NCBI RefSeq assembly: GCF_001881565.1
Contig: NZ_MPDJ01000008.1
Span: 132,442 to 196,441 of the forward strand
Reading direction: 5' to 3'
Length of the DNA: 64,000 nucleotides
Source of the DNA: Eisenbergiella tayi
GTDB taxonomy: Bacteria > Bacillota > Clostridia > Lachnospirales > Lachnospiraceae
Shown here: in pieces, positions 1-64,000 of the stretch
How the letters are laid out: every line of letters begins with the position of its first letter
Numbering within the stretch: position 1 is the stretch's first letter
Position numbers and translations under genes: made by a program
Notes under the pieces: model-generated
The model's input: only the letters and a program-made list of their open reading frames with translations
What the model was told of the DNA's origin: nothing
Databases searched by the model: none

Positions 1-240
1 CTCGCTCGGATAAACACGCAGCGGTACTAAGGCTGCACAGGACGCAGCCTAAGGACCGGCGAGTTTATACGCCCCTTACAGGATCCCCTGTATAGCCGGG
101 CAGGCAGGCGGGGAGACGGACAGCACGAAGGGCCGGAAGCAAATCAGGCGCAGGGGCCGGGGCAACTGTAGAGTATGGCTCTACTACCATTATAAAAGGA
201 ATGCTGCACCTACTCAATGTAGTATCTTTGCCGAAAAAAA
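1..240 (+). ncRNA. Structured RNA-like element, possibly HEARO/omega-RNA type (5' end cut by window)
   Basis: The first 190 bases are GC-rich and fold well, unlike the AT-rich DNA after them. Visible stems are GGCTGC (31-36) with GCAGCC (44-49), CGGT (22-25) with ACCG (55-58), ATAAAC (10-15) with GTTTAT (63-68), TACAGG (77-82) with CCTGTA (87-92) and GTAGAG (168-173) with CTCTAC (179-184). The last hairpin is followed by an AAAAGGA ribosome-like site and an ATG at 201 that opens a dead 19-codon frame. A purine/G-rich stretch, a short hairpin, then AAAGGA before a start codon is, from memory, how IscB-associated omega (HEARO) RNAs end. The RNA may begin left of the window. The class is an inference; the structure is direct. 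Confidence 0.35.
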
Positions 241-369
241 CAGTTCATGTATTATCTTGACTTCTTAAGAAATGAATAGTTCTGTTTGGAAAAGGGAAAA
301 CAATATCGTATAGTTTGTGGACGGTAAGAAATGTTATAAATTTATTTTCTGAAAAGAACCGATAGGATA

Positions 370-420
370 AGAAAAGGCAGGGCATGCTCCCATTTTGGGA
401 AAACAGCCCTGCCAATTTTT
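370..420 (-). terminator. Rho-independent terminator of the deoR-type gene
   Basis: GGCAGGGC (376-383) pairs with GCCCTGCC (406-413). An inner TCCCA/TGGGA adds to the stem. On the minus strand the stem is followed by TTTTCTTAT; on the plus strand by AATTTTT, so it can work in both directions. It directly follows the stop of the DeoR-type gene. Confidence 0.8.
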
Positions 421-1156
421 ATTCGCAGAGAATGAAATTTTTATAGTTCTCAAGATCCTCCGGAATCTCATCGATCAGGATAGGGTACTGATCCAGATTG
501 GCTATCTGGACCATGGTCACAATCCCGTATTTGGTATGATCGATTAAAAAATAAGGCTGACAGGAATTGTTCAGGGCCAGAAGTTTGATAACACGCTCGT
601 TAATATCGTGGTTTGTAATGCCGGAGGTTATGGAAAAACCATTGGCGCCCAGAAAGCACTTGCTGAAATATAAGGTTCGCAGGGTGGTTTCCGTGATAGG
701 GCCGATGCAGGAGTTGGTGGTTTTTTTGATGGAACCGCCCACCATGATGCAGGGGATATCAAGCGCAACCAGCTGGTTGATATGGGAAATCCCATTGGTG
801 AGGACGGTGATATCCTTCCCGGCAAGAAAGGGTATCATTAAGTATGTGGTGCTGGACGGATCCAGAAAAATAGTATCGCCGTCCTCCACCAGCCCTGCCG
901 CTTTTCTGGCAATACGTTCTTTGGCGTCCTTATTCATTTCAAGCTTGGTGAAAATATTGAGCTCCACAGTTTTCGGAGCCAGGCGTACGCCTCCTCCGTG
1001 AAGCAGTGTTATCTTTTTCTCCCCTTCCAGCTTAATCAGATCTCTGCGCAGCGTGGAGACAGATACCTGCAGCTCGTTCATGAGAGATTCCACGGTTACT
1101 ATTTCGTTGTTAGATAAGATTTCCAGAATTTTTTCCTGACGTACAGCGGGAATCAT
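419..1156 (-). CDS. DeoR/GlpR-family transcriptional regulator
   Basis: A 245-residue protein with an N-terminal winged helix-turn-helix (residues about 1-55, with VSVSTLRRDLIKLE as recognition region) and a C-terminal phosphosugar-sensing domain related to ribose-5-phosphate isomerase. The sensing domain shows LDPSSTTYLM, VLTNG and the VGGS loop. Family members repress sugar operons and release DNA when a sugar phosphate binds. I chose ATG at 1156, preceded by GAGGT; the upstream in-frame TTG at 1180 has no ribosome site. It is divergent from the sugar transporter operon, with about 590 bp between, so it probably controls that operon. Two TATAAT boxes on the minus strand (1195-1200 and 1208-1213) may drive it. 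Confidence 0.9.
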   Translation of the reverse strand: MIPAVRQEKILEILSNNEIVTVESLMNELQVSVSTLRRDLIKLEGEKKITLLHGGGVRLAPKTVELNIFTKLEMNKDAKERIARKAAGLVEDGDTIFLDPSSTTYLMIPFLAGKDITVLTNGISHINQLVALDIPCIMVGGSIKKTTNSCIGPITETTLRTLYFSKCFLGANGFSITSGITNHDINERVIKLLALNNSCQPYFLIDHTKYGIVTMVQIANLDQYPILIDEIPEDLENYKNFILCE

Positions 1157-1530
1157 TTGCTTTACCTCATTTCTGTTCAAAAAAGTGAACTGTCATTATA
1201 CAAGTGCATTATAGCACGTGACGAGCAAAAAATGAATATTTTTTCATAAAAATGTGAAAAAATATGAAATCTAATGAAAAAGAAAGAAGTAGAGTACGTG
1301 ATTACCAGCAGGGGCAGAGCATAAAGAACTCTATAAAAAGATATGAAATAACACGTAAAAAATATAAATGAGATCACATGGAAAAAAAGTTGTCCGGACG
1401 TCAGAATGAATTATGGAAGATTTTGAAAGAATCATGAAAAGTTTATGAACGAATTTGAAAAATGAAAAAAGATATAATGTGAGCCAGGATGATTGATAAA
1501 TTACTTGATAAAGAAAGTGAAATAGTTATT

Positions 1531-1616
1531 AATTGTGCAAAATAACTAAAAATGTGAGGCACAATTTATTTATTATCACTTAAATGAGATGATTTATCTA
1601 TTGCTGTGCAAAATAA
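1531..1616. promoter_or_regulatory. Candidate operator: inverted repeat plus direct repeat
   Basis: A perfect 8-bp inverted repeat (AATTGTGC, 1531-1538; GCACAATT, 1559-1566) overlaps the first of two identical TGTGCAAAATAA boxes (1534-1545, 1605-1616), which start 71 bp apart. Their place upstream of the operon promoter suggests binding by the divergent DeoR-type protein. The sequence repeats are direct; the binding is inferred. Confidence 0.45.
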
Positions 1617-1661
1617 ATTCAATTTTATATCAAAAATATTCAAAATATATTCAATTATAGG

Positions 1662-1740
1662 TTGCAAAAGATGAATATATATGATAGTATAATGACACAA
1701 AGCAAACATGCTGATGAAAAAACAAGATAAATAAGGAGGA
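1662..1740 (+). promoter_or_regulatory. Promoter and ribosome site of the glycan operon
   Basis: TTGCAA (1662-1667) lies 17 bp before TAGTAT (1685-1690); a better TATAAT (1688-1693) would have 20-bp spacing. AAGGAGGA (1733-1740) is placed well for the ATG at 1750. Confidence 0.5.
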
Positions 1741-1749
1741 AATGGGAGC

Positions 1750-3111
1750 ATGAAAAAGAAAATGTTGGCAGGCCTTTTGGCAGCGGCAATGGTGATGACG
1801 GCCCTGACAGGATGCGGCGCTAAAGACAGCAGCACCAAACCGGCAGCAGAAAGCACAGCAGGTGCAGCGGCAGGAACAGAGCAGAGCTCTGATGCACAGG
1901 CGGCGGCTGAAGATAACGGTGAAGTAGTGGAACTGGAATTCTGGGCATGGTGGAGCTCTGATGCGAGAAAGCCTTATGTGGAACAGATGGTACAGGATTT
2001 CAACGATTCACAGAGCAAATACCATGTTACCTATGTTGATATTCCCTGGGGTGATATCTTCACCAAAAACATCGCACAGATCGCGGCGGGAAAGCCCTGT
2101 GACATCATGGCGAACAGCATGGAAGAAGTGAAATTCCGTGCGCAGGAAGGCCAGGCGGAACCTCTGGACGCTTATCTTACGGACGATGTGAAGAACGCTT
2201 TCTATGAGCAGTATATGGATGCCTGCACAGGCGATGACGGTTCCGTATACGCACTGCCTCTTTCGGTAGACACACGCGTTATCTACTATAACAAAGCACA
2301 GTTTGAAGAAGCCGGCATCAACGCGGATGAAATCAAAACCTGGGCTGATCTGGAAGAAGCGGCTCATAAGCTTGATGTAAAAGACGGAGACAGGTACTCC
2401 AGAATTGGTTTTATGCCTACACTTGGAAACGGCGGCGTTGACACATGGCTGATTAATGCAAACAAGAAACCCTGCTGGTTTGATCCGGAGACGGGGGAGC
2501 CTACTGTAAACAGCGATGTGAATAAAGAAGCTTTTGCATGGGTAAGAAGCTGGATTGAATATTATGGACAGAGTACATACGATGAGTTCTCCGCAGCCTT
2601 CAGCTCCGGCATGACAGATCCTTTTGCATCAGGCGCGATGTCCATGCTGGTACAGACCTCCGCATATACTTCTTCCCTGGCACAGACAGCACCGGATCTT
2701 GATTATGGAATCATGCTGCTTCCTGAATTTAAGGAAGGCAACGGTAATACGGTAAACGGCGGCGGCTTTGTCCTGGAAATCCCCAAAGGAGCCAAATGTC
2801 CGGAAGGATCCTATGAATTCATTAAATTTGTGACCAGCTATGATACACAGGATTTCCTGTGCTCAAGCCTTGGAGATTTCTCTGCAAGAAATGACTTTGA
2901 TGAGAATACCGAATTTTTCAAAAAACCCCATGTGGCTGAGATCGCTGAGGCACTGGAGCAGACCTCCACAGTTATTACCCCTAATGAAATCAAAGGCTAC
3001 CAGGATGTGGTAAATCCGCTTGTAGAAGAAGGAACACTCGGAATAAAATCTACGGATGCGGCACTGGATAATGCCCAGAAGGCATTTGAAGATTTCAAGG
3101 CAAGCAATTAA
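1750..3111 (+). CDS. Sugar ABC transporter substrate-binding lipoprotein (CUT1 type)
   Basis: A 453-residue extracellular sugar-binding protein. It has a lipoprotein signal: basic MKKK, a hydrophobic core and the lipobox LTGC with the lipid-bearing Cys at residue 22. A low-complexity Ala/Ser/Glu linker follows to about residue 58, then an extracellular binding domain of the MalE-like family beginning LEFWAWW, with aromatic residues of the kind that stack on sugars. It would hand an oligosaccharide to the two permeases downstream. It has a strong GGAGG ribosome site and its own promoter, and a hairpin after the gene may keep its mRNA more abundant than that of the permeases. The substrate cannot be read from sequence; the locus suggests a manno-oligosaccharide. 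Confidence 0.92.
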   Translation: MKKKMLAGLLAAAMVMTALTGCGAKDSSTKPAAESTAGAAAGTEQSSDAQAAAEDNGEVVELEFWAWWSSDARKPYVEQMVQDFNDSQSKYHVTYVDIPWGDIFTKNIAQIAAGKPCDIMANSMEEVKFRAQEGQAEPLDAYLTDDVKNAFYEQYMDACTGDDGSVYALPLSVDTRVIYYNKAQFEEAGINADEIKTWADLEEAAHKLDVKDGDRYSRIGFMPTLGNGGVDTWLINANKKPCWFDPETGEPTVNSDVNKEAFAWVRSWIEYYGQSTYDEFSAAFSSGMTDPFASGAMSMLVQTSAYTSSLAQTAPDLDYGIMLLPEFKEGNGNTVNGGGFVLEIPKGAKCPEGSYEFIKFVTSYDTQDFLCSSLGDFSARNDFDENTEFFKKPHVAEIAEALEQTSTVITPNEIKGYQDVVNPLVEEGTLGIKSTDAALDNAQKAFEDFKASN

Positions 3112-3189
3112 AGGGAAGATAATTAAATAATAATCTGGCAGTCTGGCTTTATCGGGCTTTTCGGCCGGATGTATAAGAACTACTGAAGG

Positions 3190-3226
3190 GAAAGGCTCTT
3201 ACTGACAAGTAAAGAGCCTTTCTTTA
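3190..3226 (+). terminator. Intercistronic hairpin/attenuator between binding protein and permeases
   Basis: AAAGGCTCTT (3191-3200) pairs with AAGAGCCTTT (from 3212), with an ACT/AGT extension, followed by CTTTATAAA. Such partial terminators commonly give more binding protein than permease. Confidence 0.7.
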
Positions 3227-3248
3227 TAAAGAAAGAAGGGGATGCGGT

Positions 3249-4181
3249 ATGTTTGGTAAGGTACTTGACAAACTTGGCATTAAAACGAGAAAAGGGAAAG
3301 AAAATGCATACGGCTATATTTTTATCCTGCCGTGGCTGATTGGTATTTTGTGTTTCACTCTGGGACCTATGATTTTCTCCCTGATTACCAGCTTTACGAA
3401 TTACAATATGCTGAAGATGGATTTTACAGGGCTGGCAAACTATAAAAAAATGTTTTTCCAGGATCAGCTTTTCTGGAAAGCGTTAAAAAATACATTATAC
3501 TATGCGCTGCTGAATATTCCGCTGATAACCGCGGGCGGCGTCATTGTGGCGGTTATTCTGAACAAGTCCATTTTCGGATTGAGGACGTTCCGGACGATCT
3601 ACTACCTGCCCTCCATCATGGTTGGTGTGGGAACCTACTTCTTATGGATGCTGCTTCTGGATCCTGCCAACGGCCTTGTAAACTCCGCGCTTGCCCTGAT
3701 CGGCATTAAAGGGCCTGCATGGCTGACGGATCCCAACTGGACCAAACCCGCCATTATACTCATGCATTTGTGGGGGCTTGGGGGACAGATGCTTTTATAT
3801 CTGGCAAGGCTTCAGAGTATTCCCCAGGATTATTATGAAGCCGCAAGCCTTGACGGCGCCAGCGGATTTAAGAAATTTACCAAAATTACGGTTCCGCTTC
3901 TTTCCCCGATTATTTTTTACAACCTGACAATCGGCATCATCGGAGCATTCCAGATTTTCCAGGAAGGATATATTTTTTCCGGAGACGGAACGGGAAAACC
4001 GGCGGGTTCCCTGCTGTTCTATAACCTGCATCTGTGGAACCAGGCCTTCAAGAATTTTAAAACGGGCTATGCCAATGCGATGTGCTGGTTCCTGTTTGCC
4101 GTTGTCATGATACTGACTGTGATAAACCAGAAAATCTCCAATAAATGGGTTTACTATGAGGAGGGAGAAAGCAATGACTAA
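3249..4181 (+). CDS. Sugar ABC transporter permease, MalF-like
   Basis: A 310-residue membrane protein with about six hydrophobic segments, typical of MalF-type CUT1 permeases. The EAA loop that docks the ATPase is visible as EAASLDGASGFKKFTKITVP. It starts at an ATG preceded by GAAGGGG and overlaps the next permease gene by 8 bases (ATGACTAA). No ATP-binding subunit is encoded in this operon. As in many Firmicutes, a shared MsmX-type ATPase elsewhere would be needed; that is inference from family knowledge. Confidence 0.92.
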   Translation: MFGKVLDKLGIKTRKGKENAYGYIFILPWLIGILCFTLGPMIFSLITSFTNYNMLKMDFTGLANYKKMFFQDQLFWKALKNTLYYALLNIPLITAGGVIVAVILNKSIFGLRTFRTIYYLPSIMVGVGTYFLWMLLLDPANGLVNSALALIGIKGPAWLTDPNWTKPAIILMHLWGLGGQMLLYLARLQSIPQDYYEAASLDGASGFKKFTKITVPLLSPIIFYNLTIGIIGAFQIFQEGYIFSGDGTGKPAGSLLFYNLHLWNQAFKNFKTGYANAMCWFLFAVVMILTVINQKISNKWVYYEEGESND

Positions 4182-5010
4182 ATCAGTAAAACGAAGAATT
4201 ACCAATATCCTGCTTTTTGTTATCCTTTCGCTGGGAGCGGTGCTCATCCTGTTTCCCATCGCGTGGATGCTGAGTACGGCATTAAAGTCGGCGCCTGAGA
4301 TTGCCATGTATCCCCCCAAGCTTCTTCCTGAGAAGCTCATGTTTGAAAACTTTGCCATTGCCTGGAGCAAGGCGCCTTTTACCAGGTATACCATCAATAC
4401 GCTGATCATTGTATTTTTTACCATCATCGGCAATGTCCTTGTGAACTCCTTTGTGGCTTACGGCTTTGCGAAGATCGATTTTGCAGGGAAGAAATTTCTG
4501 TTCAACGTGATTCTGGCTACTATGATGATTCCCGGATTTGTTACATTGGTTCCCACTTACGTTATTTTTTCCAAACTGCAGTGGGTCAATACCTATCTGC
4601 CGTTGATCGTTCCGGCCTTCTGCGGAAATGCCTTCCATATTTTCATGATGCGTCAGTTCTACAGGACCATTCCCAATGAACTGATGGAGGCGGCAAGAGT
4701 GGACGGAGCGGGTCATTTTTACATATGGGGAAGGCTGATGATGCCTCTTGTAAAGCCGGTTCTGGCTACGGTGGCGCTGATTTCCTTTAAAGGCGCGTGG
4801 AGTGATTTCCAGGGCCCTCTGCTTTATTTGAGCGACAGGGCGAAATACACCCTTCAGCTGGGCCTGCAGGTTTTCAAGGGGCAGGGCTTTACGGAATGGA
4901 ACTATCTGATGGCGGTCTCCTTCCTTTCCATGCTGCCGATCCTTCTGTTGTTCTTCTGCTTCCAGAATTACTTTATTGAAGGCATGAATGTAGGCGGGGC
5001 GGTAAAATGA
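4174..5010 (+). CDS. Sugar ABC transporter permease, MalG-like
   Basis: A 278-residue MalG-type partner permease with about six membrane segments and the EAA loop EAARVDGAGHFYIWGRLMMP. I prefer ATG 4174, with GAGGAGGG just upstream, over the in-frame ATG at 4156, which lies inside that ribosome site. The gene overlaps the previous permease, so the two are translationally coupled. It completes the transporter with the lipoprotein and MalF-like subunit. Confidence 0.92.
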   Translation: MTKSVKRRITNILLFVILSLGAVLILFPIAWMLSTALKSAPEIAMYPPKLLPEKLMFENFAIAWSKAPFTRYTINTLIIVFFTIIGNVLVNSFVAYGFAKIDFAGKKFLFNVILATMMIPGFVTLVPTYVIFSKLQWVNTYLPLIVPAFCGNAFHIFMMRQFYRTIPNELMEAARVDGAGHFYIWGRLMMPLVKPVLATVALISFKGAWSDFQGPLLYLSDRAKYTLQLGLQVFKGQGFTEWNYLMAVSFLSMLPILLLFFCFQNYFIEGMNVGGAVK

Positions 5011-5048
5011 TGAAAAAGAGTGACCATATACAGAATGGAGAAAATGAA

Positions 5049-5936
5049 ATGGCTGATATACAGAACCTGACAAAACTTTTAGCAGATGCAAGAGAGAAAG
5101 GATATGCAGTGGGTTCTTTCTCTGCAAGATATACAAAATTAATCCGCCCCATTATCCAGGCGGCGATCAACACCAATTCTCCTGTGATTGTACAGCTGTC
5201 GGAAAAAGAAGTGATCCGTCACAAAGTGGGCATTAAGGAATTTGCGGATGAATTTTACCGTGTGGCGGAGGAACTGGATCCTCAGATCCCCCTTTCGCTG
5301 CATCTGGATCATACGAAGACATTGGATGTAATAAAAGAGGCTCTGGAAGCCGGCTTTACTTCCGTCATGATCGATGCGTCTGAAAAGGATTTTGATGAAA
5401 ACACGGCCATCACTCAGCGGGTTATGGAAATGGCAGAGCCGTATCATGCCACGGTGGAGGCAGAGCTGGGGAAAATCGGCACCACGGACTTCGCGGAGAC
5501 GGATACGGATGAAGAACTGTATACCAATCCGGAGGAAGCGGCGGAATTCTGCAGGCTTACCGGCGTGGACTGTCTGGCGGTTTCCGTAGGGACCGCACAC
5601 GGCGTATATACGGTACGTCAGCCCAAGGTGGATTATGAGCGTCTGGAGGCTATTAACAGGCTGACTGACACCCCTCTTGTCCTGCACGGCGGATCCGGGG
5701 TGCCCAGCGAAATGGTGGTGAAGGCGGCGCAGATTCCCACAGGCGGCGTGAGTAAGGTGAATATTGCAACGGACATAGAGCTTGCCATGCTGGCGGTGAT
5801 TGGCAGGGAAGGCCATATGACAGAGGAAGAACTGAATGCCTGCACGGCGGAGCAGATCGAAAAATCCCGGGAAGCGGTAAGGCTGCTTGTAGAAGATAAG
5901 ATCAGGAATTACCTGCTGAGTGAAAACAGAGCTTGA
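5049..5936 (+). CDS. Class II fructose-bisphosphate aldolase family protein
   Basis: A 295-residue (beta/alpha)8 zinc aldolase. Visible family motifs are HLDH (H85, D87, H88, catalytic Asp and zinc ligand), the VEAELG segment, GTAHG (H184) and LHGGSG (H213) that bind zinc and phosphate. It would split a ketose 1-phosphate or 1,6-bisphosphate into dihydroxyacetone phosphate and an aldehyde. ATG 5049 is preferred because GGAG precedes it and homologues begin near this point; ATG 5007, overlapping the permease stop, would add 14 residues. The exact sugar (fructose, tagatose or other) is not decided. In the operon it would finish catabolism of the released hexose. Confidence 0.88.
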   Translation: MADIQNLTKLLADAREKGYAVGSFSARYTKLIRPIIQAAINTNSPVIVQLSEKEVIRHKVGIKEFADEFYRVAEELDPQIPLSLHLDHTKTLDVIKEALEAGFTSVMIDASEKDFDENTAITQRVMEMAEPYHATVEAELGKIGTTDFAETDTDEELYTNPEEAAEFCRLTGVDCLAVSVGTAHGVYTVRQPKVDYERLEAINRLTDTPLVLHGGSGVPSEMVVKAAQIPTGGVSKVNIATDIELAMLAVIGREGHMTEEELNACTAEQIEKSREAVRLLVEDKIRNYLLSENRA

Positions 5937-5948
5937 GGAGACGGAGAG

Positions 5949-8372
5949 ATGAAGGACAAAAAACTGTACATGATTGGAAATGCGCATCTGGATCCTGTCT
6001 GGCTGTGGAACTGGCAGGAAGGCTTTCAGGAGGTTAAGGCGACCTTCCGCTCAGCGCTTGACCGTATGAAGGAAGACAAAGATTTTGTTTTTACCTGCAG
6101 CAGCGCGGCCTTTTATGAGTGGGTGGAAAAAAACAATCCGGCCATGTTCGCAGAGATCAGAAAAAGAGTGGAGGAAGGGCGCTGGGAGCTGGCAGGCGGC
6201 TGGTGGATACAGCCGGACTGCAACATCCCGTCCGGGGAAGCCTTTGTGCGTCAGGGGCTGTATGGACAGCGTTATTTTCTGGAGAAGTTCGGAAAAATGG
6301 CGGTGACCGGCTACAACGTGGACAGCTTTGGGCACAACGGCAATCTGCCGCAAATTCTGAAGAAAAGCGGTATGGACAATTATGTGTTCATGCGGCCGAT
6401 GCCTCTGGAAAAAGGGCTGCCGGGACGGATTTTCTGGTGGAAGTCCATGGACGGCTCCAAGGTCATGACCTACCGGATTCCCTATGAATACTGCAGCTGG
6501 GGCAAGGATCTGGAGAAATATACGGATCGTCTGAAATGTGAGCTGGAGGACGGTGAGGATGAGCTCATGATGTTTTACGGCGTGGGGAACCATGGCGGCG
6601 GCCCTACGAAGGAGAACATCAGAAGCATTCATGAGCTGAACGGCAGGGAAGATATGCCGGTAATGGAAATGGAGACCACGGAGAATTTCTTCCGTCAGGT
6701 GAAAAACAACGGAAAGGAATATCCGGAATTCATCGGGGATCTGCAGCATCATGCCAGCGGCTGCTACAGTGTGCTTTCCCGCGTGAAGAGGGAAAACCGC
6801 AGGGCGGAGGATAAGCTGGTGGAGGCCGAGGGCTGGAGCAGCATCGCCAAAGCCGTGGAAGGACAGCCTTATCCGGAAGACTTTAAGAAGGCCTGGAAGG
6901 GTGTCTTATTCAACCAGTTTCACGATATTCTGGCCGGAACAAGCATCCCTTCCGCCTATGAGGATGCTTCTTATCTGTTCGGACAGGCGATGGCGGTGGG
7001 ACAGGAAAGCCTGAACTACGCCATTCAGGCGATCTCCTGGGATATTGATATCGAAGAAGATGTGACCATGCGCCCGATCGTGGTATTCAATTCCCACGCA
7101 TGGGAAGGAAAAATGATCATCGATCTGGAGGTGCGCGGCCTCTCCAACGATAATTTTAAATTGACGGATCACAAAGGAAACGGGATCGCGGCCCAGAGGA
7201 TTCAGTCGGAGGCGACGGTGAACGGGCAGTCCCGCCTTCTTTTTGTGGCAGAGCTGCCTTCCATGGGGTATGAGGTTTTCAAACTGTACCTGAACGTGGA
7301 GGATGCGCCCCGGACGGCCGCCGTGAAGGTGACGGATACCACACTGGAAAATGACCGTCTGGCGCTTACATTTAACCCGCAGACCGGATATATGGAAAGC
7401 CTTTACGACAAAAAGGCGGATTTGGAGGTACTGCGCAGACAGGGCGGGCGGCTTGCCGTGATCGAGGATAAATACGATACCTGGGCACACAACGTTTTCA
7501 AGTTTGACAGGCAGCTGGGCGATATGAAGCAGGTATACAGAAAAGTTCTGGAGGAAGGGCCGGTGCGCTCTTGCATCAGGATCAAATATAAGTATAACCA
7601 GTCCTATGTGGTACAGGATTTCCGGCTCTACCGTGATCTGGATTATGTCCAGGTCAAGGTCAGTGTGGACTGGCGCGAGCCTCAGACACAGCTGAAAATC
7701 AAGTATCCGGTAAACTTCAATTTCCGCAGGCCCACATATGAAATACCTTACGGCTATATTGAAAAGAGCGCCAACGGCGAAGAAGAGCCCGGACAGAGCT
7801 GGTTTGATTTTACGGGAGAACATTTTAAGAAGCCGGTGATGTACGGGCTGGCAATAGCCAATGATGCCAAATACAGCTACAACATGGATATTGATGAAAT
7901 GAATCTGACAGTGCTGAAAAATTCGGTTTTTGCCCATCATGATCCCAAGCAGCTGGAGGAAGACTGTGAATATCGTTTTGTGGATGACGGACTTCAGGAG
8001 TTCACCTATATCCTGATACCTCACGAGGGTTCCTGGAAGGATGCCGATGTGGTAAAGCGGGCTAAGGAAGTAAACGTAAGGCCTCAGACGGTCATCGAGA
8101 CCTTCCATGAAGGAAAGCTTGCCCAGCGCGGTTCCTTCCTGTCGCTGGAAAGCGATCATGCGGTGATCTGTGCGGTGAAAGAGGCGGAGGACAAAGACGG
8201 CGTGATCGTCCGTGCATACGAGACGAAGAAGCAGGCCGGAAGGGCGGTGCTGAAGGTACCGTTTTTAAACAGGGAGGAAGAACTCACCTTTACGCCCTGC
8301 GAGATTAAGACCGTGAAGCTTCCCTATGATCACAGCTGCCCGATACAGGAAGTCAATCTGCTGGAATTTTAG
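5949..8372 (+). CDS. GH38 alpha-mannosidase (807 aa form)
   Basis: A family 38 retaining alpha-mannosidase. The N-terminal catalytic domain begins at once with NAHLDPVWLW (zinc ligands H13 and D15). GYNVDSFGHNG carries the predicted nucleophile D125, and NQFHDILAGTS a further conserved His/Asp pair. A middle helical part and C-terminal beta domains follow. No signal peptide is present, so it should be cytoplasmic and act on imported oligosaccharides. It starts 12 bases after the aldolase stop. It is a paralogue of the 811-residue GH38 at 22174, sharing the short N-terminus and the HIDP/HLDP and DSFGH signatures. Linkage preference is unknown. Confidence 0.92.
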   Translation: MKDKKLYMIGNAHLDPVWLWNWQEGFQEVKATFRSALDRMKEDKDFVFTCSSAAFYEWVEKNNPAMFAEIRKRVEEGRWELAGGWWIQPDCNIPSGEAFVRQGLYGQRYFLEKFGKMAVTGYNVDSFGHNGNLPQILKKSGMDNYVFMRPMPLEKGLPGRIFWWKSMDGSKVMTYRIPYEYCSWGKDLEKYTDRLKCELEDGEDELMMFYGVGNHGGGPTKENIRSIHELNGREDMPVMEMETTENFFRQVKNNGKEYPEFIGDLQHHASGCYSVLSRVKRENRRAEDKLVEAEGWSSIAKAVEGQPYPEDFKKAWKGVLFNQFHDILAGTSIPSAYEDASYLFGQAMAVGQESLNYAIQAISWDIDIEEDVTMRPIVVFNSHAWEGKMIIDLEVRGLSNDNFKLTDHKGNGIAAQRIQSEATVNGQSRLLFVAELPSMGYEVFKLYLNVEDAPRTAAVKVTDTTLENDRLALTFNPQTGYMESLYDKKADLEVLRRQGGRLAVIEDKYDTWAHNVFKFDRQLGDMKQVYRKVLEEGPVRSCIRIKYKYNQSYVVQDFRLYRDLDYVQVKVSVDWREPQTQLKIKYPVNFNFRRPTYEIPYGYIEKSANGEEEPGQSWFDFTGEHFKKPVMYGLAIANDAKYSYNMDIDEMNLTVLKNSVFAHHDPKQLEEDCEYRFVDDGLQEFTYILIPHEGSWKDADVVKRAKEVNVRPQTVIETFHEGKLAQRGSFLSLESDHAVICAVKEAEDKDGVIVRAYETKKQAGRAVLKVPFLNREEELTFTPCEIKTVKLPYDHSCPIQEVNLLEF

Positions 8373-8423
8373 AGGTGTCATAAAATCTCTGTGACAGTAC
8401 AAAATAGGGGAGGCATTTTCAGG

Positions 8424-9389
8424 ATGGAATATCTTGCAGGAATTGATATAGGCGGTACGAAATGCGCCGTGACTATCGGTAAAATACAGGACGATCAGGT
8501 GGAACTTTTATGGAAGGAAAAATTTCCGACGCCGAAAGGCCCGCAGGCAGCGGTGGATAAGCTGGTGGAGACTTTGAAACATATGCTCTCGGCACATCCG
8601 GAAGTAAAGCTCACGGCTGTGGGAATCAGCTGCGGCGGCCCTCTGGATTCCAGAAAGGGGTTGATCCTTTGCCCGCCCAATCTGCCGGACTGGGACGGCA
8701 TTGATGTGGTAACTCCTTTTGAGGAAGCCTTTCATGTGCCTGCGGCGGTGCAGAATGATGCCAATGCCTGTGCGCTGGCGGAGTGGTTCTGGGGAGCCGG
8801 CAGGGGAACCCGTAATATGGTTTTCCTCACCTTCGGGACGGGTATCGGCGCCGGCCTTATTTTAGACGGAAGGCTCTACAGCGGCACCAACGACATGGCC
8901 GGTGAGGTGGGGCATGTCCGCCTTCTGGAGGACGGGCCGGAGGGCTATGGAAAGAGGGGCTCCTTCGAAGGCTTCTGCAGCGGCGGGGGCATTGCCAGAT
9001 ATGGCAGGGAAAAGGTGGCAGAGTGGTGCGGCCAGGGAAAAGAAACGCTGATTTTAAAGCGCGGGCAGTCCATAGAGGAAGTGACTACCCGGGATATAGG
9101 CCTTGCAGCGCAGGAGAAGGATCCCCTGGCCCTTTCCATTTTAGAATATACCGGAAGAATGCTGGGAAGGGGAGTCGCCATGCTGGCGGATATTCTGAAT
9201 CCGGAAGTGGTTGTGATCGGCAGTATTTTCCTGCGCCAGGAGGAAATCCTCCGGGGGCCCATGGAAGAGGTGATAGCCGAGGAGGCGCTGGCGCAGACCC
9301 GGCAGTCCTGCAGGGTGGTGCCCGCCGGGCTGGGCGAGCAGCTGGGAGATTATGCGGCGCTGTCCGTGGCCGGAAATCTGACAATATAG
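8424..9389 (+). CDS. ROK-family sugar kinase
   Basis: A 321-residue ROK-family kinase with the ATP-phosphate motif DIGGTK near the start, catalytic-region ND..ACALAEW, and FGTGIGAGLILDGRLYSG. The usual ROK zinc motif CxCGxxGCxE is not intact (GKRGSFEGFCSGGG instead), as in a subset of the family. It would phosphorylate a free hexose such as mannose, fructose or glucose after glycoside cleavage. ATG 8424, following GGGGAGG, is preferred over the 8391 codon. It sits between two alpha-mannosidases, so mannose or fructose is a sensible but unproven substrate. Confidence 0.88.
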   Translation: MEYLAGIDIGGTKCAVTIGKIQDDQVELLWKEKFPTPKGPQAAVDKLVETLKHMLSAHPEVKLTAVGISCGGPLDSRKGLILCPPNLPDWDGIDVVTPFEEAFHVPAAVQNDANACALAEWFWGAGRGTRNMVFLTFGTGIGAGLILDGRLYSGTNDMAGEVGHVRLLEDGPEGYGKRGSFEGFCSGGGIARYGREKVAEWCGQGKETLILKRGQSIEEVTTRDIGLAAQEKDPLALSILEYTGRMLGRGVAMLADILNPEVVVIGSIFLRQEEILRGPMEEVIAEEALAQTRQSCRVVPAGLGEQLGDYAALSVAGNLTI

Positions 9390-9399
9390 GAGAAAAGGT

Positions 9400-12300
9400 A
9401 TGAAGGTAAAGGATCCTCATTTTATACTGGAGAAAATCGAAAAATATATTCAGGAGGATATCCGCCCGAGCCGCATCAGGGCGGCGGTGGATCTGGAAAA
9501 CTGGAAGTATTATGAGACTTCCATGGAAGAGAAAACGGATACTGCCTGTGCGGCTGATTTTGATGACAGCGCATGGCAGGATTTTAAGCTCTGGGATACA
9601 TGGGGCGGATATGACAGGGTGGCCTGGTTCCGGACGAAGGTGGAGGTACCGGAGGAACTGATAGGAAAGAATCTGGCAGTCCGGCTTTTGGTGGGGCCCA
9701 GAGACGGCGGCGAATCCACGGCGGAAACCCTGCTGTATATTGACGGCAAACCCGTACAGGGAATCGATATCTGGCATGAGGAAGCGCTTCTGGAAGAAGC
9801 TTTATGCCGGAAAAAAGAAATGCAGATCGCGCTGAAGGCCTGGAGCGGCGTGCTGGTTCCGCCCAGATTCCGCACCTTTAAGCTGGCGCAGCTGTTATGG
9901 ATAGACGGCAGGGTGGACCGGTTCTGCTTTATGGCCGACACGGTACGCAGGTGCGCGCTTCTCCTGGATGAAAACGATCTGAGGAGAATACGGCTGACAA
10001 AGCTCCTGAATCAAACCTTCGAAAAGATTACCTTTTTGAATTTCAAAGAGGAAACCTATTATCAGTCCATTTATAACGCGCTGGACTTTCTGCAGGCAGG
10101 GCTGGACGAGATGGGAAGGACGGAGGAGATCAAGCCTGTGGTTTACGGCGTGGGCCATTCCCATATCGATATGGCCTGGCTGTGGAGGCTGTCCGCCACC
10201 AGGGAAAAGGCATCCCGCACGTTCTCCACGGTGCTCAACCTGATGAAGCAGTATCCGGAGTACCGGTATATGCATTCTTCCCCGCAGCTGTATCAGTTTT
10301 TAAAAGAGGATTATCCGGAGATTTATGAACAGGTGAAGGAACGCATACGGGAAGGCCGCTGGGAAATCACGGGTGGCATGTGGGTGGAGCCGGACACCAA
10401 CATCCCCTCCGGGGAATCCCTGGTGCGGCAGTTCCTTTATGGGAAACGTTTTATCAGGGAAGAATTCGGAAAAGAAACAACCCTCTGCTGGCTCCCGGAT
10501 GTGTTCGGCTATTCCGCTGCATTTCCGCAGATTATGAAAAAGAGCGGCATGAAGTATTTCATGACGACCAAGATTTCCTGGAATCAGTATAATCATTTCC
10601 CTTATGACACGTTCTGGTGGAAAGGGATTGACGGTTCCGAAATCTTCACCCATTTTATCACCACGCCGGAGGATGGTTCCTGGTTTTACACCTATAACGG
10701 GCACATGGATCCGGAAGAGGTGACAGGGGTATGGGAAAATTACAAGGATAAGGATAAAAATGACGAGCTGCTTATCGCATACGGATGGGGCGACGGCGGA
10801 GGCGGCCCCACAAGGGAAATGCTGGAGCAGAGCAGAGTGATGAAAAATATCCCGGGAATCCCCAGAGTGGAGATGAGTTCTGCGGAGGGGTATTTCCGGA
10901 GGCTGTATGACCATGCGGATAAGGAAAATCTGGGGAAATGGGACGGGGAACTCTATTTTGAGCTGCACCGCGGAACCTATACCTCTCAGGCGGAAACGAA
11001 GCGTTATAACCGCAAAACAGAGATCCTTCTTCATAATATAGAGCTGCTGGCGGCGCTGGCCCATCTGGATGGCGCGGCGTATCCCAAGGAAACACTGGAC
11101 GGCATATGGGAAAGGGTTCTGCTGAACCAGTTCCACGATATTCTGCCCGGCTCATCCATCAGACAGGTATATGAGGATACGGCCCGGGACTATGAGGCCA
11201 TTCGGGAAAAAGGAGCGGTGCTTTTAGAGGAAGCGAAGGAAAAGCTCTCAGAGAAAATCCGGGTGAACAGGAACAGCGTTGTTCTGTATAATACGGCGGG
11301 GTATGAACGGAGCGATTATGTTTGCATCCCTTACAGGGGCGCAGTGGAAAGGGATACCGTGCTTCTGGATGAGGACGGGCCGGTTTCTCAGACGGCAGGA
11401 GAAGACGGGATTCTGGCTTATGTGGAGAAGCTTCCGGCCTTCGGATACAAGACATTGCAGATCGCAGGGCAGGAGGCTGCCGCAGATGTCGGGGAAAAAC
11501 GGGTATCGGTATGCTGTGATGCGGTGATCAGTCCCTTTTACCGGATCACCTTCAATGCCAACGGCGAAATAGAAACCTTGTATGACCGGGAAGCGGAAAG
11601 ACAGGTGGACTGCGGACGTCCCATGAATGTATTTGCGGCTTTTGAGGACAAACCCCAGCGTTTTGATGCATGGGATGTGGATGTTTATTATAAAGAGAAG
11701 CCTTATGCGCCCTTTGTCCTGACCAAAAGAGAGGTGGTTTCCCAGGGAGAGACCGCGGTAATCCGTTCCTCCTGGAAGTTCAACAGGTCCGTCCTGACAC
11801 AGGATATGATTGTCTATGCCGATGACAGGCGGATCGACTTTGTCACCACCGTGGACTGGAAGGAAAAACAGGTTTTCTTAAAGGCATATTTCCCTGTGGA
11901 TGTCCATGCGGGCAAAGCTTCCTATGAAATCCAGTTCGGCAATATCAGGCGCCCCACTCATACCAATACGGAATGGGATTTTGCGCGCTTTGAGGTGCCG
12001 GGACACAGATGGGCGGATCTGTCCCAGGGTAATTATGGCGTGGCGATATTAAATGACTGCAAGTATGGCTATGACGTGCATGAAAACGTGCTGGGCCTGT
12101 CCCTGTTAAAATCGGCGGTAAGGCCGGACGAGACAGCGGACCGGAAGGTGCACCATTTCACATATTCGCTCTATCCGCACAGAGGCACGGCGGAAACGGC
12201 CGATGTGACAAAGGCTGCCATAAATCTGAATATGCCGGTGCTGACACAGTGCGTGCCGGCTGCCGGACAGGGGGAAAGCTTTGTACGGTCTTCTTTTGTA

Positions 12301-12552
12301 CATACGGACTGCGGGCATATTCTTCTGGATACGGTGAAGCTGGCAGAGGACGGAAAGTCCTGTGTGGTCCGTCTCTATGAATATAAAAACTGCAGCGATG
12401 ACAAGGCAGGACTGTTCTTTGACAGAAACCTGAAGCGGGTGACGGAAACCAATCTGTGTGAAGAAGAGGAAAGGGAAATTACTGTAAACGGGAACGGCAT
12501 TGCCTTTGCCATAGGATGCTACGAAATCAAAACCTTTAAAGTGTATTTTTAA
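9400..12552 (+). CDS. GH38 alpha-mannosidase (1050 aa form)
   Basis: A long GH38 enzyme with a 245-residue N-terminal extension of beta-sandwich type before the catalytic domain. The catalytic domain begins at GVGHSHIDMAW (H255, D257 as zinc ligands). WLPDVFGYS carries the nucleophile (D367), NQFHDILPGSS follows, then C-terminal beta domains. This layout matches the bacterial/vacuolar alpha-mannosidase branch rather than the two shorter paralogues here. No signal peptide: cytoplasmic. It lies 10 bases after the ROK kinase and 12 before the beta-mannosidase, so it is co-transcribed. The extra N-terminal domain may alter substrate size preference. Confidence 0.92.
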   Translation: MKVKDPHFILEKIEKYIQEDIRPSRIRAAVDLENWKYYETSMEEKTDTACAADFDDSAWQDFKLWDTWGGYDRVAWFRTKVEVPEELIGKNLAVRLLVGPRDGGESTAETLLYIDGKPVQGIDIWHEEALLEEALCRKKEMQIALKAWSGVLVPPRFRTFKLAQLLWIDGRVDRFCFMADTVRRCALLLDENDLRRIRLTKLLNQTFEKITFLNFKEETYYQSIYNALDFLQAGLDEMGRTEEIKPVVYGVGHSHIDMAWLWRLSATREKASRTFSTVLNLMKQYPEYRYMHSSPQLYQFLKEDYPEIYEQVKERIREGRWEITGGMWVEPDTNIPSGESLVRQFLYGKRFIREEFGKETTLCWLPDVFGYSAAFPQIMKKSGMKYFMTTKISWNQYNHFPYDTFWWKGIDGSEIFTHFITTPEDGSWFYTYNGHMDPEEVTGVWENYKDKDKNDELLIAYGWGDGGGGPTREMLEQSRVMKNIPGIPRVEMSSAEGYFRRLYDHADKENLGKWDGELYFELHRGTYTSQAETKRYNRKTEILLHNIELLAALAHLDGAAYPKETLDGIWERVLLNQFHDILPGSSIRQVYEDTARDYEAIREKGAVLLEEAKEKLSEKIRVNRNSVVLYNTAGYERSDYVCIPYRGAVERDTVLLDEDGPVSQTAGEDGILAYVEKLPAFGYKTLQIAGQEAAADVGEKRVSVCCDAVISPFYRITFNANGEIETLYDREAERQVDCGRPMNVFAAFEDKPQRFDAWDVDVYYKEKPYAPFVLTKREVVSQGETAVIRSSWKFNRSVLTQDMIVYADDRRIDFVTTVDWKEKQVFLKAYFPVDVHAGKASYEIQFGNIRRPTHTNTEWDFARFEVPGHRWADLSQGNYGVAILNDCKYGYDVHENVLGLSLLKSAVRPDETADRKVHHFTYSLYPHRGTAETADVTKAAINLNMPVLTQCVPAAGQGESFVRSSFVHTDCGHILLDTVKLAEDGKSCVVRLYEYKNCSDDKAGLFFDRNLKRVTETNLCEEEEREITVNGNGIAFAIGCYEIKTFKVYF

Positions 12553-12564
12553 GCAGGAGCCGAT

Positions 12565-15207
12565 ATGAATATTTCACTGTCAGGATTACATTGGGAAGTA
12601 AAAGGATACTGGCCGTATGTGCCGGAAAAGGAGAAAAGCATGGAGACCGGCCAGACCCTGCATGGGGTGACGGACTGGCTTCCGGCAAAGGTTCCGGGAG
12701 GGGTGCACTATGACCTCTTCCGGGCAGGCCTTATCGAGAATCCTTATTATGGAAAAAACAGCCTGCATTGTGAATGGGCGGAAAACCGGTGGTGGATGTA
12801 CCGCGCCGGTTTTCCGTCAGTTTTCAACGGCTGTGATCTGGCGAAAGAGAGAGTGAGGCTGACTTTTGAAGGAGTGGATTATGAAGCCTCCATTTTCTTT
12901 AATGATCAGCTGTGTGCAGAGCACAAGGGCATGTATGAGCCTTTTTCCATAGATCTCACCGGAAGGATCCGGGAAGAAAATAAGCTGGTGGTTCTTTTAA
13001 AGGGAATCCCTCAGGAGATGGGGCAGATCGGTTATACCTCCAGGACGTTTACCCAGAAGAGCCGGTTTAACTATAAATGGGATTTTTCCACAAGGCTGGT
13101 GAATATCGGTATCTGGAAGGATGTCGTGCTGGAGGTTCCGGGACAGGCAGAGCTGTCGGATCTGCATTTGGATACCGGCTATTATGAAGAAACCGGGAGG
13201 ATTTATGTTTCCGGACAGGGGCAAGATTACAGAAACTGCCGGGAGACGCCTCTCTGGGTGAGGATCACGGCGGAAGATCCAGGGACACGCTGCAGCGGGG
13301 ATGCGGAGCTTATACGAGAGCAGGGCGCTGGAACGGCGGGAAGAACAGCCGGAAAAAGGGACGGTATCAGCAGGACGGTTCCCCTTTGTGATGGGCGGTT
13401 TGATACCGTCCTTCTGGTAGAGGATCCGCTTTTATGGTATCCCAACGGCGCGGGCCCCCAGTATTTATACCGGATCCGGATAGAACTTCTGGAGGAAAAA
13501 GACGGACGGGAAAACGTGTTGTATCAGACGGAAAGAAATACGGGCATCCGCAGCCTGAAAATGGTGCATAACGAGAAGGAGCATGAAAACGCGCTGCCCT
13601 ATACCTTTGAGGTGAACGGACGAAAGCTGTATATCAAAGGGGTAAATATGACACCCCTGGATCATATATATGGAAACGTGACAAAGGAACAATACGGCTA
13701 TATGGTATCTGCCATGGTCAACGCGGGGGTGAACCTGGTGCGTGTCTGGGGCGGCGGCCTGATCGAAAAAGAGGAATTCTATGATCTCTGCGATGAAAAC
13801 GGGATTCTGATCTGGCAGGAATTCATCCAGTCCAGCTCCGGCATCGACAATAAGCCGAGTGAACAGGAAGAGTTTCTGGAGCTTTTGAAGAAAACCGCAG
13901 AATGTGCGGTAAGGGAAAAAAGAAATCACGTTTCCCTAGCGGTTTACAGCGGAGGAAACGAATTGATGAAAGCGCCGGACAGGCCGTGCGGGATGGAAAA
14001 TAAAAATATTGCCATGCTGGAAGAAATCGTGCGCAGGCTGGACGGGCGCAGGGCTTTTCTTCCTACTTCGGCATCCGGCCCCAGGGAATTTGTCACTTCC
14101 GAAAAAGGGGTGAGCCATGATGTTCACGGCAGCTGGCGTTATGAGGGAAATCCCGGACATTATGTGCTGTATGGGGAGTCTGACAGTCTGTTCCACAGTG
14201 AATTCGGGATGGATGCGGCAAGCTGTGAAAAGAGCCTGAAAAAGTTCCTGCCCCGGGCTTCCCTGCATCCGACCCCCATGTCCCAGGATCCCTGCTGGCA
14301 GCATCACGGAGAATGGTGGGGAACCTATTTCCGGGATTGCGAAATGTTCGGTTCTATAGAAAAGACACCTGAAAACCTCGGGCTTTTCACCAGATGCAGC
14401 CAGTACATGCAGGGGGAAGGGCTGCGCTTTATCCTGGAGGCGGACAGGAGAAGAGCCTGGCAGAACAGCGGAACCATCATCTGGCAGCTCAATGAACCAT
14501 GGCCCAACGCTTCCTGTACCAATCTGGTGGATTATTACGGGGAAACCAAAACAGCCTATTACCAGGTGAAGAGAGCCTATGAGGAAAGACATGTATCCCT
14601 GGATTACCGGACACTCACTTATAAAAAGGGAGAAAACTTCTGTCTTCCGTTTTATGTTTCCAACAGCGGGGAAGCTTTTTCGGGAAAAGTGAGGATACTG
14701 GTCAGGAGTCTTTCCGGAAAAGTAATATCCGAAGACAGCCGGAGAGCTGAAATACCGGAAAACCGGAGTATACAGGCAGGAATAACGGAGGGAACAGTAC
14801 CGGAGGAAGCGTTATTTTTTGTCACTTTATATCTGGAAGAAGAGGGCAGGACTCTTTCGGAGAATACATATATGTTCGGCACCCGGGAAAAAGAAGTGTT
14901 TGCCCCTCTTTTCAAGAATACAGGAAGGGCGGAACTCAAATCAGAAAAATGGGAGACATGCAGAGACGGCAGACAGTGTGTAAAAGCCACGCTCACAAAC
15001 ACCGGAGATAGAGCCGTGCTGGATGCGGGTATTGCCCTCGCGGGAAATCAATATTACCTTCTGGGCAGTGACAATGACAGGGTGCTGTTCCCGGGAGAAG
15101 AGAGGACTTTTTCTTTTGTTCTGATACCGAAAAAATCCGGAGGCTTTTCGGAGAGTGAAAACTATGACGGCAGCGAAGTGCCGAAGCTGACAGTACATTG
15201 GCTGTGA
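12565..15207 (+). CDS. GH2 beta-mannosidase-like glycosidase
   Basis: An 880-residue GH2 protein: N-terminal sugar-binding jelly roll, immunoglobulin-like domains, then a TIM barrel with NLVRVWGGGLIEKEEFYDLCDENGILIWQEF, the hallmark of beta-mannosidases. YSGGNEL supplies the acid/base E466 and HSEFG the nucleophile E546. A stretch at residues about 245-275 is richer in Gly, Arg and Ala than its surroundings and looks like an inserted loop. No secretion signal. It would remove beta-mannose from the reducing-end part of imported oligosaccharides, as in an N-glycan core or a beta-mannan fragment. It is within the operon, 12 bases after the GH38 gene. Confidence 0.9.
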   Translation: MNISLSGLHWEVKGYWPYVPEKEKSMETGQTLHGVTDWLPAKVPGGVHYDLFRAGLIENPYYGKNSLHCEWAENRWWMYRAGFPSVFNGCDLAKERVRLTFEGVDYEASIFFNDQLCAEHKGMYEPFSIDLTGRIREENKLVVLLKGIPQEMGQIGYTSRTFTQKSRFNYKWDFSTRLVNIGIWKDVVLEVPGQAELSDLHLDTGYYEETGRIYVSGQGQDYRNCRETPLWVRITAEDPGTRCSGDAELIREQGAGTAGRTAGKRDGISRTVPLCDGRFDTVLLVEDPLLWYPNGAGPQYLYRIRIELLEEKDGRENVLYQTERNTGIRSLKMVHNEKEHENALPYTFEVNGRKLYIKGVNMTPLDHIYGNVTKEQYGYMVSAMVNAGVNLVRVWGGGLIEKEEFYDLCDENGILIWQEFIQSSSGIDNKPSEQEEFLELLKKTAECAVREKRNHVSLAVYSGGNELMKAPDRPCGMENKNIAMLEEIVRRLDGRRAFLPTSASGPREFVTSEKGVSHDVHGSWRYEGNPGHYVLYGESDSLFHSEFGMDAASCEKSLKKFLPRASLHPTPMSQDPCWQHHGEWWGTYFRDCEMFGSIEKTPENLGLFTRCSQYMQGEGLRFILEADRRRAWQNSGTIIWQLNEPWPNASCTNLVDYYGETKTAYYQVKRAYEERHVSLDYRTLTYKKGENFCLPFYVSNSGEAFSGKVRILVRSLSGKVISEDSRRAEIPENRSIQAGITEGTVPEEALFFVTLYLEEEGRTLSENTYMFGTREKEVFAPLFKNTGRAELKSEKWETCRDGRQCVKATLTNTGDRAVLDAGIALAGNQYYLLGSDNDRVLFPGEERTFSFVLIPKKSGGFSESENYDGSEVPKLTVHWL

Positions 15208-15219
15208 GGGGAGCTTTTT

Positions 15220-17532
15220 ATGGCAACGATAGCGGACAGATGTGATTTTACGCTGGAACTGGAATTTACAAGAATATACAGGGAGAATGCCGCCGCCCAC
15301 CGGGCGGTGCGGGAGGCCAAATGCCTGGCCTGGCAGCTGCCGCGGATCATCCTTGATATCGATGAGGATGATCTGGTGCCGGGAGGCTGCCATTATGGAG
15401 CGGTCGGTTTTTCCAGCCAGATCGGCGGATTCCTGTACTATGCACATGACAATAAGATCCGGGAAGAAATAGACAGAAACCGGGATCGTCCGGAATATTG
15501 CCGGCAGCTGGAGCAGATGAGAAGCTTCTGGCAGGAAGAGGACTGCAGGCACCGGCTGCGGCAGCGCTACAGCCCGCGGCAGCTTCTTGCCATGCCCACG
15601 GATGACTGGGAAGGGGAAAAAGCGATAACGTATCCTCTTTACCGTATCGCGGGAGGGATCCTGGATTTTCAAAAGCTGCTTTCCCTGGGGCTGCCGGGAC
15701 TTAAGGCGACGGCGGAAAAAAAGTATAGTAAGACGAGGCCCGGCAGTGAAGAAGCAGGCGTGTATGAAGGAATGCTTTTGTGTCTGGAGACGCTGCGCGG
15801 GATCATGGAGATTTATGAAAAGAGGGCGGCACAGAAGGCGGATTTGATCGGACAGCGGGAGAATACGCCGGAGAACAGGAGCGCTTTTTTGCGGATGAAG
15901 GCGATTCAGGAAGCCATGGCGTCCATTCAGAGCAAAAGACCGGAACATCTGCTGGAAGCGGTGGAATTGTTCTGGATGTATGTGCTGGTGTCTGAGGTTC
16001 GCAATTATGGCCGGATCGACAGCTATCTGGGCCGTTTTTATGCGGATGATATTGACAGCGGATATCTCACGCAGGAAGAAGCGGATACCATCATACAAAA
16101 GCTGTGGGAACGGATGGGAAAACGGCGCACCATTACCGACGGCCGTATTTTTATCGGCGGCAGGGGACGGGAGCAGGAGGAAAAGGCGGACCGCCTTGCC
16201 AAAGCCTGTATCAGGGCCACAAGAAAGCTGAAAAATCCGGATCCCCAGCTTTCCCTGCGTTTTTACAAGGGAATGGATCCCGAAATCCTTCAGATGGCCT
16301 ATGATGCTATTGGAGAAGGATGCACCTATCCTGTTCTGTACAGGGATGAAACCGTGGTTCGGGATGTCTGCAGGGCCTTTGAGCTTCCGGAGGAAACGGC
16401 AGTACACTATGTACCCTATGGCTGCGGGGAATATGTGATAGACCATGCCGGGTTTGGTACGCCAAGCGGCGTGATCAACCTGATGAAGGGGCTGGAACTG
16501 TTTTTATATACTCCCGGGGTGCAGAAAGAACCAGACGCGGAATACCTGCAGGGAGAAGAGGGAGAAAAGCGTTTGACGCTGCTGCGCAGGGAAGCCGGAA
16601 TTACCCGGTGGGCTGAGGAATATGAAACCTTTGAGCAGTTTTATGAAGCCTATAAAAAATGGATTTCCTTCCATATAGAGGTGATGGCGGAGCAGGAAAG
16701 GATGGAATATGATTTTGCGGGGGAAGTCTGCGGCCTGTCTTATCTTTCCATGCTTTATGATGACTGCATGGAACGGGGAAAGGGAATTTTCTCCGGCGGC
16801 ATACGTTATCTGGGCGGAACGCTGGAAAGCTACGGTAATGTGAATACGGCGGACAGTCTCACAGCCATCAGGAAGCTGGTGTATGAACAGAAGCTGGTGG
16901 GATGGCGCGAGCTTTTAACGGCATTGGAAGCGGATTTTAAGGGATATGATCTGCTTCGGAAGCGACTGAAGCGCTGTCCGAAGTTCGGCAATGATCAGGA
17001 AGAGGCGGACGGTATGCTGAAAAGTCTGCACCGGTTTGTCTGTCTGACCGCAAAGGCACAGGCAAAACGGGTGGGGCTGGACAGCTATCTGATCGTAGTA
17101 ATCAATAACAGCGCGAATACTTCGCTGGGCCTTCTCACCGGCGCTGGCGCGGACGGAAGGCATGCCTTTGTGTCCATGGCGAATGCCAACAGCCCCCAGG
17201 CGGGGGCCGATGAAAACGGGATCACGGCGGTGCTGAATTCCATGCTGCAGGCGGATACGGATATCCATGCGGGGGCCGTGCAGAACATTAAGTTTTCCAA
17301 AGAAACCTTTAATGAATCCAGAACTGCGGCGGTGAAAGTAATGGAAAGCTACTTTGAACGCGGCGGTGCGCAGCTGATGGTCACGGTAGTGGGACGGGAG
17401 GATTTGGAAAACGCTAGGAAGCGCCCTCAGGATTATACAGGGCTTCTGGTACGGGTAGGCGGTTTTTCCGCACGGTTCGTCGAACTGTCTGAAGAGGTGC
17501 AGGAGGATATTTTGAGCCGCAGCTGTTACTAA
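15220..17532 (+). CDS. Glycyl radical enzyme of unassigned substrate
   Basis: A 770-residue pyruvate-formate-lyase-like protein. The glycyl radical loop is at the C-terminus: RVGGFSARF with G748 as the radical residue. The active-site loop is HYVPYGCGEYVID with thiyl-forming C402 and E404. Pyruvate formate-lyase has adjacent Cys-Cys, while glycerol, choline, hydroxyproline and isethionate enzymes usually read C-V-E. A C-G-E loop keeps the Cys and Glu of the eliminase group but has Gly between them. An elimination/dehydration role on a diol- or sugar-like substrate is therefore likelier than thiolysis of pyruvate; that is inference. Its activase follows directly. Its place in a mannosidase operon is unusual. 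The enzyme needs strict anaerobiosis. Confidence 0.88.
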   Translation: MATIADRCDFTLELEFTRIYRENAAAHRAVREAKCLAWQLPRIILDIDEDDLVPGGCHYGAVGFSSQIGGFLYYAHDNKIREEIDRNRDRPEYCRQLEQMRSFWQEEDCRHRLRQRYSPRQLLAMPTDDWEGEKAITYPLYRIAGGILDFQKLLSLGLPGLKATAEKKYSKTRPGSEEAGVYEGMLLCLETLRGIMEIYEKRAAQKADLIGQRENTPENRSAFLRMKAIQEAMASIQSKRPEHLLEAVELFWMYVLVSEVRNYGRIDSYLGRFYADDIDSGYLTQEEADTIIQKLWERMGKRRTITDGRIFIGGRGREQEEKADRLAKACIRATRKLKNPDPQLSLRFYKGMDPEILQMAYDAIGEGCTYPVLYRDETVVRDVCRAFELPEETAVHYVPYGCGEYVIDHAGFGTPSGVINLMKGLELFLYTPGVQKEPDAEYLQGEEGEKRLTLLRREAGITRWAEEYETFEQFYEAYKKWISFHIEVMAEQERMEYDFAGEVCGLSYLSMLYDDCMERGKGIFSGGIRYLGGTLESYGNVNTADSLTAIRKLVYEQKLVGWRELLTALEADFKGYDLLRKRLKRCPKFGNDQEEADGMLKSLHRFVCLTAKAQAKRVGLDSYLIVVINNSANTSLGLLTGAGADGRHAFVSMANANSPQAGADENGITAVLNSMLQADTDIHAGAVQNIKFSKETFNESRTAAVKVMESYFERGGAQLMVTVVGREDLENARKRPQDYTGLLVRVGGFSARFVELSEEVQEDILSRSCY

Positions 17533-17578
17533 ACCATTACAGGATGTATGACGGCATACGGCGGCTTTGGAGGAAGAG

Positions 17579-18484
17579 ATGACAGGAGAAATTTTTTCCA
17601 TGGAGAGGTTTTCCATCCATGACGGCCCGGGGGTACGGACCAGTATTTTTTTAAAAGGCTGTCCCCTGCACTGTATCTGGTGCCATAATCCGGAAAGTCA
17701 TGAGAGGGGCCCCGTACTGCAGTATCTGGAAAAAGAGTGCGTGGGCTGCGCCGGCTGTGTATCAGCCTGTCCGTCCGGGGTACACAGCTTCATAAACGGT
17801 AAGCACAGGATGGATCGTGGGAAATGTACCGGCTGCGGACAGTGCTGTCTTGCCTGCCCGGGGGATGCCCTGCGTATCCGGGGAAAAGCCTGCACCGCAG
17901 AAGAAGTGCTGCAGGTAATCGGGAAAGACAGGCCTTATTACGGGGAAGAAGGCGGCGTGACGCTTTCCGGCGGGGAACCGCTTCTACAGCCCGATTTTGC
18001 GGCGGAAATTCTGAGACTCTGCAAAGAGAGGGGAATCGGTACCTGTGTGGAGACTGCCGGGGACGTATCCCAAAAGGCTTTCTTAAAGGTAATCGCTGAT
18101 ACGGATCTGTTTCTGTATGACTACAAGCTTGATACCCAGGAACAGATGGACCGTTATACGGGCGGCAGCCTGAAAAGAATACGGGAAAACCTGGAGCTGC
18201 TGGCGGGGCATGGAAAAAAAGTAGTGCTGCGCTGTCCCATCATACCGGGGATCAATGATACCCGGGAGCATTTAAAGGCGATTGCAGAGCTGGCGGACAG
18301 GCTGTCCATAGCGGATACGGAGCTGATGCCATATCATGGATACGGGGAAGACAAATGGCGGCAGATCGGAAAGGAATACGCTCTTTCGGGGCTTCCCAAT
18401 ATGGAAAAGGAAACGGCAGATATCTGCAGAAGGCAGCTGGCCGGGCTGAGGGCTGGCTGTCATGAGAAAGGGAGAGAAGTTTGA
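17579..18484 (+). CDS. Glycyl-radical-enzyme activating protein (radical SAM)
   Basis: A 301-residue radical-SAM activase. The SAM cluster motif CPLHCIWC (C-x3-C-x2-C) is near residue 27. An inserted ferredoxin-like domain holds two CxxCxxCxxxCP motifs (CVGCAGCVSACP and CTGCGQCCLACP), as in activases of the glycerol/choline type but not PflA. The SGGEPL motif that positions SAM follows. It would install the glycyl radical on the enzyme encoded just upstream (46-bp gap). ATG 17579 with GGAGG ahead of it is chosen; the upstream TTG 17567 lies inside the ribosome site. The two extra clusters support assigning the partner to the non-PFL group. Confidence 0.93.
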   Translation: MTGEIFSMERFSIHDGPGVRTSIFLKGCPLHCIWCHNPESHERGPVLQYLEKECVGCAGCVSACPSGVHSFINGKHRMDRGKCTGCGQCCLACPGDALRIRGKACTAEEVLQVIGKDRPYYGEEGGVTLSGGEPLLQPDFAAEILRLCKERGIGTCVETAGDVSQKAFLKVIADTDLFLYDYKLDTQEQMDRYTGGSLKRIRENLELLAGHGKKVVLRCPIIPGINDTREHLKAIAELADRLSIADTELMPYHGYGEDKWRQIGKEYALSGLPNMEKETADICRRQLAGLRAGCHEKGREV

Positions 18485-18536
18485 AACAAAGTACGTTTCA
18501 AATATTGAATGAATGTCCGCTGAAGCGGACAGGGGG
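18480..18536 (+). promoter_or_regulatory. Two adjacent inverted repeats and ribosome site before the GH36 gene
   Basis: TTTGAAAC (18480-18487) is inverted at GTTTCAAA (18495-18502). Twelve bases on, TGTCCGCT (18514-18521) is inverted at AGCGGACA (18524-18531), touching the AGGGGG ribosome site of the alpha-galactosidase. They could be an operator, an RNA processing/stability hairpin, or a control on translation. The repeats are exact. Confidence 0.55.
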
Positions 18537-18543
18537 TATAAAT

Positions 18544-20637
18544 ATGAAAAAGTGGTATCGCGTGCAGGAGAACGGTGTCAATCTCGTTTTTCTTGTAACG
18601 GAAAATGGAGAGGTTTTCTTTGTACACTGTCAAAAGAGCGGATTTGAGGAAAAGGAAATACCGGAGGATCAGCTGGAGGGCTACCGGCTGGTACAGCTCC
18701 AGGCCGCAGGAGAGGATCAGGATGATCATCATGGGGCTAAATATACGGGGACGCTGCCCGGCTGCCGGCTCATATTTGATTCCTTCCTGGATGAAAGGAA
18801 GAAAAATGGCAGGCGGATCACCATTGCCCAAAAGGATCCCGTGACAGGCCTGCTGGTAAAAAGCTGTCTGCAGTTTACCGGGAAAGCGGCGGTGGCAGAG
18901 AGCTGGACAGTCGTGGAAAATGAAGGAAAGGAGCCTGTGGGGCTCACCTATGTATCCTCCTTTTGCCTGAACGGCCTTACCAAAGAGGTATCCCTGCCCT
19001 GGGATCAGGCCCTGTCTTTGATGGTGCCCTCCAACAGCTGGTACGGGGAATTCCAGTGGAAGCGCCATACGCTGCCCGGCCTTGGAATGTATAAGGTATT
19101 CCATTATTCTACAAAACGCCTTTCGTATTCGGCCACAGGCACCTGGAATTCGCATGAGTATCTGCCCATGGGATATGTTTCCAATGATCCGGCAAAGGAG
19201 GGCTGGTATTTTTCAATTATTCATAACGGTTCCTGGCACTGGGAAATCGGAGACAGCAGGGATCAGCTTTATCTTCAGCTTTCCGGACCAACAGAGGCTG
19301 AAAATCACTGGTATCATGAGCTGAAGCCGCAGGAAAGCTTTGAAAGCGTCCATGCCGCGGTGGCGGTAACGGCGGAAGGGTTTGAGGATGCGGCGGCGCA
19401 GATGACACAGTGGCGCCGGCTTATGAGGAGAAAGAATGAAGATGATGAAAAGCTCCCCGTCATTTTCAATGATTTCATGAACTGCCTTGGCGGCGATCCT
19501 AAGGAAGAAAAGGAATATCCTCTGATTGATGCGGCGGCTGAAATCGGCTGTGAGTATTATACCATTGATGCCGGCTGGTATGCGAACGGCTCCTGGTGGT
19601 CCCGGGTGGGCGAATGGGAACCGGCCGTGCAGCGCTGGCCGAACGGTCTTGAAACCGTCCTTTCCTATATCCGGGAAAAAGGGATGGTGCCCGGATTATG
19701 GCTGGAGCTGGAGGTGATGGGCATTCACTGTCCGATTGCCGATAAGCTGCCGGACGACTGGTTTTTTATGCGTCATAAGAAACGCGTCATCGATCATGGC
19801 AGATACCAGCTGGATTACCGGAATCCGGAGGTCCGAGCCTTTGCGGACGATGTGATCAGAAGGCTGGTGGAGGACTACGGCGCCGGATACATCAAGATGG
19901 ACTACAATATTAATGCGGGGATCGGAACGGAGCGGGATGCGAACAGTGCGGGAGATGGCTTGCTTGGCCATAACAGGGCTTACCTGGAATGGCTGGATCA
20001 TATATTTGCCAAATGGCCGGAGCTGATTATCGAAAACTGCGGCAGCGGCGGCATGCGCATCAATGATGCCCTGCTTTCCAGGCACAGCATACAGTCTTCC
20101 AGCGACCAGACTGATTATACCAGGTATGCAGCCATTTCGGCGGCAGCCCCGGCGGCGGTCACACCGGAGCAAAATGCCGTCTGGTCCTACCCGCTTTTTG
20201 ATGCGGATGCCGAGCAGACAGCCTTTAATATGGTGAATGCCATGACCATGCGCATCCATCAGAGCGGTCATCTGGCGAAGCTTTCAGAGGAGAATAAGGC
20301 TCTTATCAAAGAAGGGATCGACTGCTATAAGTCTTACAGGCACCTGATTCCGGAATCCTTTCCCTTCTGGCCTCTTGGGATCCCATCCTTTGACGATTTA
20401 CACCCTGCAGTTGGTTTTTATCAGGAGGAATGCGCTTTTCTGGCAGTGTGGAACCTGGAAGAGGAAGAAAAGGAAACCTGCCTGCCTCTACACGGTGCAA
20501 AGCACAGGCTCGCCGGTGCAGAGCTGATATATCCCGCAGCCCTGCCATGCAGCTATACCTTTGATGAGAGGGAAAATAATCTGATCGTAAAACAACCGGC
20601 CAAAAGTGCAAGGCTGTTCCGGCTTATCTATGAGTGA
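18544..20637 (+). CDS. GH36 alpha-galactosidase-like glycosidase
   Basis: A 697-residue GH36 (clan GH-D) enzyme: N-terminal beta-supersandwich, TIM barrel from about residue 300 with IDAGWY and GLWLELEVMG, the nucleophile in YIKMDYN (D453), ENCGSGGMR, and the acid/base in SSSDQTDY (D521), then a C-terminal beta domain. It would remove terminal alpha-galactose; some family members act on related sugars. No signal peptide: cytoplasmic. ATG 18544 is chosen because AGGGGG precedes it; the in-frame TTG at 18481 has no ribosome site. With the beta-mannosidase it could process galactomannan fragments or alpha-Gal-capped glycans. Confidence 0.88.
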   Translation: MKKWYRVQENGVNLVFLVTENGEVFFVHCQKSGFEEKEIPEDQLEGYRLVQLQAAGEDQDDHHGAKYTGTLPGCRLIFDSFLDERKKNGRRITIAQKDPVTGLLVKSCLQFTGKAAVAESWTVVENEGKEPVGLTYVSSFCLNGLTKEVSLPWDQALSLMVPSNSWYGEFQWKRHTLPGLGMYKVFHYSTKRLSYSATGTWNSHEYLPMGYVSNDPAKEGWYFSIIHNGSWHWEIGDSRDQLYLQLSGPTEAENHWYHELKPQESFESVHAAVAVTAEGFEDAAAQMTQWRRLMRRKNEDDEKLPVIFNDFMNCLGGDPKEEKEYPLIDAAAEIGCEYYTIDAGWYANGSWWSRVGEWEPAVQRWPNGLETVLSYIREKGMVPGLWLELEVMGIHCPIADKLPDDWFFMRHKKRVIDHGRYQLDYRNPEVRAFADDVIRRLVEDYGAGYIKMDYNINAGIGTERDANSAGDGLLGHNRAYLEWLDHIFAKWPELIIENCGSGGMRINDALLSRHSIQSSSDQTDYTRYAAISAAAPAAVTPEQNAVWSYPLFDADAEQTAFNMVNAMTMRIHQSGHLAKLSEENKALIKEGIDCYKSYRHLIPESFPFWPLGIPSFDDLHPAVGFYQEECAFLAVWNLEEEEKETCLPLHGAKHRLAGAELIYPAALPCSYTFDERENNLIVKQPAKSARLFRLIYE

Positions 20638-20656
20638 GGTAAGGGGAGGTATCAAT

Positions 20657-22120
20657 ATGCCGAATGTGATCCTGATTACCACCGATCAGCAGCGCTATGA
20701 CACACTGGGCTGCAATGGGAATTCTTTTATACATACCCCGAATCTGGATGAACTCGCGGCACAGGGAGCCCGGTTTGAAAGGGCATACTGTACCAATCCC
20801 GTGTGTACGCCCTCCCGGGTGTCCATCATGACGGGGCAGCTGCCCTCACACCATGGTTCCTATAATATAGGAACTGTGGCGGCCGATACCTCAGGCTTTT
20901 TGAGCAGCGTCCTGACCGATGCCGGTTACCGCACCCATCAGCTGGGAAAGGCTCATTTTTATCCCTGGGACACGGCTTCTCCGGAAACGCGCAGGCCGGA
21001 CGGCATGGAGCCTTTTTATGACTTTGCAGGCTTTGAAACAGCGGAGCTTTCCGTGGGACACAGCGACTGGGGCGTAAACAGCCATTATGAAAAATGGCTG
21101 GAAGAGAAGGGGATCAGAAAAGGGCGGCATATGCCGCAGCTGCAGGTGAAGCGGCTTTTTCCAAACGACCCTTATCAGACCGGGGACTGGGGAATGCCGG
21201 TAAATTGCCATTCAGGCGCATGGATCGTGGACAGGGCGGAGCATTTTCTGAGAGACAGGCCGAAGGACAGGCCTTTTTACCTAAATATCGGCTTTCAGGA
21301 TCCTCATCATCCGCTGGCGGTGCCTGAAGAATGGCCTAAAATCCCGGAAGATACCATACCGGATCCGGAAGGTGCTTTCGACCCTGGGCTGGCTCATCTG
21401 AAGGCGCTTTCGGAAGGAAGGATAGAAGAAGCTTTCGGGGGCCGCTATGGCATTGCAGGAAACCAGGACACCGTGTGGAAGGATGTGCCCCTGGAAATCA
21501 GGAAAAAGGTACGCAGCTATTACTATTCCATGGTGGAGCTGTTCGACAGGCAGATAGGGGAGTTAATCGCTCTGCTGAAAAAGTACGAAGTCTTTGAGGA
21601 TACGCTGCTGATGATTACCAGCGATCACGGAGATATGCTTTTTGATCACGGCCTGGGCGAAAAAGGCCCCATGGCCTTTGAAGAGGTGCTGCGGGTGCCT
21701 CTTATCATGGGGCTGCCGGGAAGAATCCGGCCTCAGACGGTCAGCGAGCCGGTATCCCTGGCAGACCTGTATCCCACGGTGCTGGATTATCTTGGCCTTT
21801 CCGCAGAAACATTCTGTGACGGCATATCTCTGCGTCCTTTGCTGGAAGGCGGTGCGATGACCAGAAAAGGCGTTCAGGCAGAGTTTATGGAGGAAAAGGA
21901 TGCCATCCGTTACCGTTGTTTTATGACAAAGGAATGGAAGCTGGCGGAATATCCGGGAGAAAGCTTCGGGGAATTGTATCATCTCACGGAGGATCCCAAA
22001 GAGCAGCATAACCTATGGGCAGAGCCGGAATACCTGATGATAAAATATGAACTGCTGCGGCAGTATCTTCAGGAAATGCAGCGGCAGGAGCCTGCGGCAC
22101 AGCGGCCCTGCCGGTGCTGA
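20657..22120 (+). CDS. Cys-type sulfatase family protein
   Basis: A 487-residue arylsulfatase-superfamily hydrolase starting MPNVILITTDQQRYDTLGC (metal-binding Asp pair). CTPSR carries C50, to be converted to formylglycine, and R54; ITSDHGDMLFDHG supplies the second metal-binding group. No signal peptide is visible, so it is likely cytoplasmic and acts on imported sulfated sugars; a phosphonate-hydrolase-like activity is a less likely alternative. The maturase that would modify C50 under anaerobic conditions (anSME) is not in this window. ATG 20657 follows GGGGAGG. It lies between GH36 and GH38 genes, suggesting the target glycan bears sulfate. Confidence 0.88.
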   Translation: MPNVILITTDQQRYDTLGCNGNSFIHTPNLDELAAQGARFERAYCTNPVCTPSRVSIMTGQLPSHHGSYNIGTVAADTSGFLSSVLTDAGYRTHQLGKAHFYPWDTASPETRRPDGMEPFYDFAGFETAELSVGHSDWGVNSHYEKWLEEKGIRKGRHMPQLQVKRLFPNDPYQTGDWGMPVNCHSGAWIVDRAEHFLRDRPKDRPFYLNIGFQDPHHPLAVPEEWPKIPEDTIPDPEGAFDPGLAHLKALSEGRIEEAFGGRYGIAGNQDTVWKDVPLEIRKKVRSYYYSMVELFDRQIGELIALLKKYEVFEDTLLMITSDHGDMLFDHGLGEKGPMAFEEVLRVPLIMGLPGRIRPQTVSEPVSLADLYPTVLDYLGLSAETFCDGISLRPLLEGGAMTRKGVQAEFMEEKDAIRYRCFMTKEWKLAEYPGESFGELYHLTEDPKEQHNLWAEPEYLMIKYELLRQYLQEMQRQEPAAQRPCRC

Positions 22121-22173
22121 AAAAAAATGGCAGAAGGCCGGTGAATTTTTTGCAGGAAAAGGAGTAAGCAAAG

Positions 22174-24609
22174 ATGGGGACAGACAGAAAAAAGTATTAC
22201 ATGGTCGGCTATACGCATATCGATCCCGTATGGCTGTGGAACAGGGCGGAAGGGATGCAGGAAGTGAAATCCTCCTTTATCTCCGCACTGGATCGGCTGG
22301 AAGAATTCCCGGATTTTAAGTTTATGCACACGAGCATTTCCTATCTGGCGTGGCTGAAGGAGAACTGTCCGCAGCAGTACGCCCGTATCCATAAATATGT
22401 GGAGGAAGGCCGCTGGGAAATTGCGGGCGGCATGTGGGTGGAGCCCGACTGCGACCTCCCGTCCGGAGAAGCGCTGATCCGCCATTTTTTATATGGCACG
22501 GCATTCGTAAGGGAAGAATTCCAAAAAGAAGTGACGGTGGGATTTAATCCGGACAGCTTTGGACACGGCGCCAATCTGCCCGCCATTTTGCAGGGCTGCG
22601 GCATCCGGTATTATGCGCTTTCCAGGCCGGGTAAGGGCAGTGTCAGCCTGCCGCCTGTTTTTCTGTGGAAGGCAAAAGACGGCAGCAGTGTGGTTTCCGA
22701 GAGAACCGGAGGGGAATATATGGCATGGACCAGGCCTGCCGTGGAATTTAACCTTAAGGAGAGCCGGGAGGCGCTGGAGGAAATCGATTATGATAAGATG
22801 GCTGTCTTCTACGGCGTGGGAAACCATGGCGGAGGCCCTACCATCGATAATATCCGTACTATTTATGAAATGCGCCAGGAATATGGGAAAGAGGAACTGG
22901 ATTTTTCCACGCTGGAGGCCTCTTTTGAGAAGGTTGAGCCGGAACGCCTTCCTGAGGTGACGGGGGAACTGGGCCGTATTTTCTATGGCTGCTACAGCTC
23001 CGACAGGGGCATCAAGCAGGCAAACCGCAGGGCGGAATGGACGCTTCTGAAGGCAGAGGCTGTAGCGGCTATGGCGGCCGGCATGGGAATATCCTCATAC
23101 CAATACCCGGCGCATAAGTTGGAAGAGGCCTGGAAGGAAGCTTTGTTCAACCAGTTTCATGATGTTCTGGCCGGAACCAGCATAGAAACGGCAAGGGATC
23201 AGGCCTGCAGAGAGTTTTCCGCCGCGATCTCCGCGGGGGAACGTCTGATTCATGACGGCGTCCAGGCTATTGCCAATGCCCTTGATACCAGAGGGGACGG
23301 CTTTCCGCTGGTACTTGTCAACCCCACGGGAAATGATTTCTCAGGCATCTTTTCCGCCGATGTGTATGTGCCGAGGGCGCAGAAAAAACCGCTGCGCCTG
23401 CGGGATGTAAAGGGAGAGGAAATTTTATACTGCGAGACCGATTATCATAATACAGCCCCGGAGAGCAGGAAGGGGATTTTGTTTGAGGCTCAGATTCCCG
23501 CCTTCGGCTATGCAGTTTACCGGGTGATTGGAGAGGGGCCGAATACGGAAAATACCCTGCCTGCCATCCGGGCATCCGAAACCTGCCTGGATAACGGAAT
23601 CGTCCGCATGGAACTGGACGAAAAAACGGGATGTCCTTCCCTCATAAAAAAAGGAGGGAAACAGCTGCTGGCAGCGCCCTGCCGGGTACAGGTGTTTTAT
23701 GATGACAGAGGCGCCTGGGGAGAGACGGTTTATGAGGAAAAGACGGTCGGCGTCTTTGAACGGGTCAGAAGCTATGTGGTGGAGGCGAATGCCATGCGCG
23801 CCGTATTGCGGGTGCTTCTTGCATTTGAACATTCGGAGATGCGGATTGATTATATACTGGAAAAAGGGAGCGATATCCTGAAAATGGATGTCCGCCTTCA
23901 TAATATGGAGAAGCACAGACAGATAGATTTCTGCATGCCTGTGAAGGCAGAACAGCCGTCTGTCCTGACGGAGACGGCATTCCTTGCGGAAGAAAAGATT
24001 GACTGTGAAGACACAAATACGGAGCATTACCAGCACCGCTTTGCGGATGTGTCGGGAGCGGACGGAAGCGGAATTGCCATTATAAATGACAGCATCTATG
24101 CCTGCAGGCAGGTTAAAAACGAATATTGTCTGATTTTATCCCGAAGCAGCGTTTACGCGCGGGGAAAGGGCGGGCCGCTGGCTGAGGATATGGGAACCGC
24201 TTTTATGGATCAGGGAACCTGGGATTATGAGCTGCGGCTGATTCCCCATACAAAGAAAATACAGAAGCAGAGGCTGTTCACAGAGGCGGACTTTTTACAT
24301 ATGCCGCCGGAATATCTGGGGGACAGCAATCATACAGGAGAAAGATGGCTGCGGACCGGCTCCCTGCTTCAGATAGAAAAAGAAAATGCGGTGGTATCCT
24401 GCTTAAAGAATGGATTCCGGGATCCCGGATCGCTGGTACTGCGTATATTTGAAACGGAAGGAAAGGGCGGCAGCTGCAGAATATGCGGTATGGGAAACCA
24501 GGCGGAGGCAGCCCTTGCTCCCTGGCAGATCAAAACACTCACACTGACGAAAGAAGGCCTGAAAGAATGCGATATGCTGGAACGGCCGGCAAGGGGGCAG
24601 GAGACATAA
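22174..24609 (+). CDS. GH38 alpha-mannosidase (811 aa form)
   Basis: The third GH38 enzyme. It opens with VGYTHIDPVWLW (H15, D17 zinc ligands). GFNPDSFGHGANLP carries the nucleophile D127, VGNHGGGPT matches the short paralogue at 5949, and NQFHDVLAGTS is present. No signal peptide. It is 53 bases after the sulfatase and almost abuts the MATE gene. Having three distinct GH38 enzymes in one operon suggests split duties for different alpha-linkages or modified mannose residues. The short N-terminus groups it with the 807-residue form rather than the 1050-residue one. Confidence 0.92.
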   Translation: MGTDRKKYYMVGYTHIDPVWLWNRAEGMQEVKSSFISALDRLEEFPDFKFMHTSISYLAWLKENCPQQYARIHKYVEEGRWEIAGGMWVEPDCDLPSGEALIRHFLYGTAFVREEFQKEVTVGFNPDSFGHGANLPAILQGCGIRYYALSRPGKGSVSLPPVFLWKAKDGSSVVSERTGGEYMAWTRPAVEFNLKESREALEEIDYDKMAVFYGVGNHGGGPTIDNIRTIYEMRQEYGKEELDFSTLEASFEKVEPERLPEVTGELGRIFYGCYSSDRGIKQANRRAEWTLLKAEAVAAMAAGMGISSYQYPAHKLEEAWKEALFNQFHDVLAGTSIETARDQACREFSAAISAGERLIHDGVQAIANALDTRGDGFPLVLVNPTGNDFSGIFSADVYVPRAQKKPLRLRDVKGEEILYCETDYHNTAPESRKGILFEAQIPAFGYAVYRVIGEGPNTENTLPAIRASETCLDNGIVRMELDEKTGCPSLIKKGGKQLLAAPCRVQVFYDDRGAWGETVYEEKTVGVFERVRSYVVEANAMRAVLRVLLAFEHSEMRIDYILEKGSDILKMDVRLHNMEKHRQIDFCMPVKAEQPSVLTETAFLAEEKIDCEDTNTEHYQHRFADVSGADGSGIAIINDSIYACRQVKNEYCLILSRSSVYARGKGGPLAEDMGTAFMDQGTWDYELRLIPHTKKIQKQRLFTEADFLHMPPEYLGDSNHTGERWLRTGSLLQIEKENAVVSCLKNGFRDPGSLVLRIFETEGKGGSCRICGMGNQAEAALAPWQIKTLTLTKEGLKECDMLERPARGQET

Positions 24610-24610
24610 A

Positions 24611-25942
24611 ATGGAAACGGAGCAGCAGCTTTTTACAGGCCGGGCACTCAGGGCGCTGATCATTCCGCTGGTATTGGAACAGATTCTGGGACTGACCGTG
24701 GGGATGGCGGACTCCATCATGGTATCCAGCGCGGGAGAGGCGGCGGTTTCGGGCGTATCACTGGTGGACTCCATCAACATTCTGCTGGTCAATACTTTTA
24801 TCTCCTTGTCGACGGGAGGGGCGGTAGTGGCTGCCCACCGTCTGGGAGAAAAGAAAAAAGAAGCCGCACAGAAGACGGCGGATCAGCTGTTATTATGTGT
24901 CACGGGGATTGCGCTTCTCATAACCGTATTTGCTGTGGCGGCAAATCGTTTTCTCCTTTCCGCCATTTTCGGGAAAGTGGATGAGGAGGTCATGAGGAAT
25001 GCCGAAATCTATTTTTATCTGATCGCTTTATCCTTCCCTTTTATGGGTATCTATAATGCCAGCGCGGCTTTGAGCAGAGCCATGGGAGATTCCAAAATTA
25101 CGATGCTCATTTCTGTTTTCATGAATGTGGTAAACATCGTGGGAAATGCGGTATTGATCCTTGTGTTCCATTTGGGAGTATACGGAGTGGCGCTTTCCAC
25201 ACTGTTTTCCCGCATTCTGGGCGCCCTGATCCTGTTCGGCATCATGCGCCGGGAAGACCGGGAACTGCATTACAGCCGGCGGATTACATTTGCATTCGAT
25301 AAGGATATCATTAAAAATATTATGCGGATCGGCATTCCCACCGGCCTGGACAACTGTATTTTCCAGGTGGGAAAGATTCTTGTCCAGAGCCTTATCGCAG
25401 GGCTTGGAACAGTGGCGATTGCCGCTAACGCCATTGCGGGAGTGGTGGCGGGCGTGGCCGTCATTCCGGCTTCTGCCATGGGAATTGCCATGATTACGGT
25501 GGTGGGCCAGGCCGTCGGCGCAGGGGCCGCAGGCCAGGCAAAGCATTATGTGAAAAAAATGATGGGATATTCCTATCTGTTTATGGCAGTGCTGAATATT
25601 GCGATTATTTTAGGAGCAGGGCGGATCGCGGGCCTGTATCAGGTTTCCGGGGAAACGATTGCGCTGGCGGAAAAGGTTATTATTTTCCATTCCGTATGCG
25701 CCATGCTTTTGTGGCCCACCGGCTTCACCCTGCCCAACGCACTGCGTGCCGCAATGGACGCCAATTTCACCATGATTGTATCGATAGCCTCCATGTGGAC
25801 ATTCCGCATAGGCTGCAGTTATTTGTTTACCGTGTGTTTTCATATGGGATTGATGGGAATCTGGGCCGCCATGGGTGTGGACTGGGTTTTCCGGTCAGCC
25901 TGTTTTGTATGGAGGACCCTCAGCGGGAAGTGGCTGAGGTGA
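24611..25942 (+). CDS. MATE-family efflux transporter
   Basis: A 443-residue integral membrane protein with about twelve hydrophobic segments in two similar halves and the MATE pattern (GMADSIMVSSAGEAAVSGVSLVDS near the N-terminus; FPFMGIYNASAALSRAMGDS). MATE proteins export organic cations or drugs against Na+ or H+. It begins one base after the GH38 stop, so it belongs to the operon, and a strong terminator follows. Its role in a glycan locus is not obvious: export of a toxic aglycone or by-product is a guess. Confidence 0.88.
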   Translation: METEQQLFTGRALRALIIPLVLEQILGLTVGMADSIMVSSAGEAAVSGVSLVDSINILLVNTFISLSTGGAVVAAHRLGEKKKEAAQKTADQLLLCVTGIALLITVFAVAANRFLLSAIFGKVDEEVMRNAEIYFYLIALSFPFMGIYNASAALSRAMGDSKITMLISVFMNVVNIVGNAVLILVFHLGVYGVALSTLFSRILGALILFGIMRREDRELHYSRRITFAFDKDIIKNIMRIGIPTGLDNCIFQVGKILVQSLIAGLGTVAIAANAIAGVVAGVAVIPASAMGIAMITVVGQAVGAGAAGQAKHYVKKMMGYSYLFMAVLNIAIILGAGRIAGLYQVSGETIALAEKVIIFHSVCAMLLWPTGFTLPNALRAAMDANFTMIVSIASMWTFRIGCSYLFTVCFHMGLMGIWAAMGVDWVFRSACFVWRTLSGKWLR

Positions 25943-25955
25943 ATCAGAAGGAATA

Positions 25956-26014
25956 GGGCCTGCCGTCATTTACCGGAGTTAGACTCCAGAGTAAATGACG
26001 GCAGGCTTTTTTGC
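25956..26014 (+). terminator. Strong rho-independent terminator closing the glycan operon
   Basis: A perfect 16-bp stem, GCCTGCCGTCATTTAC (25958-25973) with GTAAATGACGGCAGGC (25991-26006), contains a second small GGAGT/ACTCC stem in its loop and is followed by TTTTTT. Confidence 0.92.
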
Positions 26015-26168
26015 AGTCCATTTTTTCATTATGGCTGCTTTCCGTCTACAGAAGAAAGATATGTTAATATAATCCACACATTCAAAAAACAACGGCATTG
26101 TTTGCTCCCGACTGTCCAGGTATGCTGTATTCATAAGAAAAAGAGCTTGCTGAAAGAGGAGGAGTGAA

Positions 26169-27092
26169 ATGAAGAGGGAAAAAATGACGGTGCAGGCAGG
26201 AAAGAGTAGCCGGTACCGCAGGAAGGAAATAACGGCCGCCTATCTTTTTATAGCGCCCCAGATTATCGGGCTGACCCTGTTTGTACTGGTGCCGCTTATC
26301 TTTGCGGTAGTACTGTGTTTTTGTTCCTGGGATTTTATGAATGCACCGCAATTTGTAGGCGGTCGGAATTTCTGGAACGTGTTTGTGTTTGACGGGGACG
26401 TCTTTTATAAAACCCTTCTGAATACGGCGATTTTTATTCTGGGCATTGTTCCGCTGACTATGATATTTTCTCTGGGACTTGCTTTGCTGGCCAATCAAAA
26501 GCTGAAGGGGCTGTCATTTTATAAAAGTGCGTTTTTCATGCCCATGGTTACCTCAACAGTTGCTGTCGCCATGGTCTGGTATTGGCTGTATGCTCCGGAT
26601 ATGGGACTGATTAATTATCTGCTGGGATCGATTGGCATTGAAGGGCCGGGCTGGCTGGCGGATCCGGTATGGGCGAGAGTGGCGGTGATCATAATGTCGG
26701 CCTGGTCCAAGATGGGATATTATTTCCTGCTTTTTCTGGCAGGGCTGAAAGGGATTTCTTCCACCTATTATGAGGCGGCGGAAATGGACGGGGCTTCCTT
26801 CTGGCAGAAATTCAAAAGTATTACACTGCCCATGCTTTCTCCGGTAACTTTTTTCATTTTTGTGATGCTGATGATTGACGCTTTTAATATGTTTGATCTG
26901 GCTTATATCATGACACGGGGCGGCCCGATGTTTTCCACCTATTCTCTTGTTATGTATATTTATAACCAGGCCTTCCAGTATTTTGATTTGGGTTCGGCCA
27001 GTGTGGCGAGTATAGTCCTGGTGCTGTTTGCGGGTTCGGTCAGCGCCATTCAGTTTATCGTATCTAAAAGGTTGGTGAATTATGACAATTAG
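26169..27092 (+). CDS. Sugar ABC transporter permease, MalF/LacF-like
   Basis: A 307-residue CUT1 permease with a basic N-terminus, about six membrane segments and the EAA loop EAAEMDGASFWQKFKSITLP. It has a GAGGAGGAG ribosome site and overlaps the next permease by 11 bases. It is the first gene of a second transporter that is separate from the first by a terminator. Again no ATPase gene is nearby. Confidence 0.92.
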   Translation: MKREKMTVQAGKSSRYRRKEITAAYLFIAPQIIGLTLFVLVPLIFAVVLCFCSWDFMNAPQFVGGRNFWNVFVFDGDVFYKTLLNTAIFILGIVPLTMIFSLGLALLANQKLKGLSFYKSAFFMPMVTSTVAVAMVWYWLYAPDMGLINYLLGSIGIEGPGWLADPVWARVAVIIMSAWSKMGYYFLLFLAGLKGISSTYYEAAEMDGASFWQKFKSITLPMLSPVTFFIFVMLMIDAFNMFDLAYIMTRGGPMFSTYSLVMYIYNQAFQYFDLGSASVASIVLVLFAGSVSAIQFIVSKRLVNYDN

Positions 27093-27921
27093 CAGAAGAA
27101 AACATATTAAGAACTTTTTTAGCCATCTTGTACTGATGGCAGGAGCCATCACTATGATATTTCCTTTTTACTGGATGCTTAAGACCTCCTTCCTGACTGA
27201 CAGCCAGGCGCTGGAGATGCCGCCAAAGCTATGGTTTTCGTTTCCCCTATACTTTGGAAACTATAAGGAAGTTTTTGAACTTGCGGCGACGGGAAGAGCG
27301 ATATGCAACAGCCTGTTTATTGCGGTGGTATCAACAGCCGGTGTCCTCTTCACAAGCTCCCTGGCGGCATTTGCCTTTGCCAAGCTTCGTTTTCCGGGAG
27401 AAAAAAAGCTGTTCGGCCTTATTTTCGCCACGATGCTGATTCCTTCACAGGTGACGCTGATACCCTTATATGTGGTTTTCAGCAAAATCGGGTGGGTGGA
27501 TACCCATCTGCCGCTGATAGTACCGCAGATCATGGTTAATGCTTATGGCGTATTCTTAATACGGCAGTTCATGGTATCGGTGCCGGATTCTTACATAGAA
27601 GCGGCAAAGCTGGACGGTGCGGGATATCTGCGGATATATGCCGGAATCATGCTCCCGCTGTGCAAGCCTGCCTTGGTGACCCTGGGGATGTTTACCTTTG
27701 TGGGCAACTGGAATAACTTTGTCGGGCCTTTGATTTACCTGAATACGGAGGAATTGTTTACACTGCCCTTAATCATCAATTCCTTCCGTTCCGCTTATGC
27801 GGTTGACTGGGGACTTTTAATGGCAGGCTCCACGGTAGCTGTTCTGCCTTTGCTTCTTATTTATCTGTTTGCTCAGCGTTCCTTTATCGAAGGCATCGCG
27901 GCAACCGGATTGAAGGGATAA
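27082..27921 (+). CDS. Sugar ABC transporter permease, MalG-like
   Basis: A 279-residue partner permease with about six membrane segments and the EAA loop EAAKLDGAGYLRIYAGIMLP. It overlaps the upstream permease, indicating coupled translation. Gene order here is permease-permease-binding protein, the reverse of the first transporter, which argues against a recent duplication of the whole cluster. Confidence 0.92.
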   Translation: MTISRRKHIKNFFSHLVLMAGAITMIFPFYWMLKTSFLTDSQALEMPPKLWFSFPLYFGNYKEVFELAATGRAICNSLFIAVVSTAGVLFTSSLAAFAFAKLRFPGEKKLFGLIFATMLIPSQVTLIPLYVVFSKIGWVDTHLPLIVPQIMVNAYGVFLIRQFMVSVPDSYIEAAKLDGAGYLRIYAGIMLPLCKPALVTLGMFTFVGNWNNFVGPLIYLNTEELFTLPLIINSFRSAYAVDWGLLMAGSTVAVLPLLLIYLFAQRSFIEGIAATGLKG

Positions 27922-27976
27922 AATGGCTCTTTCAAAAAGAGCCGAAAAACATTAAAATATTTAAGGAGGGTTTTCA

Positions 27977-29392
27977 ATGAAAAAGATGAGAAAAGCAGTA
28001 TCGATTCTGTTGGCAGGGTGCCTTGTTCTGGGGCTGAGCGCCTGCGGGGGGACGAAGAATGCCGCGCAGGATGCGGTTTCACAGACCGCTGCCGGGCAAA
28101 AGGAGGATGGCGGCACGGCAGAACCCGCTGCGGATAACAAAACCGCGGATACCGGGGAAAAGGTGGAAATTTCTTTTTCCATGGCGGCTTATTCCAATGA
28201 AGTGGATGGCTGGACAGCCATGATTGATGAGGCAAACCGTCAGTTGGAGGCGGAAGGAAAAAATATTGCCATTAAGATCAATAAAGTGCCCTGTACCGGA
28301 TGGCCGGAATATTATCAGAAGGTTATTACGCAGATGGCAGGCGGCAGTGCTCCTGATATCGGCAGGATCGCTGAATCCTATATGCCCATGCTTATCAACA
28401 AAGGGCAGGTGGTTGATCTGACGGATTATATGGCAAATGATTTCGACATGAGCCAGTATTATGAAAAAACCTTTGAAAATTCCGCATTTGCAGACGGCCG
28501 TTATTATGGCCTGCCCTCCGGCCTGAATTATTATCTGGTGTATTATAATAAAGATATGTTTGATGCGGCAGGTTTGGAATATCCATCGGCAGACTGGAAC
28601 AAAGCTTCCAGCTTTGAGGAATATAAGAATATGGCAAAAGCCCTTACCGGCGGGGAAGGCGCAACAAAAACATATGGATTTTCAGCAGGGCCTTATATGG
28701 CTGCGGTTGGTATGTTTAATAAATCATTAGGCGGCAATAACGTGTTTGATGATAACGGAGCGCCTACTATGAATGACTCTGTCAGCAAAGAAGTGTATGC
28801 ATGGTTCGATGAAATGCTGCGTGTTGATTACAGTATGCCCCGCCCTACAGATACAAAGGTAATGGGAGCGTTTGATATGTTCAAAGCGGGACGCCTGGGC
28901 ATGATACTGGACGGAACATGGTGGCTGGGAGCTATCAAGGATATTAAGGACTTTAACGTGGGTATAGCAGCTATTCCTTCAGGAACAGGCGGCGAGGCTT
29001 TTACAAGCCAGTTCGTGGATTCCTTTGTTATCTTTAAAGGAAGCAAACACGAAGCGGAAGCATGGGAAGCCGTAAAGGCTATCATGAGCACTCCTGCTTT
29101 CCAGGCGCTGGCTAAAACCGGTGTGGGCGGTGTTCCTGTGGCAAAGGATGTTGCTAATTCGGTTATTGACGAAAGCCTGGGAAGCGCGGTAGACGAAAAT
29201 GGTAAGAAATGTGCGGAGGAAGGGATGAACCATACGATTAAGGTTCCTTACAATTCTTATTACCAGGAAGCCGATCAGAAGGTAAATAACGTGATGGATG
29301 AATGGCTTTTGGGGAAAATATCCTCCGATCAGTTTGCAGAAAATGTACAGCAGATTCTCGTGGATTATGCTGCAAAAGATGCGTCTCAATAA
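27977..29392 (+). CDS. Sugar ABC transporter substrate-binding lipoprotein
   Basis: A 471-residue lipoprotein with the signal MKKMRKAVSILLAGCLVLGL and lipobox LSAC, a Thr/Ala/Glu-rich linker to about residue 65, then a MalE-like extracellular binding domain. AAGGAGG precedes the ATG. A hairpin terminator follows the gene. The ligand is unknown; the YesN/YesM pair just downstream probably controls this transporter, as is common in Firmicutes. Confidence 0.92.
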   Translation: MKKMRKAVSILLAGCLVLGLSACGGTKNAAQDAVSQTAAGQKEDGGTAEPAADNKTADTGEKVEISFSMAAYSNEVDGWTAMIDEANRQLEAEGKNIAIKINKVPCTGWPEYYQKVITQMAGGSAPDIGRIAESYMPMLINKGQVVDLTDYMANDFDMSQYYEKTFENSAFADGRYYGLPSGLNYYLVYYNKDMFDAAGLEYPSADWNKASSFEEYKNMAKALTGGEGATKTYGFSAGPYMAAVGMFNKSLGGNNVFDDNGAPTMNDSVSKEVYAWFDEMLRVDYSMPRPTDTKVMGAFDMFKAGRLGMILDGTWWLGAIKDIKDFNVGIAAIPSGTGGEAFTSQFVDSFVIFKGSKHEAEAWEAVKAIMSTPAFQALAKTGVGGVPVAKDVANSVIDESLGSAVDENGKKCAEEGMNHTIKVPYNSYYQEADQKVNNVMDEWLLGKISSDQFAENVQQILVDYAAKDASQ

Positions 29393-29411
29393 GAAAATGT
29401 AGTTTTGGCAA

Positions 29412-29437
29412 AGACCCTGCAGGCTGCAGGGTTTTTA
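29412..29437 (+). terminator. Terminator after second sugar-binding lipoprotein
   Basis: ACCCTGCA (29414-29421) pairs with TGCAGGGT (29425-29432) and is followed by a T run. The loop is short (3 nt). Read-through to the response regulator gene may occur. Confidence 0.75.
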
Positions 29438-29461
29438 CCGTCTTAATATGAAGGGGAAATC

Positions 29462-31090
29462 ATGCACAAGGTTTTGATTGTAGACGATGACTGGCTGATT
29501 TTGGAAGATATCTGTAATCTGATACATTGGGAGAACTGTGGATTTCAGGCTCCGCTGACCGCACAAAGTGCTGGGCAGGCTTTAAAAATATTGGAAGAAA
29601 TACCGGTGGAACTGGTGATTACGGATATCTCCATGCCTGAAATCAGCGGTGTGGAATTAATCCTGCAGGCAAAGCAGATCTGCCCGGATATAGTTTTTGC
29701 CGTATTGAGCAATTATGATGATTTCCTGTATGTGAAGGAAGCCATGAAGGCGGGAGCTGTGGAATATCTCCTTAAGTATGAGATTGAAAGAGAGAATCTG
29801 AAAAAGTTCCTGATGCAGATGGAAAAGGAAATACAGGCGAAAAAGCGCTCCATTCAGGAACAGGAACAGCTGTTTCAGATGCAGAAGGATGCACGTTATG
29901 ACCTGGGCTGTCTTTTCTGGCAGCAGGTATATCAGGATCAACTGGATTACCGGAGGATGTATGACCAGGCCCTGCGACTGGAGATTCCTGTGAACGGGGG
30001 AGCCTGGATCCCTGTGCTCGTTGAATTTGAAGACCGGGAAAAACTGAAGGATGCGGAAGGATTATGGAAGAAGCTGGAGAATGCCGCCCTGCGTGCAGGC
30101 GGGGAATGCAGGATTTATGGAGCTCCTGTTAAGGAAGGGCTTTTATTTCTGGCAGTCTTTATCCCGGAAGTGAGTTTTCTTATAATAATTACCCTGATGA
30201 CAAAGCTTTTGAATATACTGCAGGAAGTATTTACCTATATGGATATGTCTGTCTTTATGTGTGCAGGCCGGATCTGCATGCAGCTGAAGGAACTTCCGGA
30301 AGGGCTCCGCGGGATGCATGAATACTGCCATCTTCGTTTTTACCGGGGGTACAGGACTATTACGGACAATATTTCCGGTCTGGTGGAAAAAGGGGCTTTT
30401 CCGGAGGATGGCTGTAAAAAAGGTGAGTTTCCTTTTGCGGAATGGGAAGAACTTATTTCAGTCATGGCAACGGAAAGCCCGGAGAAGGTTGAGAAAAGTT
30501 ATGAGGAATTCCGTCAGGCCGTTGTCCGCCAGGAGCCGCCGGAACAGATTCTGAAGCGGGAAACGGCCGGGAAGCTGCGTGATTTTCGTGAAAGCATGGA
30601 AAATCAGGAAAAAAGGCTGTCCGAACTTGAGAATGCATCCACGTGTTCCGCTTTTTTTGAACAGCTGAAAGAGATTGTCAGTGAGTGCGGTAAGGCGGTT
30701 TCCTTTCTGCAGAAGATATCCAGAAGAGAAATACGGGAAACAGTAGTATATCTGTTTCAGCATTATGAGGAAACCGTTACCTTAAATCAGCTGGCGGAGA
30801 TGGCCTGCATGAGCCGAGCCTATTTCTGTAAGATATTTAAGGATGAGGTGGGAATGAATTATACGGATTTACTGAATCAAATCCGTATAGGCCATGCCAT
30901 GCAGCTGCTTCAGAAAAGCAGTCTGCACACAAGGGAGGTGGCGCTTTTGTCGGGCTTCACGGATTATCGTTACTTTTGCAGGCTTTTTAAAATGATGACA
31001 GGAAAAACCTGTGGGGAATACCGGAAAAGTAGTCTGATGGAAAAAGAAGAGGGGAGAGGAGAAGGAGATAATGCCGCATATCAGCCTTAA
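29462..31090 (+). CDS. YesN-like response regulator with AraC DNA-binding domain
   Basis: A 542-residue regulator: receiver domain at residues 1-120 with acidic pocket D8-D10 and phosphoacceptor D55 (TDISMPE), a long middle region of about 300 residues, and two AraC helix-turn-helices at the C-terminus (LNQLAEMACMSRAYFCKIFKDE and VALLSGFTDYRYFCRLFK). The middle region is longer than a bare linker and unassigned. The gene overlaps the sensor kinase by 20 bases, so they form a pair. Such systems usually switch on neighbouring carbohydrate transporters. Confidence 0.92.
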   Translation: MHKVLIVDDDWLILEDICNLIHWENCGFQAPLTAQSAGQALKILEEIPVELVITDISMPEISGVELILQAKQICPDIVFAVLSNYDDFLYVKEAMKAGAVEYLLKYEIERENLKKFLMQMEKEIQAKKRSIQEQEQLFQMQKDARYDLGCLFWQQVYQDQLDYRRMYDQALRLEIPVNGGAWIPVLVEFEDREKLKDAEGLWKKLENAALRAGGECRIYGAPVKEGLLFLAVFIPEVSFLIIITLMTKLLNILQEVFTYMDMSVFMCAGRICMQLKELPEGLRGMHEYCHLRFYRGYRTITDNISGLVEKGAFPEDGCKKGEFPFAEWEELISVMATESPEKVEKSYEEFRQAVVRQEPPEQILKRETAGKLRDFRESMENQEKRLSELENASTCSAFFEQLKEIVSECGKAVSFLQKISRREIRETVVYLFQHYEETVTLNQLAEMACMSRAYFCKIFKDEVGMNYTDLLNQIRIGHAMQLLQKSSLHTREVALLSGFTDYRYFCRLFKMMTGKTCGEYRKSSLMEKEEGRGEGDNAAYQP

Positions 31091-32840
31091 ATACAAGCTG
31101 TCTGTTTTTCTGATATTATTGACCCTGCTTCCAACTCTGACTACAGGAATTTTTTCATATCGGGTATTGCTGAAGTCCCTTACGGAAAACACGCAGAAAA
31201 GCGAAATGAGTATCCTGGAAAACCAGATGACTAATTTCGATTTGGCCATGCACAATTTTGAGACTATTCTGAATGATCTGGTCACTTCTGAGTCTACTCA
31301 GGGATTCCTTCAGTTCAGGAAAGAAAAAGAAAGTGAAATATATTATTCCGATCTTCTGCTTTTGACATCCAAACTGGACTCTTTGATAAGCCAGCGGGGA
31401 GATTCCCTGAATATGGCGGCGTTTTTATGGAATGACGGTGATCTTCCTCTGATAAGGGGAAATAGCGGCGGGATGAATCTTGCCGGGGATTATACCAAAA
31501 GGGAGCCTTTTTCCGGTTTCCTTCAGGCTGATGCTTCTATCCACTGGAAGGTATTTACAGAAGGGGAGGAGCCGGTTATCTATGCCTATCGGACTATTTA
31601 TGATGCTTCTGCAAATGCAAATATCGGGGTGGCGCTGATTAATTTTACATCGGAGTATTATAAAGAACTTCTGACAAGGACGATGGATAAAGGTGCTTTT
31701 TATGTCCTTTTGGATGGAGAGGACAGAATTGTCTATACGGACGGTGCATCCGTGGAAGAGGAGGCAAAGCTGCAGGAACTGCTTTGGAAGGAGGGGGCGG
31801 GAGGCGTTCTTTCAGGGGAAAAAGGAGTAGTTTCCCTCCTTCTGGAGGATAGAACGTATCTTGTGAGCTTTGCCGAATCGGAAACCAATGGCTGGACATA
31901 TTTGTATTTTAATCCTTTGACCAATATTAATGAGTCGATTCATGCCATTACCTGGCTGGTATTATTTGTTATGGCGCTCACAGCCATTCTGGCCGTGATA
32001 GCGGCTGTGGTTTTGTACCATTATCTGAATACTCCAATCGGACGGCTAAGCAAAGCGATGGCTAATATGGAAAAGGGAATTTTGGAGACCCGGGTGGATA
32101 TTCCCAGAAGAGATGAATTAGGGCAGCTGGGAGATGGCTTTAATCAGATGTCGGAAAAAATCAGGAATTTAATCAGCGATATAGAGAAAGAGCAGAACGA
32201 GAAAAGAAGGGCGGAAATTCATTTCCTTCAGGCACAGATCACTCCTCATTTCCTTTATAACACTCTTAATTCTATTAAATCTCTGGCCAGGCTTAAACGT
32301 ACGGAGGACGCAGCGGATATGACCACTTCTCTGATATCCCTGCTTCGGCTTGTGAACAGCGGAGACGAGATCATCACCCTGTCACAGGAACTGGAGTATG
32401 TAAAAAATTATGCGGCCATTATGTCCTTTCGGAGAAACCAGAATTTTCAAATCAGGGCGGAACTGGATGCTGGAACGGAGAACTGCAGGATTCCCAAATT
32501 CTCTCTGCAGCCTTTTGTGGAAAACAGCATTATACATGGATTTTCAGAATCAGGAATGGAAAACGGAAATGAGGAATATCAGATTCTGGTACGCGCTTAT
32601 TTTGAGGAAAGCAGGCTCTGCGTTCAGGTTGCAGATAATGGCAAAGGCTTCCGGACGGAAACAATTGCGGAAAAGCCCGAGGAAAATGGGATACGGTTCA
32701 GCCATATAGGAATGGCGAATGTGGAAGAACGGATTCATCTTTACTTTGGAAAAGAGTATGGGATAAAAGTAGACAGTACTCCGGGGAAGGGAACTGTTGT
32801 TTATTTAACTCTGCCGGGTAAGGATAGTGATAATTTATGA
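31071..32840 (+). CDS. YesM-like sensor histidine kinase
   Basis: A 589-residue membrane kinase: first membrane segment at about 8-30, a large extracellular sensor domain, second membrane segment near 295-320, HAMP at about 320-375, then the His_kinase domain with phosphoacceptor H393 in QAQITPHFLYNTLNSIKSL and a C-terminal ATPase (ENSIIHG, DNGKGF, GIGMANVEERIHLYFG). It phosphorylates the regulator encoded immediately upstream, in response to an extracellular signal, presumably a sugar or the loaded binding protein. Confidence 0.93.
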   Translation: MPHISLKYKLSVFLILLTLLPTLTTGIFSYRVLLKSLTENTQKSEMSILENQMTNFDLAMHNFETILNDLVTSESTQGFLQFRKEKESEIYYSDLLLLTSKLDSLISQRGDSLNMAAFLWNDGDLPLIRGNSGGMNLAGDYTKREPFSGFLQADASIHWKVFTEGEEPVIYAYRTIYDASANANIGVALINFTSEYYKELLTRTMDKGAFYVLLDGEDRIVYTDGASVEEEAKLQELLWKEGAGGVLSGEKGVVSLLLEDRTYLVSFAESETNGWTYLYFNPLTNINESIHAITWLVLFVMALTAILAVIAAVVLYHYLNTPIGRLSKAMANMEKGILETRVDIPRRDELGQLGDGFNQMSEKIRNLISDIEKEQNEKRRAEIHFLQAQITPHFLYNTLNSIKSLARLKRTEDAADMTTSLISLLRLVNSGDEIITLSQELEYVKNYAAIMSFRRNQNFQIRAELDAGTENCRIPKFSLQPFVENSIIHGFSESGMENGNEEYQILVRAYFEESRLCVQVADNGKGFRTETIAEKPEENGIRFSHIGMANVEERIHLYFGKEYGIKVDSTPGKGTVVYLTLPGKDSDNL

Positions 32841-32873
32841 GAAAATAGGACACACATTCCAAACAGGAGGGCC

Positions 32874-32940
32874 TTTGTGCGGGAAAGGGAAGCCTGTATA
32901 CTGAAAAGCATCATAACAAGCAGAAAAGGAGGTTTATTCG
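32874..32940 (+). promoter_or_regulatory. Likely promoter and ribosome site of the TIM-barrel hydrolase gene
   Basis: TATACT at 32897-32902 has a weak -35-like TTTGTG 17 bp upstream. AAAGGAGG (about 32926-32933) supports the ATG at 32941. Confidence 0.35.
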
Positions 32941-34569
32941 ATGCAGGATTTAAGTTTTACATTTCCAACCCCACATTTTTTTCTGAAGGGGATTGAATTT
33001 TCCATCATGATTTACACATTTCGGAATGCTTATGCCCCTGATGAGGCCGGGATGGTCGTTACACAGGAAAAGGAAGAATTGACGGCAGCCGGAAACGGGC
33101 TGTGTTTTGCCGGAGGGCAGATGAAGGTGCCGGGGTATGTAAAAGTGCATGCCAGAGCCTGTGAAAACGGGATACGGATTAAGGCGGCTGCACAGATTGA
33201 CAGTTATGAAGAAGATATACGCTGCATAAAAGTTACCATTCATGGAATAGCCGAGGGGAAACTGATTAATCTTATCGATTCCAGGCCCAGAGAGATTCCG
33301 CCCGAAGGCCTGAATCTGAAATATCCGGAAGGCTGGCGCGATGTGGGAACGCCGCTTGTAATTTTACAGACAACGGAGGGAAGGCTGAACTATTACCGCT
33401 CCCTGGATACTTCAGTGAGGGATAAGCGTTTTGTTTTTGTCCGTACAGGAAAAGAGCTTGCGGCGGAATTGATTTTTGAGGAAAATGCCGCACAGATGTC
33501 GGGAAGAATAGAAACCCCGGAATGGGAAGTAGGGCAGGGAGAGAGTATGGAAGCTGTCTATGAGCCTCACCGGCTTCATGTGGAAAAAAGTTATGGTCTT
33601 GTGCCATGGGAAAAAAGGGAGGATGTACCGGATTGGGCCAGGGAAATATCACTGGTTGCCGCTGTTCATTGTCAGCATTGGACCGGTTATATATTCAATG
33701 ACTATGAACAGGTGCTGGAGAATCTGAAAAAGATTTGTGAACAGGTGGAAGGACGCCGTGTGCTCGCTTATCTGCCCGGCTGGGAAGGACGATATTACTG
33801 GAAGTATGGAAATTATTCCCCGGATGAACGAATGGGAGGAAAGGAAGGCTTCCTGAAATTATGTCAGGGAGCAAAGGAGCTGGGCGTCCACGTAATGCCT
33901 ATGTTCGGGATAAATATTGTGGGAACCCATTTTGATAATTATGAGGAATGGGGACTGCCTTCCGAATTCCGGGGACCGGGAGGAAATCAGTATGGCGGCA
34001 GCGTGGATTGGGATGGATCCCGCCATTACGATCATGCATCCAACCGCAATCTGAACCCGGCGGCACCCAGATGGCAGAACCGGCTGTATTCCCAGGTGAC
34101 GGGGCTGATGGATGAGTATGGTTTTGACGCGGCATTTTTTGATATCGCTGCGGTATGGATGAACGATCCTAACCATAACCTTTATGACGGGGTCAAACAG
34201 CTGATGAAACGGCTGAAGGCTCATAATCCTGAACTGCTTTTATCCGGAGAGGCCTGGTACGATGGTCTTGCAGCCTGCATTCCGCTTCTTCAGTGCGGGC
34301 ACACGGACGGAGTCCTGCATTGGCATGACGAAGCCTATGCGCCCATGTTTGATACCTATGCCAGGGGCTTCGGGCATCTGTGTCTTGGAGATGTATCGAG
34401 AGGGAGTACCGGGGTACATGAGCTGGGATATAACCCTATCCAAAGATGCCCGCTGAGAAAGGGAATTATCCCTACAATCACCATTGTAGACGGCACATTG
34501 GAGAAAGCGCCGTTAAAGGCCGCAGAGATATTTGCGGATGCAAACAAATATGCGGAGATGTTTCTGTAA
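32941..34569 (+). CDS. Putative TIM-barrel glycoside hydrolase, unassigned family
   Basis: A 542-residue cytoplasmic protein (no signal peptide). The first 230 residues look like beta-sandwich. The C-terminal part has barrel-strand motifs seen in clan-D/GH-H-like glycosidases: VLAYLPGWEGRYYWKYG, LGVHVMPMFG, YGFDAAFFDIAAVW (candidate acidic residue D) and LLLSGEAWYDGL (candidate E). I do not recognise a specific CAZy family. Its location after a sugar transporter and two-component system supports a glycan role. The start is fixed by AAAGGAGG. It ends convergent to the PAS-GGDEF gene. Confidence 0.65.
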   Translation: MQDLSFTFPTPHFFLKGIEFSIMIYTFRNAYAPDEAGMVVTQEKEELTAAGNGLCFAGGQMKVPGYVKVHARACENGIRIKAAAQIDSYEEDIRCIKVTIHGIAEGKLINLIDSRPREIPPEGLNLKYPEGWRDVGTPLVILQTTEGRLNYYRSLDTSVRDKRFVFVRTGKELAAELIFEENAAQMSGRIETPEWEVGQGESMEAVYEPHRLHVEKSYGLVPWEKREDVPDWAREISLVAAVHCQHWTGYIFNDYEQVLENLKKICEQVEGRRVLAYLPGWEGRYYWKYGNYSPDERMGGKEGFLKLCQGAKELGVHVMPMFGINIVGTHFDNYEEWGLPSEFRGPGGNQYGGSVDWDGSRHYDHASNRNLNPAAPRWQNRLYSQVTGLMDEYGFDAAFFDIAAVWMNDPNHNLYDGVKQLMKRLKAHNPELLLSGEAWYDGLAACIPLLQCGHTDGVLHWHDEAYAPMFDTYARGFGHLCLGDVSRGSTGVHELGYNPIQRCPLRKGIIPTITIVDGTLEKAPLKAAEIFADANKYAEMFL

Positions 34570-34616
34570 GGATATATGTTATAAAAGGTATTAAGGCCGG
34601 GGGATAAAGTACAGAA

Positions 34617-35519
34617 TCAGTCAGAAGTCACGCGGTTTTTCCCGGCCTTTTTCCCCTGATACATACAATGATCCGCGCGTTCCAGAATAGAGGCCGGCGT
34701 ATCATCATTCCTTATCAGGGCGATTCCGACGGATACGGAGATATGCAGAGCGGTGTCTTCATGGGCAACCTCTGTGTTCAGGACCATCTGCCGGAATTTT
34801 TCGGCGATGATGGGAGCATCATAATCATTGACAACGGAATAGATCCCTACGAATTCTTCTCCTCCCCACCGGCCGATCAAATCATTACGGTTCATATTTT
34901 TCTTTATGCTGGAAGCGATATTTACCAGCACTCTGTCGCCTGTATCATGGCCATACTCATTATTGAAATGACTGAAATCATCAATATCCGCAAAAAGTAC
35001 CGCAAATAAACGGCCAAACCGTTTATACTCATTTAATTTGTAATTTAAAAAGCTTTCCAGGTAACGGCGGTTCGGAAGCTGGGTGAGGGCATCATGCATG
35101 GCGATGCCGGAAAGATGTTCTACCAGATTATCTTCATAGACTGTAGGGGAATTCTGAGTAAAGATTTCAATGGCTCCCACGATTTCCCCGTTCTTTTTCA
35201 TTGGAGAGATATTAACTAATATGGGAATACGGTAACCATCCTTATGCCGTACAAAAACGCGGGCCTGACGCTGTTTTCCGTCTATAATGGTAGCAAACAG
35301 AGGACAGCCGATAACGCACAGCGGCCTGCCATCCTCATCGATATGATTAAGTATGTTATCCTGACATTGCCTGCCCATGATTTCATCGGCACTGTAGCCG
35401 GTGATCCGTTCCGCTGCCTTATTCCAGAAAAGGATTCTCCGGTCAAGGTCGACGAAATAGACTCCGTCATTCAGGTTATTTATAATAGTAAGGTACAATT
35501 CATCCATTTCAAATTCCAT
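34617..35519 (-). CDS. PAS-GGDEF diguanylate cyclase
   Basis: A 300-residue soluble protein: PAS domain at about 8-125 (GVYFVDLDRRILFWNKAAERITGY) and GGDEF domain at about 140-300 with the active-site signature GGEEF in IGRWGGEEF, as well as DALTQLPNRR and DIDDFSHFNNEYGH. It should make cyclic di-GMP from GTP under control of the PAS sensor. No membrane segment is visible. The RxxD inhibitory site five residues before GGEEF is not evident. AGGAG precedes the ATG. No obvious partner effector lies next to it. Confidence 0.9.
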   Translation of the reverse strand: MEFEMDELYLTIINNLNDGVYFVDLDRRILFWNKAAERITGYSADEIMGRQCQDNILNHIDEDGRPLCVIGCPLFATIIDGKQRQARVFVRHKDGYRIPILVNISPMKKNGEIVGAIEIFTQNSPTVYEDNLVEHLSGIAMHDALTQLPNRRYLESFLNYKLNEYKRFGRLFAVLFADIDDFSHFNNEYGHDTGDRVLVNIASSIKKNMNRNDLIGRWGGEEFVGIYSVVNDYDAPIIAEKFRQMVLNTEVAHEDTALHISVSVGIALIRNDDTPASILERADHCMYQGKKAGKNRVTSD

Positions 35520-35642
35520 TTTATCTGCTCCTGTATCCTGTATAATTTTATGAAAGGTAAAGATTCATTCGTACATATAAATTCGGCTGAAAACGTATAA
35601 AAGATAAGGTGCAAAATGGAAATTTTTTTCCAGCAGGAACGA

Positions 35643-35903
35643 TTATCCTCTCAAAGCATCAATTTCCGAAATATCTTTTTCCAGCCGGCGTTCCTTTGCA
35701 ACAGATACAGCCGGTGAAAGGGGCGGACGGGAATCTCCCGGACAGGCGAACTGCCGGCTGAATTCCAGATTGGCCTGTATCAGGTTATATTCCAGAAGAA
35801 ACTGCAGGGTCTGGGTCAGGCATTCCGTTTGTTTGCAGTTTACATCACAGAGGTCTTTCAGTGAGTGGGAGAGGTTGAGAATATCCAGGGAAGTAATAGC
35901 CAT
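35643..35903 (-). CDS. Small hypothetical protein
   Basis: An 86-residue protein starting MAITSLDILNLSHSLKD, with the ribosome site AGGAG upstream; longer starts lack one. It has Cys pairs (CDVNCKQTEC) and a basic tail, with no membrane segment. I do not recognise its family. It lies just before a long inverted-repeat element and on the opposite strand to the LytTR system. Confidence 0.5.
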   Translation of the reverse strand: MAITSLDILNLSHSLKDLCDVNCKQTECLTQTLQFLLEYNLIQANLEFSRQFACPGDSRPPLSPAVSVAKERRLEKDISEIDALRG

Positions 35904-35969
35904 GGCCTGCTCCTGTATTTTTCCATTTATATATTGTATTGGTGTGAAAAGAATTATGTGCATGGAAAG

Positions 35970-36359
35970 TGTTACAGTTCACTCCCAGCTGCCCCTCCTG
36001 CACGCGATGTCCCCTTGTCCTTTGGCTGTCGCCTGCCTGCTGGCTCACTCATTTTATCAGGCGGCGTACCATATGGATCGTCAGCTGTAGACAAAAACAG
36101 GGGCTGTTTCTAACCATTTTATACCTATACTCCGCTGCCAACGCGGCTGAACTCCTCCCTTTGGTCGTCAAACATCGCCGCTAAGGGCGGGCAGTGGAGC
36201 ACAGGTACAAAATGGTAAGAAACAGCTCCCTGTTTTTGAGATACAGCTGACGATCCATATGGTACGCCGCCTGATAAAATGAGTGAGCCAGCAGGCAGGC
36301 GACAGCCAAAGGACAAGGGGACAGCGCGCAGGAGGGGCAGCTGGGAGTGAACTGTAACA
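35970..36359. repeat. 390-bp long inverted-repeat element (MITE-like)
   Basis: Two arms of about 170 bp (35970-36139 and 36190-36359) are near-perfect reverse complements around a 50-bp centre, which has its own GCGGC/GCCGC pair. The ends read TGTTACAGTTCAC and GTGAACTGTAACA. The flanks GGAAAG and GGAAGG could be a target duplication with one mismatch. No transposase is inside; the short frames in the arms mirror each other and look non-coding. Either a MITE moved by an outside transposase or a long-hairpin RNA. Confidence 0.85.
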
Positions 36360-36484
36360 GGAAGGCAGATTTAGAAAATAGTAACAATTAGGTTTTTATT
36401 GTAATTGAAAATTATCAGGTGTAAAATAAAACTGCTCCGTGAAACTTGGAATTTTATGCTGAAAGATGGAAGACGGTGCTTACA

Positions 36485-37222
36485 ATGCCTTTTATTACGA
36501 TATGTGATGACAGTCTGCAGGATTTGATGTATATGGAGAAAATGCTTTATCATTACAGGGAGAGGAATCCTGATAGTTTGTTTGCTGTTAATAAGTACTC
36601 GGATCCGGGAAAGCTGTATGCCAGGATTGAGGAAGGGGAGTATGCGGATATTTATATTCTTGATATTCTGATGCCGGATAAATCCGGGATAGAGTTGGGG
36701 AATCTGATTCGTGCCCAAAAACGTAAAAGTATTATAATGTATACTACGACATCGGTGGATTATGCGCTGGAGGCTTATCAGGTGCTTGCATGCAGGTATT
36801 TGGTGAAGCCGTTGGAAGAGGCGGTGTTTCAGGAGGCGGTGCAGTATGCCCTTATGCAGGCGGAATTGAACCGGGAACCGGTTTTCCGGATTAAAACGGC
36901 GGAGGGAGTTCTGACTTTTGCCTATTCCGGTATTTTGTATGTGGAATGCAGGCAGCGGAGTCTGTATCTTTATGCAAAGGATGGGACATGTATTCATAGT
37001 ATTGTGCTGCGCAGGCCTTTTGAAAAGGCGGTGGAGGAGCTGCTTGACAGCTGGACTTTCGTGCAGATACATAAGTCTTATGTGGTAAATATGGAATATA
37101 TCAGCCGGTATAAGCAGGACAGCGTCACAATGGAAAACGGACAGATACTGCCGGTCAGCCGGAACAAAGCTCCCTGGGTTAAACGGAAATATCTGGGCTT
37201 TATGACCGATAAGTACAGATAG
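36485..37222 (+). CDS. LytTR-family response regulator
   Basis: A 245-residue AgrA/LytR-type regulator: receiver domain with D8, D9 and phosphoacceptor D60 (YILDILMPD), and a C-terminal LytTR DNA-binding domain (from about 145: FRIKTAEGVLTFAYSGILYVECRQRSL; FVQIHKSYVVNMEYI). ATG 36485 is chosen; the upstream TTG at 36446 lacks a ribosome site. It is followed after 8 bases by its kinase. Candidate targets include the adhesin gene downstream. Confidence 0.92.
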   Translation: MPFITICDDSLQDLMYMEKMLYHYRERNPDSLFAVNKYSDPGKLYARIEEGEYADIYILDILMPDKSGIELGNLIRAQKRKSIIMYTTTSVDYALEAYQVLACRYLVKPLEEAVFQEAVQYALMQAELNREPVFRIKTAEGVLTFAYSGILYVECRQRSLYLYAKDGTCIHSIVLRRPFEKAVEELLDSWTFVQIHKSYVVNMEYISRYKQDSVTMENGQILPVSRNKAPWVKRKYLGFMTDKYR

Positions 37223-37230
37223 GGGGGCGT

Positions 37231-38535
37231 ATGTTTGATATATGGAATTATTTTCTTGGAATTTTGTTCCTGATGCTGTATCTACTTTCTTTTCTGCCGC
37301 GCAGATATTCTCTGCCTAAAACAGCTTTCTTTTGTTTGGTTGCGATAGTCCTGGATACATTGGCCTATGCGTGGAAGATTTTATATTCCGACGGATTTGG
37401 CGGGATTAATATTGTGATCACTGTGATGCAGATCCTTTTGATACAGGGGACTGTTTTTCTGGTATCCAGAAACCGGGATGCACGTGATCTGTTTATCGGT
37501 CTGAGTGCCTCTAATTATACTATGGCGGGAGGAATTGCCGGCGGTGTGGCTTTTGTTTATACGGGGAATATGGAACAAGGCCTGCTGGTTGCTTTTGCAG
37601 TGCATCTGGGTCTTTTGCTGCTTCTGATACTCAGAATCCGCAGAACTTATCAGCTTGTTCTGCAGCAGACCAACAAGGGCTGGCTGCGGCTTTGTCTGAT
37701 ACCGGCAATGTTTTATGGTACCTTCTGCATTATTGTATATCTTCCTGTATTCCTGGATAGAAAGCCGCAGAATATTCCTGTGGTTTTCTGTCTGTTATTT
37801 ACGATGATGGTTTCTTATATCATTATATTGTCCCAGGCCCGGCAGGACTTTGAGTATGGGAAAATCATGGAACAGAATGCTGTGCTGGAGTCTTATCAGA
37901 AAGGCCTGGAGCTGGAGTGTGAGGCGATTGAGGAGGCGGAACAGAAGCTGATGGTGCTGCGTCACGATCTGCGGCATTATGCCTCCGCGGTCTATGTCCT
38001 TCTGGAACAGGAGGAATATGGGGAGGCCAAAAAACTGATTCGGGAATTGACAGGAGAGATACAGGAGGGAAAGCTGAAGCGCTACTGTGAAAATCCCACA
38101 TTGAACAGTGTATTGTGCAGCCTGGCGGCAAAAGCGGAGGAATTTGGGGAAAAGGTGCAGATTACCGCGGCGGTACCCAGGGAAATTGCCCTGAGTACTA
38201 TGGAACTGGCGGCAGTAACAGCTAATCTGCTGGAAAATGCCATTAACTTTGTAAGGAATAAGGAACCAGAAAAACGCAGGGTAAACCTTCTTCTGCGTTA
38301 TGAACAAGGGCTGCTGATAGTGGAAACGGTTAACAGCTGTGAAGAATATGAAAAGCCGGATATTGATTTAGATGGTGTAATTCCGGATAGCGGGGAGAAA
38401 GACGGCCATGGACTGGGACTCAAGGGGGTAGCAGCTTTTGTGAGGAAATATGGGGCACAGTTTGACAGTTATTATGGAGAAGGCCTTTTTACTATCCGGA
38501 TACTGGTGGATGTCAGGGAGAAGGTAAGAGGATAA
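37231..38535 (+). CDS. AgrC-like GHKL sensor histidine kinase
   Basis: A 434-residue kinase with about six membrane segments in the first 205 residues, a coiled linker, phosphoacceptor H245 in LMVLRHDLRHYAS, and a short HATPase_c_5-type ATPase (NLLENAINFV; GHGLGLKGV). This is the AgrC/ComD layout used for peptide pheromones in Firmicutes, but no AgrB/AgrD pair is nearby. It pairs with the LytTR regulator upstream. Confidence 0.9.
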   Translation: MFDIWNYFLGILFLMLYLLSFLPRRYSLPKTAFFCLVAIVLDTLAYAWKILYSDGFGGINIVITVMQILLIQGTVFLVSRNRDARDLFIGLSASNYTMAGGIAGGVAFVYTGNMEQGLLVAFAVHLGLLLLLILRIRRTYQLVLQQTNKGWLRLCLIPAMFYGTFCIIVYLPVFLDRKPQNIPVVFCLLFTMMVSYIIILSQARQDFEYGKIMEQNAVLESYQKGLELECEAIEEAEQKLMVLRHDLRHYASAVYVLLEQEEYGEAKKLIRELTGEIQEGKLKRYCENPTLNSVLCSLAAKAEEFGEKVQITAAVPREIALSTMELAAVTANLLENAINFVRNKEPEKRRVNLLLRYEQGLLIVETVNSCEEYEKPDIDLDGVIPDSGEKDGHGLGLKGVAAFVRKYGAQFDSYYGEGLFTIRILVDVREKVRG

Positions 38536-38595
38536 TCTTTTTTGCGTAAAAGAGGTGCTGTTTTGCGCAGAAAGAGAAGCGGTCAGGCTCGAAAG

Positions 38596-38646
38596 CCTCT
38601 GTAAGAAACAATTATAATTAATGTTAATAATTTTTTCTTACGGAGG
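38596..38646 (+). promoter_or_regulatory. Hairpin that buries the adhesin ribosome-binding site
   Basis: CCTCT-GTAAGAAA (38596-38608) can pair with TTTCTTAC-GGAGG (38634-38646): 12 Watson-Crick pairs and one G-U. The loop contains a further AATTAT/ATAATT stem. The pairing covers the whole GGAGG ribosome site of the ATG at 38655. This geometry fits translational control, such as an RNA thermometer or a protein/RNA-opened switch. Confidence 0.6.
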
Positions 38647-38654
38647 ATGAGTTA

Positions 38655-41600
38655 ATGAAGAGTGGCAGTCATAATAAAGGGCATAAAAATAAAAGGTGGG
38701 AGTTGTTATCATTGGCTCTCGCTTTTTTCTTGTTTTTCAGTTCCGGAATTGTAAAGGCGGAAGAGGCTTCTTCAGAAAAAAGCGTATCAGGCAATAATGG
38801 ACCGGCAGTTACGGAAACGGAAGAAGAAACTGAGGAAGAAACGGGCGGGACGGAAGAAGCTGCGGAAACAGAAAATGTGGATGAGACGGAAGAGACAGAC
38901 GAAACGGAAGAAACGGACGGAACCCAGGAGACAGAGGAAGAAACGGACAATATGCTGAAGGGTTCTTCAAAGCAGACAGTTACGCGGAATGGCGGAGAGG
39001 ATAAGACGAATTTGATTAACGGAGATCTGTCTGCGATAGTGAGCCAGGATGGAGGTACGGTAGATCCTGATGGAGAACTGTCTTCTTTAAAGACCATTCA
39101 TATAAAGTATCAGATGGATCGTATCCCGGTAGCAGGAGATGATAATATAGATGAACATGCTGATGACACCTATATAAAGGGTGGTGATTATGTCCTGCTT
39201 CCCATTCCTCAGGAACTTGAGGTAACCGGAGGATATGTTGATGAACTGTGGACCACAAATGGGGTGAAAATCGGTGATGTAACATTATATGATGATGGGG
39301 GCAGCTCCTATATCAAGATTATATTTAACGGTGAGTTAGATAATCCTGGTTTATTTAGGGTTTCAGCCTACTATGAAGCAAATATGAAATATGCTCCTGA
39401 TCCGGCGGATAAAGCGCCGGGAAGATATAATATATCTATTCTTGGAGACAACTATTATGTGGTAGTACCGGAAAAAGAACTGGTGATAACAGGCAAAAAA
39501 ACAGGGGAAGCGGATCAAGGAAACAAGGTTGTCAACTGGAAAATCCGGGTAAAAGCAGCTGAAAAGGAAGGCGGAGCTGACGGAGACCTGTCAGGATATA
39601 TATGGAGTGATGATCTGGATAGTGTGGGTGCATATGTTGCAGGTAGTTTTTTTGTGGGTAAAGCGGAGAATGGTTCGGATAAGCAGCCGGTGGCAGACAG
39701 CAAGGTTTTTGATTCGGCTGAAAATACTCTCACCTATGAATTTGAATGGGAGAAAGCATCCATCGGGGATACCTGTGAAGGGGAAAGATGGCTGTTCTTT
39801 CAAACCGAAATACCGGCTGATAAACTGGAAAGTACCGGAGAGCAGAAAATTACTAATAAAGCTATTGTAAGCAAAGGGCAGGAAAAGGTACTGGAGCTTC
39901 CGGCAGAAGTGAAGTTCGTGCGAACGTGGATCAGCAAGGAAGGTGCAGCTGAAAATGAGTATAATGGCGGCGTATATGATCCGTCAGACAGAAAAATAAA
40001 GTGGACAATAACGGTGAACCAGGTCGAGGAGACGATTACGGATGCAAAGATTACGGATACTTTGCCGGAAGGGCTGGAACTTGATACCAATTCAGTTACT
40101 AAAAAAATAGGTGATGGAGGAGTAAATCAGGTATCAGGTGGAGATATTTCATATTCAAGCAACAGTAGATATCTGTCCATTAGCCTTGGAAACATTACAG
40201 AAAAGGTAACAGTAACCTTTGAAACGAAGGTTACAGATACAAGCCAGTCAGTAGAAGTGAAAACATTCAGTAATAAAGCTGCACTGGAATTTGGAAGTTC
40301 TTCATATGCGAGTAACGAAGCTAAAGTTTCCATAGGAATCAATGCCCTGTCAAAACGCGAAGGCAGCAGTAATTATGACGCCGCATCTCATACGCTGTCA
40401 TGGAAGGTAACGGCGGATGTGAAAGGGCAAAGTTATAATGATCTGTGGATTATGGAAGTGCTTGTTTATGGGGATCAGGATAGTTTATCGGCATTGGATA
40501 TAAACAGTATTTTATCTTCGACAGGTCTTAGCACTGACGAAAAAGTGGCTTGCGAGAAAATGATACAAGATAAGAAAGCCGGTTATTATCAGAAATTTGC
40601 TGCAGGCAGTTTTTCCACATCATCAGCTATACAATACAGAGTAGTAACATTGCAAAATAGCGGAAAAGCCATAGCCGATGTATTGATAGTCACTGGAAGC
40701 AGCGGCGGTTTTACCCCAACTGAAAATAATTCCTTTGAATTTAAAGCGGTAGTTACGAACCCTGATTACTATGCATCTAATAAAGAAACTACTATCAGCA
40801 ATACTGTTGTATTGTGGGATGGAGCAAGTGAGGTACGTACTGCGTCAGGTAATCAGAAGATACAAAGCAATATGCTTTCTAAAGAGATGCTCAGCAGGAA
40901 TGCAGTTAGTGAAATAGAGCAGAACATCCAAAATTACAGTGCGGTCAATTCTTCTTCCACAGCAGACAGCTTTGATTATATTGATAAATCTGTTGTATAC
41001 CGGCTCTATGTGAATGAAAATAATATAGCGGATGTTACTGCAGAAACAACGCCGGACGGAACGGCACTTGGGAAATTTGAGATAAGCGACGAACTGCCGG
41101 AGGGCTGGGATTTCCGTACATTGGCCGGGGAGAAATTCCTGCTTTATAAAGCGATTGGTAAGAATGCTTATGAACAGGTTACGGATTCGTCCGCTTTTCT
41201 GAATGTATCCAACAGTATGGTTAATGGAAAGAATGGAATTACTTTTACATTCAATGAGTTGAAAGGTTCCTATGTAATTCTTCTTAAGGCCGGGCCGAAT
41301 GAAGATACCGCGAAGGAATATTTCAGCAAAAACGCAGAATATGAACCGCAGAATCAGGCCGCGCTGAAAAACAATAATTTATCGACTGCTGTCAGTGTAA
41401 ATGCGAAGCCCAAGATTAAAAGCGAGATTCTCAGCAAAAAGGTGCTGAACGGTAATTCCTCGATTGGTGAACTGACATGGGAGGTATTGTATTGTCCATA
41501 TGGGATGTCCCGTGACGGACAGGTAGAGATAACGGACATTTTACCGACCGGCGTGGATTTACGAACCGATGCAACCGGTAAATTGATTATGGAAAACAAC

Positions 41601-42947
41601 ATAACCATAGAAAAACTTACTATGCTTTCGGATGGTACCTGTTCGGGAAATGAAAGTATAACTCCGACAGCGGCGAATTTCCGATATGACAGTGCGACAC
41701 GTACGATTACATTTATTCCTCCGGATAAGGAAGAAGCATATCGCCTTCGTTATGTGACGGATATAACAGGAACGATTGGACAAATTTCCAACAAAGCCCA
41801 GTTGTCCGGTCTGGGAACACAGCCTGAGAAGGCGGAGCAGAGGTACAATATTGATGCTACTTCGGCAGGCGCTGTCCTCACCCGCAGCGGATGGATAAAG
41901 ATTACGAAAAAAGATGGTACGAATCCTCTACAGGGGGCAGAATTTACTCTTTTTTCCAAGGAGAGCGGTGCAGAAATCAGAAAGGCAGCATCCGGGTCGG
42001 ATGGTACCCTAATGCTGAAGGCTCTTCCTGCAGGAGAGTACATACTGCGGGAAACACAGGCTCCTTCCGGATATAATCTATCAGGCCTTTCCTATCAGGT
42101 TGTTGTGGAGAATGGATCCGGGACTCCGGTAACAAAAATTGACGGCGGAGGAAATGAAATAGAAGTACAGAACTACAGGCAGGGAACGGTAGGAAGTCTT
42201 ACTGTTAAAAAACAGGTAGCCGGAAATGACGGAGAAACAGGACGGGAATTTACCTTCACCCTTTCTCTTAAGAATGCAGACACAAGTTCTGTGCAGGGCA
42301 GCTATTCCTATATTAAGGGAGGAAGTCAGACCGGGACATTGTCAGACGGTGATACCTTCACCCTCCGTCACGGACAGGCCTTAACCATATTTGATTTACC
42401 TAAAGACATTACCTATGAAGTACAGGAGCAGGATTACAGTTCAGAAGGCTACGCTGTGAGCAGATCAAATGGGACAGGTACAATTACCGCTGACACGGAG
42501 ACTATCGTTACCTTTGTAAATACCAGAAATAGAACGGAAGAGAACAATCACGGCGACAACGGAAATTCCAGAGGATCCGGCGCTGATGCTTCTCCGGCAT
42601 CTTTATTACCCCAGGAGACACAGACTCAGCCTCCTGTAATACCGGCCGCCGGATTTGGGGGGATGATAGATTTCAGGGTAGGAAGTGTTCCGGATCCATC
42701 CCTTCAGGACAGCCCTTCCGTTATCCGTGTATGGAAAGAGGATGGAAGCCTGCTGGGTGAATATACCCGTTATCAGAAACCGGACGGCACCTATGAATAC
42801 CGGAATGCTTATGGTGAGGTGCTCGGTGAATGGGCCATGGGGCAGACGACAGGAGATACGGCGCCTGTTATCCTGTATGTGTCCCTTGCCATAGCTGCTG
42901 TTATAGTATTAGTTTTGTTTCTGTTTTTGCATATAAAAACAGAGTAG
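38655..42947 (+). CDS. Large Cna/SpaA-type cell-surface adhesin
   Basis: A 1430-residue surface protein. After a long basic secretion signal (membrane core at about 16-34) comes a Glu/Thr-rich stretch (about 53-98), then collagen-adhesin-like and repeated DUF11/isopeptide-type beta domains to about residue 1070. A SpaA/CnaB domain follows at about 1078-1170 (GWIKITKKDGTNPLQGAEFTL...LRETQAPSGY), then a pilin-type domain at about 1180-1290 (GSLTVKKQVAGNDG...YEVQEQDYSSEGY). The C-terminus has a membrane segment but no LPxTG; the nearest is GQTTGD directly before it, and the tail is KTE. It is probably membrane-anchored or uses an unusual sortase signal. Its ribosome site lies in a hairpin. Confidence 0.85.
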   Translation: MKSGSHNKGHKNKRWELLSLALAFFLFFSSGIVKAEEASSEKSVSGNNGPAVTETEEETEEETGGTEEAAETENVDETEETDETEETDGTQETEEETDNMLKGSSKQTVTRNGGEDKTNLINGDLSAIVSQDGGTVDPDGELSSLKTIHIKYQMDRIPVAGDDNIDEHADDTYIKGGDYVLLPIPQELEVTGGYVDELWTTNGVKIGDVTLYDDGGSSYIKIIFNGELDNPGLFRVSAYYEANMKYAPDPADKAPGRYNISILGDNYYVVVPEKELVITGKKTGEADQGNKVVNWKIRVKAAEKEGGADGDLSGYIWSDDLDSVGAYVAGSFFVGKAENGSDKQPVADSKVFDSAENTLTYEFEWEKASIGDTCEGERWLFFQTEIPADKLESTGEQKITNKAIVSKGQEKVLELPAEVKFVRTWISKEGAAENEYNGGVYDPSDRKIKWTITVNQVEETITDAKITDTLPEGLELDTNSVTKKIGDGGVNQVSGGDISYSSNSRYLSISLGNITEKVTVTFETKVTDTSQSVEVKTFSNKAALEFGSSSYASNEAKVSIGINALSKREGSSNYDAASHTLSWKVTADVKGQSYNDLWIMEVLVYGDQDSLSALDINSILSSTGLSTDEKVACEKMIQDKKAGYYQKFAAGSFSTSSAIQYRVVTLQNSGKAIADVLIVTGSSGGFTPTENNSFEFKAVVTNPDYYASNKETTISNTVVLWDGASEVRTASGNQKIQSNMLSKEMLSRNAVSEIEQNIQNYSAVNSSSTADSFDYIDKSVVYRLYVNENNIADVTAETTPDGTALGKFEISDELPEGWDFRTLAGEKFLLYKAIGKNAYEQVTDSSAFLNVSNSMVNGKNGITFTFNELKGSYVILLKAGPNEDTAKEYFSKNAEYEPQNQAALKNNNLSTAVSVNAKPKIKSEILSKKVLNGNSSIGELTWEVLYCPYGMSRDGQVEITDILPTGVDLRTDATGKLIMENNITIEKLTMLSDGTCSGNESITPTAANFRYDSATRTITFIPPDKEEAYRLRYVTDITGTIGQISNKAQLSGLGTQPEKAEQRYNIDATSAGAVLTRSGWIKITKKDGTNPLQGAEFTLFSKESGAEIRKAASGSDGTLMLKALPAGEYILRETQAPSGYNLSGLSYQVVVENGSGTPVTKIDGGGNEIEVQNYRQGTVGSLTVKKQVAGNDGETGREFTFTLSLKNADTSSVQGSYSYIKGGSQTGTLSDGDTFTLRHGQALTIFDLPKDITYEVQEQDYSSEGYAVSRSNGTGTITADTETIVTFVNTRNRTEENNHGDNGNSRGSGADASPASLLPQETQTQPPVIPAAGFGGMIDFRVGSVPDPSLQDSPSVIRVWKEDGSLLGEYTRYQKPDGTYEYRNAYGEVLGEWAMGQTTGDTAPVILYVSLAIAAVIVLVLFLFLHIKTE

Positions 42948-43098
42948 CTTTTTGATTATCTTTTCATAAATCTTCAAAGTGTCGATATATCCTTATTTTT
43001 CAAGGCTTTTCGGCATTTTCTTATTGGCTGAACCCTCACTTAACTTAGGTAAAACTCCTCATATCTTGGCTCTCAAAAGTTGTATAATGCGTTGTAAA

Positions 43099-44289
43099 TC
43101 AGGCTATCAAACTTCGCATTTCTTTGTTTGCTCCAACTTCCGAAGCATGAGCATATAAGTCTAATGTTATCGTAATACTTGAGTGTCCCATGATATACTG
43201 TAAGTTCTTTGGGTTCATGTTCATTTGTGCTAACTTCGTACAGAATGTATGTCTTAATATATGCGGTGTGATGTTCGGTAACTGCTCCTCATGGTTCTTG
43301 TTGTACTTCTTCACAATCCCTCTAAGTGCATATTTATAGTTGCTTTCTTGCATTGGATAACCCTTAACGGAAAGAAATAGAAAATCTTTGAAACCGTCAA
43401 TCTCTTTAATCTTCGATTTCTGCTTTCTTTTCAATACTCTATGAAATGCTTGTTCTGTTTCATCACTCATTGGCACTTTACGAATACCGCTCTTTGTTTT
43501 CGGTTCGTCTATGTAGTAGCCGTCCTTGTCTTTCAGTAATTGATGATTGATACAGATTGTATGATATTCAAAATCGATATCTTTCTTTGTCAGTCCGCAG
43601 AACTCTGATATTCTAAGTCCGGTTTTAAGTAGTATCAGCACATCATCATAATACTTCTGATACACATTGTCATGCTTGATAAAGTGAAGCAGTTCTTTTT
43701 CTTGCTTTTCATTTAATGCGATTTTCGGTTTACTGTCATCTTCAATCACATCACTTAAACTAAAGTCAAACGGATTTTTTCGTACACAGTCATCTTGTAT
43801 CGCCATATAAAAGGATGCTTTTAGGGAACGCTTGTAATTGCTTATTGTCTTGAATGAAAATCCCTTTTCTTTCATGCGTATCGCCCATTCTTTAGCGTCT
43901 GATGGTTTTATACGGTCAATACTCATTAAGCCCAGTAAATCGTCCTCTAAGGCTTGCATAAGGTATTTACGACCATTAAGCGTATTCTTCTTTACATTCG
44001 GTCTTTGAGCGTTCTTTTTAGCGTATAACTGGCATAAGGTCATCTTGCTTCCTTTGGTGTCGATACCGTCATACAAATCTTTCTGTATGTTTCGTTCCTT
44101 TTCCCTTAATGACAAATCTTCTCGTTTGCCTTTTGGTGTTCTGTCCGTAGGCAACAGTTTCCATGCGTAAGCGTATTGTGGTTTTCCAAGTGCATTGACA
44201 TACTTGTAACAGTATCTGCCGTCTTTTCTTTGACTTTCACCCCTTTGTAATACTCTGTTCTTGTTATCTCGTCTTTTTAATGCTGACAT
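43099..44289 (-). CDS. int: Tn916-type tyrosine integrase
   Basis: A 396-residue tyrosine recombinase. The N-terminal arm-binding domain starts MSALKRRDNKNRVLQRGESQRKDGRY, very like Tn916 Int, followed by a core-binding domain (SIDRIKPSDAKEWAIRM) and a catalytic domain with R (TGLRISEFCGL), HxxR (HILRHTF), H in GHSS and Tyr (LDLYAHAS). ATG 44289 follows AAGGAG; the longer TTG frame at 44307 contains that site. It inserts and excises the element with Xis, encoded 80 bp upstream on the same strand. It matches the family's usual 405-residue length and looks intact. Confidence 0.95.
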   Translation of the reverse strand: MSALKRRDNKNRVLQRGESQRKDGRYCYKYVNALGKPQYAYAWKLLPTDRTPKGKREDLSLREKERNIQKDLYDGIDTKGSKMTLCQLYAKKNAQRPNVKKNTLNGRKYLMQALEDDLLGLMSIDRIKPSDAKEWAIRMKEKGFSFKTISNYKRSLKASFYMAIQDDCVRKNPFDFSLSDVIEDDSKPKIALNEKQEKELLHFIKHDNVYQKYYDDVLILLKTGLRISEFCGLTKKDIDFEYHTICINHQLLKDKDGYYIDEPKTKSGIRKVPMSDETEQAFHRVLKRKQKSKIKEIDGFKDFLFLSVKGYPMQESNYKYALRGIVKKYNKNHEEQLPNITPHILRHTFCTKLAQMNMNPKNLQYIMGHSSITITLDLYAHASEVGANKEMRSLIA

Positions 44290-44370
44290 CTTTCTAACTC
44301 CTTTCAAAGTAAGAAAGAGCCTTGTATATACGACTTGATACTATCATATCACGCACAAGGCTCTTTTTCA

Positions 44371-44571
44371 CTAGATTTGTTCCAATTCATCTATCAATTT
44401 TTCAAATGCTTTTTTCTTGATAAGCATACGATTGCCGTTTTGAAGCACGCAGACATCTTTATGTTCATTTGCGACTTCACGAAGTTTGTTTTCGCCGATA
44501 CGGAAATACATGGACGCTTCTTCAATCGTCATCAAGTATCGTTCCCATAGTGGCATACTTAAATCACGCAT
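44371..44571 (-). CDS. xis: Tn916-type excisionase
   Basis: A 66-residue winged-helix protein, MRDLSMPLWERYLMTIEEAS..., matching Tn916 Xis in the WERY-TIEEAS-YFRIGENKLR order and the GNRMLIKKKAFEKLIDEL end. It directs the integrase to excision. The start with GGGGGTG upstream is preferred to the longer one at 44595. It sits directly upstream of int, as in Tn916. Confidence 0.93.
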   Translation of the reverse strand: MRDLSMPLWERYLMTIEEASMYFRIGENKLREVANEHKDVCVLQNGNRMLIKKKAFEKLIDELEQI

Positions 44572-44595
44572 AAAATGACACCCCCTTTCTGTCAT

Positions 44596-44948
44596 GGATT
44601 TCTAAACAGTCTGACGGCTTTTATCATAGCCCACAGGAGTTCCACCTCTGCATAGTTCTTATGTAGCCGTACCCATTGCGTGCGACGCTCTTAACGCTCA
44701 AGCTGTGGCTGTACGGGAGTATCATTATCTGACAGAGCAGGTCATGGCAAAGATATTTGATAAAGGTATCTCATGAAACATTGACAGTATTCGCTCGCTT
44801 TTATAAAAGGTCATGGCGTATCAATTTCAACGGCTTACTGCTTGTCAAAGGTATCAGACTGTTTTATTCAGTTGTCAAAGAACACCGAAAGAAGAAAATT
44901 CCTTTTCGTATATACCGCGTTGGATAAGTAGGGAAAGATAACCAATCT
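44596..44948. other. Non-coding stretch upstream of xis
   Basis: About 350 bases without a convincing gene. On the minus strand several TTGACA boxes (for example complementary to TGTCAA near 44847 and 44872) could drive xis and int. An inverted pair of GTACGGCTAC/GTAGCCGTAC-like words is scattered near 44670-44715. No coding signal seen. Confidence 0.4.
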
Positions 44949-45480
44949 TTAAAACTTTTTTATTTCTTTCACATCAACACTCAACTGTAAGGTGCATTTT
45001 GCTAACCATTTCAAAAATCTTTTTACTTCTTTCACATAACACTATCCAGTAAAAGCGAATTTGCGACATATTTTCCGAAAAAGTTTTATTTTCTTTTTCT
45101 GCACCATATCTGTCCAGTAATCAGTCATTTAATGACTTCTTGATGAAAAAATCTTCTTTCCATATCATATAAGGAACGGAACTGTCGATTTAATGGCCTA
45201 ATATTGAAAAAGATTTAATTTCTTTCACATAATACTGTCCAGCAAAGGCTGATTTGTATGGTGGATTACGAAAGAATTTTATTTTTTCTTCTTCTACTCT
45301 ATATAGGGACAGCAACAGTCGATTTGCTTCCATAAAATGAAAATAATTTGATTTTCTTCTTCCGTAACATATCTGTACAGTAAAGTAAGATTTGTGACGC
45401 TTTCTCGACAAAAAGTTATATTTTTCTTCATTCACATCATATCTGTACTGAAAGTGTCGTTTTGTTGCAAAAATTAAAAA
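44949..45480 (-). repeat. Array of eight degenerate 62-70 bp tandem repeats
   Basis: Read on the plus strand, each unit has an A/T run, TTTCTTTCACAT (or TTCTTC variants), then TATCTGTCCAGTAAAG and a CGATTTG-like end. Units begin near 44963, 45025, 45089, 45152, 45217, 45284, 45351 and 45421. Copies differ by many substitutions, and the period varies by several bases, so no single reading frame runs through all; a 45190-45435 minus frame covers four units by chance or relic. They lie between xis and mobT. Iterons, relaxase/Int binding sites or decayed repeated small genes are possible. Confidence 0.75.
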
Positions 45481-46688
45481 ATACCGTCATCTTCTTGTGA
45501 AATGTCGGTATAAATTCGATCTTCTATATTCGATTTTTCTAATTCCAGTAAATGCTTATGCTTTTTCTTGAGTTCCGTATTATTTATCATGTCTTTTAAT
45601 ATTGTGGTATTGTTTTGCTTATCCAATTCTTGCAACATCTTGATTGTTGGTGCAACTTGCCTTTGTACCCAGTTTAATGCTCTCTCTAGGGTATATGGTT
45701 CGGGCTGTGTTGTTAATCGTATCTTTTCTCTGTTTTTTCCGATAAACCATTCCCAGTCCTCATCAAGTTCCCATGACCGTTTTGGCAAGGTATCATCTCT
45801 TTTTAGAAAACGCACATAATGATTGATGATAGAAAAGGCGGTATGCTCTGCGTCATAATAGGTCAGTAAATCAACAACCACATAATAGGCTCTTTCATTC
45901 TTCATGCGGATTTCAAATCGGTTCTTAATCTCGCATTCTTCAAGTTCTATCCCTTTCTTGACTGCTTGCTCATAATTCTTTTGATAGGCACACATATATA
46001 ATTCACTACTTGTAGAACCAAGATACAGAGTCTCGCCAGTATTTTTAGGAACATCACTTCCGCATTTTTCTGTACCGTCATAGCCTTTCTGATTGCGAAA
46101 TAAGGAGATACATTCGCCAGCCTTATATTTTGCCTTTAAGCGTGGAATATCAAGTATTCCTGCTCGGTCATTGATTGCCAAATCAAGTCGTTTCATTTTA
46201 CCGTCAGCGGTCATACAGTCCATCATAAAGTCATACCATGAACGCTCTTGTGCTAATAGGTAGGCTTCCATTTGACGACAACCACGACCTTTTAATTCAA
46301 GCAGTACCCCTAACTGCTCATTCGCAGAACACATAACAAATATATCGCCAATATAATACTGACTTTCATATCCGTATTTTCCGTAATCTTCACGAAGCAT
46401 ATGTTTCGGGTTGAGTTTCAATACATTCTTGATAACCGACAATGCGTCTGTGGTAGGGAAGCGGACACGAAAATAGTCAATCAATATAAATAATGGCTCT
46501 TGTGGATTAAGTCGCTCTAATTCGCTTGTAAGCCTTTCTTTGAGTTCATCTGTTAATGGTAACTTGCCATTTTCAATACGGTTATAATATTCTCTAGTGA
46601 TACCACAAGCAGTTGCTATTTGTATTTGTGTTACTCCGTATTCATCACGCTTTTGTTTCAATTCTTCTAAAAAGTTTTTATCATTCAT
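45474..46688 (-). CDS. mobT: MobT-type relaxase / replication initiation factor (Tn916 Orf20-like)
   Basis: A 404-residue protein with an N-terminal Cro/CI-type helix-turn-helix (TQIQIATACGITREYYNRIENGKL, residues about 18-45) and a Rep_trans domain (YFRVRFPTTD; LLELKGRGCRQME; KMKRLDLAINDRAG; LYLGSTSSELYMCAYQKNYEQ; NRFEIRMKNERAYY). Tn916 Orf20 and ICEBs1 NicK are relatives that nick oriT and start rolling-circle replication. ATG 46688 after GGAGG is chosen. An oriT lies about 240 bases upstream, supporting the role. A small attenuator-like hairpin lies in the leader. Confidence 0.9.
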   Translation of the reverse strand: MNDKNFLEELKQKRDEYGVTQIQIATACGITREYYNRIENGKLPLTDELKERLTSELERLNPQEPLFILIDYFRVRFPTTDALSVIKNVLKLNPKHMLREDYGKYGYESQYYIGDIFVMCSANEQLGVLLELKGRGCRQMEAYLLAQERSWYDFMMDCMTADGKMKRLDLAINDRAGILDIPRLKAKYKAGECISLFRNQKGYDGTEKCGSDVPKNTGETLYLGSTSSELYMCAYQKNYEQAVKKGIELEECEIKNRFEIRMKNERAYYVVVDLLTYYDAEHTAFSIINHYVRFLKRDDTLPKRSWELDEDWEWFIGKNREKIRLTTQPEPYTLERALNWVQRQVAPTIKMLQELDKQNNTTILKDMINNTELKKKHKHLLELEKSNIEDRIYTDISQEDDGIF

Positions 46689-46758
46689 TTTAAAATTCCT
46701 CCAATCAAAAAAGGCAACTACCATACTTGATAATTGCCTAGTCATAAATCTTCACATA

Positions 46759-46849
46759 AGAAAAGACAGTCAATCTTTTACAATCAACTGTCTAATCTGC
46801 TTTTCAATATTCAATTTTCCATAGTGACATTCATGTAAAAAAATGTCAC
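46759..46849 (-). promoter_or_regulatory. Two hairpins in the mobT leader, one attenuator-like
   Basis: On the minus strand AGACAGT pairs with ACTGTCT (46764-46793) and is followed by TTTTCTT, like a terminator placed before the gene. A second hairpin, GTGACATT (46824-46831) with AATGTCAC (46842-46849), lies upstream. Both could limit mobT expression. Confidence 0.5.
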
Positions 46850-46917
46850 ACCCTATAAAACAGGATTTTCCCTTATATATTCAGCGTTTCCGCTTACCTT
46901 TGTCTCTTGTCTCTTGT

Positions 46918-46955
46918 TTTTTATGCCCCCCTTGTTAGATAACGGGGGCTTGATA
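46918..46955 (-). other. oriT: Origin of transfer (oriT), Tn916/ICEBs1 type
   Basis: On the minus strand the sequence reads GCCCCCGTTATCTAACAAGG then GGGGC: a C5-6/G5-6 inverted repeat (46926-46931 and 46944-46948) around ATCTAACA. From memory this matches the nick region of Tn916 and ICEBs1 (CCCCCC...CTAACAGGGGGG). It is upstream of the MobT gene as in Tn916. The exact nick cannot be set from sequence alone. Confidence 0.8.
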
Positions 46956-46978
46956 ATCGCTTGCCACAGGCTCGCTCA

Positions 46979-47063
46979 CAGATGGAGCAAACCGGGCACT
47001 TCCAAAGGATGTCGGAAAAATCTGAGAGATTTTCCCGACACCGTGCCCGATTCACTCCATCTG
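46979..47063. repeat. 85-bp nested palindrome next to oriT
   Basis: Three nested pairs share one axis: CAGATGGAG (46979-46987) with CTCCATCTG (47055-47063), CGGGCAC (46993-46999) with GTGCCCG (47043-47049), and GTCGG (47011-47015) with CCGAC (47035-47039) plus AAAATCT/AGATTTT. In single-stranded DNA it would fold into a long hairpin. A single-strand origin or accessory relaxosome site is likely. Confidence 0.75.
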
Positions 47064-47186
47064 TTTTCTATTCATGAGCAAAAGCTTCTTTAAAATCAAA
47101 GAATACTAGCTGTTTATTGAAAAGTATTATCATGTACTTTCAATTTTAAATTGGTACAAATATTTGTCTTATCATTATCATGAAAA

Positions 47187-47465
47187 TCATTTGGAGTTAT
47201 TTTTCCAAAGGCAAAAACCATTTATTATTATAGAAATAGCAGTAAAAATCCAATACATTTTGGTCATAGTGGGAACTATATCCTGCAATGATGACCAATC
47301 TTGATTGTTCACATAATCAGCACTCATATTATGAAATGCACATAGTGTTAAAGCAGTGAGAGATATTGCAACAAATCCAAACCATTTTCCATTTTTATGA
47401 TTTAGTGTAAACAACATATTTATTGCTGTAAATAAAATTGCTAAAATTCCAAATAGTATCCACAT
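47187..47465 (-). CDS. Small three-span membrane protein (cargo)
   Basis: A 92-residue protein with three hydrophobic segments (about 2-20, 28-45 and 69-87) and no known motif. AGGAAAGGAA precedes its ATG. It lies 65 bp after the secreted DUF2599-like gene on the same strand, so they are probably co-transcribed. An immunity or membrane-anchor role for its neighbour is a guess from the arrangement. Confidence 0.6.
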   Translation of the reverse strand: MWILFGILAILFTAINMLFTLNHKNGKWFGFVAISLTALTLCAFHNMSADYVNNQDWSSLQDIVPTMTKMYWIFTAISIIINGFCLWKNNSK

Positions 47466-47530
47466 AATAAATTCCTTTCCTCATTTTACCGTTTAATATT
47501 TTATTCATTATATCATAAAATATTAGTATC

Positions 47531-48124
47531 TTAGTTACAGCCACCTCTGACAAATCCCCAGTAGCCTTTATCCTGCCTCCACGGTTCAAGATTCCATGGT
47601 GTTTTGAATCCTTTTGCAAAGTCTGCATGACATACAAACTGGTTATACATACTTGTTTGCTTTGTATCATTCTTTACTTGAGTATACATGGGATGGTATT
47701 GAATAAATTTATATATCTCTGACCAAGCAGATTCTTTGCTAATTGTGAAAGGACTGTTAGGCATTACGCTCAGTGATATACCATCAGAACGACTTATCCA
47801 AGATATGCTTTTAAAATGTTTAAAACTGCTTGCTCTCGTCTGTATGTAGACAGTAGGCTCTAAAATAATTGATATTCCCCTGTCTTGTGCTTCTTTTAAG
47901 AATGGGTCTTCCTCTAAACTTCCATCTAAATAAAAAACAGAAATAAAGTCGATAGAATCCCAATCTATTAAAGAACTGTCGTATGTAGATGATAATGAAT
48001 CGATTTCTTCAACATTATTATCTTCAATATTGGGCATCTCTTGTGCATATACAGGAAATCCAGTAACTCCTAAGCATATGATTGTAGCCAAAAGCGAACA
48101 CATAAGTTTTTTCATGAATTTCAT
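47531..48124 (-). CDS. Secreted DUF2599-like protein (cargo)
   Basis: A 197-residue protein with a clear Sec signal (MKFMKKLMCSLLATIICLGV, cleavage after VYAQ-like Ala near 27) and an acidic N-terminal part. The C-terminal domain reads ISWISRSDGISLSVMPNSPF...AWSEIYKF...QFVCHADFAKGFKTPWNLEPWR, ending in GGCN; this resembles the DUF2599 family. Two Cys (FVCHAD and the last-but-one residue) could form a disulfide. Function of the family is not known to me. The gene follows a micro-ORF/hairpin leader and precedes a small membrane protein. Confidence 0.75.
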   Translation of the reverse strand: MKFMKKLMCSLLATIICLGVTGFPVYAQEMPNIEDNNVEEIDSLSSTYDSSLIDWDSIDFISVFYLDGSLEEDPFLKEAQDRGISIILEPTVYIQTRASSFKHFKSISWISRSDGISLSVMPNSPFTISKESAWSEIYKFIQYHPMYTQVKNDTKQTSMYNQFVCHADFAKGFKTPWNLEPWRQDKGYWGFVRGGCN

Positions 48125-48233
48125 CTCCTTTTAATTCAAATTCTATCAAGTCAATAAGAAAACATATGCATGAAACAGTTGTGTTTTATCTCATTTTGAA
48201 TAATACTATAGTCATGGATAAAAGTATGTTTAT

Positions 48234-48322
48234 ACTCTATCAGTTAACACATGTAATAACTGATAGAGTGATATAAAACAAATTTCATATACCAAAATTT
48301 ACCTTTTATCATACTCCTACCT
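48234..48322 (-). promoter_or_regulatory. Leader with micro-ORF A and hairpin
   Basis: A 22-codon frame (48312 to 48244, beginning MIKGKFWYMKFV) has a strong GGAGG site just upstream. Its 3' end lies inside a 13-bp perfect hairpin, ACTCTATCAGTTA (48234-48246) with TAACTGATAGAGT (48257-48269). The DUF2599-like gene starts about 120 bp downstream. A related copy exists at 49131-49230. This looks like a leader peptide with attenuation, or a small peptide gene. Confidence 0.55.
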
Positions 48323-48769
48323 CCAACCTTCAATAAGAATTTGATTTGAATTACTGTCTAATATCTTCAATTTTGTTCCAACATAATATATTTGTTTTTG
48401 GTGAATTAAGAGAATCCAAAGCTATTTATTCATCTATACTAGCGTCGAATGACAATGTTGGCATTTTAACTAAATGACATTCCCCTTATAATTCTTCTTG
48501 ATTCATATAGAAGAACATGTCTGGATTAGGGAGAGTGGGGTTAATCCAGACAAAATGTAAAGAGGGGGAAGGGCAAGTATAAATTAAAAAATCAACCAAA
48601 CAACTTACATTCAAGTTATTAACGATGCCAGTAAGTAAGTGTATGTATATGTTTTATTTTAGAAAAGGACTTCCCCCCCATAATCAATATATATTAAATT
48701 AGTATGATTAGCAAATAATCAGTATTTTTTCAATTCAAAAAATCGAAATATACATAAATATATCACTTT
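48323..48769. other. AT-rich non-coding cargo stretch
   Basis: About 450 bases with no convincing gene. It holds one clear inverted repeat, TGTCTGGATTA (48519-48529) with TAATCCAGACA, around a G-rich loop, without a T run on either side. Stop codons are dense in all frames. Confidence 0.5.
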
Positions 48770-49009
48770 TTACGTACATCGATTATTTTTATTTTTCAAA
48801 ACCAAAGCTCCTGATAGACATATTAGTCCACCTATACATGTTATGAATGCTCTAAATAAAAACGAACTAAAAAATACAACAGGTAATTCTAATTTAAATA
48901 ATTTGCCTACTATATCAACAAGAATACTAATGATATCATTAAAAGATATTAACATAGCAATAATTCCTAAGGCTACTAATAATATGCCTATGCTCTCTTT
49001 ATTCTTCAT
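48770..49009 (-). CDS. Small two-to-three-span membrane protein (cargo)
   Basis: A 79-residue hydrophobic protein with membrane segments at about 6-33 and 43-70 and a basic end (KNKNNRCT). I do not recognise it. The upstream leader carries a micro-ORF related to that before the DUF2599-like gene. The weak GAGGTTAGGAG stretch before its ATG supports translation. Confidence 0.5.
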   Translation of the reverse strand: MKNKESIGILLVALGIIAMLISFNDIISILVDIVGKLFKLELPVVFFSSFLFRAFITCIGGLICLSGALVLKNKNNRCT

Positions 49010-49130
49010 ATATTACTCACTCCTAACCTCATTAAGCTCATCTGTCATTATCTACTGTGCACCTGTAAGACCATAACGCTTTTAATACAAATATTCACGC
49101 GTATAATATCAGAAATAAGTGTGCATTTAT

Positions 49131-49230
49131 ACTCTATCGGTTATTATATTATATGAATTAACTGATAGACTGTAATAAAACAAATGTCGTATACCAAAAC
49201 TTACCTTTTATCATATTGTTTCCTCCAAGA
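49131..49230 (-). promoter_or_regulatory. Leader with micro-ORF B, diverged copy of leader A
   Basis: An 18-codon frame (49214 to 49158, MIKGKFWYTTFVLLQSIS) follows GGAGGAAAC. DNA and peptide match leader A over the first 60 bases. The hairpin is less perfect here. A small membrane-protein gene starts about 150 bp downstream. Confidence 0.5.
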
Positions 49231-49590
49231 ATACCAATTACTAAATCAAAAAGATTTTATAATATCTATAACCGTATTTTAACATAATATATTTTGATTT
49301 TTTGATGAAATTAAGATTAATTAAGATTTTTATGATTTAATTAAAGTTGGTTATAAAAATCCTCTATCACATAATATCCATTTATTTCTTAGTATAAGTC
49401 GTCATATTAGGCTCTTTCATTTGTTGTAATTCCGTTGTAATTCATTGATTTTTATTGGCTTTATTTGTCTATTTCCCCTTTATTTATAAGGATATTCTCA
49501 TTTTAGTACCCGTTTTTCTCGAGAAAAAAGAAAAAGCAGGATAATCATAGATAATCGGCAGCAGGTATGAGGATCTGACAATAATTATAA
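49231..49590. other. AT-rich junction region
   Basis: No gene seen. It should contain the far end of the mobilizable element. Words shared with the int end are CGTTGTAA(A/T)TC (near 43088 and 49431) and TTATTGGCT (43021 and 49452); the first may be an integrase arm site, the second a core. Both are weak. Confidence 0.3.
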
Positions 49591-49645
49591 AATGAAGTTA
49601 CTGTATATTTTGAGGAATAAATATACAGTGCTTCATTTTTTATTT
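49591..49645 (+). terminator. Plus-strand terminator with no gene before it
   Basis: AATGAAGTTACTGTATATTT pairs with AAATATACAGTGCTTCATT and is followed by a T-rich run. The nearest + strand gene upstream is the adhesin, over 6 kb away across the mobile element. Confidence 0.8.
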
Positions 49646-49733
49646 TGTTCTGCTATAATTAGATAAAAACAATTCGGCAGGTTGCTGCAAGGCAGTGAAT
49701 TGATTTGTAGAAGAATTGATGAGGAGCAGAGGA

Positions 49734-50747
49734 ATGGGGACAGATAACCGCTTTATTCTGGAGCAGGCAGAATTACTGTATGATGTCAGATTAGTTCATG
49801 AAATTACAACAGGCAATTCCGGCAGCCTGGTTTTTGAAGTGAATAAAGGAGAAAATGCATACATACTGAGGGCATCAGAGTATAGCATCGATAATAAAAA
49901 GCATACCGCATTTGAACTGAAATGGATGGAATATTTATCGGATAATCTGTCTGAAATTGTCCGGCCGCAGAAAAGCTTAAGGAATTCTCTCTTTGAAGTA
50001 ATAAATACCGGGGATAAAGCATATATCCTGTGCCTGTTCGAAAAAGCGCCCGGAAAAACCGTTGATATAGATAATCCGGAGGAGTTTAATGAGGAACTAT
50101 TTTTTCATCTCGGGGAGCTTATGGGGGAGATGCACAGGCTTGCTGTGGGCTATGAGGATATTATCATAAGTCCTGAATTTGAATGGACAGGTTCCGTAAA
50201 CGCATGGCGTTATGAAAGTGTTATAGACGATGAAAGGGTTCGGCTGTGTCTGAAAAAATATTATGATGAAATAAACAGGCTTCCCAAAAGGAATGACAAT
50301 TATGGTATTATTCACTGGGATGTCCATACCGATAATTTTTTTGTGCATAATGGGAAAATCAAACTTTTTGATTTTGATGCCTGCCAGTTTAACTGGTATG
50401 CCGCAGATATTGCCAGCGCCATATTTTTTATGGTATTGAAAGGTGCCGGGCCGCTGAGACACAGAAGGGAAGAAGAACGGACAGAGTTTGCTGAAGGCTG
50501 TTTGATTTCATACTTAAGAGGATATTCAGCGGCAAACACAATAAGTGAATATTGGATTAGGAAAATCGACCTGTTCATGAAATATCAGATGGGCGATGAA
50601 TATCTGTATGCCCAGAATTACTGGCCCGATGAGCTTACGCACCTTCGGGCAGAATATCTGGACTGGTTTAAAGAACGGATAACAAAAGATTTGCCATTTG
50701 TTTCTGTCAATTATGATAAAGTCTTAAAGAGTATACCGGCAATATAG
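49734..50747 (+). CDS. APH/ChoK-like phosphotransferase
   Basis: A 337-residue kinase-fold protein with the Brenner-type catalytic loop IIHWDVHTDNFFV (catalytic Asp and Asn) and metal-binding LFDFDACQ (DFD), and HLGELMGEMHRL before them. This pattern is shared by aminoglycoside phosphotransferases, choline kinases and homoserine kinase II-like enzymes. The substrate is not known. ATG 49734 follows GAGGAG; the earlier ATG at 49719 has no such site. It is convergent with the UvrA-like gene. Confidence 0.85.
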   Translation: MGTDNRFILEQAELLYDVRLVHEITTGNSGSLVFEVNKGENAYILRASEYSIDNKKHTAFELKWMEYLSDNLSEIVRPQKSLRNSLFEVINTGDKAYILCLFEKAPGKTVDIDNPEEFNEELFFHLGELMGEMHRLAVGYEDIIISPEFEWTGSVNAWRYESVIDDERVRLCLKKYYDEINRLPKRNDNYGIIHWDVHTDNFFVHNGKIKLFDFDACQFNWYAADIASAIFFMVLKGAGPLRHRREEERTEFAEGCLISYLRGYSAANTISEYWIRKIDLFMKYQMGDEYLYAQNYWPDELTHLRAEYLDWFKERITKDLPFVSVNYDKVLKSIPAI

Positions 50748-50817
50748 GAATAATGTGCCTTTGGGCTGTTGATTTTTGAAAAATCCGCTGCTAATCAGGC
50801 AGAGGCCATCCGGCGGA

Positions 50818-53076
50818 TCAGCAGCCGTAATAAGGTTGTGAACACGATGCCCGCAGGCTGGCGGCCGTCAGTGTTTCTGCATTCCGCAGCATCTCCTCAG
50901 GAGTTCCGGCAAAAACAACCTCTCCTCCGTTTTTTCCTCCGTCTGGGCCAATGTCAATGATCCAGTCCGCCTGCTTCATCACCTCAAGATTATGCTCAAT
51001 CACTATCAAAGTATTTCCGCGTGACACGATCATGTCAAACAGCTTCAGCAAATTCTGAATATCAGACATATGCAGGCCTGTGGTGGGCTCGTCCATTACA
51101 ATTATGCCGCCCTTTTTCCCCAGATTCTTCGCCAGCTTGATTCTTTGCCGTTCCCCGCCGGACAGCGTGCCAAGCGGCTGTCCCAACGTCAGATATGACA
51201 GCCCTACCTGCTGCATCACTTTCAGATGCTTCCTGATTTTGGAGTCTTCGAAGACTTCCATTGCCTGAGATGCGGTCAGGCTCAGCAGTTCCACAATATT
51301 TTTCCCCTTGTAGGTATAGGCCAGCGCCTCCTTGTTATACCGCAATCCCCCGCAGGCCTCACATTCTGTTACAATCGGATCCATGAAAGCGAGTTCGGTC
51401 ACAAGGATGCCTTTCCCTTTGCACACCGGGCATGCCCCGGCGGAGTTGAAGCTGAACAGGCTGTCCGGCCTGCCGCTTTCCCTTGCCAGCAGCTTTCGTA
51501 TTTCATCGAAAAAACCGAGATAGGAGGCAGGTGTTGAGCGGTTCGTGGCTGTGATGGGGCCCTGATCAATCATTACGATATCATCCGCATACTGCCTGGC
51601 AAATACCTGAGATATCAGAGTGCTTTTTCCCGAACCGGCCACACCGGTGACAACAGTCATGATGCCCAGGGGGATATCCGCGTCCACATGCTTCAAATTA
51701 TGCAGGCAGGCATCACGGATCGGCAGGCTGCCCGACGGCCGCCGCGGCGTTTGCTTGACCGGCAGGGTCCGGAGCAAGGCCTTCCCTGTCAGGGTGCCGG
51801 ACTTCAGCAAGTCCTGATAGCTGCCCGCAAAAACAATTTCACCGCCGTTTTGGCCTGCCTGGGGCCCTACATCGATGATATGGTCGGCAATCGAGATGAC
51901 ATCCGAATCATGTTCCACCACAAGGACTGTATTGCCCTTGTCACGCAGCTGCTTCAGCAGGTTATTCATCCGGTAGACATCCCTGGGATGCATTCCTGCG
52001 CTGGGTTCGTCAAAAATATAAGTCATTCCGGTCAGGCTGCTGCCCATATACCGGACAAGCTTCAGGCGCTGCGCCTCCCCGCCGGACAGAGAAGGAGTTT
52101 CACGGTTCAGGTGGAGATAGGGCAGGCCGATTTCAATCATCCTGTCCAGCCCCTCTATGAGAGTCTGCACCAGCAAATCAACTGTCGGCTCGGAGATTTC
52201 TGTCAGGACCTCCCGCAGCTGTGTCAGCTCCATCCCGCACATGTCCGCAATGGAAAATCCATTTATCCTGCAGTTCAGGGCAGCCGGATTCAACCGTTTT
52301 CCGTGACAGTCGTTACATTCTGTCTCAGCGATTAAGTTTTGGGATTTCTCCTGGGTATGACTGCTTTTGCTGCTGATATCCCGATTCAGAAGAGTCTTTG
52401 TATATTTATGGTACAGACCGGTTACCTTCGGATTTTCCGGCGCTCCTTTGCCGTCCCGGGAACCGTATAAAAGAAGATTATATTCTTCGCGGGAATATTC
52501 TTTTACCGGCTTGTCCAGAGGAAACAGGCCGGACTCGGCATACTGCCGCCAGTACCAGGAGCCGGGACGGTACAAAGAGTCCTTTACACAGCCTTCATTC
52601 CAAGATTTATTGAGATCTATTATGGAAGCCACATCAACCCTGGTTATTTTTCCAAGACCGGAGCAGGTTTTGCACATGCCGTTAGGATCGTTAAAAGAAA
52701 AGTAGGATGCCGTACCTGCATAAGGCTTTCCTACCCTTGAAAACAGCAGCCGCAGACTGGAGTACAGTCCGCTGATGGTTCCTACTGTTGAACGGGCGTT
52801 CCCGCCCAGGGGAGACTGATCCACCACAACGGATGCCGTTAAATTATCAATCCGTTCCACGGCCGGTTTGGGGTATTTAGGGAGCCTGGAACGCACGAAG
52901 GCCGGGTATGTGGAATTCATCTGCCGCTGAGATTCGGCGGCGATGGTATCAAAAACAATACTGGATTTGCCGGAACCGGAGACACCGGTAAATACCGTAA
53001 TTTTCTCTTTTGGAATATGGAAGGTGACATGTTTCAAATTGTTTTGAGTGAGACCCTGTATAAATATATCTGCCAT
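50818..53076 (-). CDS. UvrA-like ABC ATPase (short, UvrA2/drug-resistance type)
   Basis: A 752-residue protein with two ABC ATPase halves: Walker A GVSGSGKSS near residue 32 and GVAGSGKST in the second half, signatures LSGGEAQRLKLVRYMGSS and LSGGERQRIKLAKNLGKK, and zinc-finger CxxC motifs (CKTCSGLGK; CPVCKGKG; CEACGG). It is shorter than housekeeping UvrA (about 940) and seems to lack the UvrB-binding insert. Short UvrA2-type proteins are tied to resistance to DNA-binding drugs. Start ATG 53076 follows AAGAGGTG. It is divergent from an AraC/GyrI-like regulator. Confidence 0.9.
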   Translation of the reverse strand: MADIFIQGLTQNNLKHVTFHIPKEKITVFTGVSGSGKSSIVFDTIAAESQRQMNSTYPAFVRSRLPKYPKPAVERIDNLTASVVVDQSPLGGNARSTVGTISGLYSSLRLLFSRVGKPYAGTASYFSFNDPNGMCKTCSGLGKITRVDVASIIDLNKSWNEGCVKDSLYRPGSWYWRQYAESGLFPLDKPVKEYSREEYNLLLYGSRDGKGAPENPKVTGLYHKYTKTLLNRDISSKSSHTQEKSQNLIAETECNDCHGKRLNPAALNCRINGFSIADMCGMELTQLREVLTEISEPTVDLLVQTLIEGLDRMIEIGLPYLHLNRETPSLSGGEAQRLKLVRYMGSSLTGMTYIFDEPSAGMHPRDVYRMNNLLKQLRDKGNTVLVVEHDSDVISIADHIIDVGPQAGQNGGEIVFAGSYQDLLKSGTLTGKALLRTLPVKQTPRRPSGSLPIRDACLHNLKHVDADIPLGIMTVVTGVAGSGKSTLISQVFARQYADDIVMIDQGPITATNRSTPASYLGFFDEIRKLLARESGRPDSLFSFNSAGACPVCKGKGILVTELAFMDPIVTECEACGGLRYNKEALAYTYKGKNIVELLSLTASQAMEVFEDSKIRKHLKVMQQVGLSYLTLGQPLGTLSGGERQRIKLAKNLGKKGGIIVMDEPTTGLHMSDIQNLLKLFDMIVSRGNTLIVIEHNLEVMKQADWIIDIGPDGGKNGGEVVFAGTPEEMLRNAETLTAASLRASCSQPYYGC

Positions 53077-53297
53077 TTGTTTGCACCTCTTTCTGTTGTT
53101 TTGAAAATAAGGATGGCCTGCGGAATGCGGCATTCGTTATATCCATATTTAGCCGGTTATGTTTTGTCGTTCTGATGCTGCGGTTTTTCATTATACAAAA
53201 AATCCGGGCTGTATGCATGATATTTTTTGCGCTTTTTCTACTCGGACAATATAAAATGCAGTATACTGTAAAGAAAGCAGAGAAGGGAGAGGTCAGT

Positions 53298-54161
53298 TTG
53301 AAACAATTATCCCCTTTAGAAAGGGCAGTTGAATATATTGAAGAGCATTTGAATGAAAATATCGGTTTAAGTGATGTATCAAGGGAAACAGGGTATTCTT
53401 ACTATCACATGACACGTCTGTTTTCAACCGTATTGGGGGAATCGGTTGGACGTTATATCAATCGGCGCAGGCTGTACAATGCCTCCGAAAAGCTTATTCA
53501 TTCCGACCGGAGGATAACAGATATCGCGTTTGACAGTGGTTTTGAATCGGCAGAGGCATTCAGCAGGGCTTTCAAGAATGTCTTTGGAAGCAGTCCGGCG
53601 GATTACCGGAAGGCCGGGCTTGATCTGGTAGTTAATGCCAAAAGAGAAATTGCGCCTGAGGATGTGAGCCACATTGCGAACAATATTTCCCGTTCTCCAG
53701 AAATAGTTTGGCTGGAAGAAATAAAGATTGCCGGTATCAGAGGAATGACCTCCATTTCCGATAACCGGCTCCCGGGATTATGGAAGCAGTTCAGGAGCCT
53801 TCATACAGAGTTTTTCGGGACGGAGCGGACCGGGTACAGTGTTTGTGAAACGCAGCAGGCCGTATATACAGAAGATGGTGACGTATTGTTTTCCGTCATG
53901 CTGGGCTGCCCGGCGGATAATTTTGAGGAGCTGCCGCCGATGCTGTCCGGAAAAACGCTGAGCTCCGGGAGATACGCCGTATTCACTCACAGGGGAACCC
54001 TTACAAACCTGTTCAAAACTTATAAGTACATTTTTGGGACATGGCTGCCGGCAGCGGAGGAGGAACTGGACGACCGTGAGGATTTTGAGGTTTACGAGCG
54101 TGAGGTAACAGCCTTTGATGATCCGGATAATAAGGTTAAAATATATATCCCCATAAAGTGA
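53298..54161 (+). CDS. AraC-family regulator with GyrI-like effector domain
   Basis: A 287-residue protein: two AraC helix-turn-helices at about 8-105 (LSDVSRETGYSYYHMTRLFS and ITDIAFDSGFESAEAFSRAFKNVFGSSPADYRK) and a C-terminal GyrI/Rob-like ligand-binding domain (EIVWLEEIKIAGIRG...SSGRYAVFTHRGTLTNL). TTG 53298 after GGGAGAGG is preferred; the longer frame to 53175 runs through the promoter, where a TATACT lies near 53268. Such regulators sense drugs or hydrophobic cations. It is divergent from the UvrA-like gene across about 220 bp, so it likely controls it. Confidence 0.88.
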   Translation: MKQLSPLERAVEYIEEHLNENIGLSDVSRETGYSYYHMTRLFSTVLGESVGRYINRRRLYNASEKLIHSDRRITDIAFDSGFESAEAFSRAFKNVFGSSPADYRKAGLDLVVNAKREIAPEDVSHIANNISRSPEIVWLEEIKIAGIRGMTSISDNRLPGLWKQFRSLHTEFFGTERTGYSVCETQQAVYTEDGDVLFSVMLGCPADNFEELPPMLSGKTLSSGRYAVFTHRGTLTNLFKTYKYIFGTWLPAAEEELDDREDFEVYEREVTAFDDPDNKVKIYIPIK

Positions 54162-54291
54162 GGAAACACAGGAAAAGTATAGGTAAATCCTGCAGTTTTT
54201 TGATGCAGGATGAGGGAATTTGTGATAGAATAATCCTGTCGGTTGATAATAGACAAAAATGTGGTCAGACAGAAATGGGAGGGTAAATGGT

Positions 54292-55098
54292 ATGGCACTT
54301 TTACATGTGGACTTTTTTTCAGATGTTCTGGGAATGAGCGTGAATATGGATGTGATTCTTCCCCAGAAAACAAACGGACAGATCGGTATGGAGGGGATAG
54401 CCGCTGACGGCAAATATAAAACGATGTATCTGCTGCACGGTATGAGTGATGATCAGACAATCTGGCAGAGAAGGACCTCAATTGAAAGATATGTGAGCAA
54501 GCTTGGTATTGCAGTGGTGATGCCTACCACACATCTGGCATTTTATACGGATACGTGCTATGGAATGCGCTATTGGACATTTATTTCGGAGGAACTGCCC
54601 AGAATCTGCAGGGAATTTTTCCCGAATATGTCGGACAAGGCTGAGGATACTCTGGCTGCCGGTTTATCCATGGGCGGTTATGGCGCATGGAAGCTGGGAC
54701 TGGGAGCGAGTGAAACCTTCGGAGCGGCGGCATCGCTTTCGGGAGCGCTGGATATCGTACAGGATTACATAAGGAATTCTGAGGAAAACCAGAATAAGAA
54801 CCCGCTGTTCCGGGGAATTTTCGGAACGGAGGAAGATCTGAAGGGTTCCGATAACGATATTCTGGCACTGGCGGAGAAGCTGGCGTCACGGAAAAAGGAA
54901 CTGCCCAGACTGTATGCATGGTGCGGAACGGAGGATTTTCTGTATGAGGGGAATCTGAAAGCCTGGGATCATGTGAAAAAACTGGGATATGATTTGACCT
55001 GCTGCGAAACGGCAGGGGATCACCAGTGGAAATACTGGGATGAAAAGATTCAGGATGTGCTTCGGTGGTGGCTGGGTACGGATATGGATCTGCAGTAA
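54292..55098 (+). CDS. Alpha/beta-hydrolase esterase (EstA/esterase D family)
   Basis: A 268-residue esterase: oxyanion region YLLHGMSDD, nucleophile in GLSMGGYGA, acid in WCGTEDFLY and His in GDHQWKYWD, the triad of tributyrin-esterase/S-formylglutathione hydrolase-like enzymes. No signal peptide. ATG 54292 follows GGGAGGG. It would cleave short acyl esters, for example acetyl groups on sugars; the natural substrate is unknown. Confidence 0.9.
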   Translation: MALLHVDFFSDVLGMSVNMDVILPQKTNGQIGMEGIAADGKYKTMYLLHGMSDDQTIWQRRTSIERYVSKLGIAVVMPTTHLAFYTDTCYGMRYWTFISEELPRICREFFPNMSDKAEDTLAAGLSMGGYGAWKLGLGASETFGAAASLSGALDIVQDYIRNSEENQNKNPLFRGIFGTEEDLKGSDNDILALAEKLASRKKELPRLYAWCGTEDFLYEGNLKAWDHVKKLGYDLTCCETAGDHQWKYWDEKIQDVLRWWLGTDMDLQ

Positions 55099-55135
55099 AG
55101 TTATTATAAATGAAGGATTTTCTGTTGCTTTTATT

Positions 55136-55175
55136 CGTGCTTTGCATCCGGATTATTCCGGCCCTGCAAAGCACG
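55136..55175. terminator. Bidirectional terminator between convergent genes
   Basis: CGTGCTTTGCA (55136-55146) pairs with TGCAAAGCACG (55165-55175), with CCGG/CCGG in the loop. It separates the esterase gene from the convergent HExxH gene. Confidence 0.7.
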
Positions 55176-55182
55176 TTGTGGT

Positions 55183-55791
55183 TTATTCATTTTTGTTATC
55201 AATAAACATGTTCCGGATCCTCTCCTTAATCTCTTTCACATGTATCTCATCATCAATTTTATATTCTTCAGCCAACCGTTCTAATTTTTCAGCCCGGATA
55301 TTCATATCGTCTTCAGAGCAGTTTCGGCAGCAGCCGTCAAAGAGAAGATTACAGTTGAAATAGCAATGCTTTTCTTTTCCGTCACAGACACTTCTATTGC
55401 AATTTTCAGGGAAAGCCAGGAGAAAATCTTTGGCAAAGCCCCGTTCCCATGACAGCATGGTAGCCTGAATTTCAGACCATAATGACTGGGAGTCTTTCCC
55501 AATATCGTTTTGAAACTGCAGCAGATGCCCCATCTCATGCGCCGTTATGGCCCTCAGTACATGATGACCATAGCGGTTTAAAGCATTTTCCGGGACGATT
55601 ATATAATATACAGGATTGTATTCTGCAATAAATCCGTTTTTCCTCAATGCCAGATAGATTTTCCCCTTTAATTCCGGATAACCTTCGAAAGCCGGTTCCA
55701 CATAGCTTTCTGCATACTGGCGCAGGATTTCTTTCCGTTCCTTTTTACTCTTTTCACATAAATAACCCCATCCGTTTTTCTGCATTTCCAT
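55183..55791 (-). CDS. Putative zinc metallopeptidase, Cys-rich
   Basis: A 202-residue soluble protein with HEMGHLLQF (HExxH zinc motif, about residue 85). The C-terminal half has ten or so Cys in close pairs (CNRSVC, HCYFNC, CCRNC), suggesting a structural metal site. No signal peptide. I do not know the exact family. ATG 55791 after AAGGAAGGGG is preferred; the longer start at 55914 has no ribosome site. Confidence 0.65.
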   Translation of the reverse strand: MEMQKNGWGYLCEKSKKERKEILRQYAESYVEPAFEGYPELKGKIYLALRKNGFIAEYNPVYYIIVPENALNRYGHHVLRAITAHEMGHLLQFQNDIGKDSQSLWSEIQATMLSWERGFAKDFLLAFPENCNRSVCDGKEKHCYFNCNLLFDGCCRNCSEDDMNIRAEKLERLAEEYKIDDEIHVKEIKERIRNMFIDNKNE

Positions 55792-55929
55792 ATTTTGCAC
55801 CCCTTCCTTAACTCGTAGTATAGCATTAAAAAAATGTGTTATCAATCTCCGCGAACCTGTTTGGAGTGAACTTGTTGGGGCCGGGATAAAAAGCAAAACC
55901 GTCATTTCATGCAAGAGCAGCAGCGTCCC

Positions 55930-55990
55930 TTGACAGCCTTAATAAAATAATATATCATATGATATATAACATAAGATATATTATGGAGGG
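55930..55990 (+). promoter_or_regulatory. Promoter and palindromic operator of the TetR gene
   Basis: TTGACA (55930-55935), a 17-bp spacer, then TATCAT (55953-55958). The 18-bp perfect palindrome ATATATCATATGATATAT (55950-55967) covers the -10 box, an ideal place for self-repression by the TetR protein encoded just downstream. GGAGGG at 55985-55990 is the ribosome site. Confidence 0.75.
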
Positions 55991-55997
55991 CAGTATC

Positions 55998-56591
55998 TTG
56001 GCACCGAAACAAAAAATCACAAGAGAACAGCTTTTGGAAATTGCATTTGATATCACGAGAAAGGAAGGCTTCTCAGCCGTGACGGCTAGAAGTGTGGCAA
56101 AGGCGGCGGGATGCTCTATACAGCCGGTTTTCAGCCAGTTTGATACGATGGAGGCTCTGCGTTCAGCCACATTTGATTATGCCTGTGAACACTTTATGAA
56201 TGAGATTATGGAAAAAAAAGACCGGCCTGATTTCATAGCCTGCACCAGCAGATGGGTGCTGAATCTGGCAAGAAAGGAGCCGAATCTGTTTCACCTGTTA
56301 TATCTTTCGGACAGCTTTCAAGGGGATAATCTTTGGAATGTCATGATGGGGTATGAAAGCAACAGCAAAATGGCGGCTGTTTTCCGGGAAAGCTATGGGT
56401 TGGAAGAGGAGGAATGCAAGGATATTTTTTTGCGCGGCTACCTCCTTCTGCATGGAATCGCAACGATGATTGCTACCAACCATATGAATTTTACAGATGA
56501 TGAAGCGGCGGAAATGGTAAAGCGCACGGTGGAAGATATGGTGGCAGGGGCAGGCAGAAGAGCGGCTGCGGCCAGCGGAGGGGAGAGTTGA
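55998..56591 (+). CDS. TetR-family transcriptional regulator
   Basis: A 197-residue regulator with an N-terminal helix-turn-helix (REQLLEIAFDITRKEGFSAVTARSVAKAAGCSIQPVFSQF) and a ligand-binding C-terminal half. TTG 55998 after GGAGGG gives the usual short lead before the DNA-binding helices; the longer ATG start at 55986 or 55959 would lie in the ribosome site or operator. It overlaps the ligase gene's leader, so they form an operon, and it probably senses an acid or CoA ester related to it. Confidence 0.88.
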   Translation: MAPKQKITREQLLEIAFDITRKEGFSAVTARSVAKAAGCSIQPVFSQFDTMEALRSATFDYACEHFMNEIMEKKDRPDFIACTSRWVLNLARKEPNLFHLLYLSDSFQGDNLWNVMMGYESNSKMAAVFRESYGLEEEECKDIFLRGYLLLHGIATMIATNHMNFTDDEAAEMVKRTVEDMVAGAGRRAAAASGGES

Positions 56592-56593
56592 GT

Positions 56594-57940
56594 ATGAAAG
56601 AAATCGGGTTAGGGAAAGCATTGGCGATGACCTACAGGGCAGGCAGGATGACTCCCGGAGAACGGAAGGAGCTTGCACAGAAGCGCCTTAAGGAGCTGGC
56701 GGCATATGCCGGACAGAACAGTCCCTATTACGGCAGACTATATAAGGGCCTGCCGGAGGACTGGAAATTAACCGATTTACCCACCGTAAATAAGGTGGAC
56801 CTGATGGCTCATTTTGATATGTGGCTGACGGATCGGACAGTGACGGAAGAAGCGGTTAACAGCTTTATGGAGGACAGGGAAAACATTGGGAGGCTTATGG
56901 ATGGAAAATATCTTATCTTTACCACCTCAGGCTCAACAGGCAGCCCGCTGGTGGTCCTCTACGACAAAACCTGCATGAACATATCTTCCGCACTGTCTGT
57001 GCTGAGAGCTTATGCCAGAAAAGAGGATCTTTCTGCCTTCATAAAAAAAGGAAAACGGACAGCCAGCATTTTTGCCGAAGGATTTTATCTGGGCAGCGGG
57101 TCCGTGAAATATCAGCTGCGCCGTATGCCATGGAAAAAAGGGATGATGATGAATTTGGACGTCAGAACGCCGACCGCAGAAATTGTGGAGAAATTGAACC
57201 GCTTTTCACCGGTCATGCTGGGCGGATATCCCAGCGGCCTGGAGCTTCTGGCAGATGAGCAGGCTGCCGGCCGCCTTCATATATCGCCTGCCATTGTTAT
57301 GACAGGCGGAGAATTGCTGAGAGATGAGGTGAGGGAAAAACTGGCTGATGCATTCGGCGGATATGTACAAACCAATTATTCCTGTACGGAAGGCGGGACA
57401 ATGTGTCATGAGTGCGTAAACCGGCATCTGCATATCAATGACGAATGGATCATGATAGAGGCGGTTGACGAAGATAACCGTCCGGTGCCGGACGGAACGC
57501 AGTCCGCTAAAATCCTTCTCACGAATCTGGCCAATAAGGTTCAGCCTTTCATTCGTTACGAGGTGAGTGATCGGATTGTCATGCATCATGGGGAATGCGG
57601 CTGCGGCTGTGATGCGCCATGGCTGGAGATTGAAGGGAGAAATGATGATATCCTTATGTTTGAAGAGGGAATAAAGCTCCAGCCTTTGGCAGTTTATGCC
57701 GTACTCAGGGAAGTGCCGGGACTTAAACGTTTCCAGCTGGTTCAAAAGGAACGGAATGTGCTGGAGCTTAGAATGCTGGCACAAGATCCAAAGGAAGTTT
57801 TCGGAAAGGCGGAGGAGGTCCTGCAGAGCTACTTTAGGGATAATGGAGTGCATGCCGTTATATATGCGGGAAAGGTTTTGCCGCAGGTACATCCTGAGAG
57901 CGGGAAATTCAAGCATATTGTTGCGCTGGGGCGGGAGTGA
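56594..57940 (+). CDS. Phenylacetate-CoA ligase-like AMP-forming enzyme
   Basis: A 448-residue adenylate-forming enzyme with the AMP-binding loop TTSGSTGSPL, NYSCTEGG, and YEVSDRI and EGRNDDIL in the C-terminal part. A Cys-rich insert (CTEGGTMCHEC near 262-272 and CGCGC near 335) may bind metal. Relatives activate aryl acids or act as coenzyme F390 synthetase. Substrate unknown. ATG 56594 follows GGGGAGAG and is 2 bases after the TetR stop. Confidence 0.85.
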   Translation: MKEIGLGKALAMTYRAGRMTPGERKELAQKRLKELAAYAGQNSPYYGRLYKGLPEDWKLTDLPTVNKVDLMAHFDMWLTDRTVTEEAVNSFMEDRENIGRLMDGKYLIFTTSGSTGSPLVVLYDKTCMNISSALSVLRAYARKEDLSAFIKKGKRTASIFAEGFYLGSGSVKYQLRRMPWKKGMMMNLDVRTPTAEIVEKLNRFSPVMLGGYPSGLELLADEQAAGRLHISPAIVMTGGELLRDEVREKLADAFGGYVQTNYSCTEGGTMCHECVNRHLHINDEWIMIEAVDEDNRPVPDGTQSAKILLTNLANKVQPFIRYEVSDRIVMHHGECGCGCDAPWLEIEGRNDDILMFEEGIKLQPLAVYAVLREVPGLKRFQLVQKERNVLELRMLAQDPKEVFGKAEEVLQSYFRDNGVHAVIYAGKVLPQVHPESGKFKHIVALGRE

Positions 57941-58137
57941 AGAGCGTTTGACGGTATACGTGAAAACGTATGAGAAGGAAGATTCTCCTGATGAAGAATC
58001 GTAGAAAAAATGAATATTATTATCCTGGTGCTATTGATTTTACTCTTGCCATATGTTATATTACATATAGAACAAATATAACTATGCCTTCATACCCAAC
58101 CGGGCAGCAGAAGGCAGATGAATGGAAGGTGACAGCA

Positions 58138-59205
58138 ATGGCAGCAAAAAGAGATTATTACGAAATTCTTGGAATAGATAAAAATGCAGACGATAATACC
58201 ATAAAGAAAGCATACCGTAAGCTTGCAAAAAAATACCATCCCGATCAAAATGCCGGCAATGCCCAGGCAGAGAGGCAGTTTAAGGAGGTAACAGAAGCTT
58301 ATTCCGTATTGAGCGATCCGGAAAAGAAAAAATTATATGACCAGTTCGGCCATGCCGCCTTTGATGGTTCAGCACCGGATCCTGACTCCTTTACCCGGGG
58401 CGGAGCCGGAAACGGCGGGTTCCGTGAATTTCATTTTGAACAGGGAAATATGGACGATATTTTCGGAGATATTTTCAGCGGTATATTCCATGGAAAAGAA
58501 GATGCGGGAAGAGGTTTTTCTTTCCATGGCTTTGGAGGAGACGGCTTTATGGGGCACGGTGCTGACGGCCGTGGCTTTGCGGGAAGCAGCTTCGGAAGCC
58601 ATGGTTTCGGCGGAAATGGCTTTGCGGGTAGTGATGTCCGGATGAAAGGCCAGGATATCCAGGCGCAGGTGGAGGTCAGCTTCGATGAAGCGGTATTCGG
58701 GTGTGATAAAGTCATCAGCCTGCAGAATGCAGAGGGCCAGGTACAGTCCCTGCAGGTTCATATTCCGGCGGGCATCGAAGACGGCAAGAACGTAAGGCTT
58801 AAAGGAAAAGGCATGCCGGGATACGGCGGCGGGAAACCGGGAGATCTTCTTCTTAAAGTGAAGACAGGCAGCAAGCCGGGCTTCGAACGGAAAGGTATGG
58901 ATGTGTACAGCACTATCTCCATTCCCTTCACCACAGCCGTATTTGGCGGAGAGGTTCCGGTACAGACCCTGTCCGGAAAGATCATGTGCAAAATCCGGGA
59001 AGGAACACAGTCAGGAAGTAAAATACGGCTGAAGGGAAGAGGGATTGTATCCATGAAAAATCCCAGTGTACACGGGGACCATTATGTAACCGTTCAAATC
59101 CAGGTACCTAAAAACCTGAGCCGGGAAGCGAAAGAAAAATTGAAGGAATATGAAGAAGCGTGTGGGGCAGGACGACATGGCAGCAAAAAGGGAAGCGCCG
59201 CATGA
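58138..59205 (+). CDS. DnaJ-type co-chaperone without zinc finger (CbpA-like)
   Basis: A 355-residue type B J-protein: J domain at about 5-70 with the HPD motif (YHPDQN), a long Gly/Phe-rich region with His (about 80-165, repeated GF/HGFGG words), and the C-terminal substrate-binding domains ([35 protein letters not shown]). The CxxCxGxG zinc repeats of DnaJ are absent. It would stimulate an Hsp70. ATG 58138 follows GGAAGGTG; homologues begin at [11 protein letters not shown]. Confidence 0.92.
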
Positions 59206-59226
59206 CAGAGTAATAAATGAAAAAAG

Positions 59227-59268
59227 AAAAACAGATTTGTTGGCCGTAAACCATCAAATCTGTTTTTT
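59227..59268. terminator. Bidirectional terminator
   Basis: ACAGATTTG (59231-59239) pairs with CAAATCTGT (59255-59263), flanked by T6 on one side and A5 on the other, between the convergent J-protein and AraC-type genes. Confidence 0.88.
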
Positions 59269-59295
59269 GTGTACAGGCAATCTGCCAGCAGAAAT

Positions 59296-61236
59296 TCATC
59301 GTTCTCTGGGAGTGCATCCAAAATAACGTTTATATGCTCTTCGGAAGGTTTGAGGAGAATTATACCCTACTATTCCGGAAATATCGGATACCGTATACAT
59401 ATCCATTTCAATTAATTCCTTTGCTTTATTCATACGAAGCTCCTCTACATATTTGGAAAAGTTCTGTTCAAAGGACTGTTTGAAAAGACGGGAAAGGTAA
59501 ACTTCAGATATACCGAAGCTGTCTGCCACGGATATCAGGGACAGCTGAGGATCCGCATAATTTTCTTCTATATGTTTCCGTATTCTCTGTTTAATATCAT
59601 AGGTTTCCTGCTCTCTGATTTTTCTGACCAGATTTTTTTCATCATACCACTGGATAATGCCTTTGAAGGACTCATATTCATTATCCAGCAGGGTACGTAT
59701 GTGTTTAAAGCCGGAAGGAATCCGGCCGATATCGGTTATCGCATCCCCATGGAAGGAGATGCTGATGCCGCTGTTATTTTCCATTTTTTCTTTGACATAA
59801 GCCAGGTTCTGTTCGCACTGCTGTTTGGCCTCCTGCTTTTCCTGACAGGATGACTCCAGTAAAAGAGCAATTCTCTCAAAATCCAAATCGTAAATCTGTG
59901 TTGTCCGGAAAGTCTCTTCCATTATTTTCTTCAGATAAATCTTCTGTGCCGCTATTTTTTCCAGATTATTTCCTGTATCCAAATCATTGAGTGAAACAAT
60001 GATAATCAGATAAAGAGGAGAATCGGCGGCGATTTGTATCTTCTGCAGATTTTCCCCTATCTCTTCCCGGGTATGGTAGCCTCCGGTTGCAAGAGTATGG
60101 AAAATGGAGGTCTTCAATGCCGGGATTTGTTTTTCCAGTTCATCCTGCATCTGTTCATTTTTCTGGATTAACCGTTCAATTTCTTCATCAAATTCATCGT
60201 AGGAAACGGCAGATTTTCCGGTTTTCAGTAAGTCATAAATTTTGGTAATGGGAGCGGAAAGCCTGGTGGTGAAATAATGTACAAGAAGGATGCCGATGCC
60301 CAGAGCAAAGACAAGCATGAACAGAAAATAGCCCCAGGTGTCCTGCACTGCACTCATGACCAGCTTTCTGGGAACGGCACATACATACAGCCAGTTATTT
60401 TTATCTTTATAATAGGTGAGAAACAAGTCATTTCCGCCAATTTTTTTGGTGATGAATCCACTGTTTTCTGAGGTCTCCTCTGACGGCAGGTAAATATTTT
60501 CAACGCCGGTACGGTTATCCTCGCAAAGAATATTGCCGTCTCCGTCCTGCAGATAAACAAACCCATCCTTTTGATATTCCAGTCTGTCAAAATACCGGAA
60601 CAGCTTGTCCTGTCCCAGAAGAATAAACACGCAGCCGCTGCTGTAAATACCTGAATTGGCAGGAATGTCGCTGCTGAAAAAAAACATTTGTTTGGTTATG
60701 CTTTTGTCTGTGGTTTCCAATGTATGCAGGCGGTTATTCCAGTTATGGATTCCCATGAGCATTTCATGATACCAATGGTCATAATCGATCCCGGTAATGG
60801 AAAAGGTATAATCATAGTACCGGTTCAGATTAATAACCACCTGTGTGCCGTCAAGCAGCATTTTGTTATTTTTAGAAAAAATCTGGATATTATCGATGGC
60901 ATCATTGGCAGTTATCAGGGAATTTATATCTTTCTGAAGAAGAATGACCTCATTGGTATTAGTTCCGTCTTCGTTCAGAGAATAAAAGTTGAGAAATTTG
61001 TTTACGGAAGAACTTTCGTCAAGATAATTAACAATACTTTCCACAGAAGCCATCATGCTCTCTCCCATAAGTGCGCTGTTTTCAAGTATGGAAATATTTT
61101 TATCATAGATTTCCTGCTTGAACAGCTTCTGGTTCCGGAAATAGGCACTGAACAGAAGGAAAAGAGGAATAATAAGAATCGGCAGAGCATTAAGCAGAAA
61201 GCGTATATATATTTCTCTGTTTTTTCCCTTGCGCAA
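59296..61236 (-). CDS. Membrane-bound AraC-family regulator with extracellular sensor
   Basis: A 646-residue one-piece sensor-regulator: membrane segment at about 13-32, an extracellular Cache-like domain to about 297, a second membrane segment at about 299-320, a coiled region, then two AraC helix-turn-helices at the C-terminus (LISVADSFGISEVYLSRLFKQSFEQ and VSDISGIVGYNSPQTFRRAYKRYFGCTPRE). It would bind DNA while membrane-anchored, passing an outside sugar signal directly. It is divergent from the DUF5703-type gene, its probable target. Confidence 0.88.
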   Translation of the reverse strand: MRKGKNREIYIRFLLNALPILIIPLFLLFSAYFRNQKLFKQEIYDKNISILENSALMGESMMASVESIVNYLDESSSVNKFLNFYSLNEDGTNTNEVILLQKDINSLITANDAIDNIQIFSKNNKMLLDGTQVVINLNRYYDYTFSITGIDYDHWYHEMLMGIHNWNNRLHTLETTDKSITKQMFFFSSDIPANSGIYSSGCVFILLGQDKLFRYFDRLEYQKDGFVYLQDGDGNILCEDNRTGVENIYLPSEETSENSGFITKKIGGNDLFLTYYKDKNNWLYVCAVPRKLVMSAVQDTWGYFLFMLVFALGIGILLVHYFTTRLSAPITKIYDLLKTGKSAVSYDEFDEEIERLIQKNEQMQDELEKQIPALKTSIFHTLATGGYHTREEIGENLQKIQIAADSPLYLIIIVSLNDLDTGNNLEKIAAQKIYLKKIMEETFRTTQIYDLDFERIALLLESSCQEKQEAKQQCEQNLAYVKEKMENNSGISISFHGDAITDIGRIPSGFKHIRTLLDNEYESFKGIIQWYDEKNLVRKIREQETYDIKQRIRKHIEENYADPQLSLISVADSFGISEVYLSRLFKQSFEQNFSKYVEELRMNKAKELIEMDMYTVSDISGIVGYNSPQTFRRAYKRYFGCTPRER

Positions 61237-61470
61237 TACTATTCCCCCCTTGCCAATATGGCTTCATGTGTTATCAGTATAATAGAAAGAAGATATTAAT
61301 TCAAGTATGACAGGTCAGAAAACACTGCGTTTTCTGTGTATAAAGCACAGAAATAAATAAAAAAGAAGCAAAACTTAAACAATATGTACAATAATGATCC
61401 TTGTGGACAAGCACTGAAATCATATGATAAGAGTATCAATATTGTTTGCAGTAGGCAGAAGGGAGCAATT

Positions 61471-63768
61471 ATGGGGATGAAGGAAAAAAGCAGAGTAAGC
61501 CAATATGATGTGGTATATCATTCTCCTGGTAAAAGTGACAGGAGCGCCATGCCTCTGGGAAATGGAGAGCTCGCTGTCAGTGTGTGGATGGATGAAAAAG
61601 GGGTTCTGCGTTTTTATCTTGCCAGGACGGATGCGGTAACGGAATTGGACAGAACGGTAAAGCTGGGAATGGTGGAAGTGAGGACAGCCCCGGGATTCCT
61701 GTCAGATGGTGATTTTATTCAGAGGCTGGAGCTGGAGCATGGGATCGTACATATGAAAAGCTGCGGTAAGGAATTATGGATTTGGGTGGACGATGCTTCG
61801 GATATAGTATATGTCAGCGGTAGGATGAAACAGGAGATGAAAGTAAAGGTACGATATTATACCTGGAGGACAGAAAAAAATCTGCCATGGAATTCGCCTG
61901 TCCGTTCCACAGGGCTTACAGAAGCGGCAGATATGGTGGATGAGCTGGAGGATCGAATCTGTTTCCACCATATAAATGGGGAAAATGGAATTGAGCATCT
62001 GGCAAGGCTTCAGTGTGTGGATGATCTGTCCTGTGTTCCGGATCTGCTGACAGGGCGCATTTTCGGAGGAATAATGTATCTGGAGGGAGGAAGAAGAGTC
62101 GGATACGAATTGGTAAAAGGGGAATGCACGGATTTTTGTCTGAAGGTAGCAACACATAGTGCCCAGCTTGAGGAAAGAGAATGGCTGGGCAGAGTTGACG
62201 GGATGCTTAAAGGAAGCAGAACGGCTGATGAATCCCGGGAAGCCACTGCTGTTTCCTGGGAAGCTTTTTGGAAAAAGAGTTATATTTTTGTGGAAGGAGA
62301 TAAGGAGAGGAAGCCTGTATACAATGAGAGGATCCTTGACTGTGTATCGGAACCCATGGAGTGTACCGGTACCGCTTCTCCGGTCACCAGAGGTTATCTT
62401 CTGACAAAGTATATGCTGGCCTGCTGTAAGGATGGCAATTTCCCTGTTTTTTACAATGGCATGCTTTTTAATCTGTGTCCGGGGAACAGGGAACATCTGG
62501 GAGTTATGGAATTTGTAAGCGGTTTTACCAGAATCCCCTGTGGAGAATACCCTACGCTTTCTATTAATCCGGATGAAAGATCCTGGTCGAATGAACACTT
62601 GTGGCAGAATCTCAGACTTCCCTACTACACCATGCTGGCAACGGGAGATTTTGACAGCCTCAAAAGGCTTTTCGTATATTTCCGGCGGTTTTGGGAGCTG
62701 AACAGAATACGCGCAGAACGTTTTTATCATGCGGGAGGGCAGCATAATACGGAAATGACACTTTCCTGCGGTCTGCAGTCTGAAGATATTTATGGGCTGG
62801 AACGGGAGGGAAAGCCTGATGGCTGGTCGGATAACCGGTGGGGAGGGGCGATTGATATTTCGCCGGGCCTTGAACTTACCCATTTAATGTTTGCTTATTA
62901 TCTTTATACTATGGATGAAGAATTCCTCCGGACACAGGCGCTTCCCTATGCGAGAGAGCTTCTTCGTTATATTGAAACCCGTTTTGAGGATAGGGAAAAA
63001 GGAAAAATAGTAATCGGCCCGCTTCAGTCGGTTGAAACTTATTTTGATACAGTGAATCCGACCCCGGTAATTGCCGGAATGCGGGCAGTCCTCAGGGACA
63101 TTCTGGAGCTGCCGGAACAGTTGGTTGATGACAGGGATTTTTTTGAAAGGATCTATGAAATGACTCCGGAAATACCCACCGGGGTATGGAATGGGGAAAA
63201 AGTAGTAAAGCCGGCGGAAGAATATGAGGATGTGAGAAGGAATGTAGAGGCGCCGGAGCTTTATGCCATTTATCCGTTTGGGCTTATGGGAAAATATGAG
63301 GATGGGAAAAAGGCATATCATACCTTTCTCCATGCTCTGGAAACAGGCGGGCAGATGAAGCCTCACATTCTGGGTGAAAATCCGGGGGCTCCCTGTTACA
63401 GCGGCTGGCAGTATATCGGAAATGCGGCTGCTTTACTGGGGCTTGGTGATACGGCAGGAACCATATTGGAAAATAACTGTGCGCTGCAAAATCCGGGCAG
63501 CCGCTTCCCTGCAATGTGGGGGCCGGTATATGATGCGGTACCGGATACGGATCACGGGGCAAATATCATGAATCTGCTACAGCTGATGGTTCTTCAGTGC
63601 CGGAAAGAAAAAATTTATGTACTGCCGGCGCTGCCGGATTCCTGGGATGTTTCCTTCCGGCTGTATGCCCCATATCAGACTATTGTAGAGGCTGTTTATG
63701 AAGAGGGCAGGCTTATCAGCCTTCGGACGATACCGGAAAGCCGTATGAGTGATGTGATAATGGGATAA
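61471..63768 (+). CDS. DUF5703-type putative glycoside hydrolase (GH95-like fold)
   Basis: A 765-residue protein without signal peptide. The N-terminus (VVYHSPGKSDRSAMPLGNGELAVSVWMDEKGVLRFYLARTDAV) matches the DUF5703 domain pattern. The central part (RGYLLTKYMLACC...LWQNLRLPYYTMLATGDFDSLKRLF...RFYHAGGQHNTEM) is like the (alpha/alpha)6 barrel of GH95-type fucosidases, followed by a beta domain. The catalytic residues cannot be set. ATG 61471 after AGAAGGGA is preferred to 61384. The divergent membrane AraC protein probably controls it. Confidence 0.75.
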   Translation: MGMKEKSRVSQYDVVYHSPGKSDRSAMPLGNGELAVSVWMDEKGVLRFYLARTDAVTELDRTVKLGMVEVRTAPGFLSDGDFIQRLELEHGIVHMKSCGKELWIWVDDASDIVYVSGRMKQEMKVKVRYYTWRTEKNLPWNSPVRSTGLTEAADMVDELEDRICFHHINGENGIEHLARLQCVDDLSCVPDLLTGRIFGGIMYLEGGRRVGYELVKGECTDFCLKVATHSAQLEEREWLGRVDGMLKGSRTADESREATAVSWEAFWKKSYIFVEGDKERKPVYNERILDCVSEPMECTGTASPVTRGYLLTKYMLACCKDGNFPVFYNGMLFNLCPGNREHLGVMEFVSGFTRIPCGEYPTLSINPDERSWSNEHLWQNLRLPYYTMLATGDFDSLKRLFVYFRRFWELNRIRAERFYHAGGQHNTEMTLSCGLQSEDIYGLEREGKPDGWSDNRWGGAIDISPGLELTHLMFAYYLYTMDEEFLRTQALPYARELLRYIETRFEDREKGKIVIGPLQSVETYFDTVNPTPVIAGMRAVLRDILELPEQLVDDRDFFERIYEMTPEIPTGVWNGEKVVKPAEEYEDVRRNVEAPELYAIYPFGLMGKYEDGKKAYHTFLHALETGGQMKPHILGENPGAPCYSGWQYIGNAAALLGLGDTAGTILENNCALQNPGSRFPAMWGPVYDAVPDTDHGANIMNLLQLMVLQCRKEKIYVLPALPDSWDVSFRLYAPYQTIVEAVYEEGRLISLRTIPESRMSDVIMG

Positions 63769-63772
63769 TAAG

Positions 63773-63814
63773 GGACCGCAGCGGTATATAAGTGTATATT
63801 CCGCTGCGGTTTGT
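63773..63814 (+). terminator. Terminator after the DUF5703-type gene
   Basis: ACCGCAGCGG (63775-63784) pairs with CCGCTGCGGT (63801-63810), with TATA/TATA in the loop, followed by TTGTTATT. Confidence 0.88.
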
Positions 63815-64000
63815 TATTATATGAGGTAAAAACGCAGTCGATAGTTAAGAAATGGATAAATCTGAATGACGAACAGATGAAAAAATAAATAAATAATATT
63901 AAATAATAAGATAAAAAGTATAAAAAATACAGAACAAAATTTAACATGAAGTATAAATAAAGGATTACGATATCTAAAAAGCTGTAAATAATGAACTGAA
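63815..64000. other. AT-rich end of window
   Basis: No gene, repeat or RNA seen in the last 185 bases; A-rich runs are compatible with a promoter region of a gene beyond the window. Confidence 0.5.

Follow-up and report, generated by a model that had tools for sequence, protein, structure and literature searches.

A glycyl radical enzyme encoded among mannosidase genes belongs to a widespread, uncharacterised family and may act on mannose-configured sugars

Glycyl radical enzymes (GREs), which are sensitive to oxygen, carry out some of the hardest reactions in anaerobic metabolism, and mannose could be metabolised without any of them. What, then, is the role of a GRE encoded inside a mannosidase operon? 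The question is raised by a 64,000-nucleotide stretch of the Eisenbergiella tayi genome (the window), in which a GRE gene and its activase gene lie in an operon with three GH38 genes (Table 1). An earlier, sequence-only reading had listed these genes together with GH2, sulfatase, ROK kinase and class II aldolase genes as partners, all of which are confirmed by Pfam matches. Its 'GH36' label proved loose: the protein is a melibiase-type glycosidase, but its best NCBIfam model, that of a β-L-arabinopyranosidase, gives 465 bits where 1100 are required. Its statement that no microcompartment genes lie nearby holds for the 20 window proteins scanned (between positions 1750 and 34569), none of which matches a shell family. 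The GH2 gene ends 12 bases upstream of the GRE gene, and a conserved counterpart of the operon is present in a second species. The same genome also encodes a GRE of a second, distant family, with a C-N-W loop that lacks Glu, whose gene directly adjoins two GH38 genes; this arrangement raises the possibility that glycan sugars became targets of radical chemistry on more than one occasion.

Table 1. Features of the window operon and of the GRE, with positions in the window.
Feature	Position	Strand	Basis
ABC sugar importer (binding protein and two permeases)	1750..5010	+	Pfam
Class II aldolase, tagatose/fructose-bisphosphate type	5007..5936	+	Pfam
GH38 α-mannosidase	5949..8372	+	Pfam
ROK hexokinase, glucokinase/ManNAc-kinase type	8391..9389	+	Pfam
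GH38, Ams1-like α-mannosidase	9400..12552	+	Pfam
GH2 with Mannosidase_ig domain, β-mannosidase type	12565..15207	+	Pfam
GRE, C-G-E family, 770 aa, ATG start	15220..17532	+	ORF, Pfam, NCBIfam, tree, fold model, alignment
R142 codon	15643..15645	+	aligned to HYPD Arg, 4 residues ahead of its β-1 His
R309 codon	16144..16146	+	alignment with reference GREs
C402-G403-E404; Cys and Glu are the putative thiyl-radical site and general base, judged from GRE eliminases	16423..16431	+	alignment
N629-N630, directly after strand 622-627	17104..17109	+	fold model, alignment
Glycyl radical loop RVGGFSARF, G748	17452..17478	+	sequence
Radical SAM activase with two extra 4Fe-4S motifs, 305 aa, TTG start	17567..18484	+	ORF, NCBIfam, Pfam
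Melibiase-type glycosidase, PF02065	18481..20637	+	Pfam, NCBIfam
Sulfatase	20606..22120	+	Pfam, NCBIfam
GH38 α-mannosidase	22174..24609	+	Pfam

The GRE and activase open reading frames are free of internal stops, and the latter adjoins the former downstream. Both superfamily domains are present in the GRE (PF02901, 4.5e-88; PF01228, 4e-20), and the cysteine loop YGCGEYVIDH holds C402 and E404. The activase carries the radical-SAM CxxxCxxC motif (GCPLHCIWC) and two CxxCxxCxxxCP ferredoxin motifs, which correspond to the two extra clusters that the sequence-only reading had recognised alongside the G748 loop and C402-G-E404 of the GRE. Apart from the PFL activase, GRE activases usually have two such clusters. 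With 311.7 bits the activase exceeds the cut-off (174.35) of TIGR02494, the general model for GRE activases, but among the 25 of 56 matches listed it passes none of the substrate-specific activase equivalogs. The start of the radical loop, RVGGF, matches the published GRE fingerprint RVXG[FWY] (PMC11528403).

In an alignment of 100 family members, from which seven re-fetched loci (L116, L117 and L131-L135) were omitted, R142, R309, N629, N630 and G748 are kept in all 100, as are C402 and E404, the Cys-x-Glu pair typical of GRE eliminases. Residue 403 is Gly in 92 members and Thr in the other 8, so that C-G-E, with C-T-E as its variant, is a signature of the whole family, which rules it out as a lone oddity of the window protein. 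The sequence-only reading was right about the motif and its genomic context, but the motif is not peculiar to this protein.

The window GRE belongs to a deep, widespread, multi-phylum GRE family without functional characterisation. One scan matched 403 relatives, of which the top 80 make up the named loci; more remote relatives might blur the edge of the family. In the tree, 76 of 86 relatives were assigned, to 13 phyla, although phyla with a single row could reflect mis-binned contigs because most relatives are metagenome-assembled genomes. A long stem (1.23) leads to the window GRE, which has just two close relatives and stands in a clade of its own. The tree, a 'quick' build that omits repeat hits (L001, L002, L003, L009 and L096), contains some long branches and leaves 23 forks open. 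Among the NCBIfam matches listed, the window GRE passes none of the curated models of characterised GREs: those for CutC, HYPD, HpsG/HpfG, HPAD and IAD give 140-229 bits against cut-offs of 1000-1150 (HYPD, 205 of 1100), and that for the PFL2/glycerol dehydratase subfamily (TIGR01774) gives 287 against 678.2. In agreement with the sequence-only reading, it therefore clusters neither with PFL nor with a characterised GRE family, and a search of a limited literature collection found no paper on its family.

The fold model of the window GRE (pLDDT 94.4) has GREs as its nearest solved structures, glycerol/diol dehydratases included, tied within about 1-2 Z; with so many GREs tied, the absence of a family from the match list proves nothing. 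The B12-independent glycerol/1,2-propanediol dehydratases (1r8w, 5i2g) share the fold (Z ~38), the Cys-x-Glu loop and the radical loop, at about 22-25% identity in fold alignments. However, the residues that we take to bind the substrate in glycerol dehydratase (H164, H281, S282 and D447, numbered on the 1r8w alignment) are not kept: the window GRE has Gly or a gap at H164 and a gap at D447, and its loop before the H281-S282 columns is five residues shorter and lacks His-Ser. In place of these residues the C-G-E family has R309 and N629-N630; the R309 column holds Asn in YbiW, GDH-like and HYPD sequences and Thr in PflD among the aligned reference GREs. R142 falls in the column of IslA-R189 and HypD-R156, the Arg at the upstream β-1 site near the substrate, with a register that shifts by 1 residue between two alignments. 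In IslA this Arg (R189) touches the sulfonate of the substrate, and in HypD (R156) a water molecule bridges it to Hyp. The common β-1 residue of these two enzymes (HypD-His160, IslA-Gln193) is instead Gly in the window GRE. YbiW and PflD, reportedly described as sugar-acting GREs by Ma et al. 2024 (8id7, 8id0, 8yjo), share the C-x-E loop and a setting with a kinase or phosphotransferase and an aldolase, but have C-I-E or C-V-E rather than C-G-E and 21-26% identity to the window GRE in fold alignments.

The mannoside neighbourhood recurs in the relatives; its absence would have spoken against the sequence-only reading. GH38, GH92 or GH130 genes lie within about 10 kb of 24 of 50 loci, against 2.08 expected, and are absent near the other 26; expected and observed counts differ in sensitivity because the genome counts come from Pfam and the locus counts from custom profiles. 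The control family GH43, although commoner, occurs at 0 of the 50 loci (expected 1.57), with a profile built from 19 high-scoring sequences that may miss distant GH43; this profile finds GH43 at two of the 81 loci, neither of them among the 50 tested. These 50, the maximum set for the test, were chosen from the best 80, mainly by long flanks, after the gene maps had been seen, and the enrichment P values assume an independence of loci that does not hold. Across all 81 loci (the 80 and the window), 33 have GH38, GH92 or GH130 and 48 do not, many of the latter with short flanks; for loci with a total length of at least 12 kb the count is 31 of 68, and along the tree of these 68 the mannoside-gene state changes at least 15 times. 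The link is to mannoside families in general (GH38, GH92, GH130 and GH2) rather than to GH38 alone, and about half of the loci lack GH38, GH92 and GH130.

Other partners vary. ROK genes lie near 11 of the 81 loci, and several partners occur in single subclades, i.e., GH106-type rhamnosidase, ManNAc-6-P epimerase, phosphomannose isomerase and phosphotransferase genes. A C-T-E member stands next to ManNAc-6-P epimerase and phosphomannose isomerase genes, and a Bacteroidota member next to GH130. The gene run of L121 comprises, in this order, ROK, ManNAc-6-P 2-epimerase, GRE, phosphomannose isomerase, activase and Gfo/Idh; that of L123 lacks the Gfo/Idh and that of L122 the phosphomannose isomerase, while L127 unites a phosphotransferase, a GH38 closest to mannosylglycerate hydrolase, GRE and activase. 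An operon table, with no call for L062, L074 and L087, includes many members in which the GRE or GRE-activase unit has no glycosidase in the same gene run, and such units often adjoin a divergent AraC gene. A scan for other recurrent partners covered 100 of 205 neighbour ORFs that lie within 4.5 kb and carry no label; it matched 117 Pfam families, the commonest of those listed in 3 of the 100. At L018, the Gfo/Idh protein was rejected as a 1,5-anhydrofructose reductase (60 bits, against 243 bits for the best solved match, 1zh8), and the aldo/keto reductase is of the AKR6 type, which is uninformative on substrate.

Because family genes so often adjoin mannose-releasing or mannose-using enzymes, the reaction is probably the breakage of a C-O bond in a mannose-like sugar. 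The reading that we prefer, with the chances close to evenly balanced, is that the window GRE is a glycyl radical eliminase in the anaerobic catabolism of mannose-configured sugars. In such a mechanism the activase would generate a radical on G748 and C402 would form a thiyl radical, which would take a hydrogen from a hydroxyl-bearing carbon of a mannose-type sugar freed by the operon mannosidases. E404 would accept the hydroxyl proton and the neighbouring C-O bond would break, by loss of water or by opening of a C-O ether, to give a deoxy-keto sugar. The substrate would probably be anionic, as a 6-phosphate made via the ROK kinase or as a carboxylate, with its anionic group held by R142, R309 and N629/N630, and the kinase and aldolase genes would serve to pass the product to glycolysis. 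The reaction may be likened to the opening of 1,5-anhydrohexitol phosphates by YbiW/PflD. As these enzymes cleave 1,5-anhydroglucitol-6-P and 1,5-anhydromannitol-6-P, breaking a C-O bond of a sugar-derived compound by radical chemistry would not be the wholly new pathway step that the earlier reading had envisaged, and the polyol substrate which it put forward is conjectural. Malleable GRE active sites make chemistry and substrate hard to predict (PMC8473560).

Among the alternatives, an unlikely one is that the enzyme dehydrates a sugar acid of the mannonate type once a sugar dehydrogenase and a lactonase have acted. Genes that would suit such a route occur near some of the 81 loci (Gfo/Idh/MocA at 20, aldo/keto reductase at 12, SMP-30/gluconolactonase at 7 and amidohydrolase-2 at 7), and the water-mediated contact of the HypD Arg with Hyp, at the site of R142, is compatible with it. 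Yet the Gfo/Idh figure is a raw count, and none of these partner genes is found in the window operon (20 proteins scanned). Ordinary non-radical dehydratases, moreover, already do this step.

It is rather unlikely, too, that the family is a separate GRE branch that opens the ring of a 1,5-anhydrohexitol (e.g., 1,5-anhydromannitol) or its 6-phosphate in the manner of PflD/YbiW, giving 1-deoxyfructose or its 6-phosphate. The chemistry has precedent, 1,5-anhydromannitol is mannose-configured, and a Lys of PflD and an Arg of the C-G-E family share one aligned position. In addition, the phosphotransferase, GldA-like and DeoC-family genes of L133 resemble the setting of pflD in E. coli, which is accompanied by phosphotransferase genes, gldA and, at a distance of about 4 kb, fsaB; in the same species fsaA adjoins ybiY-ybiW. 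In L133, however, a second, different PFL-like gene lies between the activase and these partner genes and may be their user. The window GRE reaches 204 bits with the PflD model NF007437 (cut-off 1109), the pathway does not need mannosidases, and a search with fsaA/fsaB profiles of the flanks, both of the 81 loci and of 20 additional ones, gave no fructose-6-phosphate-aldolase (FSA) homologue. The aldolase and kinase of the window were accordingly rejected as proof of an anhydrohexitol route, since this aldolase is of the bisphosphate type, which requires a ketose 1-phosphate, and since the flanks searched hold no FSA.

Improbable as well is the removal of a substituent from mannose (an O-methyl ether, another unusual ether or a C-C link) to yield a usable sugar. 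The GREs of the window and of L121-L123 do lie amid genes for the probable use of mannose or ManNAc, and decoration enzymes occur, i.e., the window sulfatase and, near the 81 loci, sulfatase-like (6), acetylesterase-type SASA (6) and UROD-like (8) genes. This is circumstantial, though: a sulfatase or an esterase would have no need of a radical enzyme beside it, and none of the families examined points to a gene dedicated to O-methyl ethers or to unusual ethers of another kind. Just as improbable is that the GRE is a passenger, glycan operons of anaerobes gathering radical enzymes with unrelated substrates; the many GRE units without a glycosidase in their gene run, often beside the AraC gene, would fit, but the enrichment is confined to mannoside families, is absent for GH43 and recurs in separate subclades. 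Finally, despite a general PFL-like Pfam match, there is next to no chance that the window GRE is PFL or another characterised GRE, which is ruled out at the sequence level by 53.6 bits against 994.2 for PFL (TIGR01255), by other listed equivalogs far below cut-off, by its own clade and by the lack of Cys-Cys; PFL shares the superfamily fold (Z 28).

Elimination on mannose-configured sugars remains the preferred reading for the window GRE. More doubtful, though possible, is its extension to the whole multi-phylum family, which would perform a new radical C-O elimination on such sugars, be they free, phosphorylated or acidic, and so add a radical branch to the breakdown of mannose and N-glycans in anaerobes; one reaction may not fit all members, because partners vary by subclade and ManNAc has no C2 hydroxyl. 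A family spanning 13 phyla represents a sizeable unassigned share of GRE chemistry and, if mannose-type sugars are its substrates, it would provide a radical route for the anaerobic use of host, plant and microbial N-glycans and mannans.

The GRE and its radical-SAM activase are tightly packed in the window, with a GH2 gene 12 bases upstream and a melibiase-type glycosidase gene downstream. The operon content described in the sequence-only reading was borne out by Pfam and NCBIfam: a class II aldolase, three GH38 enzymes, a ROK kinase, GH2 and a sulfatase, to which these matches add an ABC importer. The window's assembly is listed at 99.53% completeness and 12.33% contamination. The operon is conserved in another genome of the same genus (G012), in which importer, aldolase, the three GH38s, ROK, GH2, GRE and activase all recur at 63–84% identity. 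The three sulfatases of that stretch are just 25–29% alike, an additional GH38 reaches 35%, a minus-strand ORF lies ahead of the GRE, and the melibiase-type gene was not found in the compared stretch; a counterpart in locus L011 is 71% alike. Beyond its glycosidase genes the window encodes another ABC importer, together with a two-component system whose output is of the AraC type; these may control the operon. An integrase gene whose DNA-binding domain is of the Tn916 type possibly marks a mobile element downstream of the GRE operon.

Coordinates of features in the window and in related or same-genome loci
Feature	Location	Positions	Strand
GRE, 770 aa, C-G-E family	window	15220-17532	
Radical-SAM activase of GRE	window	17567-18484	
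Second ABC importer and two-component system	window	26169-32840	
Integrase gene	window	43099-44307	minus
GRE followed directly by two GH38 genes	L112, contig C17:3000-22900	8827-11037	
GRE, GC-W-E, loop RMGGWSAYF	L108, contig C6:37000-56900	8792-11161	
Second PFL-like protein, GC-N-D loop, RVTGYSAYF	L133	6330-8660	
SIS-domain protein (214 aa), then UROD-family gene	L077	14141-15844	

The window GRE scored far under the cut-off of every characterised NCBIfam equivalog among the matches listed, and identity with PFL (53.6 bits against a cut-off of 994.2), PflD (204 against 1109), CutC (211 against 1050), HYPD (205 against 1100) or HpsG (229 against 1000) was rejected, as was membership of subfamily model TIGR01774 (287 against 678). 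With a profile built from ten family sequences, fetched members reached at least 803 bits, against at most 379 for ten further PFL-like proteins, although intermediates between the family and other GREs may exist, since only the best 80 of the 403 relatives matched in one genome scan were kept. In the tree, a single branch (SH-aLRT 99, length 1.41) sets off 87 rows, one of them the window, from the window genome's HYPD, PFL and glycerol-dehydratase-like GREs, and within the family the window and its two close relatives sit on a long stem (1.23). The tree contains 86 relatives, of which 76 have an assigned phylum (13 phyla in all) and 10 have none. A draw of 295 genomes from the window's order yielded 17 with a family GRE (E 1e-150 or better), counting the window genome itself. 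GRE and activase also occur in Flavobacteriaceae (L036 and L064, including Pelagihabitans pacificus), a family better known for oxygen-using members and thus an odd place for an oxygen-sensitive enzyme. The window genome has 10 PFL-like genes in total. Three of their products (L111, L112 and L113; 722-736 aa) form a second GRE family with radical loop RVTGYSAFF and a GC-N-W cysteine loop lacking Glu, and a GH106-like gene lies in the fetched stretches of L111 and L113. Another GRE of the window genome, that of L108, is near GH2-, aldo/keto-reductase- and SGL-like genes.

Invariant in 100 of 100 family members are R142, R265, D267, R309, Q343, R347, D376, C402, E404, P415, E536, K588, N629, N630, R647 and G748, with R317 and H683 in 99. 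At position 403, 92 members have Gly and 8 have Thr. R309, R317, E536, N629, N630 and H683 are absent from YbiW, PflD, the glycerol-dehydratase-like GRE and HYPD, and in the R142 column these have Ser, Lys, Asn and Arg, respectively. According to PMC8473560, GREs share a common beta-1 site (IslA-Q193, CutC-D216, HypD-H160) with an Arg four residues upstream, of which IslA-R189 contacts the substrate, with mutagenesis directed at the sulfonate, and HypD-R156 reaches Hyp via a water. R142 aligns on this Arg, and the family has Gly at the common site (the register is one residue off in another alignment), which suggests that the pocket is roomier and that the substrate is perhaps anionic. Our tentative reading, held at slightly below even chances, is that the window GRE acts as a radical C-O eliminase whose substrate is a mannose-configured and probably anionic sugar; that it is instead a sugar-acid dehydratase is unlikely.

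The AlphaFold2 model (66 sequences) has a pLDDT of 94.4 and a pTM of 0.93, and its closest solved structures are GREs, many at Z about 36-38 (PFL 28; anaerobic ribonucleotide reductase below 24). The key leads among them, by title, are 8id7 (YbiW with 1,5-anhydroglucitol-6-phosphate) and 8id0 (PflD with 1,5-anhydromannitol-6-phosphate), whose substrates are cleaved to 1-deoxyfructose-6-phosphate, according to a review (PMC12441222, crediting Ma et al., JACS 2024). A PflD-like reaction on an anhydrohexitol, for which these structures offer a precedent, is quite unlikely for the window GRE.

A survey of 50 named genomes (223.9 Mb) placed GH38 within about 10 kb of the GRE at 7 loci (0.74 expected), GH130 at 8 (0.74) and GH92 at 11 (0.62); at least one of these families is present at 24 loci (2.08), and GH43 at none (1.57). 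Across these genomes the matches number 150 for GH38, 156 for GH130, 145 for GH92 and 376 for GH43. At L015, L016, L018 and L029 the genome's sole GH92 match sits in the fetched GRE flank. Given this enrichment, the lack of GH43 and at least 15 state changes for these genes on a tree of 68 loci, the link between GRE and mannoside genes is repeated and specific, yet it is missing at 26 of the 50 loci. Cleavage of a decorated mannose is improbable, as is, to the same degree, a GRE that is a passenger in its operon. The window's 1050-aa GH38 is Ams1-like, and the one GH130 neighbour checked (L045) is UhgbMP-like. Searches of a literature collection that covers a minority of subscription papers brought up no paper linking GREs to mannosidases or to GH38, GH92 or GH130; in PMC8950772 the glycyl radical term is confined to the reference list.

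Neighbourhoods vary across the family. The Bacteroidota and Verrucomicrobiota variant is marked by GH130: of 81 loci, 13 have this family close by, and 11 of those also have a sodium symporter gene. Ignavibacteria and their tree neighbours pair GRE-activase with a divergent AraC gene, and loci of this type lie near GH92, Gfo/Idh, gluconolactonase-like SGL and aldo/keto reductase genes. L017 (by Pfam) and L014 (by profile) carry GH106-type rhamnosidase and ThuA-like genes, and L127 runs phosphotransferase, GH38, GRE, activase, its GH38 being closest to mannosylglycerate hydrolase (596 vs 1138 bits). In a C-T-E subclade, L121 has, by similarity, the order ROK, ManNAc-6-P 2-epimerase, GRE, phosphomannose isomerase, activase, Gfo/Idh, from which L123 (isomerase matching Pfam PMI_typeI) lacks Gfo/Idh and L122 the isomerase; a monosaccharide-type ABC importer opens the runs of L122 (Pfam Peripla_BP_4 and BPD_transp_2) and L123. 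The epimerase (250.9 bits against an NCBIfam cut-off of 189 in L122; Pfam NanE in L123, L128 and L135) also occurs at L128 and, about 6 kb distant, at L135. In L133 the second PFL-like protein adjoins a C-T-E member, and phosphotransferase, xylulokinase-type, GldA-like and DeoC-family genes are also present. In L077 (Robinsoniella peoriensis), the SIS-domain protein, GmhA-like by eye, follows GH2-GH38-GRE-activase-ROK; UROD-like genes are near 8 of the 81 GRE loci. Because ManNAc and rhamnose are among the neighbourhood sugars, one identical reaction across the family is doubtful; the common thread of these neighbourhoods is the mannose configuration, and mannose-6-phosphate-type compounds are a likely hub.
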